Origin: Gammaproteobacteria bacterium
Lineage (GTDB): Bacteria > Pseudomonadota > Gammaproteobacteria > Xanthomonadales > SZUA-36
Direction of reading: 5' to 3'
DNA: 64,000 nucleotides
NCBI GenBank assembly: GCA_021772935.1
Contig: JAJFLA010000003.1
Span: 25,989-89,988 of the forward strand
Both the position numbers and the translations under genes were made by a program. Below are positions 1 through 64,000 of this stretch, in pieces. How positions within the stretch are numbered: the stretch's first letter is position 1; every line of letters starts with the position of its first letter. The notes below the pieces were generated by a model. The model was not told the origin of the DNA. It did no database searches and worked only from the letters and a program-made list of their open reading frames with translations.

Positions 1-428
1 ATCATGCCTTCACTGCGATAAAAAGAGTGAAAATCATTGTTCTGCCGCGCAACCATCGTACGTACTTTGTCTACACCTGCCTGGCTAAAAAATTCACACA
101 TCACGGTGTACAGCTGTGTTGCCACACCACCCAGCCTGACATCTGGCCGAACACCCAAGGCAAATACCCAGCCGCAGGGGCTGGAACCAAATTCCCAGTC
201 ACGTACTTCGCCAATGATGAAGCCGACAATTTCAGCACCATTTTCACATACCAGAAAAAGCTGCTTGTCATGGTCGTCACCATAACGGTTGAACATCTCT
301 TGCCAATAATGCGGATTAAGATCTTTATTGCTACGCTCATCAAAGGTCATGATAGCGGGCAAATCGGTCTCTATCGCCTTGCGGATATGAACGTTTGGAA
401 TGGTCTTTTCAGGTTCTGTTATATTCAT
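1..428 (-). CDS. GNAT N-acetyltransferase, C-terminus cut by window edge (mirror copy)
   Basis: Mirror of the first 428 bases of the complete gene at 37585-38049. It begins at the ATG complementary to 426-428 and runs off the left window edge, losing about the last 12 codons. Partial only because the left arm ends at base 1. Confidence 0.85.
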   Translation of the reverse strand, partial: MNITEPEKTIPNVHIRKAIETDLPAIMTFDERSNKDLNPHYWQEMFNRYGDDHDKQLFLVCENGAEIVGFIIGEVRDWEFGSSPCGWVFALGVRPDVRLGGVATQLYTVMCEFFSQAGVDKVRTMVARQNNDFHSFYRSEGM

Positions 429-528
429 CTGATTTCTTTTAAAACTGTTGTATCACTTGGCTTTAAGACTAATTGCATATTATAGTACCATTTTATTGAT
501 TTAACGGATTTTCAGGTTCAGACAACTT

Positions 529-891
529 ATGACAACTGAGATTAATTACGAAGAACTACTGGTTCCCTATCTTGAGGGCACAGCTGATTCGCCACTCGAA
601 CCGCAGGTGATCGAAGAACTACGCACCGTGTTTGATCCAGAAATTCCGGTCAGTATCTTCGACCTCGGATTGATCTACGATTTACGTTTCTCTGATGATG
701 GTGTTGTTTTGGTGATCATGACATTGACCGCTCCGGCTTGCCCGGTGGCCGATGAAATTCCGGAGTGGATAAAGACCGCAATTATGCGGGTTGACGGTGT
801 GACGGAGGTTGAGATTGACTTGACCTGGGAACCATTCTGGAAACCTGAATATATGACCGAGGCCGCACGGCTTGAGTTAGGGATGTTTTGA
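529..891 (+). CDS. MIP18/DUF59-family Fe-S assembly protein (mirror copy)
   Basis: Identical mirror of 37122-37484. A 120-residue SufT/PaaD-like domain protein with the conserved cysteine in a TAPACP motif, expected to act in Fe-S cluster assembly or delivery. Full description at the right-arm copy. Confidence 0.85.
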   Translation: MTTEINYEELLVPYLEGTADSPLEPQVIEELRTVFDPEIPVSIFDLGLIYDLRFSDDGVVLVIMTLTAPACPVADEIPEWIKTAIMRVDGVTEVEIDLTWEPFWKPEYMTEAARLELGMF

Positions 892-1221
892 TTTTGTGCA
901 CAAAAAAATATCGGGGTTCGCTCGGCGATCATGGTGGGCACCAGCCAAAGAGTGATATCACCGACAATCCATAATCACAGGGCTGTGACAGCCCTGTTCG
1001 CTACCCTTTCTCAATGCCTCTATCTGGCGGAAAAGCAAAGGTTGTCATGTTTTTTGCCGTTTGTGGTGCACACTCGAAAAGCAGTCGGTAGCGCAAAAGT
1101 GGTGGTGCAATCGTTTGTAAAACGGAAGACAAAGCATTAATCTGTTGAGTTGTCTGGGCGTCAACCGCTGCAGCAAAGTAAGTCAGGGATGTATGTGTAG
1201 TATAATCAAGGAGATACAGCA
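892..1221. other. 330-bp gene-free stretch with one hyphenated dyad (mirror copy)
   Basis: Mirror of 36792-37121. Holds the dyad ACAGGGCTGT/ACAGCCCTGT (977-997, one-base spacer) and the ribosome-binding site AAGGAGAT just before 1222. Short frames here carry no recognisable protein. Confidence 0.6.
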
Positions 1222-2088
1222 ATGGCTGCGATGAATGATCCTGCCTTGCGCGAGCTTTCAATTTTAATACGGGCTTTCGAACTGGTTTTTCGAAAGCTGA
1301 TTCGTTTATTAATTGGAAGAATATCGCTGAAAAAAATCCAGGAACTAATCCGCGTCATATTCATTGAAGAAGCTGAAGCCATATTGAAACGTGAGAGCCC
1401 GGAGCAAAATGTCGCTTTGGCTGAATTGGCGTTGTTGGCCGATGTTGACACCCGGACAATAAAGAAAACCAGGTCATATATTGCATTGAGTATGCCACTC
1501 TATCAAGATGTAACATTCTTAAGTGAACTCGTACCGGAAACTTGTGTTTTGGATCTATGGGAAAGTGGCTCAGCCTACATAGACCAAGTAACTGGCAAAC
1601 CAAAAACACTTAAGATAAAGGGATCTGGTATCAGCTTTGAATCACTCATCAAAGAGGCAACTTCAACCAGCGGCGTACCAGTAGAATATTTCCTTCAACA
1701 TCTGGTGGCGAGCAATTCAGTCACCGTAGTAGCGAATGGAACCGAAGTACAATTAATTGATACGCAGTACACATCATTTGAATCAACAGACCAGACAACC
1801 AGCTTGAAAATTGGTTTAGCGGTGGTCAGCAACCTGCTGGATACCATTACGCATAACTTACTCGCGCCGGCACAAGGTGACGGGGCCTTTTATCAACGGG
1901 GTTGTTGGACCAATCGCCTGAGTAAAGAAGACCGAGAGCAATTAAGGGAAATGACCCGACAGTTTCTATCAAAGCTGGATGAGAAAGCGAGAGAATTAAT
2001 CAGACCCTATGAACGGGATTCTGTCAGCAATGAACAAATCACTGCTGGAATCAGCATGTTCTACTTTGAGGAAGATGGAACAAGCTAG
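1222..2088 (+). CDS. DUF6502-like protein (mirror copy)
   Basis: Identical mirror of 35925-36791. 288 residues, no signal peptide, resembles the uncharacterised DUF6502 family. AAGGAGAT lies about 8 bases before the ATG. Function unknown; details at the right-arm copy. Confidence 0.75.
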   Translation: MAAMNDPALRELSILIRAFELVFRKLIRLLIGRISLKKIQELIRVIFIEEAEAILKRESPEQNVALAELALLADVDTRTIKKTRSYIALSMPLYQDVTFLSELVPETCVLDLWESGSAYIDQVTGKPKTLKIKGSGISFESLIKEATSTSGVPVEYFLQHLVASNSVTVVANGTEVQLIDTQYTSFESTDQTTSLKIGLAVVSNLLDTITHNLLAPAQGDGAFYQRGCWTNRLSKEDREQLREMTRQFLSKLDEKARELIRPYERDSVSNEQITAGISMFYFEEDGTS

Positions 2089-2183
2089 CACAACGAATTG
2101 TATGGGGAACTCAAACAAGGTCATTGATTGGATTTCAAAACTGAGTTGAACTAAGTTTAAAACAACAATAACAAGAATTGAAC

Positions 2184-5100
2184 ATGCTAAAAGAATCGCA
2201 CCCAAATTACTCACCAAAATTTAAATCTGAAGTCGCCCTGGCGGCTGTAAAAGGTGACAAAACAACCTCGGAACTATGCCAGCAGTTCGATCTGCGGCAC
2301 GAACAGGTTGAGCGGTGGAAAAAACAACTGCTGGAACGAGTTGGCACTGTCTTCGAAGAAAGTGAATCATCAGAGTTGCAACTCAACGAGAATCACCTGG
2401 TGCTGGCGCAGAGTGTCGCAGAGCTGGGCTTTTTCAGTCGGGATTTGCATTCTAACAGCTTGTTCATGTCTGCTGAGTTCCTGGCCCTTTTTGGTCTGCA
2501 GGATAACTCGCTTCAACCCACATATGATGTATTCGAAAAGGCTATCCATACCGAAGACCAGGAGTGGGTAAAGCAGTTATTGCAAAGTGCCCTGGATAAA
2601 AAAGAAACCGTTAAATTTGATCATCGCATTGTGCTCCCTGATGGCAAGCTGCGCTGGATTCAAACCCGTGCACAGGTAATGGTCGATGCCAATGGTGTAG
2701 CCAACACCCTGCTTTGCACGGTCATGGATATCACAGATTTCAAACGGACCGAGATCACATTACGTGACAGGGATGCACATCTACGTGCGGTCACCAACAC
2801 ACTTCCAGACCCCATGTGGCTAAAAGATACCGATGGTGTTTACATCGGCTGCAACCGGGAATTCGAGCGTTTGATAGACACCGAAGAGAGTAAAGTCAAA
2901 GGTAAAACAGATTATGATCTTTTTCCCAGAGAACTAGCCGCTGAATCCTGTGAAAATGACAAATTTGCGATGGCTAGTGGCAGACCCACTATCAATCAGG
3001 AAGAGATCACCTATGCTGATGACGGACATAAAGAACTGGTAGAAATCATTAAAGCGCCAATGTACACCCATGCTGGAACACTTATCGGTGTATTGAGCAT
3101 TGCCCGTGATATTACGGAGCGAAAGCGTCACGAGGAATTCAGCGAGTTCCAGGCCCGTCGTGCCGAAGCATTACTTGGGCTACCCGGTGCTGCTGAGTCT
3201 ATGGATGAAACGAACTTTATCCAGTGTAGTCTTGAAATCATGGAGGAACTTAGCAACAGTCGACATTCATTTATTCAAATTATCAATGATGACGAGCAAA
3301 ATATAGACGTCAGTATATTCTCAAAACGCACACTTGGAGCCTATCACCCGGACACATCTACCCCACACCCGGTGGTAAAGCCAAGTATATTTACTACTGT
3401 GCTGGATCAGCAAGAGCCATTACTTATCAATGACTACCCCGGTCACCCCGGTGTTACAGAACCACCCGCGGGCTTTCCGCAGTTGAAGCGGATCATCATG
3501 CTACCTGTTATCGAAAACAATAAAGTCGTTGTCGTAGTGGGCGTTGCCAACAATAATCAAAAATACAGTGACTTGGATGTTGAAACAGTACAGCTGATCG
3601 CCAATGACACCTGGCGAATTGTGCAACGGCAACGCACATCAGTCCAGCTCCGAAAACTGGCACAAGCAGTGGAACAGAGCCCGGAAAGTATTGTCATCAC
3701 CAATCTTGACTCAGAGATTGAATACATCAATCAGTCCTTCCTTGAACGGACAGGTTACAGCCAGCAAGAGTTGATAGGTAAAAACCCCAGTATCCTGCAA
3801 TCAGGTAACACACCGGCAGAAAGTTACCAATCTTTAAGGCATACCTTGAAACAGGGTCAAACCTGGCAAGGTGAATTCATCAACAGGCGTAAAGACGGTA
3901 GCGAATTTATTGTATCAGCGCTGATAGCACCACTGCGCCAGACCGATGGCACCATCACCCACTATATTGGCGTTAACAGCGATATCACTGAAAGCAAACG
4001 TGTCGCCGCTGAACTCGAAAATCATCGCCATCATCTCGAAGAGTTGGTGGATCAACGCACTGAGGAGTTGGCAGAGGCACAACTACGTGCGGAAACCGCC
4101 AACAAAGCTAAAAGCGAATTTCTAGCCAATATGAGCCATGAAATCCGTACACCCATGAATGCCATCATCGGGCTCACACACCTGCTTCAGCATGCCAGCC
4201 CAAACCCTGAACAGGCGCAGGGCTTGTCAAAGATTGATCGCTCTGCTGGGCACCTGCTATCCATCATCAATAATATTCTGGATATATCCAAGATCGAGGC
4301 TGGGAAGATGTCGCTGGAAAATGCAAATTTCAGCACGGAGGCGCTCTTCAAACAGGTTGGCTCGATGTTACAGGAGCAAACTCTGGCTAAGGGCTTGAGC
4401 CTGGAAGTAGAATTAGGCGATGTACCTGCATGGCTGAACGGAGATTCAACCCGATTGCGCCAGGCCTTGCTCAACTATGCCAGCAATGCCGTCAAGTTTT
4501 CCGATCAAGGCACGATTACCTTACGGGCGGTAAAGGTGGAAGAAAAAGAAGAGCGGTTACTGATGCGATTCGAAGTTCACGATACCGGAATCGGAATCGC
4601 TTCAGACAAGCTGGGTGAGCTATTTCAAGCGTTTGAGCAGGCTGATGCATCCACAACACGCAAATATGGCGGCACGGGCCTGGGATTAACCATTACGCGA
4701 CGTATCGCCGAACTTATGTCTGGTGAGGCGGGTGCTGAAAGCGAACCAGGTAAAGGAAGTACATTCTGGTTTACCGCCTGGTTGGGGCGCGGTCATGCTG
4801 TCGAGGATGATAAGTCTGCTGAAGAAACTGTGGATGCCAGGGCCTATTTGAGTTCCCGCGTCCATAATATTCGCATTCTGCTGGTTGAGGACAATGCGAT
4901 AAACTGCGAAGTTGCAGTGGCGGTTTTAACCCGTGTGGGCTTGCTGGTAGATACTGCGGAAAACGGCCTTGTGGCGTTGGAAAAGGTGCGTGCCAACCCC
5001 TATGACCTGGTGCTGATGGATATCCAGATGCCGGAATGTGATGGGCTGGAGGCGACACGTCAAATTCGCTCCATGGCTGAATCCGGCGATAAAACTGCAG

Positions 5101-5276
5101 CCCATAACAGTGGTATACCGATCCTGGCAATGACCGCTAATGTATTTGAAGAAGATCGTAAGGCCTGCTTTGCGGCCGGTATGGTTGAAATTGTTAGTAA
5201 GCCGGTGGAACCGGATAAGCTGTATGCCACGATAGCCAAATGGTTATTGAAATCAGAGCATCAAGAATCTTCTTGA
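2184..5276 (+). CDS. Transposase-HTH/PAS/GAF hybrid histidine kinase (mirror copy)
   Basis: Identical mirror of 32737-35829. A sensor kinase of about 1030 residues: N-terminal IS3 OrfA-type HTH, PAS, PAS, GAF, PAS, HisKA (His652), HATPase and a receiver (Asp946). An in-frame TTG lies two codons upstream at 2178; the ATG at 2184 is preferred. Details at the right-arm copy. Confidence 0.88.
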
Positions 5277-5293
5277 CGCTGAGTTCACAACGG

Positions 5294-6328
5294 TTATTCA
5301 TGCGTAGTTTCCTTTTTACACAAACGATCGATAATGCGCCGCGCGTGTACGCCACCTGAGTCAATATTCAACTTCAATAGTTTACGCTCTGGTTGCAACA
5401 GCAGGTTTTGTTGTTGACGTTCCAGCACTTCGCGGTCTTCTTCAAAAATGGATTGTTGGCCTTCACGGATTGATTGGGTCAAAGCCACATCATCCACCTG
5501 GAAATGACGAGCCATTCCCCAAAAATACCAACATGAAGTACCCGTCTCAGGTGTGATGAAGTCGACCACAATACTGGAGACTTTTTTGTCTGCTGATGCA
5601 TCGAACGCGCCACAGCCTTCAAGTGCCACGCCCACATCAATCATCACATTACTTGGAGCTTCAAAACGACATATTTGCCAGCGATCGATTTTGGCTACAG
5701 GGTCCAGCTTGTTGCTAAGCATTGCATCTTTCCAAAATGGCGGTGCTTCAATGTTGAACATATGACGTGTAGTGGTGACAATGTCATCTTGCACGACCGT
5801 TTCAGGCACGGCTTCATCAATCTCCTGCTGACCAATACTGGTGCTGTGCACATAGGTTTCATGGCTCAGATCCATCAGATTATCGATCAATAGGCGGTAG
5901 TCGCACTTGAAGTGAAACATGCCACCACCGAAAGACCAATCATCACGACCTGCCCAGCTTGGTTTGGGGATGTCTTTGAAATTAGCCTGGCCAGCATCAC
6001 CTGGCCAAACCCAAATATACCCATAGCGCTCCATTACAGCGTAGCTACGAATAGCGGGGAATGCTTTTACCCGTTGCGCCGGCATGGCAATTGTTTTGCC
6101 ATCGCAGCCCATTTGCAGCCCGTGATAGCCACAAACCAGCTTGCCCTCTTTCACTGTGCCTAGCGACAAGGGAGCACCCCGGTGTGGGCAAAAGTCTTCA
6201 ACCGCAGCCACCTGACCCTTAACGCCTCGGTAAAAACAAATGCGCTGATCACAGATAGTGCGACCAAGTGGCTTCTCTTTGATCTCATCGGGCGTACAGG
6301 CGACATACCATGCATTGAGTAAAAACAT
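5294..6328 (-). CDS. Rieske non-heme iron oxygenase, VanA-like (mirror copy)
   Basis: Identical mirror of 31685-32719. 344 residues with Rieske ligands Cys47, His49, Cys66, His69 and mononuclear-iron ligands His156 and His161. Convergent with the kinase gene, 17 bases apart. Details at the right-arm copy. Confidence 0.88.
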   Translation of the reverse strand: MFLLNAWYVACTPDEIKEKPLGRTICDQRICFYRGVKGQVAAVEDFCPHRGAPLSLGTVKEGKLVCGYHGLQMGCDGKTIAMPAQRVKAFPAIRSYAVMERYGYIWVWPGDAGQANFKDIPKPSWAGRDDWSFGGGMFHFKCDYRLLIDNLMDLSHETYVHSTSIGQQEIDEAVPETVVQDDIVTTTRHMFNIEAPPFWKDAMLSNKLDPVAKIDRWQICRFEAPSNVMIDVGVALEGCGAFDASADKKVSSIVVDFITPETGTSCWYFWGMARHFQVDDVALTQSIREGQQSIFEEDREVLERQQQNLLLQPERKLLKLNIDSGGVHARRIIDRLCKKETTHE

Positions 6329-6381
6329 GTTTTATCCTTTCAAAAAATAAATTACGGTGCGTAAAAAGAAGTTATTCCAGA

Positions 6382-6438
6382 GGCGGCAACATTTTGAACG
6401 CAAAATACGATTTCATGAATAGATCAGAGGTTCCTTAA
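6382..6438 (-). repeat. Half copy of a dispersed MITE-like repeat (mirror copy)
   Basis: Mirror of 31575-31631, in the 270-bp gap between the Rieske and epimerase-like genes. It shares its terminal motif with the element at 62303-62513. Confidence 0.55.
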
Positions 6439-6598
6439 TTATTGAATATCAACTAACGCAGATAGACAGTCATCCCAGATGACGTCTTCACTGATATAAA
6501 ACAAATTTCAGGACGGACTTAATCCCTGTTCCAAAAAACCCACAGTTAATTTTCCTCTATTCCAGTCCAGCCACACTCTTCAACTGCAACTTGCCGCC

Positions 6599-7015
6599 CT
6601 ATCTGCCCATTTTATCTTTATCGTCAATTAATTCCAGCAACACGCCGTTCATTTTTTTTGGGTGGAGAAAAGCGAACTCACAATCCCGGAACTGGCGGGC
6701 GTCGCCGATAAAGGGATAATCTTTTTCTTTTAGTTCCACCATGGCTTCGCGGGTATTGTCTACGTTGAAGCTGATTAGCATAACGCCTTCCCCACGTTTT
6801 TGGATAAATTTCGCAACATCCCCATCAGGCGATGTGGATTCCATCAACTCAAATCCGACCCCGTCAAGCCAGTAACGTGCAACCCGGATTTTCTCGGACT
6901 CATCGACATAAGCATCGTCGGGTTCTGTTTTGCCGAGGATAGGCTCCCAAATTTTTCGTGCTTCTTGCAGGTTTTTGACCGCTATACACAGGTGGTCCAA
7001 TTTGTTGGTTTTCAT
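6599..7015 (-). CDS. VOC-fold, methylmalonyl-CoA-epimerase-like protein (mirror copy)
   Basis: Identical mirror of 30998-31414. 138 residues; His8 and Glu129 match epimerase metal ligands, but the usual His-His pair is Met79-Leu80. Details at the right-arm copy. Confidence 0.82.
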   Translation of the reverse strand: MKTNKLDHLCIAVKNLQEARKIWEPILGKTEPDDAYVDESEKIRVARYWLDGVGFELMESTSPDGDVAKFIQKRGEGVMLISFNVDNTREAMVELKEKDYPFIGDARQFRDCEFAFLHPKKMNGVLLELIDDKDKMGR

Positions 7016-7031
7016 CGCCCTACTCCCGTAT

Positions 7032-8234
7032 TTATGCCGACAAGACCGAAATCACGCCCAATTCGGCAAGTTGCCCTATTTCCCGCTCACCCAGACCTGC
7101 CTCAGCAAGAATCTGCCGCGTGTGTTGACCATATTTGGCAGGAAACGATAGCTCTGTGCACGCCCTATCCCGGTCAACCGCCATCGGTTGCATATGGATC
7201 AGCTTGCCATCCGGTGTCTGCGTGCTGGTGAGTTTGTCATTCAATGCTTCAAGTACGCGTACCTGGCGTATATCGTTAATCACCGCATGTGGAATGGTTG
7301 CTGCGGTAAAATCTGCAGCGAGTTCAGTAGTTGAATATCGGGCTGAAATGGCACTGATATCATGATAACAACCCTGCCGTTCCGCCTGGCGACCCTTGTT
7401 GGTCTCACGAGCATCATTGGCAACCGGTTTAAATTTTTCAATGCTGGTAAACCGTTGCCACTGGATATCATTACCGATCGCAACATAGATAAAACCATTT
7501 TTTGTCGGATAGGCATTGGTGGGAATGAATTTCCGGTGTTCATTTCCACAGCGGGTGATTTCCGAATCATCACAGCCAAAATCAACCAATGGCAAGGTCG
7601 TGATCAACCAGGACGCAGCCGCCTGTAACATGGAGACATTAATTTCTGAACCCTCACCGGTTTCGGCCTGCTCTGCCAGGGCCAGGCAGACGCCAGCATA
7701 GACTTCATCACCGGCTTTTAAATCTATCAGCGGGATACCCGACAAGGTTGGTTGTCCGTCTTCATGTCCGGTGAGCTCCATAAAGCCTGACATGGCCTGC
7801 AGTGCAGGGTCATAACCCGGCACATTGGGATAAGCGGGCCCCATGGCCGAAATACCGGCCCAAATAATCTTCGGATTCGCCGTTTTGAGTGTTTGGTAAT
7901 CAATTCCCAGGTTTTCATAACGACCTGGCAAGGTATTGCAGCAGAAAATATCAACATCCAGTTCTTTGATGATACGCAGCAGCAATTCACGACCTCGTGG
8001 ATCTTTTAAATCCAGTGCGATAGTTTCTTTTCCCACATTCGGCGCAACAAAATAGCTGTTGCGGTCATCATCTACCACTTGTGTGCCGATATAGCGATTC
8101 GGGTCACCCGGCAGGCGCCCACCTTGCGGGGTTGCCTCAATGCGAATGACACGCCAACCAAGCTGGGCAAAACGCAGCGTGGCATAAGGCATCGAAAGTG
8201 CCTGCTCCAGACTCAGTACGGTGCGTTGTCTCAT
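7032..8234 (-). CDS. Class III (CaiB/Frc family) CoA-transferase (mirror copy)
   Basis: Identical mirror of 29779-30981. 400 residues with likely catalytic Asp171. The start overlaps the stop of the molybdenum-subunit gene by one base. Details at the right-arm copy. Confidence 0.87.
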
Positions 8235-10579
8235 TACTGAGTGTTGTCCGGTACCTGATCGTGCAATGCCCTTGCCACCTTCTCAGGTGTCAGGGGTGGT
8301 GCAAAAAAGCGTACACCGATTGCGTTATAGACCGCATTGGCAATCGCCGGTGCCGGGATAATCGCAGGTAATTCAGCAATACCTTTGCAGCCTAACGGAC
8401 TTGCTTTGCAATCACTTTCAACAAAATGCAGTTCGATTTCCGGTGTTTCCGGTGCGGTTGGTACTTTATAATCCCTGAAATTGGGATTGAGTACTTTGCC
8501 GTCCTTGATTTGCAGCTGTTCGCTGAGCGCGTATCCCAGAGAAACCGAGATACCACCCTCCATCTGACCTTCAATACCAAGGCGATTAATCACGCGACCG
8601 ACATCCTGCACCGCCGTCATTTTGACGACTTTCACTTCACCGGTTTCGGTATCAACTTCCACTTCTGCGACATAAGCACCATGTGCCCAGGTAGCTGACA
8701 GGTTGCCAACATGATTTTTATCCTCAAGCTCACTATCAGGCTCATAGTATTCGCTCACCATGACCAGCTCGGGCTCTTCTGCAAAGTGCATTTGACGCAA
8801 AAGTTTATCGAGCTTGATAATCGATACACCATTATCCGCCTGAACCACATGTCCTTCTCGAAGATCCATCTGCTCCGCACTCACATTGGATTGCCTGGCT
8901 GCGGCTCGCAATATTTGCTTACGTGCCGCTTTAGCTGCCCGCAAGGCAGAGTTACCGGTAACAAACGTTGTGCGACTGGCATGCACACCGACATCCCAGG
9001 GACCCAGTGCCGTATCGTTGTTAACGATGGTGATGTCTGACATTGGGATACCAAGCTCTTCCATCACAATCTGGCTCAATACCGCGTCGATACCCTGACC
9101 GATTTCGGAGGCACCCGTTATCAAGGTTGCCCTGGCATAGTCATCCAGCTTTAGAATTGAGCCGCAGCCATCACTTTTGTGGATTTTCGCACCACCTGCA
9201 TTATGGATCGAAGTGGCGATGCCAATTCCATGCTTTATCCGACCGGCATTTACACGGTCTTGGGCATATAGCTTATATTTTTTCAGAAAATCAGTCTTTT
9301 CGGCAGCAATTTCAATACATTCCCTGAGCTTGCAATCATCAAGTTTTGATCCTTGCGGTGTCACTTCACCGGGCTTTTGTGCATTCTTCAGACGAAATGC
9401 AATCGGGTCCATGCCCACTGCCTCAGCCAGCATATCCATCACCGAAGCAGTGACAAAAGTAGCCTGCACGTTGCCGTAACCACGAAAAGAGCCTGCGTAA
9501 ACACTGTTTGTATAGGCTGCCAGGCCCTTGTACTCGACCACCGGCACACGAAAGTGCCCGGTGAAGGTTCGCATCTGGATGACCGGTGTTGTTGGCCCCC
9601 ATGATGTATAGGCACCGTTATTCATCAGGCAGTCAACACTGCGGAATGTCAGTGTGCCATCTTTATTAACACCGCTGCGGATTTTAAATTCAGCAGGTTG
9701 ACGAGTGGGTGAATTGATGAACTCTTCCTCACGCGAAAAGGTCAGCTTGACCGGACGCCCGACAGCTTTGGATAACAATGCACAAATGGGCTCAAACGGG
9801 TACACATCGAGCTTGGAACCAAAAGCACCACCAACGGGTGGCTGAATCACACGAATATCGCCCGGATGTATACCCACCGCAGGTGCCAGATCCATTTTAT
9901 AGTTATAAGGGTATTGAGTCTGGCTATACATGGTCAGCTTGCCATTAGTTTCGAAGTCGGCAATGACACAACCTGGGCCCATGCAACAATGCGTTACATA
10001 AGGCACTTCGAATTCATGTTCGATCACGATATCTGAATTTACCTCTGCTGCCGCAACATCACCGTGCGAAAATTCATACGACAGACTACGATTGTCCGGG
10101 TGGTCTTCATGCACCACCGGAGCACCTTGCTTCAATGCTTCTGTGGGTGAGAAAACCGGTGGCAGATCTTCATATTCAACTTTAATCAAGCCAATCGCTT
10201 CAGCCGCAATCTGCTCACTTTCCGCCGCAACTGCAGCGACCTCATCACGTATACACCTGACTTTTCCCGCTTTGAGAGTACGATTATCTCGAGTGGGGCC
10301 GAATTTTAATTCCGGAATATCATAGCCGGTTAGAACCGCGTGTACACCCGCCAGGGCTTTTGCCGCGCTGGTATCAATACTAATGATTTTTGCGTGTACC
10401 CGGTCGCAGTGCAATATCTTGCCAAACAACATACGTGGTAACACCATGTCATTAATATAGACGGTACGCCCACTTGCCTTGTCCGGTGCGTCAGGCTTGG
10501 TCACTCGTTGACCAATGATGGTTTTCTTTTCAAATACCGGGCTTGTTTGAATCGCTTTGCCCATTTTAATGCTGCTCAT
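8234..10579 (-). CDS. Molybdenum hydroxylase large subunit (mirror copy)
   Basis: Identical mirror of 27434-29779. 781 residues of the xanthine dehydrogenase family, with the active-site glutamate at Glu736. Details at the right-arm copy. Confidence 0.9.
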
Positions 10580-11067
10580 GCTGAAGCCTCATCAAGTATC
10601 ACGGCTGCGACCGCATCTACGACCTTGGTGTAGCCGCTGCAACGGCAGACATTGCCTTCCAGGCCACGGGCGATATCATCACGGCTCAGCTGGTGGCTCT
10701 TGTCAGTATTCTGATCAACGACGTAACGCGCCTGCATGATCATGCCGGGCATACAATAACCACATTGGATCGCGCCGTGATCGACAAAGGCCTGCTGCAT
10801 AATTTCCAGGCCAGCCACACCACCAAGACCTTCAATTGTCTGCACTTCACGTCCGTCACAATCCACCGCGAACATAAGGCAGGAATTGATCGTGCGATCA
10901 TCAATTTTTACCGTACAGGCACCACATTCACCTTCACCACAGGCCAGCTTTCCACCGGTCAGATCGAAATTCTCGCGTAGCATGACGAGTGTCGTCATCG
11001 TTGGCGGGACTTTGGTCTGAACCATTCTTCCGTTCAGGCTGAATTTGATTTCAATTTCAAGCTGCAT
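10576..11067 (-). CDS. Molybdenum hydroxylase [2Fe-2S] subunit (mirror copy)
   Basis: Identical mirror of 26946-27437. 163 residues carrying the eight cysteines for two [2Fe-2S] clusters. The start is the ATG after AAGGAG inside the end of the FAD-subunit gene; the longer frame upstream is non-coding overlap. Confidence 0.9.
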   Translation of the reverse strand: MQLEIEIKFSLNGRMVQTKVPPTMTTLVMLRENFDLTGGKLACGEGECGACTVKIDDRTINSCLMFAVDCDGREVQTIEGLGGVAGLEIMQQAFVDHGAIQCGYCMPGMIMQARYVVDQNTDKSHQLSRDDIARGLEGNVCRCSGYTKVVDAVAAVILDEASA

Positions 11068-11938
11068 GAGCTGTAACTCCTTGAAAAAGAGCCAAGGCCC
11101 TCCTGATATAAACACCGCTGAGGTGGGTTCGGTACCAGGCCGATGCGCGTACATCATCAATGGGTTTAACTTCCTCTTGTACGGCTTCAACAGCCTGGGC
11201 GATAGCAGACTCATTGAGTGATCGCCCTTCCAGTACCAACTCGGTTGCCGTTGCGCGCAATGGTGTGGGTGCAACCGCACCAATGGCTATACGAACCCCT
11301 CTAAGCACACCCGCTTCCAGCACCCCGGCAAACCCCATCGCAACGGTGGAAATTTCCAGTGCAGGACGTGGTCCGGATTTTTGGAAACTCGCGCTAAAGC
11401 CGGCAACCGGCTGCTTGAACTCAACCGCGGTGAGCAATTCATTTTTTTGCAGAACTGTTTTCCCAGGACCGATGAAAAAGTCACACAATGCCAGTCTGCG
11501 TGTTGAAACAGATTCATCAATCCAACTGACCAATTCTACTTGTGCATCCAGCAGCAACAAAGGTATGCACATGTCCCCGGCCGGTGATGCGTTGCACAGG
11601 TTACCAGCCAGTGTTGCGGCGTTGCGAATCTGCGGACTGGCAAAATGATCCGCAGCTTCAACCAGCACCGGTATATCAGCCGCCAGGGTCGTGCTTTCCA
11701 GAATGTCGGTCACCGTGGTCAAACCACCAATACGGTAACGTCCACTGGTCACAGATATGCCACGCATCTCCTCGACCCGCTGGATATTAATCAGCGTCGA
11801 TTCGAATTGTCTTGCACCGGCTTCAATCTGCGGTGTCAAATCGGTGCCACCGGCGACGATGGTTGCCTCACCTTGCTGCAACAGTTGTACTGCCTCGGAT
11901 ATCGAGGAAGGCCGGTGATAATTTTCAATATTTATCAT
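11057..11938 (-). CDS. Molybdenum hydroxylase FAD subunit (mirror copy)
   Basis: Identical mirror of 26075-26956. 293 residues, CoxM-like, with FAD motifs VAGGTDL and TLAGNLCNASPAGD. Details at the right-arm copy. Confidence 0.9.
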   Translation of the reverse strand: MINIENYHRPSSISEAVQLLQQGEATIVAGGTDLTPQIEAGARQFESTLINIQRVEEMRGISVTSGRYRIGGLTTVTDILESTTLAADIPVLVEAADHFASPQIRNAATLAGNLCNASPAGDMCIPLLLLDAQVELVSWIDESVSTRRLALCDFFIGPGKTVLQKNELLTAVEFKQPVAGFSASFQKSGPRPALEISTVAMGFAGVLEAGVLRGVRIAIGAVAPTPLRATATELVLEGRSLNESAIAQAVEAVQEEVKPIDDVRASAWYRTHLSGVYIRRALALFQGVTAHAA

Positions 11939-11949
11939 TTAATATCTAC

Positions 11950-13602
11950 CTAAAAGCGAACCGGTTCGTTATAACGGCCATAAACCGAGACCAGTGCATG
12001 GGTCATCTCACCAACGGTGGCATACGCCTTCACCGCCGCCATGATCGCTGGCATGACATTTACACCTTGCGTGGCATCATCAACGAGTTTCGCCAAGGTG
12101 TTTTCCACCGCTGCGTTATCGCGCTCAGCACGTAGTTTCTGCAGGCGTTCAATCTGCCGGTCGGCGTCATCTTGTGCGTAAGGGTGGTATTCGACTTCAG
12201 GCTCTTCTTCATCCATCTCGTAGCAGTTAATACCCACTTTGGGGAATTCGCCCGACTCGATTTCCTGTAATAACTCATAAGCTTGTGTGGATACTTTTGA
12301 CTGAATCGTGCCCTCGGCCACCATCTTGACAATACCACCCTGCTCGTCAACCTCTTGCATGACTGCCTGCATCCGCTCACGCATCTGGTTAGTCAGGGTC
12401 TCGACGTAATAGGAACCCGCCAATGGGTCAACCGTGTCGCACAAACCCATTTCTTCAATCAACACTTGCATGGTCCGCAAAGACAGCCGTTGCGCGTCTT
12501 CGCTGGGAATCGTATAGGCCTCGTCAAAGCAGCACAGCGCCATGGTTTGAGCACCGGAAAGAGCACTTATCAGGGCGTAATAGGCGCCTCGGACAATATT
12601 GACCTCAGGTTGCTCCTTGGTCAGGCCACTACCACCACCACCAGCGATCATTCGTAACACCATTGAACGTGGATTAGTCGCACCGTACTCTTCCTTGATG
12701 ATCTTGGCCCATAAACCACGACCGGCACGGAATTTCGCCACCTGCTCAAAAATATTGCCATAGATATTGAAATTGAAAGACAACCTCGAAGCAAATTCAT
12801 CAACATCAAGTCCGCGTGCCAGTACCAGGTCGGTATAAGCCTTGGCGATGACAAAACCGTAGGCCATTTCCTGAGCCGGATCAGCCCCGGATTCACGGAT
12901 GTGATAACCACAGACACTGACCGGACTGTATTTTGGCGCATTGTTGGCACAGTATTCGATGGTATCGGCCACCAGCTTGATGGACGGCTCCACCGGGAAT
13001 ATCCAGGTGCCACGACCGATGAACTCTTTCAAAATATCATTCTGGGCCGTGCCACGTAACTTTGAGATGTCATAACCACGCTTCTCAGCCATCGCCAGAT
13101 ACATTGCAATCATGATCGCCGCAGCGCCATTTATCGTCAGCGAGACAGTAATCTTTTCCAGATCGATACCATCAAAAGCAACCTCGAAATCACGCAGAGA
13201 ATCAACCGCCATGCCCACCCGGCCTATTTCACCGATGGCGAGATCATCGTCGGAATCAAGACCGATCTGCGATGGCAGGTCAAAGGCGACGTTTAAACCA
13301 GTCTGGCCATTTTCAATCAGGAATTTAAATCGCTCGTTGGTATCTTCCGGATCCCCAAAACCCGTGTATTGGCGCATCGTCCAGGGTCGTTTACGGTACA
13401 TTTCCTTGTGAATCCCACGTGTAAATGGGTACTCACCCGGCAGACCGACCATGGCCACACCACCGGAAGCCTCAAGATCTTCCGCCGTATAGGTCTTTTT
13501 GATCTCGATACCGGATTCGTTAATGACCGACCGGTTGCTATCCTGCTGTTTAATCGATGCACCCGTCGTTTTTTGCCGGGGCTTGAATTGTTGTGTTGTC
13601 AT
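11950..13602 (-). CDS. Acyl-CoA mutase catalytic subunit, B12-dependent (mirror copy)
   Basis: Identical mirror of 24411-26063. 550 residues of the methylmalonyl-CoA mutase large-subunit family with an altered substrate pocket. ATGA overlap with the small-subunit gene. Details at the right-arm copy. Confidence 0.88.
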   Translation of the reverse strand: MTTQQFKPRQKTTGASIKQQDSNRSVINESGIEIKKTYTAEDLEASGGVAMVGLPGEYPFTRGIHKEMYRKRPWTMRQYTGFGDPEDTNERFKFLIENGQTGLNVAFDLPSQIGLDSDDDLAIGEIGRVGMAVDSLRDFEVAFDGIDLEKITVSLTINGAAAIMIAMYLAMAEKRGYDISKLRGTAQNDILKEFIGRGTWIFPVEPSIKLVADTIEYCANNAPKYSPVSVCGYHIRESGADPAQEMAYGFVIAKAYTDLVLARGLDVDEFASRLSFNFNIYGNIFEQVAKFRAGRGLWAKIIKEEYGATNPRSMVLRMIAGGGGSGLTKEQPEVNIVRGAYYALISALSGAQTMALCCFDEAYTIPSEDAQRLSLRTMQVLIEEMGLCDTVDPLAGSYYVETLTNQMRERMQAVMQEVDEQGGIVKMVAEGTIQSKVSTQAYELLQEIESGEFPKVGINCYEMDEEEPEVEYHPYAQDDADRQIERLQKLRAERDNAAVENTLAKLVDDATQGVNVMPAIMAAVKAYATVGEMTHALVSVYGRYNEPVRF

Positions 13603-14006
13603 TGGCATCTCTCGTTGATGAAATCAACTATTTCTTCAAGCCGTGTCCCGGCCGGAAATATCCCGTCGAGTCCGACTGCTTTCAGTGCTTTCTGGTCGGG
13701 TGCTGGAATGCTGCCGCCAATAATCCAGAGCTTGTCGTCCAGCCCATTTTCAAGCAACAGTTTTTTCAGTCGCTGACAATACGGCACATGTGAACCGGCC
13801 ATGCTCGACAGGCCGATCACATCCACGTCTTCCTCCAGTGCGATCTGCGCCACTGCTTCAGGCGGTTGACGTAAGCCGGTGTAGATAACATCGTATCCGG
13901 CATCAATTAGAGCGCGCACCACGATTTTGGCACCACGGTCGTGCCCGTCCAGTCCCGGCTTGGCGATCAGCACTCTGATCCTGGCCCTGGTTGCATGTGA
14001 TTTCAT
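13599..14006 (-). CDS. Cobalamin-binding subunit of acyl-CoA mutase (mirror copy)
   Basis: Identical mirror of 24007-24414. 135 residues with the B12 motif D-x-H-x-x-G (Asp20, His22, Gly25). Details at the right-arm copy. Confidence 0.9.
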   Translation of the reverse strand: MKSHATRARIRVLIAKPGLDGHDRGAKIVVRALIDAGYDVIYTGLRQPPEAVAQIALEEDVDVIGLSSMAGSHVPYCQRLKKLLLENGLDDKLWIIGGSIPAPDQKALKAVGLDGIFPAGTRLEEIVDFINERCQ

Positions 14007-15133
14007 GTGGACAATTCCTTGGCGATAATAAGTTTGAGAATTTCACTGGTACCACCACCAATGAGTGTAAAACGGATATCCCGTAGGTGGCGTTGCACCG
14101 GGTATTCCATCGCAAAACCGTAGGAGGCCAGTACCCTCGCGGCTTTGTCACAGACGTCTGCGGCGGCTTCAGAGGCGAATAGTTTTGCCATCGCAGATTG
14201 TTGGTGACAGGGCTTGTCGTTTTGTTTCAACCAGGCTGCGTAATGCACCAGTTGTTCGGCAGCTTCGAGGTCTGTAGCCATCTCAGCTAATTTATGCTGA
14301 ATAGCTTGAAACCTATTGATATATTTACCAAATTGCTTACGTTCACCAGCATATCGAATGGCTTCTTCCAGTGCACCTCTACCACCGCCGACGGCCATCG
14401 CACCGGTAATAATCCTGATTTCAGCCAATAGTTTACGCAGGTGCTTTTCACCTTCTCCCACCGCACTCAGGCAATGCGTGTCGGGTACAAAACAATCATT
14501 CAATGCCAGTTCGGATGTGGGTAATGCACGTACACCCATTTTCTCGATGGCACGCCCGACAGCAAGGCCTTCAAAATTCCTTTCGACGAGGAAAATGGTG
14601 AGTTTGCTTTCTTCACCTGCTTTTGCAAAAACAGTAAAAAAGTCTGCAACCGGTGCCGAAGTAACCCACATTTTCTGACCATTGATACGATAACCACCTG
14701 TCACCTTGACAGCGGTGGTCGCAATGCCACCCAGATCACTGCCGGCATTCGGTTCGGTCATGCAAATTGCACCCACCTTTTCACCACGCAATGCAGGTTC
14801 AAAAAGACGCTTACGAATATCATCATTACCCAGCATGTGCAGGAACTTGGTGCCCATCAATGATTGCATGGCCACTGCCCCTGCCAATGACATTGAGCCA
14901 CGTGCAACCTGGGTCAGTGCCAGGCAAAACGAATTGAGATCCATACCGCTGCCGCCGTCGGTCTCTGGATAGCGCATGCCAAAAAAGCCCATATCGCCCA
15001 ATTCACGAAACAATTGCCAGGGAAATTCGTGTGCCTCATCTATCGCCTCGGCCTGTGGTGCGATTCTCTCGTCACAGAAGCGACTAAACGTATCGCGTAC
15101 GGTCTGCTGTTCCTGGGATAATTCAAAATCCAT
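14003..15133 (-). CDS. Acyl-CoA dehydrogenase (mirror copy)
   Basis: Identical mirror of 22880-24010. 376 residues; the C-terminal motif is IGGGTSEI rather than IYEGTSEI, so the usual catalytic glutamate is absent there. Details at the right-arm copy. Confidence 0.9.
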   Translation of the reverse strand: MDFELSQEQQTVRDTFSRFCDERIAPQAEAIDEAHEFPWQLFRELGDMGFFGMRYPETDGGSGMDLNSFCLALTQVARGSMSLAGAVAMQSLMGTKFLHMLGNDDIRKRLFEPALRGEKVGAICMTEPNAGSDLGGIATTAVKVTGGYRINGQKMWVTSAPVADFFTVFAKAGEESKLTIFLVERNFEGLAVGRAIEKMGVRALPTSELALNDCFVPDTHCLSAVGEGEKHLRKLLAEIRIITGAMAVGGGRGALEEAIRYAGERKQFGKYINRFQAIQHKLAEMATDLEAAEQLVHYAAWLKQNDKPCHQQSAMAKLFASEAAADVCDKAARVLASYGFAMEYPVQRHLRDIRFTLIGGGTSEILKLIIAKELST

Positions 15134-16845
15134 CAGCTGTTGCTCTCTTCATAGCCGTAGGCTGTCTTTGCGGCCTCGACCGAAATCACACCATTGCGAA
15201 CTTCTTCCTTTAAGCTGGCACGGTCCCGTTTTGCAGGGTCACCATAACCACCACCACCACCAGCATACTGGTGATAAATAGAACCCCGGGGTACTCCTTC
15301 AATCAGATCCTTGTTGTTCGGCACCACCACTCGACCATCAGGGTAAGTCAGTTTGATCTCATTAAGGGTTCCACCCTTGCCACCAAACAGACCAAAGGCG
15401 GGTTCAAAATCACCATCACCAAAAGTTACCAATTGTGTATCTTCAGAGCCGATGATGAATTCGGTTTCCACACCCAGTCCACCACGCCATTCACCGGCAC
15501 CAGCAGAATCTATCAGGTATTCATGACGCTTGAGCAAGTGTGGGGTCTGCTGTTCAAACATTTCGTAATCCTGGTCGAGAATACCACCAGAGGCGTCGAT
15601 CATGCCGATATGGTCATAACCGTCGGTACCGTTCATCGCACCCGAACCACCCTTCAGACCCATAAAACCAATATCGACATAATGTTCATCTTTTTCTTCA
15701 TCAAGCCCTGTTGTCAACGAAGCCAGCAGGTTATTCCAGCCAGCCGTGACGCGATCGGGAATAACGGGTGCCAGGGCACGGATGATGGCATCTGCATTGG
15801 GCGGGCACAGATGGTTACCAAAGGTGGTCGCTTTTGGATAGGCGGCATTCAAAATAGTACCCTCGGGTATAATCATGTCGATCGGTCCGACCATGCCCTC
15901 GTTATGAGGGATGTCCGGGTTGACCATTTGCAGAAAAGTCAGGATGGCCGCGGATGCACTGGAGGTGTAAGTGCCGTTGACGAAGCCATCGGTCTGCGCA
16001 TCGGTATCTGAATAATCGAAGGTAATATGTTTGTCTTTGACCGTCACCGTGACACGAATTGTGAATTTGGTGCCCAGGTTATGACCATCAAAATAAACAT
16101 AGCCTTCACCGCTGTATATGCCTTCTGGAATGGTCGCGATCTCCGCTTCCATCATTTTGCGGGTGGCATCAAATAAGGCGGTCTTGTGGTTTTCGAAACT
16201 TTCGCGACCATATTTTTCGAGAACATCAAGCAAACGTCGCTCACCCACTGTGCAAGCACCCATCTGGGCACGCATATCGTGCTGTACGATTTCCAGGCGG
16301 ATATTGGCAAAGATGAGGTTCCAGACATCCTTGCGCAGTACACCCTTTTCATACACTTTCACCGGCGGGATACGTAAGGCTTCCTGCCAGACTTCGGTGG
16401 CCCTGGGATTGTAACCACCCGGTACATTGCCACCAATATCGGCCTGGTGGCCTTTTACCGCTGACCAGGCAACCAACTCGCCTCGATGAAATATTGGTTT
16501 GTACACTGCTACATCATTGTTCTGGTTACCCATCGAGAAGACGTCGTTATGGAAAATCACGTCACCCTCATGGATATCATCACCAAAATACTCCACCAGG
16601 TATTTGCATACCGGCGCCAGAGAGAACGCGAGAATCGGCAGGTTTTCGGTTTGCTCCAACATATTGCCTGCGGCATCATAAAGACCTGTGACAAAATCCT
16701 TGGCCTCACACAGGATCGGTGAACGCGCAGTCTGCTCTACAGACAGACTCATTTCATCGGTGATCGATTTGAAAGTCCGCGCATAAACGGACAGCAGTAT
16801 GGGGTCTATCTGGCCCGTTTCCACACTCTTATCCTCATGGTTCAT
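15133..16845 (-). CDS. hyuB: Hydantoinase B/oxoprolinase family subunit (mirror copy)
   Basis: Identical mirror of 21168-22880. 570 residues, partner of HyuA, overlapping it by four bases. Details at the right-arm copy. Confidence 0.88.
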   Translation of the reverse strand: MNHEDKSVETGQIDPILLSVYARTFKSITDEMSLSVEQTARSPILCEAKDFVTGLYDAAGNMLEQTENLPILAFSLAPVCKYLVEYFGDDIHEGDVIFHNDVFSMGNQNNDVAVYKPIFHRGELVAWSAVKGHQADIGGNVPGGYNPRATEVWQEALRIPPVKVYEKGVLRKDVWNLIFANIRLEIVQHDMRAQMGACTVGERRLLDVLEKYGRESFENHKTALFDATRKMMEAEIATIPEGIYSGEGYVYFDGHNLGTKFTIRVTVTVKDKHITFDYSDTDAQTDGFVNGTYTSSASAAILTFLQMVNPDIPHNEGMVGPIDMIIPEGTILNAAYPKATTFGNHLCPPNADAIIRALAPVIPDRVTAGWNNLLASLTTGLDEEKDEHYVDIGFMGLKGGSGAMNGTDGYDHIGMIDASGGILDQDYEMFEQQTPHLLKRHEYLIDSAGAGEWRGGLGVETEFIIGSEDTQLVTFGDGDFEPAFGLFGGKGGTLNEIKLTYPDGRVVVPNNKDLIEGVPRGSIYHQYAGGGGGYGDPAKRDRASLKEEVRNGVISVEAAKTAYGYEESNS

Positions 16846-18959
16846 TGTTGGTCTCCACTCAATTTAGGACTCAGAAGATCTTCACGGCCTTTTTCATACA
16901 CGACAAATGAGCCGTATTGATCAAGCACACAATCGTAGGCATCGCTTACCAGAATCGCTGTCGTTACCTGCTCGATCATGGCAGGGCCACGTACAAAGTT
17001 ACCAAAATGCATCTTGTGTCCATCATAAACTGGCACTGGGAAAAAGGCTTTTTTTGAGAAAATGTACATGTCCCGCTCACCTTTAAATGCGGCAGACGCG
17101 TCCTGACCCGCATAATCCTGCTCCCGGAAATCGGGCTTATCGGTCACACCAATCGCTTGTAAACGTACATTGATAAGATCGACACTGACCTGCTGGTCTT
17201 CAAGTGAATAGCCGTATAGACGGTTGTGTTCGGCATGAAATGCGCTGTGTATCGCATCCGAGTCTGCTTTCTCGATCCACTCGCGCTCGACTTCTACGGA
17301 AACCTCGTGGTACTGCTTTTGGTAACGGCAATCCAATTTGACCTGGAACTGCTGGCGCTCTTGAGAGATTCCCTCATTGATCAGCATCGCGGTGCCTTCG
17401 TCGACCATATTGGTAACCAATGTCTGCAAAGCCGGCCAGTCAAGCCCTTCCATGCGGGCAAAAAAGGTTCTTACAAAATCATGTTTGAGGTCACCCATCA
17501 GCATACCGACAGCACACAGTATGGAGGACTCTCTGGGCACAATCTGGAATGGAATCTGCAATTCTTCACAGATCATGCAGGAATGTATGGGACCTGCGCC
17601 CCCAGCAACCACCATCGGGAACTCACGCGGATCGAAACCGCGTTTGATGGTCACTTCACGAACACCCTGCGCCATATTGTTGCAGGCCACCCGGTACATA
17701 CCCGCCGCCGCACTTTCCACATCCATACCAAGCGGCTTTGCAATGTGTTCCTTAATGGCTGCACGCGCAGCTTCAATATCCAGTTTCATGCTGCCGCCTG
17801 CAAAAAAGTCCGGGTTCAGATAACCCAGCACGAGGTTGGCATCGGTACAGGCAGGAAGTCTGCCACCCTGAGCGTAACTCACCGGCCCAGGAACAGCACC
17901 TGCACTTTGCGGGCCCATACGTAACAATCCGCCTTCGTCAATCCAACCAATCGATCCGCCACCAGCGCCAATGGTGTGGATGGCGAGCATCGGTAAGGCA
18001 ATACGATGCCGGTCGATCACACCTTCGTTGACCAGTACCGGGCTGCCGGTTACGAGTGCAGCCTCAAAGCTGGTTCCTCCCATATCCACTACGATACAAT
18101 TCTGCTGGTCATGTGCCTGGGCATAAACCAGACCCGCTCCCGGTCCAGCCGCAGGTCCGGAAAGCAGGGTTAGCGCCGCCGTTTTGCGTGCGGTTTCCGG
18201 TGTCATGACACCGCCGTTGGATTGCATGATCATCAACAGACCATTGAAACCGTTGCGGCCCAGTCTGCCGGTCAACTGTTCAAGGTAGTCATTTAAGATA
18301 GGCCCGATATACGAGTTGAGTACGGTGGTGCTGGTGCGTTGATAAAAGCGAATGGAAGGCAACAAATCAGTGGAAACTGTGAGGTATGCATCCGGCATTC
18401 TTTCACGCACCAATTCCGCCGCACGGTGTTCGTGGTCAGCATTAATAAAGGCATTCATGAAACAGATGGAAACCGCCTCGACCCCTTCCGTCAGGAATAA
18501 CTCAATCGCTTTTTCAACATCATCCAGGCTCAATGCTTCAACTTCACTGCCATCACGGCGCAAGCGTCCTTTCACACCTGCCCTAAGGTAACGTGGTACC
18601 AGTGGCTTAACGTTGGTGTAGCGATTGTTGTATTGTTCTTCGCGAATCCCACGACGCATTTCAAGCGCGTCACGCACCCCTTCGGTTGTGATCAGACCAG
18701 ACTTGGCACCATTTCTGGTCAAAGTAGCATTGGTGGTAACAGTGGTGCCATGCACGATGGTCTCGACCCGTTGTAGAAACTCACTCAGGCCAAGTGATGG
18801 CTCCTGTTTTGACGCGATCTCGGTCAGACCATTGATAACGGCAGCTGAGGGGTCATCAGAAACCGACAACACCTTGAATATTTCTGGTTCCCTGTCTTGC
18901 CAGGCAACCAAAAAGTCAGTGAAAGTCCCGCCGACGTCTATTCCAATCTTTAAACCCAT
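16842..18959 (-). CDS. hyuA: Hydantoinase A/oxoprolinase family ATPase subunit (mirror copy)
   Basis: Identical mirror of 19054-21171. 705 residues with the N-terminal phosphate-binding motif GIDVGGTFTDF. It diverges from its own mirror image across a 94-bp palindrome. Details at the right-arm copy. Confidence 0.9.
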   Translation of the reverse strand: MGLKIGIDVGGTFTDFLVAWQDREPEIFKVLSVSDDPSAAVINGLTEIASKQEPSLGLSEFLQRVETIVHGTTVTTNATLTRNGAKSGLITTEGVRDALEMRRGIREEQYNNRYTNVKPLVPRYLRAGVKGRLRRDGSEVEALSLDDVEKAIELFLTEGVEAVSICFMNAFINADHEHRAAELVRERMPDAYLTVSTDLLPSIRFYQRTSTTVLNSYIGPILNDYLEQLTGRLGRNGFNGLLMIMQSNGGVMTPETARKTAALTLLSGPAAGPGAGLVYAQAHDQQNCIVVDMGGTSFEAALVTGSPVLVNEGVIDRHRIALPMLAIHTIGAGGGSIGWIDEGGLLRMGPQSAGAVPGPVSYAQGGRLPACTDANLVLGYLNPDFFAGGSMKLDIEAARAAIKEHIAKPLGMDVESAAAGMYRVACNNMAQGVREVTIKRGFDPREFPMVVAGGAGPIHSCMICEELQIPFQIVPRESSILCAVGMLMGDLKHDFVRTFFARMEGLDWPALQTLVTNMVDEGTAMLINEGISQERQQFQVKLDCRYQKQYHEVSVEVEREWIEKADSDAIHSAFHAEHNRLYGYSLEDQQVSVDLINVRLQAIGVTDKPDFREQDYAGQDASAAFKGERDMYIFSKKAFFPVPVYDGHKMHFGNFVRGPAMIEQVTTAILVSDAYDCVLDQYGSFVVYEKGREDLLSPKLSGDQQ

Positions 18960-18978
18960 ACCTTAATTTCTCCTAGAA

Positions 18979-19034
18979 TGGGGTCGGAGTAAAAACCAAA
19001 TTTGAATTCAAATTTGGTTTTTACTCCGACCCCA
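18979..19034. repeat. REP-like hairpin at the palindrome centre
   Basis: Starts TGGGGTCGGAGTAAAAACC and ends with its reverse complement; the centre is GAATTC. The outer part resembles the hairpin at 47743-47802 (TGGGGTCAGAGTCAAAAACC), so this is a dispersed REP-type element. Because the flanks are also palindromic here, its natural boundaries and loop cannot be defined from this window. It sits 20 bp before hyuA in both arms. Confidence 0.7.
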
Positions 19035-19053
19035 TTCTAGGAGAAATTAAGGT

Positions 19054-21171
19054 ATGGGTTTAAAGATTGGAATAGACGTCGGCGGGACTTTCACTGACTT
19101 TTTGGTTGCCTGGCAAGACAGGGAACCAGAAATATTCAAGGTGTTGTCGGTTTCTGATGACCCCTCAGCTGCCGTTATCAATGGTCTGACCGAGATCGCG
19201 TCAAAACAGGAGCCATCACTTGGCCTGAGTGAGTTTCTACAACGGGTCGAGACCATCGTGCATGGCACCACTGTTACCACCAATGCTACTTTGACCAGAA
19301 ATGGTGCCAAGTCTGGTCTGATCACAACCGAAGGGGTGCGTGACGCGCTTGAAATGCGTCGTGGGATTCGCGAAGAACAATACAACAATCGCTACACCAA
19401 CGTTAAGCCACTGGTACCACGTTACCTTAGGGCAGGTGTGAAAGGACGCTTGCGCCGTGATGGCAGTGAAGTTGAAGCATTGAGCCTGGATGATGTTGAA
19501 AAAGCGATTGAGTTATTCCTGACGGAAGGGGTCGAGGCGGTTTCCATCTGTTTCATGAATGCCTTTATTAATGCTGACCACGAACACCGTGCGGCGGAAT
19601 TGGTGCGTGAAAGAATGCCGGATGCATACCTCACAGTTTCCACTGATTTGTTGCCTTCCATTCGCTTTTATCAACGCACCAGCACCACCGTACTCAACTC
19701 GTATATCGGGCCTATCTTAAATGACTACCTTGAACAGTTGACCGGCAGACTGGGCCGCAACGGTTTCAATGGTCTGTTGATGATCATGCAATCCAACGGC
19801 GGTGTCATGACACCGGAAACCGCACGCAAAACGGCGGCGCTAACCCTGCTTTCCGGACCTGCGGCTGGACCGGGAGCGGGTCTGGTTTATGCCCAGGCAC
19901 ATGACCAGCAGAATTGTATCGTAGTGGATATGGGAGGAACCAGCTTTGAGGCTGCACTCGTAACCGGCAGCCCGGTACTGGTCAACGAAGGTGTGATCGA
20001 CCGGCATCGTATTGCCTTACCGATGCTCGCCATCCACACCATTGGCGCTGGTGGCGGATCGATTGGTTGGATTGACGAAGGCGGATTGTTACGTATGGGC
20101 CCGCAAAGTGCAGGTGCTGTTCCTGGGCCGGTGAGTTACGCTCAGGGTGGCAGACTTCCTGCCTGTACCGATGCCAACCTCGTGCTGGGTTATCTGAACC
20201 CGGACTTTTTTGCAGGCGGCAGCATGAAACTGGATATTGAAGCTGCGCGTGCAGCCATTAAGGAACACATTGCAAAGCCGCTTGGTATGGATGTGGAAAG
20301 TGCGGCGGCGGGTATGTACCGGGTGGCCTGCAACAATATGGCGCAGGGTGTTCGTGAAGTGACCATCAAACGCGGTTTCGATCCGCGTGAGTTCCCGATG
20401 GTGGTTGCTGGGGGCGCAGGTCCCATACATTCCTGCATGATCTGTGAAGAATTGCAGATTCCATTCCAGATTGTGCCCAGAGAGTCCTCCATACTGTGTG
20501 CTGTCGGTATGCTGATGGGTGACCTCAAACATGATTTTGTAAGAACCTTTTTTGCCCGCATGGAAGGGCTTGACTGGCCGGCTTTGCAGACATTGGTTAC
20601 CAATATGGTCGACGAAGGCACCGCGATGCTGATCAATGAGGGAATCTCTCAAGAGCGCCAGCAGTTCCAGGTCAAATTGGATTGCCGTTACCAAAAGCAG
20701 TACCACGAGGTTTCCGTAGAAGTCGAGCGCGAGTGGATCGAGAAAGCAGACTCGGATGCGATACACAGCGCATTTCATGCCGAACACAACCGTCTATACG
20801 GCTATTCACTTGAAGACCAGCAGGTCAGTGTCGATCTTATCAATGTACGTTTACAAGCGATTGGTGTGACCGATAAGCCCGATTTCCGGGAGCAGGATTA
20901 TGCGGGTCAGGACGCGTCTGCCGCATTTAAAGGTGAGCGGGACATGTACATTTTCTCAAAAAAAGCCTTTTTCCCAGTGCCAGTTTATGATGGACACAAG
21001 ATGCATTTTGGTAACTTTGTACGTGGCCCTGCCATGATCGAGCAGGTAACGACAGCGATTCTGGTAAGCGATGCCTACGATTGTGTGCTTGATCAATACG
21101 GCTCATTTGTCGTGTATGAAAAAGGCCGTGAAGATCTTCTGAGTCCTAAATTGAGTGGAGACCAACAATGA
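19054..21171 (+). CDS. hyuA: Hydantoinase A/oxoprolinase family ATPase subunit
   Basis: A 705-residue cytoplasmic protein of the N-methylhydantoinase A/5-oxoprolinase family, which includes the acetone and acetophenone carboxylase subunits. These ATPases phosphorylate a lactam, imide or enolised ketone so that it can be hydrolysed or carboxylated with the B subunit. Visible motifs are GIDVGGTFTDF near residue 5, a second phosphate motif VVDMGGTSFEA near 290, and GAGGGSIGWID near 332, as in actin/Hsp70-fold ATPases. Length is normal. AGGAG at 19040 supports this ATG. The ATG of hyuB overlaps its stop. No gene for the third subunit found in acetone carboxylase is nearby, so a hydantoinase-type reaction is more likely than acetone carboxylation; the substrate is unknown. 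It is the first visible gene of the operon; its natural upstream DNA is lost to the fold-back. Confidence 0.92.
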   Translation: MGLKIGIDVGGTFTDFLVAWQDREPEIFKVLSVSDDPSAAVINGLTEIASKQEPSLGLSEFLQRVETIVHGTTVTTNATLTRNGAKSGLITTEGVRDALEMRRGIREEQYNNRYTNVKPLVPRYLRAGVKGRLRRDGSEVEALSLDDVEKAIELFLTEGVEAVSICFMNAFINADHEHRAAELVRERMPDAYLTVSTDLLPSIRFYQRTSTTVLNSYIGPILNDYLEQLTGRLGRNGFNGLLMIMQSNGGVMTPETARKTAALTLLSGPAAGPGAGLVYAQAHDQQNCIVVDMGGTSFEAALVTGSPVLVNEGVIDRHRIALPMLAIHTIGAGGGSIGWIDEGGLLRMGPQSAGAVPGPVSYAQGGRLPACTDANLVLGYLNPDFFAGGSMKLDIEAARAAIKEHIAKPLGMDVESAAAGMYRVACNNMAQGVREVTIKRGFDPREFPMVVAGGAGPIHSCMICEELQIPFQIVPRESSILCAVGMLMGDLKHDFVRTFFARMEGLDWPALQTLVTNMVDEGTAMLINEGISQERQQFQVKLDCRYQKQYHEVSVEVEREWIEKADSDAIHSAFHAEHNRLYGYSLEDQQVSVDLINVRLQAIGVTDKPDFREQDYAGQDASAAFKGERDMYIFSKKAFFPVPVYDGHKMHFGNFVRGPAMIEQVTTAILVSDAYDCVLDQYGSFVVYEKGREDLLSPKLSGDQQ

Positions 21172-22880
21172 ACCATGAGGATAAGAGTGTGGAAACGGGC
21201 CAGATAGACCCCATACTGCTGTCCGTTTATGCGCGGACTTTCAAATCGATCACCGATGAAATGAGTCTGTCTGTAGAGCAGACTGCGCGTTCACCGATCC
21301 TGTGTGAGGCCAAGGATTTTGTCACAGGTCTTTATGATGCCGCAGGCAATATGTTGGAGCAAACCGAAAACCTGCCGATTCTCGCGTTCTCTCTGGCGCC
21401 GGTATGCAAATACCTGGTGGAGTATTTTGGTGATGATATCCATGAGGGTGACGTGATTTTCCATAACGACGTCTTCTCGATGGGTAACCAGAACAATGAT
21501 GTAGCAGTGTACAAACCAATATTTCATCGAGGCGAGTTGGTTGCCTGGTCAGCGGTAAAAGGCCACCAGGCCGATATTGGTGGCAATGTACCGGGTGGTT
21601 ACAATCCCAGGGCCACCGAAGTCTGGCAGGAAGCCTTACGTATCCCGCCGGTGAAAGTGTATGAAAAGGGTGTACTGCGCAAGGATGTCTGGAACCTCAT
21701 CTTTGCCAATATCCGCCTGGAAATCGTACAGCACGATATGCGTGCCCAGATGGGTGCTTGCACAGTGGGTGAGCGACGTTTGCTTGATGTTCTCGAAAAA
21801 TATGGTCGCGAAAGTTTCGAAAACCACAAGACCGCCTTATTTGATGCCACCCGCAAAATGATGGAAGCGGAGATCGCGACCATTCCAGAAGGCATATACA
21901 GCGGTGAAGGCTATGTTTATTTTGATGGTCATAACCTGGGCACCAAATTCACAATTCGTGTCACGGTGACGGTCAAAGACAAACATATTACCTTCGATTA
22001 TTCAGATACCGATGCGCAGACCGATGGCTTCGTCAACGGCACTTACACCTCCAGTGCATCCGCGGCCATCCTGACTTTTCTGCAAATGGTCAACCCGGAC
22101 ATCCCTCATAACGAGGGCATGGTCGGACCGATCGACATGATTATACCCGAGGGTACTATTTTGAATGCCGCCTATCCAAAAGCGACCACCTTTGGTAACC
22201 ATCTGTGCCCGCCCAATGCAGATGCCATCATCCGTGCCCTGGCACCCGTTATTCCCGATCGCGTCACGGCTGGCTGGAATAACCTGCTGGCTTCGTTGAC
22301 AACAGGGCTTGATGAAGAAAAAGATGAACATTATGTCGATATTGGTTTTATGGGTCTGAAGGGTGGTTCGGGTGCGATGAACGGTACCGACGGTTATGAC
22401 CATATCGGCATGATCGACGCCTCTGGTGGTATTCTCGACCAGGATTACGAAATGTTTGAACAGCAGACCCCACACTTGCTCAAGCGTCATGAATACCTGA
22501 TAGATTCTGCTGGTGCCGGTGAATGGCGTGGTGGACTGGGTGTGGAAACCGAATTCATCATCGGCTCTGAAGATACACAATTGGTAACTTTTGGTGATGG
22601 TGATTTTGAACCCGCCTTTGGTCTGTTTGGTGGCAAGGGTGGAACCCTTAATGAGATCAAACTGACTTACCCTGATGGTCGAGTGGTGGTGCCGAACAAC
22701 AAGGATCTGATTGAAGGAGTACCCCGGGGTTCTATTTATCACCAGTATGCTGGTGGTGGTGGTGGTTATGGTGACCCTGCAAAACGGGACCGTGCCAGCT
22801 TAAAGGAAGAAGTTCGCAATGGTGTGATTTCGGTCGAGGCCGCAAAGACAGCCTACGGCTATGAAGAGAGCAACAGCTGA
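21168..22880 (+). CDS. hyuB: Hydantoinase B/oxoprolinase family subunit
   Basis: A 570-residue HyuB-family protein, the obligate partner of HyuA. The family completes ATP-dependent ring opening or carboxylation once HyuA has phosphorylated the carbonyl. Family features visible in order: an N-terminal block from DPILLSVYARTFKSI, an acidic metal-site region around HNDVFSMGNQNND (residues about 98-110), AVKGHQADIGG (about 129-139), and a glycine-rich C-terminus ending YAGGGGGYGDPAKRD. The start overlaps hyuA by four bases (ATGA), and its stop overlaps the dehydrogenase start (TGATG), which points to translational coupling. Length is typical (520-590). Which amide, imide or ketone it acts on cannot be read from the sequence. 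Confidence 0.9.
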   Translation: MNHEDKSVETGQIDPILLSVYARTFKSITDEMSLSVEQTARSPILCEAKDFVTGLYDAAGNMLEQTENLPILAFSLAPVCKYLVEYFGDDIHEGDVIFHNDVFSMGNQNNDVAVYKPIFHRGELVAWSAVKGHQADIGGNVPGGYNPRATEVWQEALRIPPVKVYEKGVLRKDVWNLIFANIRLEIVQHDMRAQMGACTVGERRLLDVLEKYGRESFENHKTALFDATRKMMEAEIATIPEGIYSGEGYVYFDGHNLGTKFTIRVTVTVKDKHITFDYSDTDAQTDGFVNGTYTSSASAAILTFLQMVNPDIPHNEGMVGPIDMIIPEGTILNAAYPKATTFGNHLCPPNADAIIRALAPVIPDRVTAGWNNLLASLTTGLDEEKDEHYVDIGFMGLKGGSGAMNGTDGYDHIGMIDASGGILDQDYEMFEQQTPHLLKRHEYLIDSAGAGEWRGGLGVETEFIIGSEDTQLVTFGDGDFEPAFGLFGGKGGTLNEIKLTYPDGRVVVPNNKDLIEGVPRGSIYHQYAGGGGGYGDPAKRDRASLKEEVRNGVISVEAAKTAYGYEESNS

Positions 22881-24010
22881 TGGATTTTGAATTATCCCAG
22901 GAACAGCAGACCGTACGCGATACGTTTAGTCGCTTCTGTGACGAGAGAATCGCACCACAGGCCGAGGCGATAGATGAGGCACACGAATTTCCCTGGCAAT
23001 TGTTTCGTGAATTGGGCGATATGGGCTTTTTTGGCATGCGCTATCCAGAGACCGACGGCGGCAGCGGTATGGATCTCAATTCGTTTTGCCTGGCACTGAC
23101 CCAGGTTGCACGTGGCTCAATGTCATTGGCAGGGGCAGTGGCCATGCAATCATTGATGGGCACCAAGTTCCTGCACATGCTGGGTAATGATGATATTCGT
23201 AAGCGTCTTTTTGAACCTGCATTGCGTGGTGAAAAGGTGGGTGCAATTTGCATGACCGAACCGAATGCCGGCAGTGATCTGGGTGGCATTGCGACCACCG
23301 CTGTCAAGGTGACAGGTGGTTATCGTATCAATGGTCAGAAAATGTGGGTTACTTCGGCACCGGTTGCAGACTTTTTTACTGTTTTTGCAAAAGCAGGTGA
23401 AGAAAGCAAACTCACCATTTTCCTCGTCGAAAGGAATTTTGAAGGCCTTGCTGTCGGGCGTGCCATCGAGAAAATGGGTGTACGTGCATTACCCACATCC
23501 GAACTGGCATTGAATGATTGTTTTGTACCCGACACGCATTGCCTGAGTGCGGTGGGAGAAGGTGAAAAGCACCTGCGTAAACTATTGGCTGAAATCAGGA
23601 TTATTACCGGTGCGATGGCCGTCGGCGGTGGTAGAGGTGCACTGGAAGAAGCCATTCGATATGCTGGTGAACGTAAGCAATTTGGTAAATATATCAATAG
23701 GTTTCAAGCTATTCAGCATAAATTAGCTGAGATGGCTACAGACCTCGAAGCTGCCGAACAACTGGTGCATTACGCAGCCTGGTTGAAACAAAACGACAAG
23801 CCCTGTCACCAACAATCTGCGATGGCAAAACTATTCGCCTCTGAAGCCGCCGCAGACGTCTGTGACAAAGCCGCGAGGGTACTGGCCTCCTACGGTTTTG
23901 CGATGGAATACCCGGTGCAACGCCACCTACGGGATATCCGTTTTACACTCATTGGTGGTGGTACCAGTGAAATTCTCAAACTTATTATCGCCAAGGAATT
24001 GTCCACATGA
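22880..24010 (+). CDS. Acyl-CoA dehydrogenase family protein, atypical active site
   Basis: A 376-residue flavoprotein of the acyl-CoA dehydrogenase superfamily, which oxidises the alpha-beta bond of acyl-CoAs and passes electrons to ETF. The three-domain layout is clear: an N-terminal helical block, the central FAD motif region (CMTEPNAGSDLGG, then MWVTSAPVADFF), and the C-terminal FGKYINRFQAIQHKLAEM and IGGGTSEILKLIIAKEL segments. In medium-chain enzymes the catalytic glutamate lies in IYEGT; here that position is glycine. In LCAD/IVD types it lies in helix G; my ungapped alignment puts isoleucine there, with a glutamate one residue earlier (LLAEIR). The base is therefore uncertain. It overlaps hyuB by one base and the B12-subunit gene by four, so it is an integral operon member. 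Confidence 0.9.
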   Translation: MDFELSQEQQTVRDTFSRFCDERIAPQAEAIDEAHEFPWQLFRELGDMGFFGMRYPETDGGSGMDLNSFCLALTQVARGSMSLAGAVAMQSLMGTKFLHMLGNDDIRKRLFEPALRGEKVGAICMTEPNAGSDLGGIATTAVKVTGGYRINGQKMWVTSAPVADFFTVFAKAGEESKLTIFLVERNFEGLAVGRAIEKMGVRALPTSELALNDCFVPDTHCLSAVGEGEKHLRKLLAEIRIITGAMAVGGGRGALEEAIRYAGERKQFGKYINRFQAIQHKLAEMATDLEAAEQLVHYAAWLKQNDKPCHQQSAMAKLFASEAAADVCDKAARVLASYGFAMEYPVQRHLRDIRFTLIGGGTSEILKLIIAKELST

Positions 24011-24414
24011 AATCACATGCAACCAGGGCCAGGATCAGAGTGCTGATCGCCAAGCCGGGACTGGACGGGCACGACCGTGGTGCCAAAATCGTGGTGCGCG
24101 CTCTAATTGATGCCGGATACGATGTTATCTACACCGGCTTACGTCAACCGCCTGAAGCAGTGGCGCAGATCGCACTGGAGGAAGACGTGGATGTGATCGG
24201 CCTGTCGAGCATGGCCGGTTCACATGTGCCGTATTGTCAGCGACTGAAAAAACTGTTGCTTGAAAATGGGCTGGACGACAAGCTCTGGATTATTGGCGGC
24301 AGCATTCCAGCACCCGACCAGAAAGCACTGAAAGCAGTCGGACTCGACGGGATATTTCCGGCCGGGACACGGCTTGAAGAAATAGTTGATTTCATCAACG
24401 AGAGATGCCAATGA
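24007..24414 (+). CDS. Cobalamin-binding small subunit of acyl-CoA mutase
   Basis: A 135-residue stand-alone B12-binding domain, equal to the C-terminal domain of methylmalonyl-CoA mutase. Cobalt-ligating motif D-x-H-x-x-G is Asp20-Gly21-His22-Asp23-Arg24-Gly25. The later GLSSMAGSH and IIGGSIPAPDQ segments match the loops that hold the dimethylbenzimidazole tail. It must pair with the large subunit encoded next, whose start overlaps its stop (ATGA). Split large/small mutases are typical of archaeal-type methylmalonyl-, 2-hydroxyisobutyryl- and other acyl-CoA mutases. No MeaB-type GTPase chaperone gene is present in the window. Confidence 0.93.
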   Translation: MKSHATRARIRVLIAKPGLDGHDRGAKIVVRALIDAGYDVIYTGLRQPPEAVAQIALEEDVDVIGLSSMAGSHVPYCQRLKKLLLENGLDDKLWIIGGSIPAPDQKALKAVGLDGIFPAGTRLEEIVDFINERCQ

Positions 24415-26063
24415 CAACACAACAATTCAAGCCCCGGCAAAAAACGACGGGTGCATCGATTAAACAGCAGGATAGCAACCGGTCGGTCATTAACGAATCC
24501 GGTATCGAGATCAAAAAGACCTATACGGCGGAAGATCTTGAGGCTTCCGGTGGTGTGGCCATGGTCGGTCTGCCGGGTGAGTACCCATTTACACGTGGGA
24601 TTCACAAGGAAATGTACCGTAAACGACCCTGGACGATGCGCCAATACACGGGTTTTGGGGATCCGGAAGATACCAACGAGCGATTTAAATTCCTGATTGA
24701 AAATGGCCAGACTGGTTTAAACGTCGCCTTTGACCTGCCATCGCAGATCGGTCTTGATTCCGACGATGATCTCGCCATCGGTGAAATAGGCCGGGTGGGC
24801 ATGGCGGTTGATTCTCTGCGTGATTTCGAGGTTGCTTTTGATGGTATCGATCTGGAAAAGATTACTGTCTCGCTGACGATAAATGGCGCTGCGGCGATCA
24901 TGATTGCAATGTATCTGGCGATGGCTGAGAAGCGTGGTTATGACATCTCAAAGTTACGTGGCACGGCCCAGAATGATATTTTGAAAGAGTTCATCGGTCG
25001 TGGCACCTGGATATTCCCGGTGGAGCCGTCCATCAAGCTGGTGGCCGATACCATCGAATACTGTGCCAACAATGCGCCAAAATACAGTCCGGTCAGTGTC
25101 TGTGGTTATCACATCCGTGAATCCGGGGCTGATCCGGCTCAGGAAATGGCCTACGGTTTTGTCATCGCCAAGGCTTATACCGACCTGGTACTGGCACGCG
25201 GACTTGATGTTGATGAATTTGCTTCGAGGTTGTCTTTCAATTTCAATATCTATGGCAATATTTTTGAGCAGGTGGCGAAATTCCGTGCCGGTCGTGGTTT
25301 ATGGGCCAAGATCATCAAGGAAGAGTACGGTGCGACTAATCCACGTTCAATGGTGTTACGAATGATCGCTGGTGGTGGTGGTAGTGGCCTGACCAAGGAG
25401 CAACCTGAGGTCAATATTGTCCGAGGCGCCTATTACGCCCTGATAAGTGCTCTTTCCGGTGCTCAAACCATGGCGCTGTGCTGCTTTGACGAGGCCTATA
25501 CGATTCCCAGCGAAGACGCGCAACGGCTGTCTTTGCGGACCATGCAAGTGTTGATTGAAGAAATGGGTTTGTGCGACACGGTTGACCCATTGGCGGGTTC
25601 CTATTACGTCGAGACCCTGACTAACCAGATGCGTGAGCGGATGCAGGCAGTCATGCAAGAGGTTGACGAGCAGGGTGGTATTGTCAAGATGGTGGCCGAG
25701 GGCACGATTCAGTCAAAAGTATCCACACAAGCTTATGAGTTATTACAGGAAATCGAGTCGGGCGAATTCCCCAAAGTGGGTATTAACTGCTACGAGATGG
25801 ATGAAGAAGAGCCTGAAGTCGAATACCACCCTTACGCACAAGATGACGCCGACCGGCAGATTGAACGCCTGCAGAAACTACGTGCTGAGCGCGATAACGC
25901 AGCGGTGGAAAACACCTTGGCGAAACTCGTTGATGATGCCACGCAAGGTGTAAATGTCATGCCAGCGATCATGGCGGCGGTGAAGGCGTATGCCACCGTT
26001 GGTGAGATGACCCATGCACTGGTCTCGGTTTATGGCCGTTATAACGAACCGGTTCGCTTTTAG
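24411..26063 (+). CDS. Acyl-CoA mutase catalytic large subunit with a divergent substrate pocket
   Basis: A 550-residue radical mutase subunit of the methylmalonyl-CoA mutase (MCM) family. With adenosylcobalamin on the small subunit it should isomerise the carbon skeleton of a CoA thioester. Conserved features: YPFTRGI, RPWTMRQYTGFG with Tyr79 (equivalent to MCM Tyr89), AQNDILKEFIGR with Arg197 (equivalent to MCM Arg207, which binds the substrate carboxylate), and SVCGYHIRESGA. Divergent features: the CoA/substrate segment usually like HTQTGGSTLT is MIAGGGGSGLT (318-328), and the usual HTNSYDEA is ALCCFDEA (Cys357-Cys358). Retained Arg argues for a carboxyl-bearing substrate; the other changes argue against plain methylmalonyl-CoA. 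The start at 24411 is chosen for its ATGA overlap; an ATG at 24405 adds two residues. Confidence 0.9.
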   Translation: MTTQQFKPRQKTTGASIKQQDSNRSVINESGIEIKKTYTAEDLEASGGVAMVGLPGEYPFTRGIHKEMYRKRPWTMRQYTGFGDPEDTNERFKFLIENGQTGLNVAFDLPSQIGLDSDDDLAIGEIGRVGMAVDSLRDFEVAFDGIDLEKITVSLTINGAAAIMIAMYLAMAEKRGYDISKLRGTAQNDILKEFIGRGTWIFPVEPSIKLVADTIEYCANNAPKYSPVSVCGYHIRESGADPAQEMAYGFVIAKAYTDLVLARGLDVDEFASRLSFNFNIYGNIFEQVAKFRAGRGLWAKIIKEEYGATNPRSMVLRMIAGGGGSGLTKEQPEVNIVRGAYYALISALSGAQTMALCCFDEAYTIPSEDAQRLSLRTMQVLIEEMGLCDTVDPLAGSYYVETLTNQMRERMQAVMQEVDEQGGIVKMVAEGTIQSKVSTQAYELLQEIESGEFPKVGINCYEMDEEEPEVEYHPYAQDDADRQIERLQKLRAERDNAAVENTLAKLVDDATQGVNVMPAIMAAVKAYATVGEMTHALVSVYGRYNEPVRF

Positions 26064-26074
26064 GTAGATATTAA

Positions 26075-26956
26075 ATGATAAATATTGAAAATTATCACCG
26101 GCCTTCCTCGATATCCGAGGCAGTACAACTGTTGCAGCAAGGTGAGGCAACCATCGTCGCCGGTGGCACCGATTTGACACCGCAGATTGAAGCCGGTGCA
26201 AGACAATTCGAATCGACGCTGATTAATATCCAGCGGGTCGAGGAGATGCGTGGCATATCTGTGACCAGTGGACGTTACCGTATTGGTGGTTTGACCACGG
26301 TGACCGACATTCTGGAAAGCACGACCCTGGCGGCTGATATACCGGTGCTGGTTGAAGCTGCGGATCATTTTGCCAGTCCGCAGATTCGCAACGCCGCAAC
26401 ACTGGCTGGTAACCTGTGCAACGCATCACCGGCCGGGGACATGTGCATACCTTTGTTGCTGCTGGATGCACAAGTAGAATTGGTCAGTTGGATTGATGAA
26501 TCTGTTTCAACACGCAGACTGGCATTGTGTGACTTTTTCATCGGTCCTGGGAAAACAGTTCTGCAAAAAAATGAATTGCTCACCGCGGTTGAGTTCAAGC
26601 AGCCGGTTGCCGGCTTTAGCGCGAGTTTCCAAAAATCCGGACCACGTCCTGCACTGGAAATTTCCACCGTTGCGATGGGGTTTGCCGGGGTGCTGGAAGC
26701 GGGTGTGCTTAGAGGGGTTCGTATAGCCATTGGTGCGGTTGCACCCACACCATTGCGCGCAACGGCAACCGAGTTGGTACTGGAAGGGCGATCACTCAAT
26801 GAGTCTGCTATCGCCCAGGCTGTTGAAGCCGTACAAGAGGAAGTTAAACCCATTGATGATGTACGCGCATCGGCCTGGTACCGAACCCACCTCAGCGGTG
26901 TTTATATCAGGAGGGCCTTGGCTCTTTTTCAAGGAGTTACAGCTCATGCAGCTTGA
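26075..26956 (+). CDS. Molybdenum hydroxylase FAD-binding medium subunit
   Basis: A 293-residue CoxM/HcrB-like subunit that carries FAD and hands electrons from the Fe-S subunit to an external acceptor. FAD motifs are VAGGTDL (about residues 29-35) and TLAGNLCNASPAGD (about 109-122), followed by the CO-dehydrogenase flavoprotein C-terminal domain. It lacks the extra [4Fe-4S] loop of 4-hydroxybenzoyl-CoA reductase HcrB, as far as I can see from the cysteine content. Gene order FAD-FeS-Mo is that of coxMSL. It starts 11 bases after the mutase stop and its end overlaps the Fe-S subunit gene by 11 bases. Confidence 0.92.
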   Translation: MINIENYHRPSSISEAVQLLQQGEATIVAGGTDLTPQIEAGARQFESTLINIQRVEEMRGISVTSGRYRIGGLTTVTDILESTTLAADIPVLVEAADHFASPQIRNAATLAGNLCNASPAGDMCIPLLLLDAQVELVSWIDESVSTRRLALCDFFIGPGKTVLQKNELLTAVEFKQPVAGFSASFQKSGPRPALEISTVAMGFAGVLEAGVLRGVRIAIGAVAPTPLRATATELVLEGRSLNESAIAQAVEAVQEEVKPIDDVRASAWYRTHLSGVYIRRALALFQGVTAHAA

Positions 26957-27437
26957 AATTGAAATCAAATTCAGCCTGAACGGAAGAATGGTTCAGACCA
27001 AAGTCCCGCCAACGATGACGACACTCGTCATGCTACGCGAGAATTTCGATCTGACCGGTGGAAAGCTGGCCTGTGGTGAAGGTGAATGTGGTGCCTGTAC
27101 GGTAAAAATTGATGATCGCACGATCAATTCCTGCCTTATGTTCGCGGTGGATTGTGACGGACGTGAAGTGCAGACAATTGAAGGTCTTGGTGGTGTGGCT
27201 GGCCTGGAAATTATGCAGCAGGCCTTTGTCGATCACGGCGCGATCCAATGTGGTTATTGTATGCCCGGCATGATCATGCAGGCGCGTTACGTCGTTGATC
27301 AGAATACTGACAAGAGCCACCAGCTGAGCCGTGATGATATCGCCCGTGGCCTGGAAGGCAATGTCTGCCGTTGCAGCGGCTACACCAAGGTCGTAGATGC
27401 GGTCGCAGCCGTGATACTTGATGAGGCTTCAGCATGA
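26946..27437 (+). CDS. Molybdenum hydroxylase [2Fe-2S] small subunit
   Basis: A 163-residue CoxS/HcrC-like subunit linking the molybdenum centre to FAD. Plant-type [2Fe-2S] ligands are Cys43, Cys48, Cys51 and Cys63. The second, helical-domain cluster uses Cys102, Cys105, Cys141 and Cys143. A longer open frame begins far inside the FAD-subunit gene, but AAGGAG at 26930 and the family length (about 155-170) fix the start at the ATG at 26946. It overlaps the Mo-subunit gene by four bases (ATGA). Confidence 0.95.
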   Translation: MQLEIEIKFSLNGRMVQTKVPPTMTTLVMLRENFDLTGGKLACGEGECGACTVKIDDRTINSCLMFAVDCDGREVQTIEGLGGVAGLEIMQQAFVDHGAIQCGYCMPGMIMQARYVVDQNTDKSHQLSRDDIARGLEGNVCRCSGYTKVVDAVAAVILDEASA

Positions 27438-29779
27438 GCAGCATTAAAATGGGCAAAGCGATTCAAACAAGCCCGGTATTTGAAAAGAAAACCATCATTG
27501 GTCAACGAGTGACCAAGCCTGACGCACCGGACAAGGCAAGTGGGCGTACCGTCTATATTAATGACATGGTGTTACCACGTATGTTGTTTGGCAAGATATT
27601 GCACTGCGACCGGGTACACGCAAAAATCATTAGTATTGATACCAGCGCGGCAAAAGCCCTGGCGGGTGTACACGCGGTTCTAACCGGCTATGATATTCCG
27701 GAATTAAAATTCGGCCCCACTCGAGATAATCGTACTCTCAAAGCGGGAAAAGTCAGGTGTATACGTGATGAGGTCGCTGCAGTTGCGGCGGAAAGTGAGC
27801 AGATTGCGGCTGAAGCGATTGGCTTGATTAAAGTTGAATATGAAGATCTGCCACCGGTTTTCTCACCCACAGAAGCATTGAAGCAAGGTGCTCCGGTGGT
27901 GCATGAAGACCACCCGGACAATCGTAGTCTGTCGTATGAATTTTCGCACGGTGATGTTGCGGCAGCAGAGGTAAATTCAGATATCGTGATCGAACATGAA
28001 TTCGAAGTGCCTTATGTAACGCATTGTTGCATGGGCCCAGGTTGTGTCATTGCCGACTTCGAAACTAATGGCAAGCTGACCATGTATAGCCAGACTCAAT
28101 ACCCTTATAACTATAAAATGGATCTGGCACCTGCGGTGGGTATACATCCGGGCGATATTCGTGTGATTCAGCCACCCGTTGGTGGTGCTTTTGGTTCCAA
28201 GCTCGATGTGTACCCGTTTGAGCCCATTTGTGCATTGTTATCCAAAGCTGTCGGGCGTCCGGTCAAGCTGACCTTTTCGCGTGAGGAAGAGTTCATCAAT
28301 TCACCCACTCGTCAACCTGCTGAATTTAAAATCCGCAGCGGTGTTAATAAAGATGGCACACTGACATTCCGCAGTGTTGACTGCCTGATGAATAACGGTG
28401 CCTATACATCATGGGGGCCAACAACACCGGTCATCCAGATGCGAACCTTCACCGGGCACTTTCGTGTGCCGGTGGTCGAGTACAAGGGCCTGGCAGCCTA
28501 TACAAACAGTGTTTACGCAGGCTCTTTTCGTGGTTACGGCAACGTGCAGGCTACTTTTGTCACTGCTTCGGTGATGGATATGCTGGCTGAGGCAGTGGGC
28601 ATGGACCCGATTGCATTTCGTCTGAAGAATGCACAAAAGCCCGGTGAAGTGACACCGCAAGGATCAAAACTTGATGATTGCAAGCTCAGGGAATGTATTG
28701 AAATTGCTGCCGAAAAGACTGATTTTCTGAAAAAATATAAGCTATATGCCCAAGACCGTGTAAATGCCGGTCGGATAAAGCATGGAATTGGCATCGCCAC
28801 TTCGATCCATAATGCAGGTGGTGCGAAAATCCACAAAAGTGATGGCTGCGGCTCAATTCTAAAGCTGGATGACTATGCCAGGGCAACCTTGATAACGGGT
28901 GCCTCCGAAATCGGTCAGGGTATCGACGCGGTATTGAGCCAGATTGTGATGGAAGAGCTTGGTATCCCAATGTCAGACATCACCATCGTTAACAACGATA
29001 CGGCACTGGGTCCCTGGGATGTCGGTGTGCATGCCAGTCGCACAACGTTTGTTACCGGTAACTCTGCCTTGCGGGCAGCTAAAGCGGCACGTAAGCAAAT
29101 ATTGCGAGCCGCAGCCAGGCAATCCAATGTGAGTGCGGAGCAGATGGATCTTCGAGAAGGACATGTGGTTCAGGCGGATAATGGTGTATCGATTATCAAG
29201 CTCGATAAACTTTTGCGTCAAATGCACTTTGCAGAAGAGCCCGAGCTGGTCATGGTGAGCGAATACTATGAGCCTGATAGTGAGCTTGAGGATAAAAATC
29301 ATGTTGGCAACCTGTCAGCTACCTGGGCACATGGTGCTTATGTCGCAGAAGTGGAAGTTGATACCGAAACCGGTGAAGTGAAAGTCGTCAAAATGACGGC
29401 GGTGCAGGATGTCGGTCGCGTGATTAATCGCCTTGGTATTGAAGGTCAGATGGAGGGTGGTATCTCGGTTTCTCTGGGATACGCGCTCAGCGAACAGCTG
29501 CAAATCAAGGACGGCAAAGTACTCAATCCCAATTTCAGGGATTATAAAGTACCAACCGCACCGGAAACACCGGAAATCGAACTGCATTTTGTTGAAAGTG
29601 ATTGCAAAGCAAGTCCGTTAGGCTGCAAAGGTATTGCTGAATTACCTGCGATTATCCCGGCACCGGCGATTGCCAATGCGGTCTATAACGCAATCGGTGT
29701 ACGCTTTTTTGCACCACCCCTGACACCTGAGAAGGTGGCAAGGGCATTGCACGATCAGGTACCGGACAACACTCAGTAA
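27434..29779 (+). CDS. Molybdenum hydroxylase large subunit, xanthine dehydrogenase family
   Basis: A 781-residue molybdopterin-binding subunit that hydroxylates a carbon using water, or runs in reverse as in 4-hydroxybenzoyl-CoA reductase. Motifs in order: the N-terminal a/b hammerhead domain from [15 protein letters not shown], the molybdopterin loop [42 protein letters not shown], and near the C-terminus CKGIAELP with the general-base glutamate Glu736. The active-site loop reads GSFRGYG, without the AYxCSFR cysteine of form I CO dehydrogenase, so it is not a CO oxidiser. Substrates of relatives are N-heterocycles, aldehydes and aromatic or furoyl-CoA esters; neighbours suggest a CoA ester or a heterocycle upstream of HyuAB. 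Molybdenum-cofactor maturation genes are absent here. Confidence 0.92.
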
Positions 29780-30981
29780 TGAGACAACGCACCGTACTGA
29801 GTCTGGAGCAGGCACTTTCGATGCCTTATGCCACGCTGCGTTTTGCCCAGCTTGGTTGGCGTGTCATTCGCATTGAGGCAACCCCGCAAGGTGGGCGCCT
29901 GCCGGGTGACCCGAATCGCTATATCGGCACACAAGTGGTAGATGATGACCGCAACAGCTATTTTGTTGCGCCGAATGTGGGAAAAGAAACTATCGCACTG
30001 GATTTAAAAGATCCACGAGGTCGTGAATTGCTGCTGCGTATCATCAAAGAACTGGATGTTGATATTTTCTGCTGCAATACCTTGCCAGGTCGTTATGAAA
30101 ACCTGGGAATTGATTACCAAACACTCAAAACGGCGAATCCGAAGATTATTTGGGCCGGTATTTCGGCCATGGGGCCCGCTTATCCCAATGTGCCGGGTTA
30201 TGACCCTGCACTGCAGGCCATGTCAGGCTTTATGGAGCTCACCGGACATGAAGACGGACAACCAACCTTGTCGGGTATCCCGCTGATAGATTTAAAAGCC
30301 GGTGATGAAGTCTATGCTGGCGTCTGCCTGGCCCTGGCAGAGCAGGCCGAAACCGGTGAGGGTTCAGAAATTAATGTCTCCATGTTACAGGCGGCTGCGT
30401 CCTGGTTGATCACGACCTTGCCATTGGTTGATTTTGGCTGTGATGATTCGGAAATCACCCGCTGTGGAAATGAACACCGGAAATTCATTCCCACCAATGC
30501 CTATCCGACAAAAAATGGTTTTATCTATGTTGCGATCGGTAATGATATCCAGTGGCAACGGTTTACCAGCATTGAAAAATTTAAACCGGTTGCCAATGAT
30601 GCTCGTGAGACCAACAAGGGTCGCCAGGCGGAACGGCAGGGTTGTTATCATGATATCAGTGCCATTTCAGCCCGATATTCAACTACTGAACTCGCTGCAG
30701 ATTTTACCGCAGCAACCATTCCACATGCGGTGATTAACGATATACGCCAGGTACGCGTACTTGAAGCATTGAATGACAAACTCACCAGCACGCAGACACC
30801 GGATGGCAAGCTGATCCATATGCAACCGATGGCGGTTGACCGGGATAGGGCGTGCACAGAGCTATCGTTTCCTGCCAAATATGGTCAACACACGCGGCAG
30901 ATTCTTGCTGAGGCAGGTCTGGGTGAGCGGGAAATAGGGCAACTTGCCGAATTGGGCGTGATTTCGGTCTTGTCGGCATAA
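29779..30981 (+). CDS. Class III (CaiB/Frc family) CoA-transferase
   Basis: A 400-residue family III CoA-transferase, expected to activate the pathway acid by moving CoA from a donor thioester. The catalytic aspartate is probably Asp171 in [11 protein letters not shown], in line with Asp169 of formyl-CoA transferase. RIEATPQGG and [16 protein letters not shown] are family blocks. The N-terminus begins directly at the first Rossmann segment and lacks the usual 10-20 residues with the MxGPxAG-like start; a TAATG junction with the molybdenum-subunit gene fixes the start. Location between a hydroxylase and an epimerase-like gene supports a CoA-dependent catabolic route. Donor and acceptor acids are unknown. 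Confidence 0.88.
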
Positions 30982-30997
30982 ATACGGGAGTAGGGCG

Positions 30998-31414
30998 ATG
31001 AAAACCAACAAATTGGACCACCTGTGTATAGCGGTCAAAAACCTGCAAGAAGCACGAAAAATTTGGGAGCCTATCCTCGGCAAAACAGAACCCGACGATG
31101 CTTATGTCGATGAGTCCGAGAAAATCCGGGTTGCACGTTACTGGCTTGACGGGGTCGGATTTGAGTTGATGGAATCCACATCGCCTGATGGGGATGTTGC
31201 GAAATTTATCCAAAAACGTGGGGAAGGCGTTATGCTAATCAGCTTCAACGTAGACAATACCCGCGAAGCCATGGTGGAACTAAAAGAAAAAGATTATCCC
31301 TTTATCGGCGACGCCCGCCAGTTCCGGGATTGTGAGTTCGCTTTTCTCCACCCAAAAAAAATGAACGGCGTGTTGCTGGAATTAATTGACGATAAAGATA
31401 AAATGGGCAGATAG
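30998..31414 (+). CDS. VOC-fold protein related to methylmalonyl-CoA epimerase
   Basis: A 138-residue protein of the vicinal-oxygen-chelate superfamily, closest in pattern to methylmalonyl-CoA epimerase, which equilibrates the 2-epimers of a malonyl-CoA derivative for a B12 mutase. LDHLCIAV (His8), AKFIQKRGEG and GVLLELIDD (Glu129) match the epimerase. However, the segment normally GIHHIAFEV reads GVMLISFNV: the metal-binding histidine pair is Met79-Leu80. Either the metal site is remodelled or the protein has another role. GGGAGTAGGGCG precedes the ATG. It closes the operon; the next gene lies 270 bases away behind a repeat remnant. Confidence 0.85.
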   Translation: MKTNKLDHLCIAVKNLQEARKIWEPILGKTEPDDAYVDESEKIRVARYWLDGVGFELMESTSPDGDVAKFIQKRGEGVMLISFNVDNTREAMVELKEKDYPFIGDARQFRDCEFAFLHPKKMNGVLLELIDDKDKMGR

Positions 31415-31684
31415 GGCGGCAAGTTGCAGTTGAAGAGTGTGGCTGGACTGGAATAGAGGAAAATTAACTGTGGGTTTTTTGGAACAGGGATTAAGTCCGT
31501 CCTGAAATTTGTTTTATATCAGTGAAGACGTCATCTGGGATGACTGTCTATCTGCGTTAGTTGATATTCAATAATTAAGGAACCTCTGATCTATTCATGA
31601 AATCGTATTTTGCGTTCAAAATGTTGCCGCCTCTGGAATAACTTCTTTTTACGCACCGTAATTTATTTTTTGAAAGGATAAAAC
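31415..31684. other. Gene-free 270-bp spacer
   Basis: No credible reading frame. Contains the half repeat at 31575-31631 and an AT-rich leader ending in GAAAGGATAAAAC, the ribosome-binding region of the Rieske gene. The spacing suggests that the Rieske gene has its own promoter; no clear -35/-10 pair was identified. Confidence 0.5.
31575..31631 (+). repeat. Half copy of a dispersed MITE-like repeat
   Basis: Starts TTAAGGAACCTCTGATC and continues through ATTCATGAA, TTGCGT and CAAAAT blocks that recur in the same order at 62303-62360. A shorter inverted copy lies at 39136-39159. Only one end of the element is present here. Confidence 0.65.
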
Positions 31685-32719
31685 ATGTTTTTACTCAATG
31701 CATGGTATGTCGCCTGTACGCCCGATGAGATCAAAGAGAAGCCACTTGGTCGCACTATCTGTGATCAGCGCATTTGTTTTTACCGAGGCGTTAAGGGTCA
31801 GGTGGCTGCGGTTGAAGACTTTTGCCCACACCGGGGTGCTCCCTTGTCGCTAGGCACAGTGAAAGAGGGCAAGCTGGTTTGTGGCTATCACGGGCTGCAA
31901 ATGGGCTGCGATGGCAAAACAATTGCCATGCCGGCGCAACGGGTAAAAGCATTCCCCGCTATTCGTAGCTACGCTGTAATGGAGCGCTATGGGTATATTT
32001 GGGTTTGGCCAGGTGATGCTGGCCAGGCTAATTTCAAAGACATCCCCAAACCAAGCTGGGCAGGTCGTGATGATTGGTCTTTCGGTGGTGGCATGTTTCA
32101 CTTCAAGTGCGACTACCGCCTATTGATCGATAATCTGATGGATCTGAGCCATGAAACCTATGTGCACAGCACCAGTATTGGTCAGCAGGAGATTGATGAA
32201 GCCGTGCCTGAAACGGTCGTGCAAGATGACATTGTCACCACTACACGTCATATGTTCAACATTGAAGCACCGCCATTTTGGAAAGATGCAATGCTTAGCA
32301 ACAAGCTGGACCCTGTAGCCAAAATCGATCGCTGGCAAATATGTCGTTTTGAAGCTCCAAGTAATGTGATGATTGATGTGGGCGTGGCACTTGAAGGCTG
32401 TGGCGCGTTCGATGCATCAGCAGACAAAAAAGTCTCCAGTATTGTGGTCGACTTCATCACACCTGAGACGGGTACTTCATGTTGGTATTTTTGGGGAATG
32501 GCTCGTCATTTCCAGGTGGATGATGTGGCTTTGACCCAATCAATCCGTGAAGGCCAACAATCCATTTTTGAAGAAGACCGCGAAGTGCTGGAACGTCAAC
32601 AACAAAACCTGCTGTTGCAACCAGAGCGTAAACTATTGAAGTTGAATATTGACTCAGGTGGCGTACACGCGCGGCGCATTATCGATCGTTTGTGTAAAAA
32701 GGAAACTACGCATGAATAA
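31685..32719 (+). CDS. Rieske non-heme iron aromatic oxygenase, VanA-like
   Basis: A 344-residue oxygenase resembling the VanA type of vanillate O-demethylase. Rieske [2Fe-2S] ligands are Cys47, His49, Cys66 and His69 (C-x-H ... C-x2-H). The mononuclear iron site is Asp153-x2-His156-x4-His161 plus a likely third ligand in EEDREV. It would use O2 and reducing equivalents to hydroxylate or O-/N-demethylate its substrate. No dedicated ferredoxin reductase (VanB type) is encoded in the window, so electrons must come from elsewhere. GAAAGGATAAAAC precedes the ATG. It may serve the upstream operon, but the 270-bp gap makes this uncertain. It converges with the kinase gene, leaving 17 bases between stops. 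Confidence 0.9.
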   Translation: MFLLNAWYVACTPDEIKEKPLGRTICDQRICFYRGVKGQVAAVEDFCPHRGAPLSLGTVKEGKLVCGYHGLQMGCDGKTIAMPAQRVKAFPAIRSYAVMERYGYIWVWPGDAGQANFKDIPKPSWAGRDDWSFGGGMFHFKCDYRLLIDNLMDLSHETYVHSTSIGQQEIDEAVPETVVQDDIVTTTRHMFNIEAPPFWKDAMLSNKLDPVAKIDRWQICRFEAPSNVMIDVGVALEGCGAFDASADKKVSSIVVDFITPETGTSCWYFWGMARHFQVDDVALTQSIREGQQSIFEEDREVLERQQQNLLLQPERKLLKLNIDSGGVHARRIIDRLCKKETTHE

Positions 32720-32736
32720 CCGTTGTGAACTCAGCG

Positions 32737-35700
32737 TCAAGAAGATTCTTGATGCTCTGATTTCAATAACCATTTGGCTATCGTGGCATACAGCTTATCC
32801 GGTTCCACCGGCTTACTAACAATTTCAACCATACCGGCCGCAAAGCAGGCCTTACGATCTTCTTCAAATACATTAGCGGTCATTGCCAGGATCGGTATAC
32901 CACTGTTATGGGCTGCAGTTTTATCGCCGGATTCAGCCATGGAGCGAATTTGACGTGTCGCCTCCAGCCCATCACATTCCGGCATCTGGATATCCATCAG
33001 CACCAGGTCATAGGGGTTGGCACGCACCTTTTCCAACGCCACAAGGCCGTTTTCCGCAGTATCTACCAGCAAGCCCACACGGGTTAAAACCGCCACTGCA
33101 ACTTCGCAGTTTATCGCATTGTCCTCAACCAGCAGAATGCGAATATTATGGACGCGGGAACTCAAATAGGCCCTGGCATCCACAGTTTCTTCAGCAGACT
33201 TATCATCCTCGACAGCATGACCGCGCCCCAACCAGGCGGTAAACCAGAATGTACTTCCTTTACCTGGTTCGCTTTCAGCACCCGCCTCACCAGACATAAG
33301 TTCGGCGATACGTCGCGTAATGGTTAATCCCAGGCCCGTGCCGCCATATTTGCGTGTTGTGGATGCATCAGCCTGCTCAAACGCTTGAAATAGCTCACCC
33401 AGCTTGTCTGAAGCGATTCCGATTCCGGTATCGTGAACTTCGAATCGCATCAGTAACCGCTCTTCTTTTTCTTCCACCTTTACCGCCCGTAAGGTAATCG
33501 TGCCTTGATCGGAAAACTTGACGGCATTGCTGGCATAGTTGAGCAAGGCCTGGCGCAATCGGGTTGAATCTCCGTTCAGCCATGCAGGTACATCGCCTAA
33601 TTCTACTTCCAGGCTCAAGCCCTTAGCCAGAGTTTGCTCCTGTAACATCGAGCCAACCTGTTTGAAGAGCGCCTCCGTGCTGAAATTTGCATTTTCCAGC
33701 GACATCTTCCCAGCCTCGATCTTGGATATATCCAGAATATTATTGATGATGGATAGCAGGTGCCCAGCAGAGCGATCAATCTTTGACAAGCCCTGCGCCT
33801 GTTCAGGGTTTGGGCTGGCATGCTGAAGCAGGTGTGTGAGCCCGATGATGGCATTCATGGGTGTACGGATTTCATGGCTCATATTGGCTAGAAATTCGCT
33901 TTTAGCTTTGTTGGCGGTTTCCGCACGTAGTTGTGCCTCTGCCAACTCCTCAGTGCGTTGATCCACCAACTCTTCGAGATGATGGCGATGATTTTCGAGT
34001 TCAGCGGCGACACGTTTGCTTTCAGTGATATCGCTGTTAACGCCAATATAGTGGGTGATGGTGCCATCGGTCTGGCGCAGTGGTGCTATCAGCGCTGATA
34101 CAATAAATTCGCTACCGTCTTTACGCCTGTTGATGAATTCACCTTGCCAGGTTTGACCCTGTTTCAAGGTATGCCTTAAAGATTGGTAACTTTCTGCCGG
34201 TGTGTTACCTGATTGCAGGATACTGGGGTTTTTACCTATCAACTCTTGCTGGCTGTAACCTGTCCGTTCAAGGAAGGACTGATTGATGTATTCAATCTCT
34301 GAGTCAAGATTGGTGATGACAATACTTTCCGGGCTCTGTTCCACTGCTTGTGCCAGTTTTCGGAGCTGGACTGATGTGCGTTGCCGTTGCACAATTCGCC
34401 AGGTGTCATTGGCGATCAGCTGTACTGTTTCAACATCCAAGTCACTGTATTTTTGATTATTGTTGGCAACGCCCACTACGACAACGACTTTATTGTTTTC
34501 GATAACAGGTAGCATGATGATCCGCTTCAACTGCGGAAAGCCCGCGGGTGGTTCTGTAACACCGGGGTGACCGGGGTAGTCATTGATAAGTAATGGCTCT
34601 TGCTGATCCAGCACAGTAGTAAATATACTTGGCTTTACCACCGGGTGTGGGGTAGATGTGTCCGGGTGATAGGCTCCAAGTGTGCGTTTTGAGAATATAC
34701 TGACGTCTATATTTTGCTCGTCATCATTGATAATTTGAATAAATGAATGTCGACTGTTGCTAAGTTCCTCCATGATTTCAAGACTACACTGGATAAAGTT
34801 CGTTTCATCCATAGACTCAGCAGCACCGGGTAGCCCAAGTAATGCTTCGGCACGACGGGCCTGGAACTCGCTGAATTCCTCGTGACGCTTTCGCTCCGTA
34901 ATATCACGGGCAATGCTCAATACACCGATAAGTGTTCCAGCATGGGTGTACATTGGCGCTTTAATGATTTCTACCAGTTCTTTATGTCCGTCATCAGCAT
35001 AGGTGATCTCTTCCTGATTGATAGTGGGTCTGCCACTAGCCATCGCAAATTTGTCATTTTCACAGGATTCAGCGGCTAGTTCTCTGGGAAAAAGATCATA
35101 ATCTGTTTTACCTTTGACTTTACTCTCTTCGGTGTCTATCAAACGCTCGAATTCCCGGTTGCAGCCGATGTAAACACCATCGGTATCTTTTAGCCACATG
35201 GGGTCTGGAAGTGTGTTGGTGACCGCACGTAGATGTGCATCCCTGTCACGTAATGTGATCTCGGTCCGTTTGAAATCTGTGATATCCATGACCGTGCAAA
35301 GCAGGGTGTTGGCTACACCATTGGCATCGACCATTACCTGTGCACGGGTTTGAATCCAGCGCAGCTTGCCATCAGGGAGCACAATGCGATGATCAAATTT
35401 AACGGTTTCTTTTTTATCCAGGGCACTTTGCAATAACTGCTTTACCCACTCCTGGTCTTCGGTATGGATAGCCTTTTCGAATACATCATATGTGGGTTGA
35501 AGCGAGTTATCCTGCAGACCAAAAAGGGCCAGGAACTCAGCAGACATGAACAAGCTGTTAGAATGCAAATCCCGACTGAAAAAGCCCAGCTCTGCGACAC
35601 TCTGCGCCAGCACCAGGTGATTCTCGTTGAGTTGCAACTCTGATGATTCACTTTCTTCGAAGACAGTGCCAACTCGTTCCAGCAGTTGTTTTTTCCACCG

Positions 35701-35829
35701 CTCAACCTGTTCGTGCCGCAGATCGAACTGCTGGCATAGTTCCGAGGTTGTTTTGTCACCTTTTACAGCCGCCAGGGCGACTTCAGATTTAAATTTTGGT
35801 GAGTAATTTGGGTGCGATTCTTTTAGCAT
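32737..35829 (-). CDS. Hybrid histidine kinase with N-terminal transposase-type HTH
   Basis: About 1030 residues, no transmembrane segment evident, so probably cytosolic. Order: residues 9-57 resemble the OrfA/HTH_Tnp_1 domain of IS3-family transposases ([19 protein letters not shown], later [10 protein letters not shown]); PAS about 75-195; PAS about 205-320; GAF about 325-485; PAS about 495-610; a coiled stretch; HisKA with phospho-acceptor His652 in [11 protein letters not shown]; HATPase with DTGIGI and GGTGLGL; a receiver with Asp946 in LMDIQMP. The kinase core is complete. The HTH is in frame with no stop or shift. No cognate response regulator is adjacent. The ATG at 35829 is preferred; a TTG two codons upstream (35835) is possible. 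It may sense a small ligand or redox state. Confidence 0.92.
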
Positions 35830-35924
35830 GTTCAATTCTTGTTATTGTTGTTTTAAACTTAGTTCAACTCAGTTTTGAAATCCAATCAATGACCTTGTTT
35901 GAGTTCCCCATACAATTCGTTGTG

Positions 35925-36791
35925 CTAGCTTGTTCCATCTTCCTCAAAGTAGAACATGCTGATTCCAGCAGTGATTTGTTCATTGCTGACAGAATCCCGT
36001 TCATAGGGTCTGATTAATTCTCTCGCTTTCTCATCCAGCTTTGATAGAAACTGTCGGGTCATTTCCCTTAATTGCTCTCGGTCTTCTTTACTCAGGCGAT
36101 TGGTCCAACAACCCCGTTGATAAAAGGCCCCGTCACCTTGTGCCGGCGCGAGTAAGTTATGCGTAATGGTATCCAGCAGGTTGCTGACCACCGCTAAACC
36201 AATTTTCAAGCTGGTTGTCTGGTCTGTTGATTCAAATGATGTGTACTGCGTATCAATTAATTGTACTTCGGTTCCATTCGCTACTACGGTGACTGAATTG
36301 CTCGCCACCAGATGTTGAAGGAAATATTCTACTGGTACGCCGCTGGTTGAAGTTGCCTCTTTGATGAGTGATTCAAAGCTGATACCAGATCCCTTTATCT
36401 TAAGTGTTTTTGGTTTGCCAGTTACTTGGTCTATGTAGGCTGAGCCACTTTCCCATAGATCCAAAACACAAGTTTCCGGTACGAGTTCACTTAAGAATGT
36501 TACATCTTGATAGAGTGGCATACTCAATGCAATATATGACCTGGTTTTCTTTATTGTCCGGGTGTCAACATCGGCCAACAACGCCAATTCAGCCAAAGCG
36601 ACATTTTGCTCCGGGCTCTCACGTTTCAATATGGCTTCAGCTTCTTCAATGAATATGACGCGGATTAGTTCCTGGATTTTTTTCAGCGATATTCTTCCAA
36701 TTAATAAACGAATCAGCTTTCGAAAAACCAGTTCGAAAGCCCGTATTAAAATTGAAAGCTCGCGCAAGGCAGGATCATTCATCGCAGCCAT
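35925..36791 (-). CDS. DUF6502-like protein of unknown function
   Basis: A 288-residue soluble protein resembling the uncharacterised DUF6502 family. The N-terminal 60 residues are helical and basic. A segment around residues 45-85 (FIEEAEAILK, later LADVDTRTIKKTR) looks like a winged-helix or HTH unit with an arginine- and lysine-rich recognition region. The middle has a LKIKGSGISFESLI block, and the C-terminus carries ISMFYFEED. No signal peptide, membrane segment or cysteine cluster. AAGGAGAT stands 8 bases before the ATG. It is read in the same direction as the downstream kinase (about 95 bp gap), so the two may be co-transcribed. Not recognised beyond the family level. Confidence 0.75.
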   Translation of the reverse strand: MAAMNDPALRELSILIRAFELVFRKLIRLLIGRISLKKIQELIRVIFIEEAEAILKRESPEQNVALAELALLADVDTRTIKKTRSYIALSMPLYQDVTFLSELVPETCVLDLWESGSAYIDQVTGKPKTLKIKGSGISFESLIKEATSTSGVPVEYFLQHLVASNSVTVVANGTEVQLIDTQYTSFESTDQTTSLKIGLAVVSNLLDTITHNLLAPAQGDGAFYQRGCWTNRLSKEDREQLREMTRQFLSKLDEKARELIRPYERDSVSNEQITAGISMFYFEEDGTS

Positions 36792-37121
36792 TGCTGTATC
36801 TCCTTGATTATACTACACATACATCCCTGACTTACTTTGCTGCAGCGGTTGACGCCCAGACAACTCAACAGATTAATGCTTTGTCTTCCGTTTTACAAAC
36901 GATTGCACCACCACTTTTGCGCTACCGACTGCTTTTCGAGTGTGCACCACAAACGGCAAAAAACATGACAACCTTTGCTTTTCCGCCAGATAGAGGCATT
37001 GAGAAAGGGTAGCGAACAGGGCTGTCACAGCCCTGTGATTATGGATTGTCGGTGATATCACTCTTTGGCTGGTGCCCACCATGATCGCCGAGCGAACCCC
37101 GATATTTTTTTGTGCACAAAA
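36792..37121. other. 330-bp gene-free stretch
   Basis: Lies between the stop of the MIP18-type gene and the start of the DUF6502-like gene, both on the minus strand. It holds one dyad (37016-37036) and the leader of the DUF6502-like gene. Short frames across it show no family pattern. Confidence 0.6.
37016..37036. other. Hyphenated dyad, 10-bp arms
   Basis: ACAGGGCTGT, one base, then ACAGCCCTGT. It lies about 85 bases after the MIP18-type gene. There is no T-run on either side, so it is not a classical terminator; it could be an operator for the DUF6502-kinase unit or an RNA hairpin. Mirror copy at 977-997. Confidence 0.45.
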
Positions 37122-37484
37122 TCAAAACATCCCTAACTCAAGCCGTGCGGCCTCGGTCATATATTCAGGTTTCCAGAATGGTTCCCAGGTCAAGTCAATC
37201 TCAACCTCCGTCACACCGTCAACCCGCATAATTGCGGTCTTTATCCACTCCGGAATTTCATCGGCCACCGGGCAAGCCGGAGCGGTCAATGTCATGATCA
37301 CCAAAACAACACCATCATCAGAGAAACGTAAATCGTAGATCAATCCGAGGTCGAAGATACTGACCGGAATTTCTGGATCAAACACGGTGCGTAGTTCTTC
37401 GATCACCTGCGGTTCGAGTGGCGAATCAGCTGTGCCCTCAAGATAGGGAACCAGTAGTTCTTCGTAATTAATCTCAGTTGTCAT
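37122..37484 (-). CDS. MIP18/DUF59-family Fe-S cluster assembly protein
   Basis: A 120-residue protein with a DUF59 (MIP18) core at about residues 22-100, as in SufT, PaaD and YitW. These proteins help insert or deliver Fe-S clusters. The hallmark block is present: EELRTVFDPEIPVSIFDLGLIYDL, discussed here by its DPEIPVSIFDLGLIYD core, then LTAPACP with the conserved cysteine, and a C-terminal WEPFWKPEYMTEAAR tail typical of the bacterial SUF-associated subtype. No suf or isc genes adjoin. It is transcribed divergently from GNAT-Rrf2; Rrf2 regulators often govern Fe-S genes, so a functional link is plausible but inferred. Confidence 0.87.
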   Translation of the reverse strand: MTTEINYEELLVPYLEGTADSPLEPQVIEELRTVFDPEIPVSIFDLGLIYDLRFSDDGVVLVIMTLTAPACPVADEIPEWIKTAIMRVDGVTEVEIDLTWEPFWKPEYMTEAARLELGMF

Positions 37485-37526
37485 AAGTTGTCTGAACCTG
37501 AAAATCCGTTAAATCAATAAAATGGT

Positions 37527-37556
37527 ACTATAATATGCAATTAGTCTTAAAGCCAA
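37527..37556 (-). promoter_or_regulatory. Candidate sigma-70 promoter of the MIP18-type gene
   Basis: On the minus strand TTGGCT (37551-37556), an 18-base spacer, then TATAGT (37527-37532), about 43 bases before the start codon. The 100-bp divergent spacer must also hold the GNAT promoter. Mirror copy at 457-486. Weak evidence from consensus only. Confidence 0.35.
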
Positions 37557-37584
37557 GTGATACAACAGTTTTAAAAGAAATCAG

Positions 37585-38049
37585 ATGAATATAACAGAAC
37601 CTGAAAAGACCATTCCAAACGTTCATATCCGCAAGGCGATAGAGACCGATTTGCCCGCTATCATGACCTTTGATGAGCGTAGCAATAAAGATCTTAATCC
37701 GCATTATTGGCAAGAGATGTTCAACCGTTATGGTGACGACCATGACAAGCAGCTTTTTCTGGTATGTGAAAATGGTGCTGAAATTGTCGGCTTCATCATT
37801 GGCGAAGTACGTGACTGGGAATTTGGTTCCAGCCCCTGCGGCTGGGTATTTGCCTTGGGTGTTCGGCCAGATGTCAGGCTGGGTGGTGTGGCAACACAGC
37901 TGTACACCGTGATGTGTGAATTTTTTAGCCAGGCAGGTGTAGACAAAGTACGTACGATGGTTGCGCGGCAGAACAATGATTTTCACTCTTTTTATCGCAG
38001 TGAAGGCATGATGGCTGGGCCTTACATTCAGCTGGAAAAAGACCTGTGA
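37585..38049 (+). CDS. GNAT-family N-acetyltransferase
   Basis: A 154-residue protein with the single-domain GNAT fold, which transfers acetyl from acetyl-CoA to an amine. The acetyl-CoA loop is VRPDVRLGGVATQLY (about residues 91-105), a variant of the usual RxxGxG/A. The fold starts at HIRKAIETDL and ends in FYRSEGM, a typical beta6-7 GNAT sequence. The substrate is unknown. The gene crosses the palindrome boundary at 38012, which shows that the right arm is joined to authentic flanking DNA. The stop overlaps the GTG start of the Rrf2 gene (GTGA), so the two are translationally coupled. Confidence 0.85.
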   Translation: MNITEPEKTIPNVHIRKAIETDLPAIMTFDERSNKDLNPHYWQEMFNRYGDDHDKQLFLVCENGAEIVGFIIGEVRDWEFGSSPCGWVFALGVRPDVRLGGVATQLYTVMCEFFSQAGVDKVRTMVARQNNDFHSFYRSEGMMAGPYIQLEKDL

Positions 38050-38468
38050 AACTTCAGCAATCCACTATCCTGGGCCTCTATGCGGTTCTGGAGCTGGCAA
38101 AGGCAGAAGGTGAGCAGCTATCCACGGCTGATATCGCGGCTAAATTTGATGTATCCATCAATCACCTGGCAAAAGTTTTGCGAATTCTCGTTAGGGCAGG
38201 GCATTTACAGGCAGCACGCGGCGCGGGTGGTGGTTATCGTTTCTCCGGCAACATCAAACGTACCACCCTGATGGATGTGATCGAGTTGTTCGAACCCGTG
38301 TCGATTGAGGGTTTCGAAAACCCTGATTTACCACAGGCTACTGATGTGGAAGCCGGGCTCGCAATCGCGCTGATTGAAATAAGTGAAATGATGCAGGCGA
38401 CGCTGCAATCAATAACGCTCAGAACCATGCTCAAGATGATGCAAAGAGACGTTGCCAATATCCCTTAA
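38046..38468 (+). CDS. Rrf2-family transcriptional regulator without cluster cysteines
   Basis: A 140-residue winged-helix regulator of the Rrf2 family (IscR, NsrR, RirA relatives). The N-terminal domain has TADIAAKFDVSINHLAKVL as the HTH and GAGGGYRFSG as the wing. Sensing members hold an Fe-S cluster with three cysteines near residues 90-110; this protein contains no cysteine at all, so it cannot bind a cluster that way. The start is GTG, overlapping the acetyltransferase stop. It may regulate its own operon or the divergent MIP18-type gene. Confidence 0.9.
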   Translation: MKLQQSTILGLYAVLELAKAEGEQLSTADIAAKFDVSINHLAKVLRILVRAGHLQAARGAGGGYRFSGNIKRTTLMDVIELFEPVSIEGFENPDLPQATDVEAGLAIALIEISEMMQATLQSITLRTMLKMMQRDVANIP

Positions 38469-38615
38469 AACAGGCCATTTGCAAGGGAACAAATTCAATG
38501 AATTTTGTCAAGACGCATCGAAAGCGCCAAGAAGAGCAGATCCAAATGATGCTGACCATGTGGCTGTGTTTTATTTTAAAGACAGGATCATGGGCGGTGC
38601 CAGCACAAGTTGATT

Positions 38616-39035
38616 TCAAGCTTGGTCGTTGGGCTTGCCTCGTAACTGTTTCAAGCAGCCGCGTTTTTTCTTTGTTTCCAGGCGTTTTTGTTTAGCGACA
38701 CGGCTGGGTCGTGTTGGGATTCGTTTTCGAGGTGCTTGCAACGCGGGTATTACCAGTTCGAGCATTCTTGAAAGTGCTTCGGCACGGTTTTTATCCTGGC
38801 TGCGATGGTTCTGGGACTTGATGATGAGCACACCATCGCTCGTTATACGCTGATCAGGGGTCAGTAACAGACGTCGCTTGACGGCATCGGGTAGTGAGGA
38901 TGCTTCGATATCAAAACGCAGATGGATTGCTGAAGACACTTTGTTGACATTTTGCCCGCCTGGGCCTTGCGCACGGATAGCGCTGAATTCGATTTCAGTG
39001 TAGGGAATGCTGATCTGGTCGCTGATTTTGAGCAT
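38616..39035 (-). CDS. arfB: Alternative ribosome-rescue peptidyl-tRNA hydrolase ArfB
   Basis: A 139-residue ArfB (YaeJ) protein. It enters stalled ribosomes and hydrolyses peptidyl-tRNA. The GGQ motif is in RAQGPGGQNVNKVSS (about residues 20-34), followed by the RF1-like fold (TPDQRITSDGVLII). The C-terminal tail is lysine- and arginine-rich (RVAKQKRLETKKKR), the part that sits in the empty mRNA channel. The frame extends upstream to 39101, but family length and the MLKISDQISIP start place the true ATG at 39035. It stands alone between convergent and divergent neighbours. Confidence 0.93.
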   Translation of the reverse strand: MLKISDQISIPYTEIEFSAIRAQGPGGQNVNKVSSAIHLRFDIEASSLPDAVKRRLLLTPDQRITSDGVLIIKSQNHRSQDKNRAEALSRMLELVIPALQAPRKRIPTRPSRVAKQKRLETKKKRGCLKQLRGKPNDQA

Positions 39036-39135
39036 GGTAAAGATATTAGGTATCAAGTCTTGTCGTGATATACACCTTTGAAATAATACGATATCTAACA
39101 TTTAATTGTCGGTCTTGGTGAAATACCAGGATTTG

Positions 39136-39159
39136 ATGAATAGATCAGAGGTTTCTTAA
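39136..39159 (-). repeat. Short copy of the dispersed repeat
   Basis: Read on the minus strand: TTAAGAAACCTCTGATC then TATTCA, matching the termini at 31575 and 62303 with one change in the first 17 bases. It lies between arfB and the acyl-CoA synthetase. Confidence 0.6.
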
Positions 39160-39244
39160 TCTATTTCAGGTCAAACTAAAACGTCATTTTCATTTTAGTT
39201 TTAGGCACACACTCATCTGGATGTCCCTGTTGAACCTGTTTTGT

Positions 39245-39300
39245 CATTAAAGCGACACATTTAAATATAGTAAATAGTATTGTTATGTATCGCTTTAGTG
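39245..39300. promoter_or_regulatory. Candidate operator: imperfect 16-bp inverted repeat
   Basis: CATTAAAGCGACACAT (39245-39260) and the complement of CACTAAAGCGATACAT (39285-39300) match at 14 of 16 positions, around an AT-rich 24-base spacer. It lies 53-108 bases before the synthetase ATG, where a regulator would meet RNA polymerase. The regulator is not identified. A perfect 12-base palindrome TACCAGCTGGTA follows at 39315-39326. Confidence 0.5.
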
Positions 39301-39352
39301 CTTAAAATGGTAACTACCAGCTGGTAAAACGATAGCTCCTGGAGGTTTCGAT

Positions 39353-41149
39353 ATGCGTGGGTTCAAGTCTTCTCTATCCCTGGGTGAAGCAACACCCAAT
39401 ATTGGCAGCATGCTGCTGAATAACCGGGATCGATATCGCGACCTGAATGCGTTTGCCCAACGGCAGCAGGGCCCATACCGCTACTGGTCCTGGCGCCAGA
39501 TGGTTAGCGACATACTCAAGCTTGCAGCCTTCTTGTTACAACAAAAAGGCATGCCCCCAGAATTGACTGAAGATATGCCTGACAATCGGGTCGCCTTTAT
39601 CTCGGCCAATGGTTACCAGCGTATGGTTTCTGAAATGGCAGTGATGGGCACCGGTATGGTGGCAGTGCCGGTGTTTTCGGGTTATGCGGCGGAATTAATG
39701 TCGGACCTGATCAGTTTTGGTGATGTCGGCACACTGGTCACTGACAATCTTGAAAAGATCGCTACGCTACGGTCGGATTGTCTGGCAGTGCGGGTTCTTG
39801 CCATGACCGGGTCCAGGCACAGTGTTGACCCGAATTTGCTGGAAAAACTGTCTTCACTGGGTGTGAGTAGCGTGACCTTTATGCACGACCTGCTCGCGGT
39901 TGAAATGGATGCTGATAGCATTGATCTTGAAGACCGGATGCGTGCGGTCAAACCACAACGCCTGGCCATGATCATGTTTACTTCCGGCACTAGTAGCTTC
40001 CCAAAGGGCGTACAACTGACACATTCCAACCTGATGTCACAGCAAAAAGCGCTTGAGATTTTATGGAAACCCGAATCAGGCATGCGGTTTTTGTGTTACC
40101 TGCCCTGGCATCACAGTTTTGGTGGTTTGTTTGAGCGCTTGTTTGCGCTGCATTCGGGTGGTTGTCTGGCGATTGATGACTCATGTGGTAAGGACGTAGG
40201 CAGACTGCTGCAAAACTTCGCTGAAATAAAGCCCCATGTTTACTTCAGTGTGCCCAAGGTTTACCAGGAGATCATCACCAGAATTCTGGCAACACCGGAA
40301 TTCGGTGAAAGTTTTTTTCATCCAGAACTCAAGTTTGTATTTACTGCTGCGGCACCCTTGCCACTGAGTACGTCGGAAATTTTCCGGAACAAGGGCGTGC
40401 CAGTCATAGAAGGCTGGGGTCTTACCGAGACCTCACCTTGTTGCACCTTGACCGGGCTGAGCCTGCAACGAACTCCTGGCGTGGTTGGTTTCCCGATTCC
40501 GGGCGTCGAGATCATGCTTGGAAATGAAAATGAGATTCTTGTAAAAGGCCCAAATGTGATGCGTGCTTACTTCAGGCAAGATGAGGTCACCAACAATGTG
40601 TTTGAAGATGGCTGGTTCAAGACCGGCGATGTTGGCGAGCTCACTGATGAAGGCGTACGAATCATTTCGCGTCTGGACCGTATGTTCAAGCTCGATAATG
40701 GTGAGAAAGTCTTCCCTGCACGAATTGAGGACCGTGTTGCCGGTCGTTGCAAATTCATTAAGTACGCTTATGTTTTTGGTTCGGGTCAGAAAAATCCGTC
40801 ATTGCTGGCATTTCCCAACTACGAATTGATGACCGCAAGCGATGGTGGGGATCTTGATCAATCAGATTGTGTTTACCCAGGTTGTATGAATGAGCTGGCT
40901 GGCTGTCTGGGGGACTGCATCAAAGCTGAACAGGCAGCCGGGGCGGTCTTTGAACGCGTTGACGGTGCCTTGGTTGTCGACTCTGAACTGACCGTAGAGG
41001 CCAACCAACTAACACCTTCGTTTAAATTGATTCCACGTCAAATCGAACATGATTTCGAGCCTTACATAGAGGCTATACGCACAAAAACAACGGATAAATT
41101 GCCTGAAGGTGCAAGCATTATTGATATGGAACAAAAGGACTCAACTTGA
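39353..41149 (+). CDS. AMP-forming acyl-CoA synthetase, long-chain type
   Basis: A 598-residue adenylate-forming enzyme that makes an acyl-AMP and then an acyl-CoA. The ATP loop is MFTSGTSSFPKGV; the adenine/acyl motif is EGWGLTETSP; the hinge motif is GWFKTGDVGEL. The C-terminal catalytic lysine lies in LTPSFKLIPR, as in fatty-acyl-CoA synthetases. An unusual cysteine-rich stretch (four Cys within about 17 residues, SDCVYPGC to LGDC) interrupts the C-terminal domain and could bind metal. GGAGG stands 9 bases before the ATG. The two following genes form an ATP-driven CoA-ester reductase, so this enzyme probably supplies its thioester. Acyl specificity is unknown. Confidence 0.9.
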   Translation: MRGFKSSLSLGEATPNIGSMLLNNRDRYRDLNAFAQRQQGPYRYWSWRQMVSDILKLAAFLLQQKGMPPELTEDMPDNRVAFISANGYQRMVSEMAVMGTGMVAVPVFSGYAAELMSDLISFGDVGTLVTDNLEKIATLRSDCLAVRVLAMTGSRHSVDPNLLEKLSSLGVSSVTFMHDLLAVEMDADSIDLEDRMRAVKPQRLAMIMFTSGTSSFPKGVQLTHSNLMSQQKALEILWKPESGMRFLCYLPWHHSFGGLFERLFALHSGGCLAIDDSCGKDVGRLLQNFAEIKPHVYFSVPKVYQEIITRILATPEFGESFFHPELKFVFTAAAPLPLSTSEIFRNKGVPVIEGWGLTETSPCCTLTGLSLQRTPGVVGFPIPGVEIMLGNENEILVKGPNVMRAYFRQDEVTNNVFEDGWFKTGDVGELTDEGVRIISRLDRMFKLDNGEKVFPARIEDRVAGRCKFIKYAYVFGSGQKNPSLLAFPNYELMTASDGGDLDQSDCVYPGCMNELAGCLGDCIKAEQAAGAVFERVDGALVVDSELTVEANQLTPSFKLIPRQIEHDFEPYIEAIRTKTTDKLPEGASIIDMEQKDST

Positions 41150-41195
41150 TTGCGGTTGCGAAAACGGGTAAAGCTGTACACATGAGAGGCATCAC

Positions 41196-42380
41196 ATGGA
41201 TATGAAACGGGTCATGAAGGATTATTTCCTTGATCTGGACCAGGCATCGAAGGATCCTGAGCGTAAGGTGGCGTGGTGTACCTCGGTCGGCCCGGCAGAA
41301 ATTCTGCGGGCCATGGGTTTTGAAGTATTTTTCCCGGAAAATCACGGCGCGATGCTGGGGGCCACGCGGGTTTGTATGGATACGATACCCAAGGCTAATG
41401 CAATGGGTTATTCACCGGATATCTGCAGTTACCTGACCTCCGATGTCGGTGCCTACCTCAAAGGTATCACGCCACTGACAAAAGCCTATGGAATCGAGTC
41501 GGTTCCAAGGCCGGATATACTCGTTTACAACACCAACCAGTGTAAAGATGTCATGCACTGGTTCGAGTACTTTGCGCACGAGTTTGATGCGCCGGTATTT
41601 GGTATTCATCCGCCAACCCACCTTCCTGAAGTTGAAGAAAGTCATATAGCAGACGTCGTTAAGCAGTTCGAAGAACTGATCCGGGTACTTGAAAAGATGC
41701 AGGGTAGAGCCATGAGGCGTGAAGACCTGCAAAGGACCTGTGCGCTTTCCAAGCAGGCAACCGACCTGTGGGCCGAGGTGCTGGAAACAGCGATGGCGCG
41801 TCCCAGCCCGCTGACGTTTTTTGATAGCACGATTTACATGGGTCCAATCGTGGTTTTACGGGGCACTAAGGTCGCACGTGATTATTACCGTGTGCTACTG
41901 ACTGACCTGAAGATCAGGGCAGCAGCCAAAGTGGCGGCCGTACCCGGTGAAAGTAAACGTATCTACTGGGATGGTATGCCGGTTTGGGGTCGTTTACGCA
42001 GCATGTCCGAACTATTTAAGGCCAATCATGCCTGTGTCGTGGCGTCGACCTATTGCAACAGTTGGATTTTTACTGATTTTGACCCGGCTGACCCGTTACC
42101 AAGCATGGCCTATGCTTACCTGAAAATTTTCATCAATCGCAATGATCAATACAAGGAAGACTATATCCGCAAATTGGTGAATGAATATTCGATTGATGGT
42201 GTTATTTTTCATGATGCCAAGACCTGTCCAAATAACAGTAACAGCCAATACAACCTGCCTTCCCGTTTACGTAAGGGTGGTATTCCTGCAGTCATCATTA
42301 ATGGTGATTTATGTGATTTGCGCTGTTACTCTGATGAGCAGTCCAGCACAGTCATCGAAGCTTTTGTAGAGACCTTGTGA
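41196..42380 (+). CDS. Single-subunit BcrB/HgdB-family reductase (double-cubane-protein-like)
   Basis: A 394-residue protein of the 2-hydroxyacyl-CoA dehydratase/benzoyl-CoA reductase D-component family. Family cysteines are Cys28 (AWCTSVGPAEIL), Cys77 (DICSYL), Cys116 (NTNQCKD) and Cys344 (DAKTCPNN); Cys60, Cys287 and Cys373/377 are extra. The CSY and PEN blocks resemble BcrB/BzdO. Classical dehydratases and class I benzoyl-CoA reductases need two different D-type subunits; only one gene is here. That organisation fits the homodimeric double-cubane-cluster proteins, which reduce difficult substrates with ATP-driven electrons. The gene directly precedes its activase and follows an acyl-CoA synthetase, so a CoA ester is the likely substrate. 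Whether it holds [4Fe-4S] or [8Fe-9S] cannot be read. Confidence 0.88.
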   Translation: MDMKRVMKDYFLDLDQASKDPERKVAWCTSVGPAEILRAMGFEVFFPENHGAMLGATRVCMDTIPKANAMGYSPDICSYLTSDVGAYLKGITPLTKAYGIESVPRPDILVYNTNQCKDVMHWFEYFAHEFDAPVFGIHPPTHLPEVEESHIADVVKQFEELIRVLEKMQGRAMRREDLQRTCALSKQATDLWAEVLETAMARPSPLTFFDSTIYMGPIVVLRGTKVARDYYRVLLTDLKIRAAAKVAAVPGESKRIYWDGMPVWGRLRSMSELFKANHACVVASTYCNSWIFTDFDPADPLPSMAYAYLKIFINRNDQYKEDYIRKLVNEYSIDGVIFHDAKTCPNNSNSQYNLPSRLRKGGIPAVIINGDLCDLRCYSDEQSSTVIEAFVETL

Positions 42381-42381
42381 T

Positions 42382-43254
42382 ATGAGCGCAGGCACAAACC
42401 ATGAACATCTTTACTGGGGTGTGGACTGTGGAAGCACGCAGATCAAGGTTATTGCATGTGATGGTGACGGTAAGGTAGTACACAAGCGTATTGGGCGAAC
42501 CCTGTTCCCTTTGCTGGAGCACGTCCGTAATACAATTTCAGCTGGCGGTTCGGGGCCGTCACCACTGACAGAAGATTTGTTGGGCGTTAAGGAAAACCAC
42601 ACTCTCGCTGCCACCGGTTATGGCAGAAACCACATCGAGTTTGCCAGCGGTAAACTGACTGAAATCAGCGCACATTTTCTCGGCGCACAACAGCTTTTGC
42701 AACTTGATGGCCCTTATACGATTGTTGATATTGGGGGTCAGGATTCCAAAGTGATCGAAGTACACGATGGACGTGTGGGACAGTTTGTCATCAACCGTAA
42801 ATGCGCGGCCGGTACCGGTGCTTTTATCGAAGAGTTGGCACATCGTCTCGAAGTGCCACTCAGCGATCTGACGCGGCTGGCCCGTTTACATGACAAGGAC
42901 ATGACGCTCAACAGTTATTGCACGGTTTTTTCGGGTCAAGAAGTGATCAAGATTCTGATGAATGGAGAACGTCTGGAAAATCTGATCCACGCCCTTTACG
43001 CGTCGGTCGTGCAGAGAATTCTCGAAATGACCAGCATCACTACTCAAAACGTAGTTTTTTCAGGTGGCGTGATGAACTTCAACCCCATACTCATCGATTT
43101 ATTTGATGAAAAACTTCCGGATCACACGACCTTTCTTGTTGAAGATGCGCAATATTGCGGTGCTTATGGTGCCGCATTGTTTGCGCGTGGTCTGGCTGAG
43201 AAACAGGCAGAAAACTTCTCTCAGAGCGAGGTCAATGTGAGACTGGCGACGTAA
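42382..43254 (+). CDS. ATP-dependent activase of the BcrA/BcrD/HgdC family
   Basis: A 290-residue actin-fold ATPase. As a homodimer bridged by one [4Fe-4S] cluster, such activases use ATP hydrolysis to push single low-potential electrons into their partner. Nucleotide motifs are GVDCGSTQIK at the N-terminus and VDIGGQDSK near 115-123. The cluster cysteines are Cys141 (NRKCAAGTG) and Cys180 (SYCTVF), 39 residues apart, as in HgdC. Only one activase subunit is encoded, as in HgdC and double-cubane-protein systems, and unlike the BcrA/BcrD pair. It starts one base after the stop of the partner gene. Confidence 0.93.
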   Translation: MSAGTNHEHLYWGVDCGSTQIKVIACDGDGKVVHKRIGRTLFPLLEHVRNTISAGGSGPSPLTEDLLGVKENHTLAATGYGRNHIEFASGKLTEISAHFLGAQQLLQLDGPYTIVDIGGQDSKVIEVHDGRVGQFVINRKCAAGTGAFIEELAHRLEVPLSDLTRLARLHDKDMTLNSYCTVFSGQEVIKILMNGERLENLIHALYASVVQRILEMTSITTQNVVFSGGVMNFNPILIDLFDEKLPDHTTFLVEDAQYCGAYGAALFARGLAEKQAENFSQSEVNVRLAT

Positions 43255-43340
43255 AATTACGCCTGCTTACTAACCACCTTGTGATCAGACACCGTCCGTA
43301 AAAAATAGTAATAGAATACCGTAAGCATTGAAGATGAAAT

Positions 43341-44324
43341 TTAGTCACCTGGCATACGTCTGCCGAGCAGCTTGGTACAGGCGTAGATGGCGTTGATATG
43401 TGGTGTTGGCGTGTGCGTGAGCCTACCCAATTCGATCATCGCACCTACCAGCGCTTCGATCTCCAGTTCCCGACCCGCCTCGATATCCTGCAGCATGGAG
43501 GTTTTATGTTGGCCCACGCTTTCTGCTCCAGTGATTCGTTTTTCTATGCTGTGACGAAACTGAACACCCAGTTTGTTAGCTATGGTCTCTGCCTCCGCCA
43601 TCATATGTGTTGCCAATTCACGGCTGGCAGAAAACTGACAAATATCGGTCATGGTGGCATGTGTCAGAGCACTGATTGGATTGAAAGTGAGGTTGCCCAA
43701 GGTCTTTAGCCAGCTTTCGGCACGGATGTCATCCAGCACGTAAGACTTAAACCCCGCCTTGCACAGTGTCCGGGAAATTTCTTTTACGCGGTCGCTGTGG
43801 GAACCATCCAGTTCACCCACGGAAAAGCGGTTACCGTTGACATGCCTAATAATGCCTGGTGAAACCACTTCTGCTGCAGGGTATGCGATGCAGCCGATTA
43901 TTCGTTCGGGTTCTATATTGGCTTCGATCTCACCCGTTGGGTCTGCCGCATGTATGCGTTTCCCTTCGTATTCGCCGCCATGCTTGAAAAAGTACCACCA
44001 GGGAAGGCCGTTCTGAATTGTGATAACCGTTGTGTCAGGCGCAAAAAGTGTGCGCATTTTTACCGCGATTGAAGCGATTTGATAGGTCTTTACGGCAATA
44101 ATTACGATGTCCTGCTTGCCCACCTTATCCATGTCCGTGCAGGTTCTGAAATCACGCACGGTAAATTTTTCACCGCCATGCATCAGCAGGTTCAGGCCAT
44201 TTTTGTCAATTGCTGTCAAATGCGGCCCTTCACGCTCGACAAAGGTAATCTCCTCGCCGGCCAGGGCGAGTTTGGCGCCCATTAGTCCACCAATTGCACC
44301 AGCACCGATAACACATATTTTCAT
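43341..44324 (-). CDS. Ketopantoate reductase (ApbA/PanE) family oxidoreductase
   Basis: A 327-residue NAD(P)H-dependent 2-dehydropantoate 2-reductase family enzyme. The Rossmann motif GAGAIGGLMGAKLA opens the protein; IIAVKTYQ, ITIQNGL and the C-terminal helical domain motif with Lys-Asn type residues (SWLKTLGNLTFNPISAL) follow. SMLQDIEAGRELEIEALVG is the usual dimer/substrate block. The open frame extends to 44399, but the GxGxxG motif right after MKICVI fixes the start at 44324. Many paralogues reduce other 2-oxoacids, so the pantothenate role is not certain. It is the last gene of a minus-strand group, about 100 bases from the TPR-Fic gene. Confidence 0.87.
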   Translation of the reverse strand: MKICVIGAGAIGGLMGAKLALAGEEITFVEREGPHLTAIDKNGLNLLMHGGEKFTVRDFRTCTDMDKVGKQDIVIIAVKTYQIASIAVKMRTLFAPDTTVITIQNGLPWWYFFKHGGEYEGKRIHAADPTGEIEANIEPERIIGCIAYPAAEVVSPGIIRHVNGNRFSVGELDGSHSDRVKEISRTLCKAGFKSYVLDDIRAESWLKTLGNLTFNPISALTHATMTDICQFSASRELATHMMAEAETIANKLGVQFRHSIEKRITGAESVGQHKTSMLQDIEAGRELEIEALVGAMIELGRLTHTPTPHINAIYACTKLLGRRMPGD

Positions 44325-44425
44325 ACTTATACTCTGTTGTAAAAGCTCTGGCTGCTGCGGACTGGAACGTTGCGGCAGTTTTTTGCCGGAAGCAATCAAG
44401 CTGCGGTTTGTAAATTAACCGAGGT

Positions 44426-45868
44426 TTAGGCAGTCCCAGGCTTGCCCGGTTTGGTCTGGGCCAGTTCTGCACAAAATTCCCGTGCGTACTGTTGCCCTTT
44501 GTGAATGATCGGAACCAGTGAGGAAAGATCCCCGTTGTTTTGACGCACTTCGTTTTTCGCGTGGCTGAGTTGAGCACCAAACCCCAGTTCACGAGTGAAC
44601 AGAGCCGGCATCTGTCCTGTCCATTCCAATTCACGATTCAGTATGGATAATTCAAGTCGCCCGTTCGCATCTTCAAAGGGATGAATGTCTGCTATCGCCA
44701 TCATTGTAACCAGACCCCTGGCCATTCCGGGCGGGAAGTCGCTGTAGATCTCACTGAAAAAGCTGCGCATGCTACCCGTAACCAAATGCGGATGGACACG
44801 TTCCTTGGTGCTTTTATGCACCAAATTGCGAGTCATTTTGAATTGACCCGGGGCCAAACCCGGAATGTCGTTTGTTGCCAGCGCGTGCCAGTGACGCAAA
44901 TGCATTTCCGCTATTAATGGGTCTTGCAATACGTCACCGGCCATGCGCGCAGCGCGCACCACTGGCACCATGTTAATAGATTCCATCAGATCGCCTGCCG
45001 GTCTGATGCCTGTGGCCAAATCACTACTCATCTTGCGATACTCAGACACGGTCTCTACCAATGGGATCATGAACAGCCCTTCTATAAGCGGCCAGTCATC
45101 GGGCAATGAAGTGGCGATAGGCTCCACAGGCAGGGACAACTTACTGGCCGAGTTGGCGTATTGCCGGATGCCATCCATGATTCGTTGGTCCGTTTCCAGC
45201 ATTCTGTCCGGGACCTCACACAAGGCCTGATGCAGTGGTTCAAGATCTCCTTGTTGCAGGACTATGTCCAGACCAGGCTGGATACGAAAATACAAGGCCA
45301 GGGCGAGGCTGGTGCGAGCGACTTCATTCCGCTCCAGCGGCGAAAGAGGTAAACTGGCCAGACCTGATAACAATTTCCTGGCCTCCTCAAAATTCTGCAG
45401 TTCAAGTTGCACGGTCGCCAGATTGACCTGCGCCAAGCTGAAGCCCGGCTCCATTTGCAGAGCCTCTTTGTACAACAACTCTGATTCTGTAGCTCTTCGT
45501 GCCACACGTAATGCGCTGGCCAGCTGATTCAATGACATTGGTGTTCGCTGCAGGGCAACTGCGCGCTGGTAAGCAGCAATGGCTGCCTCCCAGTTGCCGA
45601 GCTGCCGCTGGACATCGCCGACGGCCATCTGAGCCAGCATGATTTTCGGATTCATTCCTATTGCATTTTCAAGCGCAAGCAGCCCAGACTCCAGAGCACC
45701 ATTTTCTACTCGTGCAATACCCAGATTGAGCCAGCCTTCAGCCCGTGTTGGAATGTTTTTTGTAGCTATATCAAAAAACCGGACTGCAGCTTTGAATTTA
45801 CGATTTTGGAATGCTTGCTGGCCTTGCTGCATGGATCGCTGCCAGCTTTGTGAACTGGTCATATTCAT
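44426..45868 (-). CDS. TPR-repeat protein with C-terminal Fic-type domain
   Basis: A 480-residue protein. Residues about 10-175 form TPR helices (LNLGIARVENGALESGLLALENAI, named here by its core GALESGLLALENA; then AIAAYQRAVAL and EARKLLSG). The rest is helical and contains the Fic signature HPFEDANGR at residues 396-404. Fic enzymes usually transfer AMP or another nucleotide from a cofactor to a target hydroxyl. The signature departs from HxFx[D/E]GNGRxxR: Gly is Ala401 and the final Arg is Leu407 (RLEL), which could change cofactor choice or activity. No obvious inhibitory (S/T)xxxE(G/N) helix was found. The protein is co-oriented with a NeuD-like gene 12 bases upstream. The target is unknown. 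Confidence 0.8.
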   Translation of the reverse strand: MNMTSSQSWQRSMQQGQQAFQNRKFKAAVRFFDIATKNIPTRAEGWLNLGIARVENGALESGLLALENAIGMNPKIMLAQMAVGDVQRQLGNWEAAIAAYQRAVALQRTPMSLNQLASALRVARRATESELLYKEALQMEPGFSLAQVNLATVQLELQNFEEARKLLSGLASLPLSPLERNEVARTSLALALYFRIQPGLDIVLQQGDLEPLHQALCEVPDRMLETDQRIMDGIRQYANSASKLSLPVEPIATSLPDDWPLIEGLFMIPLVETVSEYRKMSSDLATGIRPAGDLMESINMVPVVRAARMAGDVLQDPLIAEMHLRHWHALATNDIPGLAPGQFKMTRNLVHKSTKERVHPHLVTGSMRSFFSEIYSDFPPGMARGLVTMMAIADIHPFEDANGRLELSILNRELEWTGQMPALFTRELGFGAQLSHAKNEVRQNNGDLSSLVPIIHKGQQYAREFCAELAQTKPGKPGTA

Positions 45869-45880
45869 ACGCTGTTCTCG

Positions 45881-46516
45881 TTACCAGATGACATTCAGAT
45901 GCCAGTTCGACTGTTTTGATCGCCTGGATGGATTAGGTTTCACCTGCGCCGGGTTTCCGATCAGCTTCTTATTGTTTTCCGAGTCTCTGAAGACACCGGC
46001 ACCGACAGTCACAATGCAGTCTTCACCTATGGACACTCCGGGTGCGATGCTTGCGCCAGCTCCAATCAAAGTGCGTTGGCCAATACGTACCCTGCCAGCC
46101 GCTACCGCATTCGGACCAAATGTTGCGAACGATTCCACCTGACAATCATGACTCACGATACTTCCGGCTTGAAGTGCGACACCCTGGTGAAGAGTCGCTT
46201 TGGTGCGCACTATCACCAATTCACCAATAAAAGAACCCGGTTCAATAGATGCGCTGGGGCTGATACAAGCAGTCGGGTGTACAATAGTAGCCATACGCCG
46301 ACCGTGTTTCAGCAATGATGAAGTAACCGTTTCGCGTATGTGGTTATTTCCTATGGCTACGAAAACTGCAGCATCTTCAGGCAAGCTTTTCAGTGTCGCC
46401 ATGTCCTCGGGTGGCTCGGGGTCTACGAAACCCAAAACCTCCCAAGCCGATGCTTCGGCGGCTTCCGCAATGACATGGCTTAAATACCATGCCCCATAGA
46501 TGACCAGTTTTTTCAC
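45881..46516 (-). CDS. NeuD/PglD-like sugar O-/N-acyltransferase
   Basis: A 211-residue left-handed beta-helix acyltransferase of the NeuD family. The N-terminal Rossmann-like domain begins KKLVIYGAWYLSHVIAEAA and carries VFVAIGNN. From about residue 80 hexapeptide repeats follow (TACISPSASIEPGSFIGE, ALQAGSIVSHDCQVES, TLIGAGASIAPGVSIGED). Such enzymes acetylate nucleotide sugars or related metabolites. The likely catalytic His lies in SHDCQVE. The usual GAGGHG N-terminal loop is GAWYLS, so sugar-nucleotide binding may be altered. The start codon is GTG. No other surface-polysaccharide genes lie near. Confidence 0.85.
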   Translation of the reverse strand: MKKLVIYGAWYLSHVIAEAAEASAWEVLGFVDPEPPEDMATLKSLPEDAAVFVAIGNNHIRETVTSSLLKHGRRMATIVHPTACISPSASIEPGSFIGELVIVRTKATLHQGVALQAGSIVSHDCQVESFATFGPNAVAAGRVRIGQRTLIGAGASIAPGVSIGEDCIVTVGAGVFRDSENNKKLIGNPAQVKPNPSRRSKQSNWHLNVIW

Positions 46517-46723
46517 TTTTGTTCACTCGCAATCAATGCAAACGCTTAGGGAGTATCAGGGACTAAAGGGTATATGTACTATTAAGGCTATATTGCCAGA
46601 AATTTGCAGGTATTGATAAGCTTGTAAATTCATACTTCCCGGTTGGGTGCTAGAAAACTCTCAACAGGCATAAATCTCCAGGACTGAGTTTTGCCCGATG
46701 AAGCTATATCTCAAGTGCTCTTA

Positions 46724-47833
46724 TCAACGTATTTTGTCTACTTCCAGAATGACACGTTCCACATTTCCGGAAAACTCTATTCTCTTGTCCATGGCCGGTG
46801 TCAGGTAGACGGTACCGGACTCATCCACTACGGCCACATGGCTCAGCTTGAGTGCAGCAGCTACTTGTGGCCATTTTTCCAGGCCTGCCACGACAAGTGC
46901 CGTCGCGGCGGTATCTGCCAGTAAGCCTTCATCGCTGATGACGGTGACCGACGCGATGTCCTCTGCTGGCCAGCCAGTAACTGGATCAATGATATGTGGA
47001 TAACGCTCCAGTTGGTCCTGGCGAAAACGCTCGTAGTTGCCAGAAGTGAATATCGCCTCATCGCCACGAACCTGCACAGAACCGATGATGCCGCCACCGG
47101 GTTTCCTGACAGCCACACGCCAGGGTCGATCGCCATGACTTCCTATGGCGCGAAGATCACCGCCCGCATTCACAATGGCGTTAGTGATACCCATTTTCCG
47201 TAGATGCGCGATGGTGAGATCCACGGCGTAACCTTTGGCGATGCCGCCAAAGTCCAGTTGCACTGCGGAGTTGTTGGTGCTCAGTTCAAGCCCATCAATA
47301 TGGATGTCAAGACTCGAAGGCTTGAGCTCCAGAATAGCATTGATCTGAGCTTGCGAAGGAGCAGGTCCTACAACCGGGTAATCGGACGTATGGAAACCCC
47401 ACACTCTGATCAGTGCACCGATGGCAGGGTTAAAACGACCACCTGTGGCATTTTCAATCAGCTGTGAACGACGAATCATTTCAATGATATCTGCGTTGCC
47501 TGTTGACGGTTGCCCATTTGCGAAGGCTTTATTGATGTCTGTTAAACGGCCGGGCTCCCAGGCATGCCAGTCGCGGTGCATGCCCTGAAACATCTGCTGT
47601 AGTTCTGAAAATACGTCACTGGCCTCTTCACGCGAGGCGCCCCAGAGTTTAATTTCGACGATGGTGCCAAATACAAATAATTCAGCGCTTTGTTCCCCAT
47701 CACGCTGGCAGGCAGCCAATAGCAACAGGCAGAGCAGCATTACTGGGGTCAGAGTCAAAAACCCATGTCGGCTCCGACATGGGTTTTTGACTCTGACCCC
47801 AGCTGAAATATCCCGGTCAGGTTTTATTCGCAT
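46724..47833 (-). CDS. apbE: FAD:protein FMN transferase ApbE (flavinyltransferase for Rnf), lipoprotein
   Basis: ApbE attaches FMN covalently to threonine of RnfG and RnfD. Motifs: FGTIVEIKLWG, GRFNPAIGALIRVWGFH, DFGGIAKGYAVD, NAGGDLRAIG, and HIIDPVTGWP with DTAATALVV. A signal peptide with lipobox LLAAC (MLLCLLLLAAC) predicts a periplasmic lipoprotein, where the RnfG/D targets lie. The start is ambiguous: the ATG at 47740 begins directly at the hydrophobic stretch, but a REP hairpin lies 2 bases before it and leaves no ribosome-binding site. The ATG at 47833 is in frame through the hairpin and adds 31 residues. It ends the Rnf operon. Confidence 0.9.
   Translation of the reverse strand: MRIKPDRDISAGVRVKNPCRSRHGFLTLTPVMLLCLLLLAACQRDGEQSAELFVFGTIVEIKLWGASREEASDVFSELQQMFQGMHRDWHAWEPGRLTDINKAFANGQPSTGNADIIEMIRRSQLIENATGGRFNPAIGALIRVWGFHTSDYPVVGPAPSQAQINAILELKPSSLDIHIDGLELSTNNSAVQLDFGGIAKGYAVDLTIAHLRKMGITNAIVNAGGDLRAIGSHGDRPWRVAVRKPGGGIIGSVQVRGDEAIFTSGNYERFRQDQLERYPHIIDPVTGWPAEDIASVTVISDEGLLADTAATALVVAGLEKWPQVAAALKLSHVAVVDESGTVYLTPAMDKRIEFSGNVERVILEVDKIR
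47743..47802. repeat. REP-like hairpin, 29-bp perfect arms, 2-base loop
   Basis: Arms 47743-47771 and 47774-47802 around loop CT. The outer part (CTGGGGTCAGAGTCAAAAAC) matches the central hairpin at 18979-19034. It sits between the small Cys-rich gene and the hydrophobic signal sequence of apbE, and is open in the apbE frame (about 20 codons). No REP-associated transposase is in the window. Confidence 0.9.
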
Positions 47834-47972
47834 TCTCGCACTCGGACTTTTCTGAACAAGCACCCGAACAAGAACCGGAGCAACCGCCTGAATCTTGCCG
47901 TCCGCGGTGGAAAAGACCAAAGCCCACAAACAGCACAATTAGAAGGATCAGGGGTGCGATATAGTCCATCAT
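47817..47972 (-). CDS. Small single-span Cys-rich membrane protein, NqrM-like
   Basis: A 51-residue protein, too short for ordinary gene calling. Residues 1-21 are one hydrophobic span (MMDYIAPLILLIVLFVGFGL). The rest has four cysteines, Cys31, Cys35, Cys39 and Cys45, in GGCSGSCSGACSEKSEC. The plan matches NqrM, the small protein needed to mature Na+-NQR by supplying iron, and FeoB-associated Cys-rich proteins. It starts 2 bases after the rnfA stop and its end overlaps the longer apbE start, so it belongs to the Rnf operon. I infer a role in maturing the Fe site shared by RnfA/RnfE; no homology search was possible. Confidence 0.72.
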   Translation of the reverse strand: MMDYIAPLILLIVLFVGFGLFHRGRQDSGGCSGSCSGACSEKSECENANKT

Positions 47973-47974
47973 AT

Positions 47975-48550
47975 TTACAAAAGCCCGGCAAAGCCCATAA
48001 ACGCCATCGACAGCGTGCCTGCAATAATCAGCACCAGCCCAGTACCCTTGGCAATCTCCGGCACATCTGAAAACTCAACAGATTCACGGATGGAAGCCAT
48101 CAAGACCAGCGCCAGTGTCAGGCCAAGTCCAGCACCAACGGCAAAGGTCAGCCCCTGAAAAAAACCATAACCACGGTTGGTCTGGAAAATTGCCAGACCG
48201 AAAATGGCACAGTTAGTCGTCATCAGTGGTAGAAAAATCCCCAGTTGTCGGAATAGGGTAGGTGATAGTTTCTTCACGGCCATTTCGACGATTTGTACCA
48301 ACGAGGCCACCACAATAATAAAGGAGATGATACGAAGGTAAGGAACCGACTCCAAAATAAAGGTATTGAGTACCCACGCACTCAGTGAAGTCAGTACCAG
48401 TACAAAAATATTGGCCAAACCCATTCGCAGTGCTGTTTCCACTCGTGCGGAAACTCCCATAAAGGGGCATAAACCGAGGAACATGGCGAGCGTGAAGTTA
48501 TTCACTACCATAGCTGAGAAAAAAATCGAAAACAGCGTTTGGTCATTCAT
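47975..48550 (-). CDS. rnfA: Rnf electron-transport complex subunit RnfA
   Basis: A 191-residue inner-membrane protein with six predicted helices, paralogous to RnfE and NqrE. With RnfE it forms the membrane core that holds an Fe centre, between conserved cysteines in FLGLCPFMGVS and TTNCAIFG. Length is typical. It overlaps rnfE by four bases and is followed after 2 bases by the small Cys-rich gene. Confidence 0.96.
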   Translation of the reverse strand: MNDQTLFSIFFSAMVVNNFTLAMFLGLCPFMGVSARVETALRMGLANIFVLVLTSLSAWVLNTFILESVPYLRIISFIIVVASLVQIVEMAVKKLSPTLFRQLGIFLPLMTTNCAIFGLAIFQTNRGYGFFQGLTFAVGAGLGLTLALVLMASIRESVEFSDVPEIAKGTGLVLIIAGTLSMAFMGFAGLL

Positions 48551-49182
48551 GGTGACTGCTCCGCTGTCAGCGTTGTCTTGGTTTTCTTACGCTGCTCCAC
48601 AAATCCCATTGCAAGCAAAATGAAACCGAGAGTCAGGAAGCCACCGGCTGGTAAAACCATGATCACCCAGGGTTCAAAGTTTGCACCAAATAAGGAATAC
48701 TCAAGGAAGCTACCGGTTCCCAGTATCTCCCGGAAACCGCCCATCATAACAAGTGCTATGGTGAAACCGATACCGGTTCCGATGGCGTCGAGCAGGGAGC
48801 GGTAGACATTGTTTTTGGCGGAAAAAGCTTCCTGACGACCGAGAATCATGCAGTTGACCACGATCAAAGCGATAAAAGCGCCAAGCTCTTTGTGTTGAAC
48901 CGGTGCATACGCCTGCAACAACATATCCGCCAGTGTTACAAAGGTCGCAATCACCAGAATATATGCCGAAATACGAACTTCGTTGGGAATAAACCGTTTA
49001 CAACTTGATACCAGCACGCTTGAACAGCAAATCACAAAGAAGGTTGCCGCACTCATGGCCAGTGCATTTTTCACACTGTTAGTCACAGCCAGGGCTGGGC
49101 ACAGACCGAGCATCTGGATCAGAACAGGATTTTCGTTCCAGATACCGCGAATAAAATCTTGAGACGGTGTTGTCTTTCTCAT
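48547..49182 (-). CDS. rnfE: Rnf electron-transport complex subunit RnfE
   Basis: A 211-residue membrane protein, NqrD-like. LGLCPALAVTNS and VNCMILGRQEAF carry the two conserved cysteines that mirror those of RnfA in opposite topology. Six helices are expected. The cytoplasmic C-terminus is short and basic (VEQRKKTKTT). ATGA overlaps join it to rnfG upstream and rnfA downstream. Confidence 0.96.
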   Translation of the reverse strand: MRKTTPSQDFIRGIWNENPVLIQMLGLCPALAVTNSVKNALAMSAATFFVICCSSVLVSSCKRFIPNEVRISAYILVIATFVTLADMLLQAYAPVQHKELGAFIALIVVNCMILGRQEAFSAKNNVYRSLLDAIGTGIGFTIALVMMGGFREILGTGSFLEYSLFGANFEPWVIMVLPAGGFLTLGFILLAMGFVEQRKKTKTTLTAEQSP

Positions 49183-49913
49183 TGTTTCGTCTCCTCGAAT
49201 TTAGAAACAACGGGTGCTTTTGGAATACCCCGATCAATCACCGGTCGCCATTCTTCCAGTGCATGATTAATGATGTCGATGACAACCTTGGAGGAAATGG
49301 TCGCACCTGTGATGGTATCGATCTCATTCGGCTTGCCCTTGCCGGCACCAATTTTTACGCCAATTAACGGGGTTTCAGGGCCTGCAAAAAACTGTTTAAC
49401 AAAAGCCATGTCTTTAAATATTTTGTCACCCAGGCCTGGGGTTTCTTTACTATCCAGTACTTTCATACCCGAAAGTTTCCCAGTTGTCGGGTTAAACCCG
49501 AAAATGATCTGAACAACGTCCTGAAAGCCTGATTCTCCACGTGAAATTGCGATACCACTAACTTCATCTAAAATATCATAACCTACATATATCCGTCTGT
49601 AATCACTATCTTTATTGCCTTCTGGTATATTTAAAGAAAGCCTGTCATTGACCAAGTAATAGGTGCTATAACGTTCAACTCCTGGTAGTACCTCGTAGAC
49701 TGCAATTTTAAGCTGCTCGGCCTTGTATTTATCAATAATAGGTTTTGTGTGTTGATTCACCAACACGATCAATAACCCGGCCAGCGCACCGGCGACTGCC
49801 AGTGTTGCCACCAGGCGGAATGTGGAAACCGTCTCTTTGAGCGGGGTTTCCGGCGATTCCGGCAGGCTTGGGTCATGGGTGCCAGTGTCCTCTTTCATGA
49901 TTTCTTCGTTCAT
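49179..49913 (-). CDS. rnfG: Rnf electron-transport complex subunit RnfG
   Basis: A 244-residue subunit with one N-terminal membrane span (about residues 32-52) and a periplasmic FMN-binding domain. FMN is attached by ApbE to a threonine in the motif DTITGATISS (about residues 195-204). AGGAGG lies 7 bases before the ATG at 49913; the longer upstream frame lies inside rnfD. The N-terminal 30 residues are acidic and proline-rich, longer than in E. coli RsxG. Confidence 0.95.
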   Translation of the reverse strand: MNEEIMKEDTGTHDPSLPESPETPLKETVSTFRLVATLAVAGALAGLLIVLVNQHTKPIIDKYKAEQLKIAVYEVLPGVERYSTYYLVNDRLSLNIPEGNKDSDYRRIYVGYDILDEVSGIAISRGESGFQDVVQIIFGFNPTTGKLSGMKVLDSKETPGLGDKIFKDMAFVKQFFAGPETPLIGVKIGAGKGKPNEIDTITGATISSKVVIDIINHALEEWRPVIDRGIPKAPVVSKFEETKQ

Positions 49914-50926
49914 GATCCAGCCTCCTTCTTTTTCTTTCTGGAGGTGCCGAACAGACGGGGTTGTGTAGCACGGTTTATAAAAGGCACCAATGCATTCATC
50001 AACAGGATGGAATACATCACACCTTCCGGCAGACCACCCCAAACCCGAATGATTACAACCAGGAAACCAATGCCAAAACCGAAAAGCCAACAACCCTTGT
50101 TGGTTATCGGTGAAGTTACCATGTCCGTCGCCATGTAGAACGCACCGAGCATCATACCGCCTGAAAAAAGCATGAACAGTGGCGGAAACTGGGAAATACC
50201 AAGGGCAAAAAACAGACCGGAAATAACAAAGGTTGAGACAAAAATGCTCAATGGGATATGCCAGTTTAAATGTCCACGCCAGGCCAGATAGATACCACCG
50301 AGCAGAATTAACAGAGCTGAGGTTTCACCCAAAGAACCACCAGTAGTTCCAAGAAACAAATCAATCACGGGTGTCACAACAGGATCATCGCCGAACTTCA
50401 GGTTACCCAGCGGTGTTGCTGAGCTTGTGGCATCGACAACCGGGCTCATAAAAGGCAGGGCGAAATTATCACCCTGTAGCGCCCACCAATGCTGTGTTTT
50501 TGCTGGCCAGGTTGTAATCGCGACCGGAAAGGCTGCTTGCAAAAAGGCACGTCCTACCAGGGCAGGGTTAAAAACATTCTGACCCAGACCACCAAATATG
50601 ATCTTACCGAATGCCATACCAAAACCACCACCTAAAAAAGCCATCCAGAGTGGAAAACCGGGTGGCAGCGTCAAGCCCAGTAAAAGCCCGGTGATCATCG
50701 CAGAGCCATCCGCCAATGAGCCCGGTGTGGACCCAAACAAACGCTCTGTGAGCAAACAACCGGCAATACTTGCAAGCAAGACAAGAATTGCACTTGGGCC
50801 AAAGAAATAAATCGAAGCAGCAACGACAGGTATAAGGCTTATCACCACTGACCACATAATTTTTATGGTGGATTCAGCTGATCTGACATGTGGTGAAGCA
50901 GTAATTTTGACGCTGGAATCAGTCAT
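49910..50926 (-). CDS. rnfD: Rnf electron-transport complex subunit RnfD
   Basis: A 338-residue polytopic membrane protein, NqrB-like, carrying a second covalent FMN. The flavinylated threonine is expected in DATSSATPL (about residues 170-178). The FNPALVGRAFL and ATDMVTSPIT blocks are standard. The start at 50926 gives an ATGA overlap with rnfC; the frame extending to 51028 lies inside rnfC. The C-terminus is strongly basic (KKKKE). Confidence 0.95.
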   Translation of the reverse strand: MTDSSVKITASPHVRSAESTIKIMWSVVISLIPVVAASIYFFGPSAILVLLASIAGCLLTERLFGSTPGSLADGSAMITGLLLGLTLPPGFPLWMAFLGGGFGMAFGKIIFGGLGQNVFNPALVGRAFLQAAFPVAITTWPAKTQHWWALQGDNFALPFMSPVVDATSSATPLGNLKFGDDPVVTPVIDLFLGTTGGSLGETSALLILLGGIYLAWRGHLNWHIPLSIFVSTFVISGLFFALGISQFPPLFMLFSGGMMLGAFYMATDMVTSPITNKGCWLFGFGIGFLVVIIRVWGGLPEGVMYSILLMNALVPFINRATQPRLFGTSRKKKKEAGS

Positions 50927-52248
50927 GATGAAGGCAGTCTTCTCAGTTGTGTTTTTGACATGGCGAACAATTGGGATAAAGGAATATTGGACGGACAAAC
51001 AAACGAACAAGACCCACACAGCATACAATCGTTCAGATTTGCATCGGCCTTGAGTTCCTCGTAGCGTTCAGCCTTCGCCAAAGCGCCCATCAATTGTGGG
51101 TTCAGAAAGATAGGGCACGCCTCCAAGCATTTACCGCACTTGATACAGGGCAGTATATCCTGTCGTTTGCACTCATCCTTTGAAAGGACCAGTATGCCAC
51201 CTGTTGCTTTCAAGATTGGTACGTCAAGATTGGCCTGACCCAAGCCCATCATCGGGCCACCGAAAACTATCTCGGCGGCATCTTCGGTAAAACCGCCACA
51301 ATGTTCGATAACGTCACGAAGTTTTGTCCCAAAGGGTATTTTCCAGTTACCAGGTTTTCGAATGCCGCGACCCGTCACTGTGATGATGCGTTCAATCAAG
51401 GGGTGTCCGCTCTCAAATACGGCAGCAACATTGGCTGCGGTTGCCACATTCTGCACCATAGCGCCAATCGCACTTGGCAGGGCACCGGATGGAACTTCCA
51501 GACCCATGACAGCTTTTATCAGCATTTTCTCAGCACCCTGAGGATACTTTACTCTTAAAGGCTGAACCGTGACATCGAGATCGTCAGGTTTGGTTTTGCG
51601 CATCATTTCGATGGCATCAGGTTTGTTCGCTTCAATGCCAATCACTGCGCGGGTAATACCCAACGCTTTAAGAGCAATGCGAATGCCTTCGTAAACCTGG
51701 TCTGGTAGCTCCAGCATCGTGCGGTGATCCGAGGTGAGATAGGGCTCGCACTCACATCCATTAATCAATAACAAATCAACGGGTTGATCTTTAGGCGGAC
51801 ACAGCTTGACGTGGGATGGAAATGCAGCGCCGCCAAGACCCACAATACCTGCCTTGCCGATTTCCGTGGAAAGATCTTCATCTTTTACGTCTTGCCAGCG
51901 TGGCACAATACGTGTCCTTCGCATCTGCGACGAGCTCGGGTCCACGCTGATACGGATCGATGGAACCATGGTGCCGTTGGGGTGTGGCCAGAGTTCGATC
52001 GACTTCACAATGCCGGCCGCAGTCGCATGAACGGCTGAAGAAATAAAACCGCTTGCTTCCGCTATAACGTCTCCCCGTTCAACATGGTCGCCGGGTTTAA
52101 CCAGGGATTTCGCCGGCGTACCAATGTGCTGTGACAAAGGCAGAATGACTTCCTTGGGGAACGGGAACCGTTTCGAGGCTATGCTCGAAGTGATGTCCTT
52201 GTTCTCCGACGGGTGAACCCCGTGTTTGAAACTCAGTAAACCTGTCAT
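50923..52248 (-). CDS. rnfC: Rnf electron-transport complex subunit RnfC
   Basis: A 441-residue peripheral subunit, NqrF-like in role: it binds NADH and FMN. GIVGLGGAAFPSHVK (about residues 135-149) and NGCECEPYLTSDH are the NADH/FMN domain motifs. Two [4Fe-4S] motifs, CIKCGKCLEACP and CMLCGSCSFVCP, lie in the last 80 residues. It ends 22 residues after the second motif, without the long Ala/Lys-rich tail of enterobacterial RsxC. It follows nifJ by 7 bases. Confidence 0.96.
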   Translation of the reverse strand: MTGLLSFKHGVHPSENKDITSSIASKRFPFPKEVILPLSQHIGTPAKSLVKPGDHVERGDVIAEASGFISSAVHATAAGIVKSIELWPHPNGTMVPSIRISVDPSSSQMRRTRIVPRWQDVKDEDLSTEIGKAGIVGLGGAAFPSHVKLCPPKDQPVDLLLINGCECEPYLTSDHRTMLELPDQVYEGIRIALKALGITRAVIGIEANKPDAIEMMRKTKPDDLDVTVQPLRVKYPQGAEKMLIKAVMGLEVPSGALPSAIGAMVQNVATAANVAAVFESGHPLIERIITVTGRGIRKPGNWKIPFGTKLRDVIEHCGGFTEDAAEIVFGGPMMGLGQANLDVPILKATGGILVLSKDECKRQDILPCIKCGKCLEACPIFLNPQLMGALAKAERYEELKADANLNDCMLCGSCSFVCPSNIPLSQLFAMSKTQLRRLPSS

Positions 52249-52255
52249 GTTGGTC

Positions 52256-55200
52256 TCAATTAAACGGTTCAGCGCGTTGGATCAGCTTATCCAAGCCTTT
52301 CTCTTTTGGATTCAGCGGGTCACCCGGATGAATACATTCTGCCGGACAAGCTTCAGCTCCCATCACGATCTGCTTGAAGGTGCCGGACCTGGCATCGCCA
52401 ATGTAAGCCTGCTGGTCATCATTGTAGACAAATAGCTTGGGATTGAGCTTCAGGCAATCATCACAGGACGTGCAGCGAAGTGTATCGATGTAGGGTTCGT
52501 TACCCATATCATCGTCGTCGTCGTCCGCCATAGCTGCTTCCACTGACGGCGTTGCGGAAGCTACGGCAACGGGTGCTGGTGCACTCGTCGAAGCTGCAGG
52601 TGCAGTTGAAACATCAAAGCCAGTTGGGGCTTCGAATGCCGGCCCTTCCCAGCTCTCTGCTTTTTCAAGTAATTGTGCAACGGTATCGTTGGCGCTTCCT
52701 TTTAACAGCCCTTCTGCGAGTCTTCTTGCAATCAACAATGGGTACTGTGTCGTCAGTTTAGTGATTTTTGCCTCATACTCGGCAGTTAGCGCTGCTATCC
52801 TGGATTCGAGCTCATCGGTCATTCCTTCAGTGACTGCATCACGCATATTGTCTGAAACATCAAGTCCCGCCATCTCTTTCAGCTGGGACCAATGCTGCAA
52901 ACGCTCTTCAGCCAGTTGTACGATCTCATCTGAAACCGACATCCTGCTCAAACGTCTGCTGGCATCAACCGTGTAAATGTAGGCTGTTTCATCTTCACGC
53001 TCATCCTCATCCATCTCCAGGTAGTCATGGAAAGGAATCAATTCATCCTCATTATTCATCTTCTTGAAGTGCCCACGGAAACGTGCCTCGCCGAGAGCCC
53101 AGTCAGCAGTGGTGACGGGCAAGACCATCTTCTGCTCTTCACCCTGTTCGTCGACATGTAACAATTCGTAGCTGGTCCACGTGTCCAGGGGAGAGGGGTT
53201 GCCTTCCAGATCAATGCATTCAGAGAAGGTCGTGCCGTCGTCCGGGTTAAAAACAATATTGGGTACAGCACGACTTTCCAGTGCAAGCCTGGCAGCATCG
53301 GGCGCACCAAAGTCCGCAATACCCCACTCAGGAGGGCACGGTGTATTCAAAATAAACAGCGCCGGGCGTCTTGCCTGCAAACCTTTCAAGACATTTTGAA
53401 TCAGATGTGACGGTGTTGCCTGTGAAGACTGCATCACGAAAACACCACGATGGGCGATTGCGATCAGGGCAAGTTCTTTGCGAACCTCTTCCTTGCCATG
53501 CTGATCCATACCATATTCGGCCATATCAGAGACCTGCGCCGTGAAACCGGAGGTGCAAGCCTGACCACCGGTATTGGAGTAAACCTGTGTATCTACAACC
53601 ACCACCCGGATTGGTTTGTTCGAAGCCATCACACGGGACAAGTTCTGGAAACCAATATCCATCATGGCGCCGTCACCTCCGACTGCGAACAAAGGCGGGC
53701 ACAGGGTGAATTCATCGTCGTCGAACTGCTGCCATTCAAAATCCGAGAAGAACGTTTCATCGGTAGCCGCATCGTAGGATTCAGACAGAAGTTTCTCAGC
53801 TCGTCGTACCGTGATAAAACCGTCCGCCATTTTGCGCATATGGCCTTCAAAAATCCCCACCGCTACAGAGGGGGCATCCTGAAAGAGATGGTTTACCCAG
53901 GGGAAAGGGTAGGGGTTGTAAGGGTAGGATGAGCCCCAGACCGAACTGCAACCTGTCGAGTTGGTAAAGCCAAGATTTGCACGGCCACGGCCACTTGGGC
54001 CTTCTTCATAGCGCCACTTGAGGTCTTTCAACTCCTCAATAGATTTACGAATCAGCAGCACGCGTTCTTTTTTGTCTCCGGCAAGAGCAACTGAAAGGTC
54101 ATCCGAATCGGTTGAAACATCTGCAAGGTCTGTTTCTGACACCAGCATTGTGTGGGCCTTTTCATCAAGTTTCTTAATCAGACTGCCCAGGTTTTTCACC
54201 TGCTCTTCAACACGCGGGGCCATGAACGCGTTGACGGTGGAGAGAAGCAGATGAATGGTGGTTTTCTCACCGCAACCCATACAGGCACCATCACCACCGG
54301 TCATGGACATGTAATTGCTCTGCTTCAGTAACAGCGATGACATGACACCAATGCCATCGTCGAGGCTGGATATCTTGATGTATTGATCGTCGGTTTCCGG
54401 CAGGTTGCTCCAAAGCTTCCAGTTGAATTCAAGCGTTTCCTGCAGGTCATCAGTCTGGCGCACACTCTGCAGGGCGCCATCTGCACAAACGGCTACGCAA
54501 ATATCACAACCTTTACATGTTTCCGGATTGATGGTGATCGAAAGCAAACCACCTGAACCTTTCTTTTTGCTCTCCGGCAAATCAAAGAAGGGAGCTGTTT
54601 TGGCCAGCGGAAAGTCTGATACTGCCGCATAAACCAGGTTGTATTGGGCATCAATTTCAGCGCGTCGCTCAACATCCCAATTAGATTTTCCGGCGACGGT
54701 TTCATAAGCCTGTGCCAAAACGTTTGCGTAGGTCTTAAATGTGCCACTTGAGATGATCTTGCGTGACTCTTTGCCAAGATTTCTTATCAATTGAGAGAAA
54801 CGCGTCATCGGTTTTTGTGGGTCAGATACTGTCGTCACAGCAGCTTCCAGTACCTCTTCAACCGTGCTGACTACACCCGGAATGGCGGAGTCAGGGCACT
54901 GGGTCCAGCACTTGGCACAACCTGTACATTTTTCTGCAATAAATTCAGGTACATTAAAGCGAACCGCAGACATATCACGCATACTCGATGTCGCTGCGGG
55001 AATAGCGGCGATGGCCGTGAACGGATCAGCAATTATGTCCTGTCCGGTCTTGTACTGAACACAAACCTGGTTCCAGAAGTCTGCCTGATTACCAAGTCCG
55101 GTGGCTGCTTCGATACCCGCCATCGCGTGTGGGATCAAGGGCAATAACTCTTCATGGCCTTCATCCAGGAAATCCTCAAGATCAAGCGCTAATACTTCGT

Positions 55201-57274
55201 CAAAGCCACGTGTAATGACACGGATATTATCCTCAACTACACGTTCACCCAAATGCCCGAACTTCTTGTTGAGTTGTTTGCGAATACCTTCGAACAAACG
55301 CTCTCTGGAAAGACCATGTGTACCCATTAGTGGGGCTGCATTGAAGAATGCCCCCATAAATGCCACACCCTGCATGCGAAAACGTAGATCCGCTTTTGAG
55401 GCTTCTGAAAGCGCAATATTAAAGCCGTCTACGGCAAAGACCTTGATTTTCTTCGCACGGATCGTACGCTGCGCTGTTTTTGGAAAGCTGTTCCAGAGCT
55501 TTTCGCCTGAAAGCTCGCTCTGGATGATGAACACACCCTCTTCGCACAAGCCCGCTAGTGGATTTGAATGCAAAAAGACATTCGGGTCAGGAGATAGCAC
55601 AACGCTGACATGTTTGAGCTCACAATTCAGACGTAAGGGCTGCTCTGACAACATTGCGTAAAACGTCGTAGGTTGGCCTTTTTTCTCTGAACCATACTTG
55701 GGGTTGGCCTTGATGTGCATGCCGAGCAGTTCAGCCGCTGTCATCGCAAGGTTTTTGCCCATGGTAATGGCGCCCCATCCACCCACTGAGTGAATGCGAA
55801 GTTCAAGCGAATCTTCTGGAAAAAGGTTCAGATCCCCGGCTGATGGAAGCGCCAGGTCGGCTACAAGTGGGTAATCGGCAAGAATTTTCTCCTGCCAGAT
55901 TTGCATTTTTGGAAGCCGTGTATCTTTCTGAATAAACTCGAAACCGAGGTAGAATTGACGTTGCTTACGCCCATCCTTAAGCATATTGTTAACGGCAGCA
56001 ATGAGGTCTCCTGGCTGCAGGTCCCGGCTTCCCAGGCCAAAGCAAGCCGAGTAAAAATCAGGAACCTGATCGGGAAGAAGTGCGGGCAAACCGGTATATG
56101 GTAGATTGGCGCGATCGCCATTTCCGGCGCGACCGTTTTCAGCCGCCTGCGCCATCGCCGAACGAATCTCGCGAATCATAGGTAGCTCAACCGCTAAAGG
56201 TTGATCGGTACGTTCCATAACGACCACGCCTTTTTTGCCAGCCAGCATGCTGGAAACCAAATCGGACGGGAACGGACGGAACATCACCAAGTCGAGCACG
56301 CCAACCTTTAAACCACGTTCTTTACGCAAGTAATCAACAACGACCTCGGCATTACAAATTACCGAGCCCTGTCCAACGATGACGTACTCCGCATCTTCCA
56401 GCCGGTAACCCATAGCGCGACTGTATTTACGACCGGAGAGCTTCGCATACTCTTCAAACGCCTGGTCGGTCAAATCAGCAATATGATCAAAATAGAAAGG
56501 GCGTTGTGCGGCAACACCCTGCGCATACGCCTCCTGATTTTGAACCGTACCCAGCATCGCCGGGTAATCAAAGTTATAAAGCTCAGGAATACGACGCCTA
56601 CGCTTACCAAACACAGCCCGTTGTGCGCCAGTGGGTGAGTCAATGATATCTGCTGGATCACCCAGGTACTCGCTAATCAGTTCGCGTTCGGGTTCAAAAA
56701 ATGACTCAATGACGTGGCTCGTCAGGAAGCCGTCCTGTGCACATATACCTGGGTTCAGTGACAATTCCGCAACGCGGTGTGCGACAAGATTCAAGTCGGC
56801 AACACTCTGTACATCCTTGGCGAATAACTGAAAAAAACCTGTATCATCAACAGCATGGTAATCATCGTGACCGGCGTGCACATTGAGTGAGTGCTTGGTC
56901 ATGGCACGGCAAGCCACATTCAAAACATAGGTCAACCTTTTGCCAACAGCCGCGTACAGCGACTCGTGCATATACGCAATACCCTGACCACTGGAGAAGT
57001 TGGTTGAGCGCAAACCTACCATACTCATTCCGGCCGTCACACCTGCGGCGGCATGTTCGCCTTCAGGTTCAAAGAAAATCAAGTTACGTCCATTGACATT
57101 CTTTTGACCCTTGGCAACCGCTGATGCCCAGCCTTCGCCCATTTGTGTAGAAGGTGTAATCGGATAGGCACCTGCGGCTTCACTTGCCGCAGTCTCCATG
57201 GTTACCACTGCTGCGCTACCGTCGTCAGTTTTAAAAATGCCGGGATACTTGGCCCCGTTTGTTGCCTGGCTCAT
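52256..57274 (-). CDS. nifJ: Pyruvate:ferredoxin oxidoreductase with C-terminal ferredoxin extension
   Basis: A 1672-residue enzyme; ordinary NifJ is about 1170-1200. It decarboxylates pyruvate to acetyl-CoA and reduces ferredoxin. Order: pyrimidine-binding domain (AYPITPSTQMGE), domain II (YVIVGQGSVICNAE), gamma domain (SVGGWGAITMGKNLA), a [4Fe-4S] motif CTGCAKCWTQCP near 783, an insert of about 130 residues, CKGCDICVAVCADG near 920, then the TPP domain (GACMGCGEKT near 1000, GDGAMMDIGFQNLSR near 1198). Beyond about 1300 come a helical region, an Ala/Pro/Ser linker, an Asp run, and a single-cluster ferredoxin (CTSCDDC near 1601, ACPAECIHPG). The fused ferredoxin may pass electrons straight to Rnf. 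It overlaps rnfB by four bases. Confidence 0.94.
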   Translation of the reverse strand: MSQATNGAKYPGIFKTDDGSAAVVTMETAASEAAGAYPITPSTQMGEGWASAVAKGQKNVNGRNLIFFEPEGEHAAAGVTAGMSMVGLRSTNFSSGQGIAYMHESLYAAVGKRLTYVLNVACRAMTKHSLNVHAGHDDYHAVDDTGFFQLFAKDVQSVADLNLVAHRVAELSLNPGICAQDGFLTSHVIESFFEPERELISEYLGDPADIIDSPTGAQRAVFGKRRRRIPELYNFDYPAMLGTVQNQEAYAQGVAAQRPFYFDHIADLTDQAFEEYAKLSGRKYSRAMGYRLEDAEYVIVGQGSVICNAEVVVDYLRKERGLKVGVLDLVMFRPFPSDLVSSMLAGKKGVVVMERTDQPLAVELPMIREIRSAMAQAAENGRAGNGDRANLPYTGLPALLPDQVPDFYSACFGLGSRDLQPGDLIAAVNNMLKDGRKQRQFYLGFEFIQKDTRLPKMQIWQEKILADYPLVADLALPSAGDLNLFPEDSLELRIHSVGGWGAITMGKNLAMTAAELLGMHIKANPKYGSEKKGQPTTFYAMLSEQPLRLNCELKHVSVVLSPDPNVFLHSNPLAGLCEEGVFIIQSELSGEKLWNSFPKTAQRTIRAKKIKVFAVDGFNIALSEASKADLRFRMQGVAFMGAFFNAAPLMGTHGLSRERLFEGIRKQLNKKFGHLGERVVEDNIRVITRGFDEVLALDLEDFLDEGHEELLPLIPHAMAGIEAATGLGNQADFWNQVCVQYKTGQDIIADPFTAIAAIPAATSSMRDMSAVRFNVPEFIAEKCTGCAKCWTQCPDSAIPGVVSTVEEVLEAAVTTVSDPQKPMTRFSQLIRNLGKESRKIISSGTFKTYANVLAQAYETVAGKSNWDVERRAEIDAQYNLVYAAVSDFPLAKTAPFFDLPESKKKGSGGLLSITINPETCKGCDICVAVCADGALQSVRQTDDLQETLEFNWKLWSNLPETDDQYIKISSLDDGIGVMSSLLLKQSNYMSMTGGDGACMGCGEKTTIHLLLSTVNAFMAPRVEEQVKNLGSLIKKLDEKAHTMLVSETDLADVSTDSDDLSVALAGDKKERVLLIRKSIEELKDLKWRYEEGPSGRGRANLGFTNSTGCSSVWGSSYPYNPYPFPWVNHLFQDAPSVAVGIFEGHMRKMADGFITVRRAEKLLSESYDAATDETFFSDFEWQQFDDDEFTLCPPLFAVGGDGAMMDIGFQNLSRVMASNKPIRVVVVDTQVYSNTGGQACTSGFTAQVSDMAEYGMDQHGKEEVRKELALIAIAHRGVFVMQSSQATPSHLIQNVLKGLQARRPALFILNTPCPPEWGIADFGAPDAARLALESRAVPNIVFNPDDGTTFSECIDLEGNPSPLDTWTSYELLHVDEQGEEQKMVLPVTTADWALGEARFRGHFKKMNNEDELIPFHDYLEMDEDEREDETAYIYTVDASRRLSRMSVSDEIVQLAEERLQHWSQLKEMAGLDVSDNMRDAVTEGMTDELESRIAALTAEYEAKITKLTTQYPLLIARRLAEGLLKGSANDTVAQLLEKAESWEGPAFEAPTGFDVSTAPAASTSAPAPVAVASATPSVEAAMADDDDDDMGNEPYIDTLRCTSCDDCLKLNPKLFVYNDDQQAYIGDARSGTFKQIVMGAEACPAECIHPGDPLNPKEKGLDKLIQRAEPFN

Positions 57275-58122
57275 ACGATTTTTATCTCCAACTCAAGCGA
57301 GCTTTCTTCAAACTGCTGACCTTCAACCCATACAATCGCCCCTGTTGGGCATCGCGAAATTGCTTTTGGATCGGTCAACGTGTTCTTTTCATAGTTTATG
57401 ATAGCCAGGTTATTGATGATTTCAATCACACCTGGCTCCGAGTCAGCAACACATTTGTTACAGGTATTACAAGCAACGCTGCAAAGGTCTTCTGCAGCAT
57501 CGCCGTTGAGCAAATTCTTGCATTGTACGATGAGCTTCTGCTCGATGGGCATCAGCTCAAAAAGGTCCTTGGGGCATGCAATTACACAATCATTACATGC
57601 GGTACAAAGTTCAGGTATCACCACGGGCAGGGCATCTTCGTTCATATATATGGCATCGAGGAGGCAAGATACTTCACAATCAGCCAGACCTAAGCAACCC
57701 CATGTGCAGCCTTTCCCACCACCTGCCACAGATGCTTCTGCCTTGCATGTCTCAAGACCTGTATAATCTGAATTTCGTGCTGCTTCATTCTTGCCGCCCG
57801 CACACAGTAAACGAGCTACGCGTTTATTGGCTTCACCAGCATCAACACCCAGGTAACTGGCAACGTCGGTTACATCTTCTGCCCCCATCACCGTGCAGCT
57901 GGATGGATTCTCTTTTCCGGAGACTACGGCTTCCGCAAACGCACGGCAACCGGGCATGCCACAGGCGCCACAGTTAGTGCTTGGCAGTAACTCTTCCACC
58001 TCATCTATGCGTGGGTCTTCCCACACGTGGAACTTCTTGTTTGCCATCGCGATCAGGAAACCAAAAAAGAGTCCCACGCCGCCAAGAACCAGGGCAGAGT
58101 CTAAAATGGGGCTTCCGGTCAT
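57271..58122 (-). CDS. rnfB: Rnf electron-transport complex subunit RnfB
   Basis: A 283-residue ferredoxin-like subunit that accepts electrons from reduced ferredoxin. One N-terminal membrane helix (about residues 8-27) precedes the Fe-S domain NCGACGMPGCRAFAEAV (about 50-66). The C-terminal part has CTACNDCVIACP and a second set CSVACNTCNKC. Its C-terminus extends past the last motif with an IVNYEK-like segment and a further SRCPTGAIVWVEG motif. The gene sits between korAB-orf and nifJ rather than after rnfA, an unusual order. Confidence 0.95.
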   Translation of the reverse strand: MTGSPILDSALVLGGVGLFFGFLIAMANKKFHVWEDPRIDEVEELLPSTNCGACGMPGCRAFAEAVVSGKENPSSCTVMGAEDVTDVASYLGVDAGEANKRVARLLCAGGKNEAARNSDYTGLETCKAEASVAGGGKGCTWGCLGLADCEVSCLLDAIYMNEDALPVVIPELCTACNDCVIACPKDLFELMPIEQKLIVQCKNLLNGDAAEDLCSVACNTCNKCVADSEPGVIEIINNLAIINYEKNTLTDPKAISRCPTGAIVWVEGQQFEESSLELEIKIV

Positions 58123-58256
58123 TCGCTACGGACTCCATTTCGCTCACCGCAGCGTCTCTTCTCGTTAAGGTATTTGTAATTCATCAAGTTTGTCATTCCT
58201 TGCATCGAGCAAAATAGGTTCTCATCGCAGTGATCAAAGTAATCCCGTTACAGGGC

Positions 58257-59228
58257 CTATGCCGACAAATCAGATAAATTTGTTTGATTCAACAGCCAGG
58301 CTGAAAGCTTGCCTGCGGGGTCTGATGCCGCGTCTCCTGCAATTTCAGGAGGTACCGACAGGGATTCCAGCAAGGTGTAGTCTTCCGCTTGTTGAGCCGG
58401 GCTGATACCACCTATAGCACGCTTTCTGACTTCTTTTGGGAATGTCACCGAAATAAAACGTTCATAGGTCGTTGAGCCTGCTGACGGGTCGTGTACAAAA
58501 CTCACAGCAGTTGATGGAAGAAACGCAGCCACAGCGATGCCCTTGAATGCTGTAAAGGCCTCCAGACCTGCATCACCTATTTCCTGTTGCACAAACACAC
58601 GCGGAGATATCACACGTGACAAGGCTGCCGCTGGCGCATCGCCACTTACATTAAAAACAATCTTCATATTGGTATCAAGCAAGGGAACAATCGCTGAAGG
58701 TTTGAAATCAGCGCCAGATACCTCTACCACTAGCGCTGGGGCCAGTGCGCGCTCGGAGCTGTTCCACATGGTGTAGGGGAACCTTTCAAGTGTCGCTGCG
58801 TGTTTGTCTTCCTTGTATGCGCCACTTTTGGCCAAATCAACCACTCGTGCAGCCGCAAAAGCACGACCAATCGAGGCCAGTCTGACACTCAGTTGGTGTC
58901 CCAGGCCTTTGCCTTCTGCTGTTTTAATAATAAACAGGTCATCCCCTTGGGCGAGTAAAGATTTCAAGACCTCCTGTGCGGCCCGGACCGGCGCTTCGGC
59001 ATCAGCTTGGATACGGGCGGCCTTGGGGGTAAAAGAGGCAAAGCGTTCCATATTCATTTTGCCTTTTGCAAAGAACCCCAAAGTTTCATTCTGGTCGTCT
59101 TTGGTGTTACCTGAACCGGCCAACAAACCGCGTACCTGTTCCGCTGTAACCGTCAAGGCGGAATGAAACTGCTCAATACGTGGGCGAACTGCATCCAGTG
59201 CACAGACCCTTCGTTCCTCAGACTGCAT
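58257..59228 (-). CDS. Uncharacterised protein encoded between korB and rnfB
   Basis: A 323-residue soluble protein I do not recognise. It has no signal peptide, membrane span, Fe-S motif or nucleotide loop. It is alanine-rich and looks alpha/beta in its middle (VVEVSGADFKPSAIVPLLDTNMKIVF, represented by its core GADFKPSAIVPLLDTN). A conserved-looking FVQQEIGDAGLEAFTAFKG follows. GGGAG stands 9 bases before the ATG at 59228; a TTG seven codons upstream is in frame. The start overlaps korB by 11 bases, so it is translated with the KOR subunits. It could be an accessory or regulatory factor of KOR or NifJ. Confidence 0.7.
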   Translation of the reverse strand: MQSEERRVCALDAVRPRIEQFHSALTVTAEQVRGLLAGSGNTKDDQNETLGFFAKGKMNMERFASFTPKAARIQADAEAPVRAAQEVLKSLLAQGDDLFIIKTAEGKGLGHQLSVRLASIGRAFAAARVVDLAKSGAYKEDKHAATLERFPYTMWNSSERALAPALVVEVSGADFKPSAIVPLLDTNMKIVFNVSGDAPAAALSRVISPRVFVQQEIGDAGLEAFTAFKGIAVAAFLPSTAVSFVHDPSAGSTTYERFISVTFPKEVRKRAIGGISPAQQAEDYTLLESLSVPPEIAGDAASDPAGKLSAWLLNQTNLSDLSA

Positions 59229-60171
59229 AGCGATCAAACTCCCGTTCAAGCCCCTGAACCTTTTCTTCCGGGCTCACCGGTCTCACGGACCGAATTTCAT
59301 CGTAGACCGGAAAGCTGTCGTCGCGGAAGAAGATGCCCAGACGCAACATGTCTGTGCGCTGTGCCAGGGAACGCGCCTCATCAATATCCTTTGGGTCATG
59401 CACGCGACGTGCTTTGAAAAGCCTCTCCAGACCAGGTGCATCCACGCCATCTTCATGTACCAGTAACTCGGTCAGGTCAGGGTTTTTAATCTGATCCTGA
59501 AATACATCCGGTGTGAATTTGGGACAACGTTGCAGGATGCGGATAAAGGAAAAACCGGTGTGCTGATAGGCCGCCTGTAAGGTGGCATACATATGCGCTG
59601 GTACCCAGTCTGCCGTCTGGGCCACGAATGAAGCATTCGAAACTCCCAGGGTTGCCTGTAAGGGATTAAGTGCTGGCAACACTGAACCACGCGGAGAGGT
59701 ATTTGATTTATAACCCTGCGGTGTCGTCGGTGAGGTTTGGTTTTTGGTCAAACCATAGATGTTGTTATCCAGCAGAAGTACAGTCAGGTTCGGGTTGTAG
59801 CGCGTAGCATGGATCCAGTGTCCTGCACCGATGGAAGTGCAATCCCCATCACCCATCACAACAAAAACGTCCAACTCGGGCCGTGCCAGTTTGAGTCCCG
59901 TCGCGATCGGCAGAGCACGACCATGAATGCCATGAAAACCATATGCGTTGACGTAATGAGGGAAACGACTAGAGCAGCCAATACCCGAGACAAAGGCCAT
60001 TTTTTCGGGTTTAAGCTGTTCTTTTGCCAATAAACGCTTAACCGCATTCAATGCGCCGAAGTCTCCACAACCGGCGCACCACTTACCTTCGCGCGTTTGG
60101 TAGTCTTCTGCCACCAGACATTCTGAGGCGTCGTCTTCAATATCCAGAAGGGAAATTGCAATGCTACTCAT
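59218..60171 (-). CDS. korB: 2-oxoacid:ferredoxin oxidoreductase beta subunit
   Basis: A 317-residue TPP-binding beta subunit. WCAGCGDFGALNAV (about residues 31-44) and GIGCSSRFPHY are the Fe-S/TPP motifs; GDGDCTSIGAGHWIHATRYN (about 106-125) is the TPP-Mg motif; YGLTKNQTSPTTPQG is the usual KOR signature. With KorA it oxidatively decarboxylates 2-oxoglutarate or a related 2-oxoacid and reduces ferredoxin. It is joined to korA by an ATGA overlap. Confidence 0.94.
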   Translation of the reverse strand: MSSIAISLLDIEDDASECLVAEDYQTREGKWCAGCGDFGALNAVKRLLAKEQLKPEKMAFVSGIGCSSRFPHYVNAYGFHGIHGRALPIATGLKLARPELDVFVVMGDGDCTSIGAGHWIHATRYNPNLTVLLLDNNIYGLTKNQTSPTTPQGYKSNTSPRGSVLPALNPLQATLGVSNASFVAQTADWVPAHMYATLQAAYQHTGFSFIRILQRCPKFTPDVFQDQIKNPDLTELLVHEDGVDAPGLERLFKARRVHDPKDIDEARSLAQRTDMLRLGIFFRDDSFPVYDEIRSVRPVSPEEKVQGLEREFDRYAV

Positions 60172-62045
60172 TTGGACGCTCCTCTTTCACTTTTATCGAT
60201 AATCGAATTGTAAATATCATTGGGTCGAAGCGGCTGTCCCGGACAACTCGTCCAACAGTCGATATCAACCAGGGTTTGCGCGCGCAGCAGCCAGGCAAGT
60301 TGGCCATAGCGACGTGTTTCTTCCGTGATGTAGGGGTCACCAACGGTATCGGAGTAATTTATCTCCACAGTCATGACCTGCTTGAATCGGCTAAAGATTT
60401 CTTTCAAGCCGGGCTCCATGGGTGAAAGGAACGTCAGTTGGCAGGTAGAAATTTTCATGCCTTCCGCACGGGCACGATCAACAGCCTCTTCAATGGCACC
60501 CTGGGTGGAGCCCCAGCCAACCACCAGCAGATCGCCTTCCTCATCACCATAAACAGATGGGGGTATCAATGTAGATTGAAAAACAGCCAATTTGCGGCTG
60601 CGCATCTTACAACCACGTTCATTACTTTCCGGGTCATAAGATACATGGCTTTCTTCATCATGAGCCAAGCCCGTCACCGTGTGTTGACCACCCGGCGTAC
60701 CGGGAACAATACGTCTGGACAAACCGGTTTCGGAATCCCAATCATAAGGCCGCAAGCCTTCTGGCAATGCTGAAAAGTCGATCGGTTCTTGTTGCCAACG
60801 CACATCAAACTTGGGGCGTGTAAATTGTTGAACACCAGATGCCAGGTTGGCATCTGTCAGGATAATCACTACGCAACGGAAAGTCTCGGCGATACGACGA
60901 GCAGTCACCATGGCATGAAAACACTCTTCGATCGATCGCGGTGCGATTACTACCCGTGGTGCATCACCCGGTTGGCTATAAAGCGATGACAATAAATCAG
61001 ATTGCTCTACCTTGGTAGGTAAGCCCGTCGATGGTCCACCTCGCTGGACATTTAAAACGACCAGGGGGATTTCGGTCATGATGGCAAGGGCCAGGAACTC
61101 GGTCTTGAGCGCCATGCCGGGTCCGGAAGTCACAGTCAGTGCCACCTTGCCACCATAGGAGGCCCCCAGTGCCACACCGCAAGCTGCAATCTCATCTTCT
61201 GCCTGGTGAACCATACCACCATAATTTTCAATAATGGCTGCAAGCTCATGCGAAACCGAGGTTGCCGGTGTGATTGGATACATGGCACACATTTCCATAC
61301 CGGCGGCAACCGCACCCAGCGCAGCGGCCTGGTTGCCATTCATCACGACACGTGACTCTTTGGCAGGTACGGATTTTATTTGAAACTGAAAATCCAGATT
61401 TTCGCGTGCCCAGGCTATACCGTTTTTTACCAACTCGATATTAACTTCCGTAACCTTGGCGGATTTGTGCCGGAAGATATTTGCAATCTGCTTTTCAATG
61501 ATAGAAAGATCGCGTTGGTAAATTTCTGCAAGAAGACCGAGCGCAAACATATTTTTGCCATGCTGCGCGTTGTCCACCACTTTGAGTGTTTCTTCCTCGA
61601 TGGGGACTTTAATGAAGCGATAGTTTTTCGAAGACATTTCTTCCATCGCCTTTGCATAATTATTGCGGATATTTTCGTCCTCATGCTTCTCCCACATCGC
61701 TTCATGAAGAATAATGCAATCGTCATCAAAAGAATCGAGTCGGTGACGTGAAAGACATACCTGGTCATTAAACGCGACAGCCAGTTTTGATCGATCACCC
61801 CAGTTGGTTACCTTTTCCGTTCCAAATCGAACGATGTTTCCTGAAGTACTGGTCACGGTATGGTGCGGGGGTTCGATTTCGGCAGGAATAATCTCTACCG
61901 TCCAAACACCATTACCCATTTTGGCACATGTTTGTCCAAAAATTGTGGCACACTTTTGTGCACCCTCACCAGAGTTGGTAATGATCTCAACAGTGTGCTC
62001 AGGTACCGCAGTGACTGTCGTTTGGCTGTTAGCTGTCCGGTTCAA
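60168..62045 (-). CDS. korA: 2-oxoacid:ferredoxin oxidoreductase alpha subunit with fused gamma domain
   Basis: A 625-residue fusion. Residues about 20-190 are the gamma (CoA-handling) domain; about 225-600 form the alpha, pyrimidine-binding part with MNGNQAAALGAVAAGM, YPITPATSVSHELA and NVQRGGPSTGLPTKVEQSDL. The fused layout is common in KOR of proteobacteria and aerobic archaea. The apparent start is TTG at 62045 with GGGAG nine bases upstream; the next ATG (residue 43) would remove the start of the gamma domain. It is first in the kor-rnf operon and lies about 120 bases from an FNR-like site. Confidence 0.93.
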   Translation of the reverse strand: MNRTANSQTTVTAVPEHTVEIITNSGEGAQKCATIFGQTCAKMGNGVWTVEIIPAEIEPPHHTVTSTSGNIVRFGTEKVTNWGDRSKLAVAFNDQVCLSRHRLDSFDDDCIILHEAMWEKHEDENIRNNYAKAMEEMSSKNYRFIKVPIEEETLKVVDNAQHGKNMFALGLLAEIYQRDLSIIEKQIANIFRHKSAKVTEVNIELVKNGIAWARENLDFQFQIKSVPAKESRVVMNGNQAAALGAVAAGMEMCAMYPITPATSVSHELAAIIENYGGMVHQAEDEIAACGVALGASYGGKVALTVTSGPGMALKTEFLALAIMTEIPLVVLNVQRGGPSTGLPTKVEQSDLLSSLYSQPGDAPRVVIAPRSIEECFHAMVTARRIAETFRCVVIILTDANLASGVQQFTRPKFDVRWQQEPIDFSALPEGLRPYDWDSETGLSRRIVPGTPGGQHTVTGLAHDEESHVSYDPESNERGCKMRSRKLAVFQSTLIPPSVYGDEEGDLLVVGWGSTQGAIEEAVDRARAEGMKISTCQLTFLSPMEPGLKEIFSRFKQVMTVEINYSDTVGDPYITEETRRYGQLAWLLRAQTLVDIDCWTSCPGQPLRPNDIYNSIIDKSERGASK

Positions 62046-62302
62046 TTCTACTTACTCCCAACACCTGAAAAATCGAATAAAACGTATTCGGCTTCGCGGT
62101 GGATATATTAATATTAATTGTCAAAGGTTCGGAATGCATAGTAGGACATGATTCACTTGCTCAACTTGATATTTGTCAATTGATTTTGCATTGGTGATAA
62201 CCCCATAAAAACTTGTCAACAAGTCAATTCCCAATTGATATGTGCCGTTTCGATATGTTGCTCGTTTATGAGTGTATTCCATACTTGGAACTATCAATTG
62301 CG
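62046..62302. other. AT-rich leader of the kor-rnf operon
   Basis: No reading frame of note. It holds the FNR-like site (62166-62179), several TTGTCAA words, and a small dyad ACTTGT/ACAAGT near 62210-62225. The promoter of the operon is expected here, but no -10/-35 pair was chosen with confidence. Confidence 0.5.
62166..62179 (-). promoter_or_regulatory. FNR/Anr-type binding site upstream of korA
   Basis: The minus strand reads TTGACAAATATCAA, a full match to the consensus TTGAY-N4-RTCAA. It lies about 120 bases before the korA start. A site at this place would switch the kor-rnf-nifJ operon on when oxygen is low. The AT-rich setting raises the chance of a random match. Confidence 0.5.
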
Positions 62303-62513
62303 TTAAGGAACCTCTAATCTATTCATGAACCCGTAACCTTGCGTCCAAAATATCCAGCTTCGTCGTCGCTTCAACGCCTGCTCTTGGTGTGAATCTTCGC
62401 AATAGGCAGCTATTACGTTCAATTTACGCCTCGCCTAAAGGTGCCTACTGTTGGTGAATCTGAATATTTTGAGTCACAATCCACTTGCTCAGAATAAATC
62501 AGAGGCGCCTTAA
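62303..62513. repeat. MITE-like element with imperfect terminal inverted repeats
   Basis: The left end TTAAGGAACCTCTAATCTAT and the right end, read inward as TTAAGGCGCCTCTGATTTAT, are inverted repeats of about 20-25 bases around 160 bases without a coding frame. One end recurs at 31575 and 39136. No transposase is inside, so the element would depend on one elsewhere. No clear target-site duplication was seen. Confidence 0.6.
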
Positions 62514-62553
62514 TATTGTTACATCAATGAACCACGGGGTACAGGAGAGAACC

Positions 62554-64000
62554 ATGAGGGCACATCACGTTTTGCTGACACTCGTACTGGTTGTATCAGG
62601 CTGTTCCAAGTCACCAGACTCAGAGAGGGTGCCTATTACGGCTGACAAGCCACGTTCAACGGTTGCTGCGCCCGCTTACCCGGATATTGCAAGCCAGTCA
62701 AATATGCTGGCGAACGGCGAAAGCACCAGCGTGGAGATTGTCGCTGATGCGCTTTCAAAGGCCGCTCAGTTTGAGTCATTGAATGCTTTTATACACTTGA
62801 ATTCTTTGGCGGCTCTGGAAAAGGCCGAAGCACTTGACCGGAAACGTGCTGCCGGCATGCTGACAGGGCCGTTACATGGTATCCCACTGGTCATCAAGGA
62901 CAATATTCATGTTGCAGGTATGCCGAACACGGCGGGAACACCCGCATTGACCAATTTTATGCCGACGCTCAGCAATGAAGTAGTTAACCGGCTCGAAGAC
63001 GCTGGGGCCATTATTCTGGGTAAAACAAATATGCATGAGCTTGCATTTGGGATTACCAGTGACAACACCGGATTTGGTGCGGTCAGGAATCCCTATGACA
63101 ACAGCCTGATCCCGGGTGGTAGCAGCGGTGGTACCGCAGTTGCTATCTCGGCTGGAATTGTGGCGGCAGGTCTTGGTACTGACACCGGTGGATCGGTACG
63201 GATACCACCAGCGTTGACGGGTATCGTAGGATTCCGCCCAAGCATGGGGCGTTATCCGTCGGAGGCGGTTACACCGATTTCCAGAACCCGTGACACCATT
63301 GGCTTGCTGTCACGTACTGTCGCTGACGTGATCCTGCTTGATGCTGTAATCGTAGCGGGGGGCGCTGAGCTTCTGACTATTGCGCCGAGCGAGATTCGCC
63401 TGGGTGTGCCACGGGCGTATTTTTACCAGAACATCGATGCCGAGGCAGCAGTTGTGATCGAAGCCACGTTGGCACAATTGGCGGACGCTGGGGTGCAATT
63501 GATCGAAGCGGATATTCCTGAGATTGATATCTTGATGGAACGCAGTGCTTTCCCAATTGCATTTTATGAGGTGTTACGAGACCTGACGGCCTACCTGGAA
63601 GAGTTTGATACCCGTATCAGTTTTGCAGAGCTCATGGATGCGGCTGCCAGCCCCGATGTGAAAGGTGTTTTGGGTCTGGTGAGTGGTGATGGCAAAACCA
63701 GCGAGCAGGTCTATTCGGCGGCCATGGCTGCAAGACAGCAGCTCAGGAAGAACTTCAAGGAATACTTTGCGGCCGAGCGACTGGATGCAATCATTTTTCC
63801 AACCACCATTTTACCCGCCCGACCGATTGAAGGCAGCCTGGTATCAGTCGAGCTCAATGGTGAACAGGTTCCAACACTTCCGAGCTATATTCACAATACC
63901 GACCCTGCATCGATTGCGGCACTGCCGGGGCTCAGTCTGCCTGCGGGTTTGACCGCATCGGGTCTTCCGGTGGGTATGGAAATCGATGGGCCGGAGCAGA
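62554..64000 (+). CDS. Lipoprotein amidase (amidase-signature family), C-terminus beyond window
   Basis: The first 482 codons of an amidase-signature hydrolase, which cleaves amides. The signal peptide MRAHHVLLTLVLVVSGC ends in a lipobox (VSGC), so the protein is probably a membrane-anchored lipoprotein. The Ser-cisSer-Lys triad is visible: Lys in GIPLVIKDNIHV, the cis-Ser in PGGSSGGTAVAIS, and the nucleophile in GTDTGGSVRIPP. The family is usually 460-520 residues, plus signal peptide here. AGGAG precedes the ATG. The order GGSSGG...GTDTGGS is the classic signature. It may be exported to act on external amides; the substrate is unknown. No stop occurs before 64000. Confidence 0.9.
   Translation, partial: MRAHHVLLTLVLVVSGCSKSPDSERVPITADKPRSTVAAPAYPDIASQSNMLANGESTSVEIVADALSKAAQFESLNAFIHLNSLAALEKAEALDRKRAAGMLTGPLHGIPLVIKDNIHVAGMPNTAGTPALTNFMPTLSNEVVNRLEDAGAIILGKTNMHELAFGITSDNTGFGAVRNPYDNSLIPGGSSGGTAVAISAGIVAAGLGTDTGGSVRIPPALTGIVGFRPSMGRYPSEAVTPISRTRDTIGLLSRTVADVILLDAVIVAGGAELLTIAPSEIRLGVPRAYFYQNIDAEAAVVIEATLAQLADAGVQLIEADIPEIDILMERSAFPIAFYEVLRDLTAYLEEFDTRISFAELMDAAASPDVKGVLGLVSGDGKTSEQVYSAAMAARQQLRKNFKEYFAAERLDAIIFPTTILPARPIEGSLVSVELNGEQVPTLPSYIHNTDPASIAALPGLSLPAGLTASGLPVGMEIDGPEQ

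What the first reader, a model, noticed from the sequence alone, without database searches (positions are those of the whole stretch)
39353..43254. Single-subunit BcrB-like reductase with one activase and its own acyl-CoA synthetase
One D-type subunit with family cysteines (28, 77, 116, 344) is paired with one HgdC-like activase (Cys141 and Cys180, 39 apart). Known dehydratases and class I benzoyl-CoA reductases need two D-type subunits. The layout matches homodimeric double-cubane-cluster proteins, whose natural substrates are mostly unknown. Here a synthetase lies directly upstream, suggesting a CoA ester is reduced or dehydrated with ATP-driven electrons. The organism also encodes an O2-using Rieske enzyme, so oxygen status must be managed.
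Basis: partly seen in the sequence, partly recalled or inferred. Interest (0 to 1): 0.76.

Follow-up and report, generated by a model that had tools for sequence, protein, structure and literature searches.

The report
Lone-subunit aryllactyl-CoA dehydratase (predicted)
This gene trio belongs to a widespread, apparently uncharacterised family of iron-sulfur enzymes that seem to work without the usual partner subunit and most likely help anaerobic microbes turn phenylalanine- or tyrosine-type compounds into benzoyl-CoA, a route with a step still missing in a well-studied sulfate reducer.

Summary
The trio is real: acyl-CoA synthetase, one D-type (PF06050) protein and one HgdC-type activase, tightly spaced on one strand. 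The lone-subunit claim holds: 77 of 80 related loci have one D-type ORF, and in 14 of 43 carrier genomes of the Desulfonema magnum class it is the only PF06050 match. But it is not a double-cubane protein. Tree, profiles and predicted fold put it with substrate-binding alpha subunits (HadB, BcrB, BzdO), nearest HadB by profile and sequence, with the W-x-T-S/PEN motif of HadB. Five cysteines (28, 77, 116, 287, 344) are nearly invariant, two more than BzdO uses.
In part of the loci, across phyla, neighbours are a ketopantoate-reductase-like dehydrogenase, CoA ligases, an ACT protein, indolepyruvate:ferredoxin oxidoreductase, phenylacetate-CoA ligase and benzoyl-CoA pathway genes. In Desulfococcus multivorans it lies in the published phenylacetate/phenylpyruvate region, where the hydratase/dehydrogenase is 99.7% identical to that of the cinnamate cluster. 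Best reading: a homodimeric (R)-aryllactyl-CoA dehydratase making cinnamoyl-CoA (or coumaroyl-CoA) on the way to benzoyl-CoA. No activity has been shown; those authors read the cluster in the other direction.

The parts
39353..41149 (+). AMP-forming acyl-CoA synthetase, predicted (R)-aryllactate-CoA ligase
   Evidence: Pfam AMP-binding 184.5 bits; best NCBIfam PRK12582 166.8 bits, under its cut-off of 777; a homologue of the same cluster lies directly upstream of the D gene in L030, L031 and L106. Substrate inferred.
41196..42380 (+). Lone alpha-type D subunit, predicted homodimeric (R)-aryllactyl-CoA dehydratase; Cys77/116/344 predicted [4Fe-4S] ligands, Cys28 and Cys287 extra invariant cysteines, Ser30 and Glu48 at active-site columns of BzdO (Ser44, Glu65)
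   Evidence: PF06050 227.9 bits; AlphaFold2 model pLDDT 90.2, top fold match HadB Z 47.4; conservation; tree
42382..43254 (+). HgdC-type ATP-dependent activase; Cys141 and Cys180 predicted cluster ligands
   Evidence: TIGR00241 172.7 bits over cut-off 125.4; closest solved chain HgdC 1hux, E 1.5e-34; cysteines

Best explanation
The D protein is the catalytic alpha-type subunit of a 2-hydroxyacyl-CoA dehydratase that works without the beta subunit, most likely as a homodimer charged by its own activase. Proposed pathway: an arylpyruvate is reduced to (R)-aryllactate by a ketopantoate-reductase-like dehydrogenase (in this genome on contig C7); the synthetase makes the CoA ester; the activase uses ATP and a low-potential donor to put one electron into the D protein; the D protein removes water by a ketyl-radical mechanism, giving cinnamoyl-CoA (or 4-coumaroyl-CoA). 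Hydratase, dehydrogenase and thiolase then give benzoyl-CoA (or 4-hydroxybenzoyl-CoA), which feed the benzoyl-CoA pathway on contig C56. Shown: gene content, single-D status, conservation, phylogeny, predicted fold, neighbours. Inferred: homodimer, cluster type, substrate and every reaction step.
For: One D-type ORF in 77 of 80 loci, the 3 exceptions holding bcrC and/or bcrB; only PF06050 match in 14 of 43 carrier genomes among 192 searched. Alpha-side placement; HadB first by profile, sequence and fold. W27, S30, E48, C77, C116 and C344 invariant in 81 of 81 and 30 of 30 (sets overlap). IorA-IorB-PaaK-KPR-act-D-ligase-ligase-thiolase in L052; ACT-KPR-act-D-ligase in six loci. D. multivorans orthologue at 2,791,057-2,792,316 with IorA-IorB-ACT-KPR-act-D-ligase (ACT by Pfam); PMC5109826 section 9 reports clusters there formed specifically on phenylacetate and phenylpyruvate, and growth on phenyllactate; the hydratase/dehydrogenases that I place in its cinnamate and phenylpyruvate clusters match at 678 of 680 residues. 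Window-type members often sit by hcr-like, korAB, had/oah/dch or bcr genes.
Against: No activity is known for any member. The D. multivorans authors read the genes in the other direction (phenyllactate to phenylpyruvate to phenylacetyl-CoA). The window genome has no close match to the cluster-type hydratase/dehydrogenase (best 29%) or thiolase (best 39%), and there the dehydrogenase is on another contig. The hcr-like genes stay under the 4-hydroxybenzoyl-CoA reductase cut-offs, so the tyrosine arm is weaker. 13 of 59 second-group loci show no activase in the stretch held (several are short). Known dehydratases store the electron on the beta cluster (PMC11574389), so a lone alpha needs another solution. 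Most genomes are MAGs, so an absent partner may be missing sequence.
Confidence: 0.6

Rival explanations
1. A reductase of an aromatic CoA ester: a one-subunit benzoyl-CoA-reductase-like enzyme that reduces or dehydroxylates, for example, 3-hydroxybenzoyl-CoA.
For: Window-type members often lie beside hcr-like and bcr genes; BcrB is the second-best profile (140.3 bits); BzdO is close to HadB by fold (Z 45.2 against 47.4, another HadB entry 44.8); two extra invariant cysteines could hold a cluster that stores more electrons.
Against: Does not explain the dehydrogenase, ACT, IorAB and PaaK neighbours; the W-x-T-S/PEN motif is shared with HadB and replaced in BcrB and MbdO; D. multivorans, which has no bcrABCD (PMC5109826), has it.
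Confidence: 0.2
2. The D protein pairs with another D-type subunit encoded elsewhere, such as BcrC in the window organism, and is not self-sufficient.
For: The window genome encodes BcrC and BcrB; all five carriers among 101 genomes also show a second, BcrB-like match (partial in G005).
Against: 14 of 43 carrier genomes have no other PF06050 match at E 1e-10; in D. magnum the only other one is a DCCP (470.3 bits, cut-off 350), a type described as homodimeric (PMC11971306).
Confidence: 0.1
3. A homodimeric double-cubane protein that reduces small molecules.
For: Lone gene with one activase; Cys287 aligns with a double-cubane ligand in two methods and Cys28 in one of two.
Against: 67.9 bits against cut-off 350; other side of the tree; no counterpart of ligand Cys293; neighbouring CoA ligases suggest a CoA ester substrate.
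Confidence: 0.05

Closest known systems
(R)-2-hydroxyisocaproyl-CoA dehydratase HadBC/HadI (PDB 3o3m) and other 2-hydroxyacyl-CoA dehydratases such as FldBC, HgdAB
   Same: Alpha-subunit fold (Z 47.4, rmsd 1.9 over 384 residues), three cluster cysteines, W-x-T-S/PEN motif, one HgdC-type activase
   Different: No beta subunit beside it or, in 14 of 43 genomes, anywhere; two extra invariant cysteines; CoA ligase genes beside it; 196.6 bits against the HadB cut-off of 750
Class I benzoyl-CoA reductase (BcrCBAD; BzdNOPQ; MbdNOPQ)
   Same: Same superfamily and alpha-subunit fold; bcr genes in some of the same loci
   Different: No BcrC/BzdN partner in its operon, one activase instead of two, outside the BcrB/MbdO clade
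Double-cubane-cluster protein DCCP/DCCPR (PDB 6eno, 7yyl)
   Same: Single D-type gene with one activase
   Different: Other side of the tree; Z 33.0 against 47.4 for HadB; five of six ligand positions at most
BzS1_13720, a 'singular gene' 30% identical to FldB in a benzene-degrading sulfate reducer (PMC13416013, passages read)
   Same: Lone FldB-like gene, listed there among hints of a phenyllactyl-CoA dehydratase; its protein was not detected

Membership tests
2-hydroxyacyl-CoA dehydratase component D | HGD-D domain and alpha-subunit fold | tested here: met
   227.9 bits, cut-off 28.4; Z 47.4 to HadB. The fold is shared with BzdO and MbdO
2-hydroxyacyl-CoA dehydratase component D | three [4Fe-4S] cysteines and active-site Ser/Glu of the alpha subunit | tested here: met
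   C77/C116/C344, S30, E48 invariant. BzdO ligands and Ser44/Glu65 from PMC11971306; the role of Ser37/Glu55 in HadB is recalled
2-hydroxyacyl-CoA dehydratase component D | alpha-beta heterodimer | tested here: not met
   No beta gene beside it in 77 of 80 loci and none in the genome in 14 of 43 carriers; heterodimer rule from PMC11574389 (passages). Gene content only; no protein was examined
2-hydroxyacyl-CoA dehydratase component D | HadB equivalog score | tested here: not met
   196.6 against 750
2-hydroxyacyl-CoA dehydratase component D | dehydration of an (R)-2-hydroxyacyl-CoA | not testable with these tools
   needs an assay
Acyl-CoA dehydratase activase (HgdC type) | TIGR00241 above cut-off and two cluster cysteines | tested here: met
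   172.7 bits, cut-off 125.4; Cys141/Cys180, aligned with HgdC
Class I benzoyl-CoA reductase | BcrB or BzdO equivalog score | tested here: not met
   140.3 against 486.55 and 81.9 against 448.6
Class I benzoyl-CoA reductase | place in the BcrB/MbdO clade | tested here: not met
   separate clade, 100/100; its order relative to HadB and BzdO-like rows is not resolved
Double-cubane protein DCCP | NF040772 score above cut-off | tested here: not met
   67.9 against 350
Double-cubane protein DCCP | six cysteine ligands of [8Fe-9S] | tested here: not met
   BzdN ligands Cys36/73/100/263/293/327 (PMC11971306): 73, 100, 263 and 327 matched; 36 matched but one column off; 293 unmatched

The most novel reading that the evidence does not exclude
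A lone-alpha dehydratase, with Cys28 and Cys287 holding an enlarged iron-sulfur cluster that replaces the missing beta subunit, is the key step of an undescribed anaerobic phenylacetate route. Phenylacetyl-CoA (PaaK) is reductively carboxylated to phenylpyruvate by IorAB, reduced to phenyllactate, activated, dehydrated to cinnamoyl-CoA and split to benzoyl-CoA plus acetyl-CoA. This would replace the Pad route in sulfate reducers that lack padB and padEFGHI.
Probability: 0.3. Interest if true: 0.88.

Novelty: new variant of a known kind. Interest (0 to 1): 0.72.

Why it matters
A recent review (PMC11574389, passages read) describes dehydratases of this radical family as alpha-beta heterodimers whose beta cluster stores the electron. 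A family that keeps only the alpha subunit makes that rule testable. [quoted passage not shown] The scan confirmed 438 relatives of any distance, of which the best 80 loci (56-88% identity) were kept; by their record titles these span Proteobacteria, Deltaproteobacteria, Chloroflexi, Thermoplasmata and Lokiarchaeota.

Tried and rejected
DCCP membership: rejected by score, tree and ligand count. BcrB membership: rejected by score and tree. Pairing with BcrC: rejected as a general rule by genomes with no other D-type gene. The window ketopantoate-reductase-like gene (43341-44399) as the cassette's dehydrogenase: rejected, since the L025 cassette dehydrogenase has only weak partial matches to it (26% and 28%) while an 86% match lies on contig C7, and the window gene scores 420.5 bits over a cut-off of 223 for a 2-dehydropantoate 2-reductase subfamily. 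His131 of BzdO as a BCR marker: dropped, because the BcrB of this genome and MbdO lack it too. A sample of 369 genomes of the window's class gave BcrC in 10 and this D protein in 1, the window genome being in both, so BCR carriers mostly lack it. Contig C28 around a distant hydratase/dehydrogenase gave nothing. A PDB search with the cassette dehydrogenase could not tell ketopantoate reductase from D-2-hydroxyacid dehydrogenase. Structure coordinates were not found in the Python box, so cysteine distances were not measured. Nine paper searches listed no title or abstract start describing a one-subunit dehydratase; the library holds only open-licence PMC papers, and most listed papers were not opened.

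Rows dropped and limits of counts: seven distant or long-branch D-type rows (from L124, L132, L134, L135) were left out of the alignment and the HMMs. The tree holds 18 of the 81 W_D sequences, chosen by hand. Two of 21 window-type loci had the D gene merged with an overlapping ORF and were not counted. L058 and L059 carry identical D proteins, some genomes give two loci, and several loci are short, so locus counts are not independent. One search examined the 30 loci returned of 43 matches. The 14-of-43 count compares the genome rows, typed into the script; one search did not list the coordinates of these single matches.
Full report
What is there. Three + strand genes, with 46 and 1 bases between them, encode an AMP-forming acyl-CoA synthetase, one HGD-D protein (here W_D) and one HgdC-type activase (families). 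The genome (3.96 Mb, 98.02% complete) also encodes BcrA, BcrB, BcrC, BcrD, dch, oah and had on contig C56, all over their NCBIfam cut-offs, with molybdenum-hydroxylase genes near by whose beta subunit is closest to 4-hydroxybenzoyl-CoA reductase but under its cut-off (270.9 against 404.55). The contig that holds the window is a perfect inverted palindrome: 38,012 of 38,012 positions inside the window and 19,991 of 19,991 compared beyond it, so the second copy of the trio is not counted.

Lone subunit. A scan of genome contigs with five orthologues confirmed 438 relatives of any distance and kept the best 80 loci. I split these into a window-type group (21 loci, 64-88% identity) and a second group (59 loci, 56-60%). 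Alpha and beta HMMs found exactly one D-type ORF in 77 of 80 fetched stretches; the other three hold bcrC and/or bcrB. In the class of Desulfonema magnum, 43 of 192 genomes carry W_D. In 14 of these 43 it is the only PF06050 match at E 1e-10 or better (G482, G510, G517, G519, G532, G549, G556, G571, G574, G576, G596, G610, G623, G645). Of those 14, ten have an activase match within 1 kb, one (G645) at about 2.7 kb, and three (G517, G532, G549) none within 3 kb. In D. magnum itself, a complete genome by its title, the only other PF06050 protein is a DCCP. So a second D-type subunit seems not to be required, although missing sequence in MAGs could explain single cases.

What kind of subunit. A tree of 57 rows splits into a beta/DCCP side (DCCP, BzdN, HadC, MbdN, BcrC; 100/99) and an alpha side (HadB, BcrB, MbdO, BzdO-like, W_D; 100/99). 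W_D rows form one clade (100/100), grouped with HadB, BzdO-like and other alphas at 92/89; their order is not resolved and HadB sits on a long branch. The AlphaFold2 model (44 sequences, pLDDT 90.2) is closest to HadB (Z 47.4, rmsd 1.9 over 384 residues), then BzdO 45.2, another HadB entry 44.8, MbdO 41.9, DCCP 33.0, HadC 31.9; the fold separates alpha from beta/DCCP, but HadB from BzdO only weakly. NCBIfam ranks HadB first (196.6 bits), but no D-type model reaches its cut-off.

Cysteines. C28, C77, C116, C287 and C344 are invariant in 81 of 81 sequences. The scan patterns contained C116 and C287, so I checked a set found without patterns: C28 in 29 of 30, and C77, C116, C287 and C344 in 30 of 30. 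C60, C373 and C377 are not conserved. C77, C116 and C344 match the [4Fe-4S] ligands of BzdO. The BzdN double-cubane ligands are Cys36/73/100/263/293/327 (PMC11971306; sections 7, 8 and 12 and passages read). C287 matches Cys263 in both alignments; C28 matches Cys36 in the profile comparison but is one column off in MAFFT; Cys293 has no counterpart. A full double cubane is therefore not supported by sequence, but an enlarged or unusual cluster is possible.

Neighbours. Window-type group: an activase is found in 21 of 21 loci, and within the fetched stretches (some truncated) hcrA-like genes in 13, hcrC-like in 13, the ketopantoate-reductase-like dehydrogenase (KPR) in 12 and the synthetase in 11 of 21. 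The hcr-like subunits of L035 have 4-hydroxybenzoyl-CoA reductase as best model but stay under its cut-offs (828 against 994.55; 198.6 against 404.55). In alphaproteobacterial loci (L033-L036, L038) the order is synthetase-KPR-FadB-like-(thiolase)-SDR-hcrCAB-D-activase; L041 lacks hcr; korAB and oah-bcrC-bcrB follow in L034 and L035. Second group: activase in 46, KPR in 35, ADP-forming ligase in 33 and AMP-forming ligase in 28 of 59. L052 reads IorA-IorB-PaaK-KPR-activase-D-ligase-ligase-thiolase; ACT-KPR-activase-D-ligase occurs in L075, L083, L095, L098, L102 and L107, and with one extra ORF in L091. IorA of L052 scores 758.9 over 650.9; its IorB (206.2 against 238) and PaaK (544.8 against 646.3) are best matches under their cut-offs. 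Three ACT proteins, from L025, the window genome and D. multivorans, match Pfam ACT_8. IorA lies within six genes of W_D in 7, ACT in 7 and PaaK in 6 of 59 loci, so these are a minority. Strong oah and had matches lie near W_D in L069, L078, L084 and L103 (L069 pair over cut-offs). In a genome of the same genus as the window, ACT, KPR, synthetase, D and activase are consecutive (L030); in the window genome the ACT-KPR pair is on contig C7, 72% and 86% identical. Clusters rest on BLAST linkage at 30% identity, so labels of single genes can be wrong.

Desulfococcus multivorans. Genome G484 has a contig of 4,455,399 bases, the length published for D. multivorans DSM 2059 (PMC5109826). Its W_D lies at 2,791,057-2,792,316 in the order IorA-IorB-ACT-KPR-activase-D-ligase-ligase, followed by DctP and DctM transporter genes, kinase and response-regulator genes (DctM, DctP, one kinase and the regulator confirmed by Pfam), which fits the published order. 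[quoted passage not shown] From gene order I take the FadB-like genes at 2,770,112 and 2,776,549 as those of the cinnamate/3-phenylpropanoate cluster and of the phenylpyruvate cluster. They match at 678 of 680 residues, and the two thiolases at 291 of 396. A cinnamoyl-CoA beta-oxidation set beside W_D is what a phenyllactyl-CoA dehydratase would need. The locus tag of W_D was not matched to the paper, and its supplementary proteome tables could not be read, so I do not know whether W_D itself was detected. The authors read the cluster in the opposite direction.

Mechanism. Following the HAD mechanism (PMC11574389, passages), the activase would use ATP to pass one electron to the D cluster; the CoA ester forms a radical, loses hydroxide and a proton, and returns the electron. 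Steps from arylpyruvate to (4-hydroxy)benzoyl-CoA are inferred from gene content. For phenylacetate, IorAB would have to run in the carboxylating direction; this is the boldest part.

In the window organism. The downstream BCR genes are present, but the best matches to the cluster-type FadB-like protein and thiolase are only 29% and 39% identical, so beta-oxidation there would use other enzymes; IorAB was not searched for. In one search five of 101 genomes carry W_D, all with a second BcrB-like match (partial in G005); one more genome has only BcrB-like matches.

Prior work. PMC13416013 (passages) lists a singular FldB-like gene in strain BzS1, whose protein was not detected, among hints of a phenyllactyl-CoA dehydratase. 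No listing in the nine paper searches describes a one-subunit dehydratase, but subscription papers were not covered.

Noticed in passing
window 1-38012 (contig C13 of the window genome): The contig (89,988 bases) reads as a perfect inverted palindrome at every position compared; most likely an assembly artefact.
   Followed up: partly
window 46724-57274: ORFs that I read as ApbE, Rnf subunits and pyruvate:ferredoxin oxidoreductase (by eye, no family search) lie downstream of the trio, with homologues beside it in L030; a possible low-potential electron supply.
   Followed up: no
window 29779-32719: CoA-transferase III, methylmalonyl-CoA-epimerase-like VOC protein and VanA-type Rieske oxygenase in a row; possible aerobic degradation set.
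   Followed up: no
L131 (G102): A second, more divergent W_D paralogue (481.9 bits) in a genome that already has one.
   Followed up: partly
L126, L127: Alpha-beta D-type pairs whose alpha scores higher with W_D than with BcrB and stays under every NCBIfam cut-off.
   Followed up: no
G484 2770112-2772154 and 2776549-2778591 (L170): Two FadB-like genes 99.3% identical in DNA over 2,207 bases, in two neighbouring aromatic clusters of D. multivorans; recent duplication or gene conversion.
   Followed up: partly
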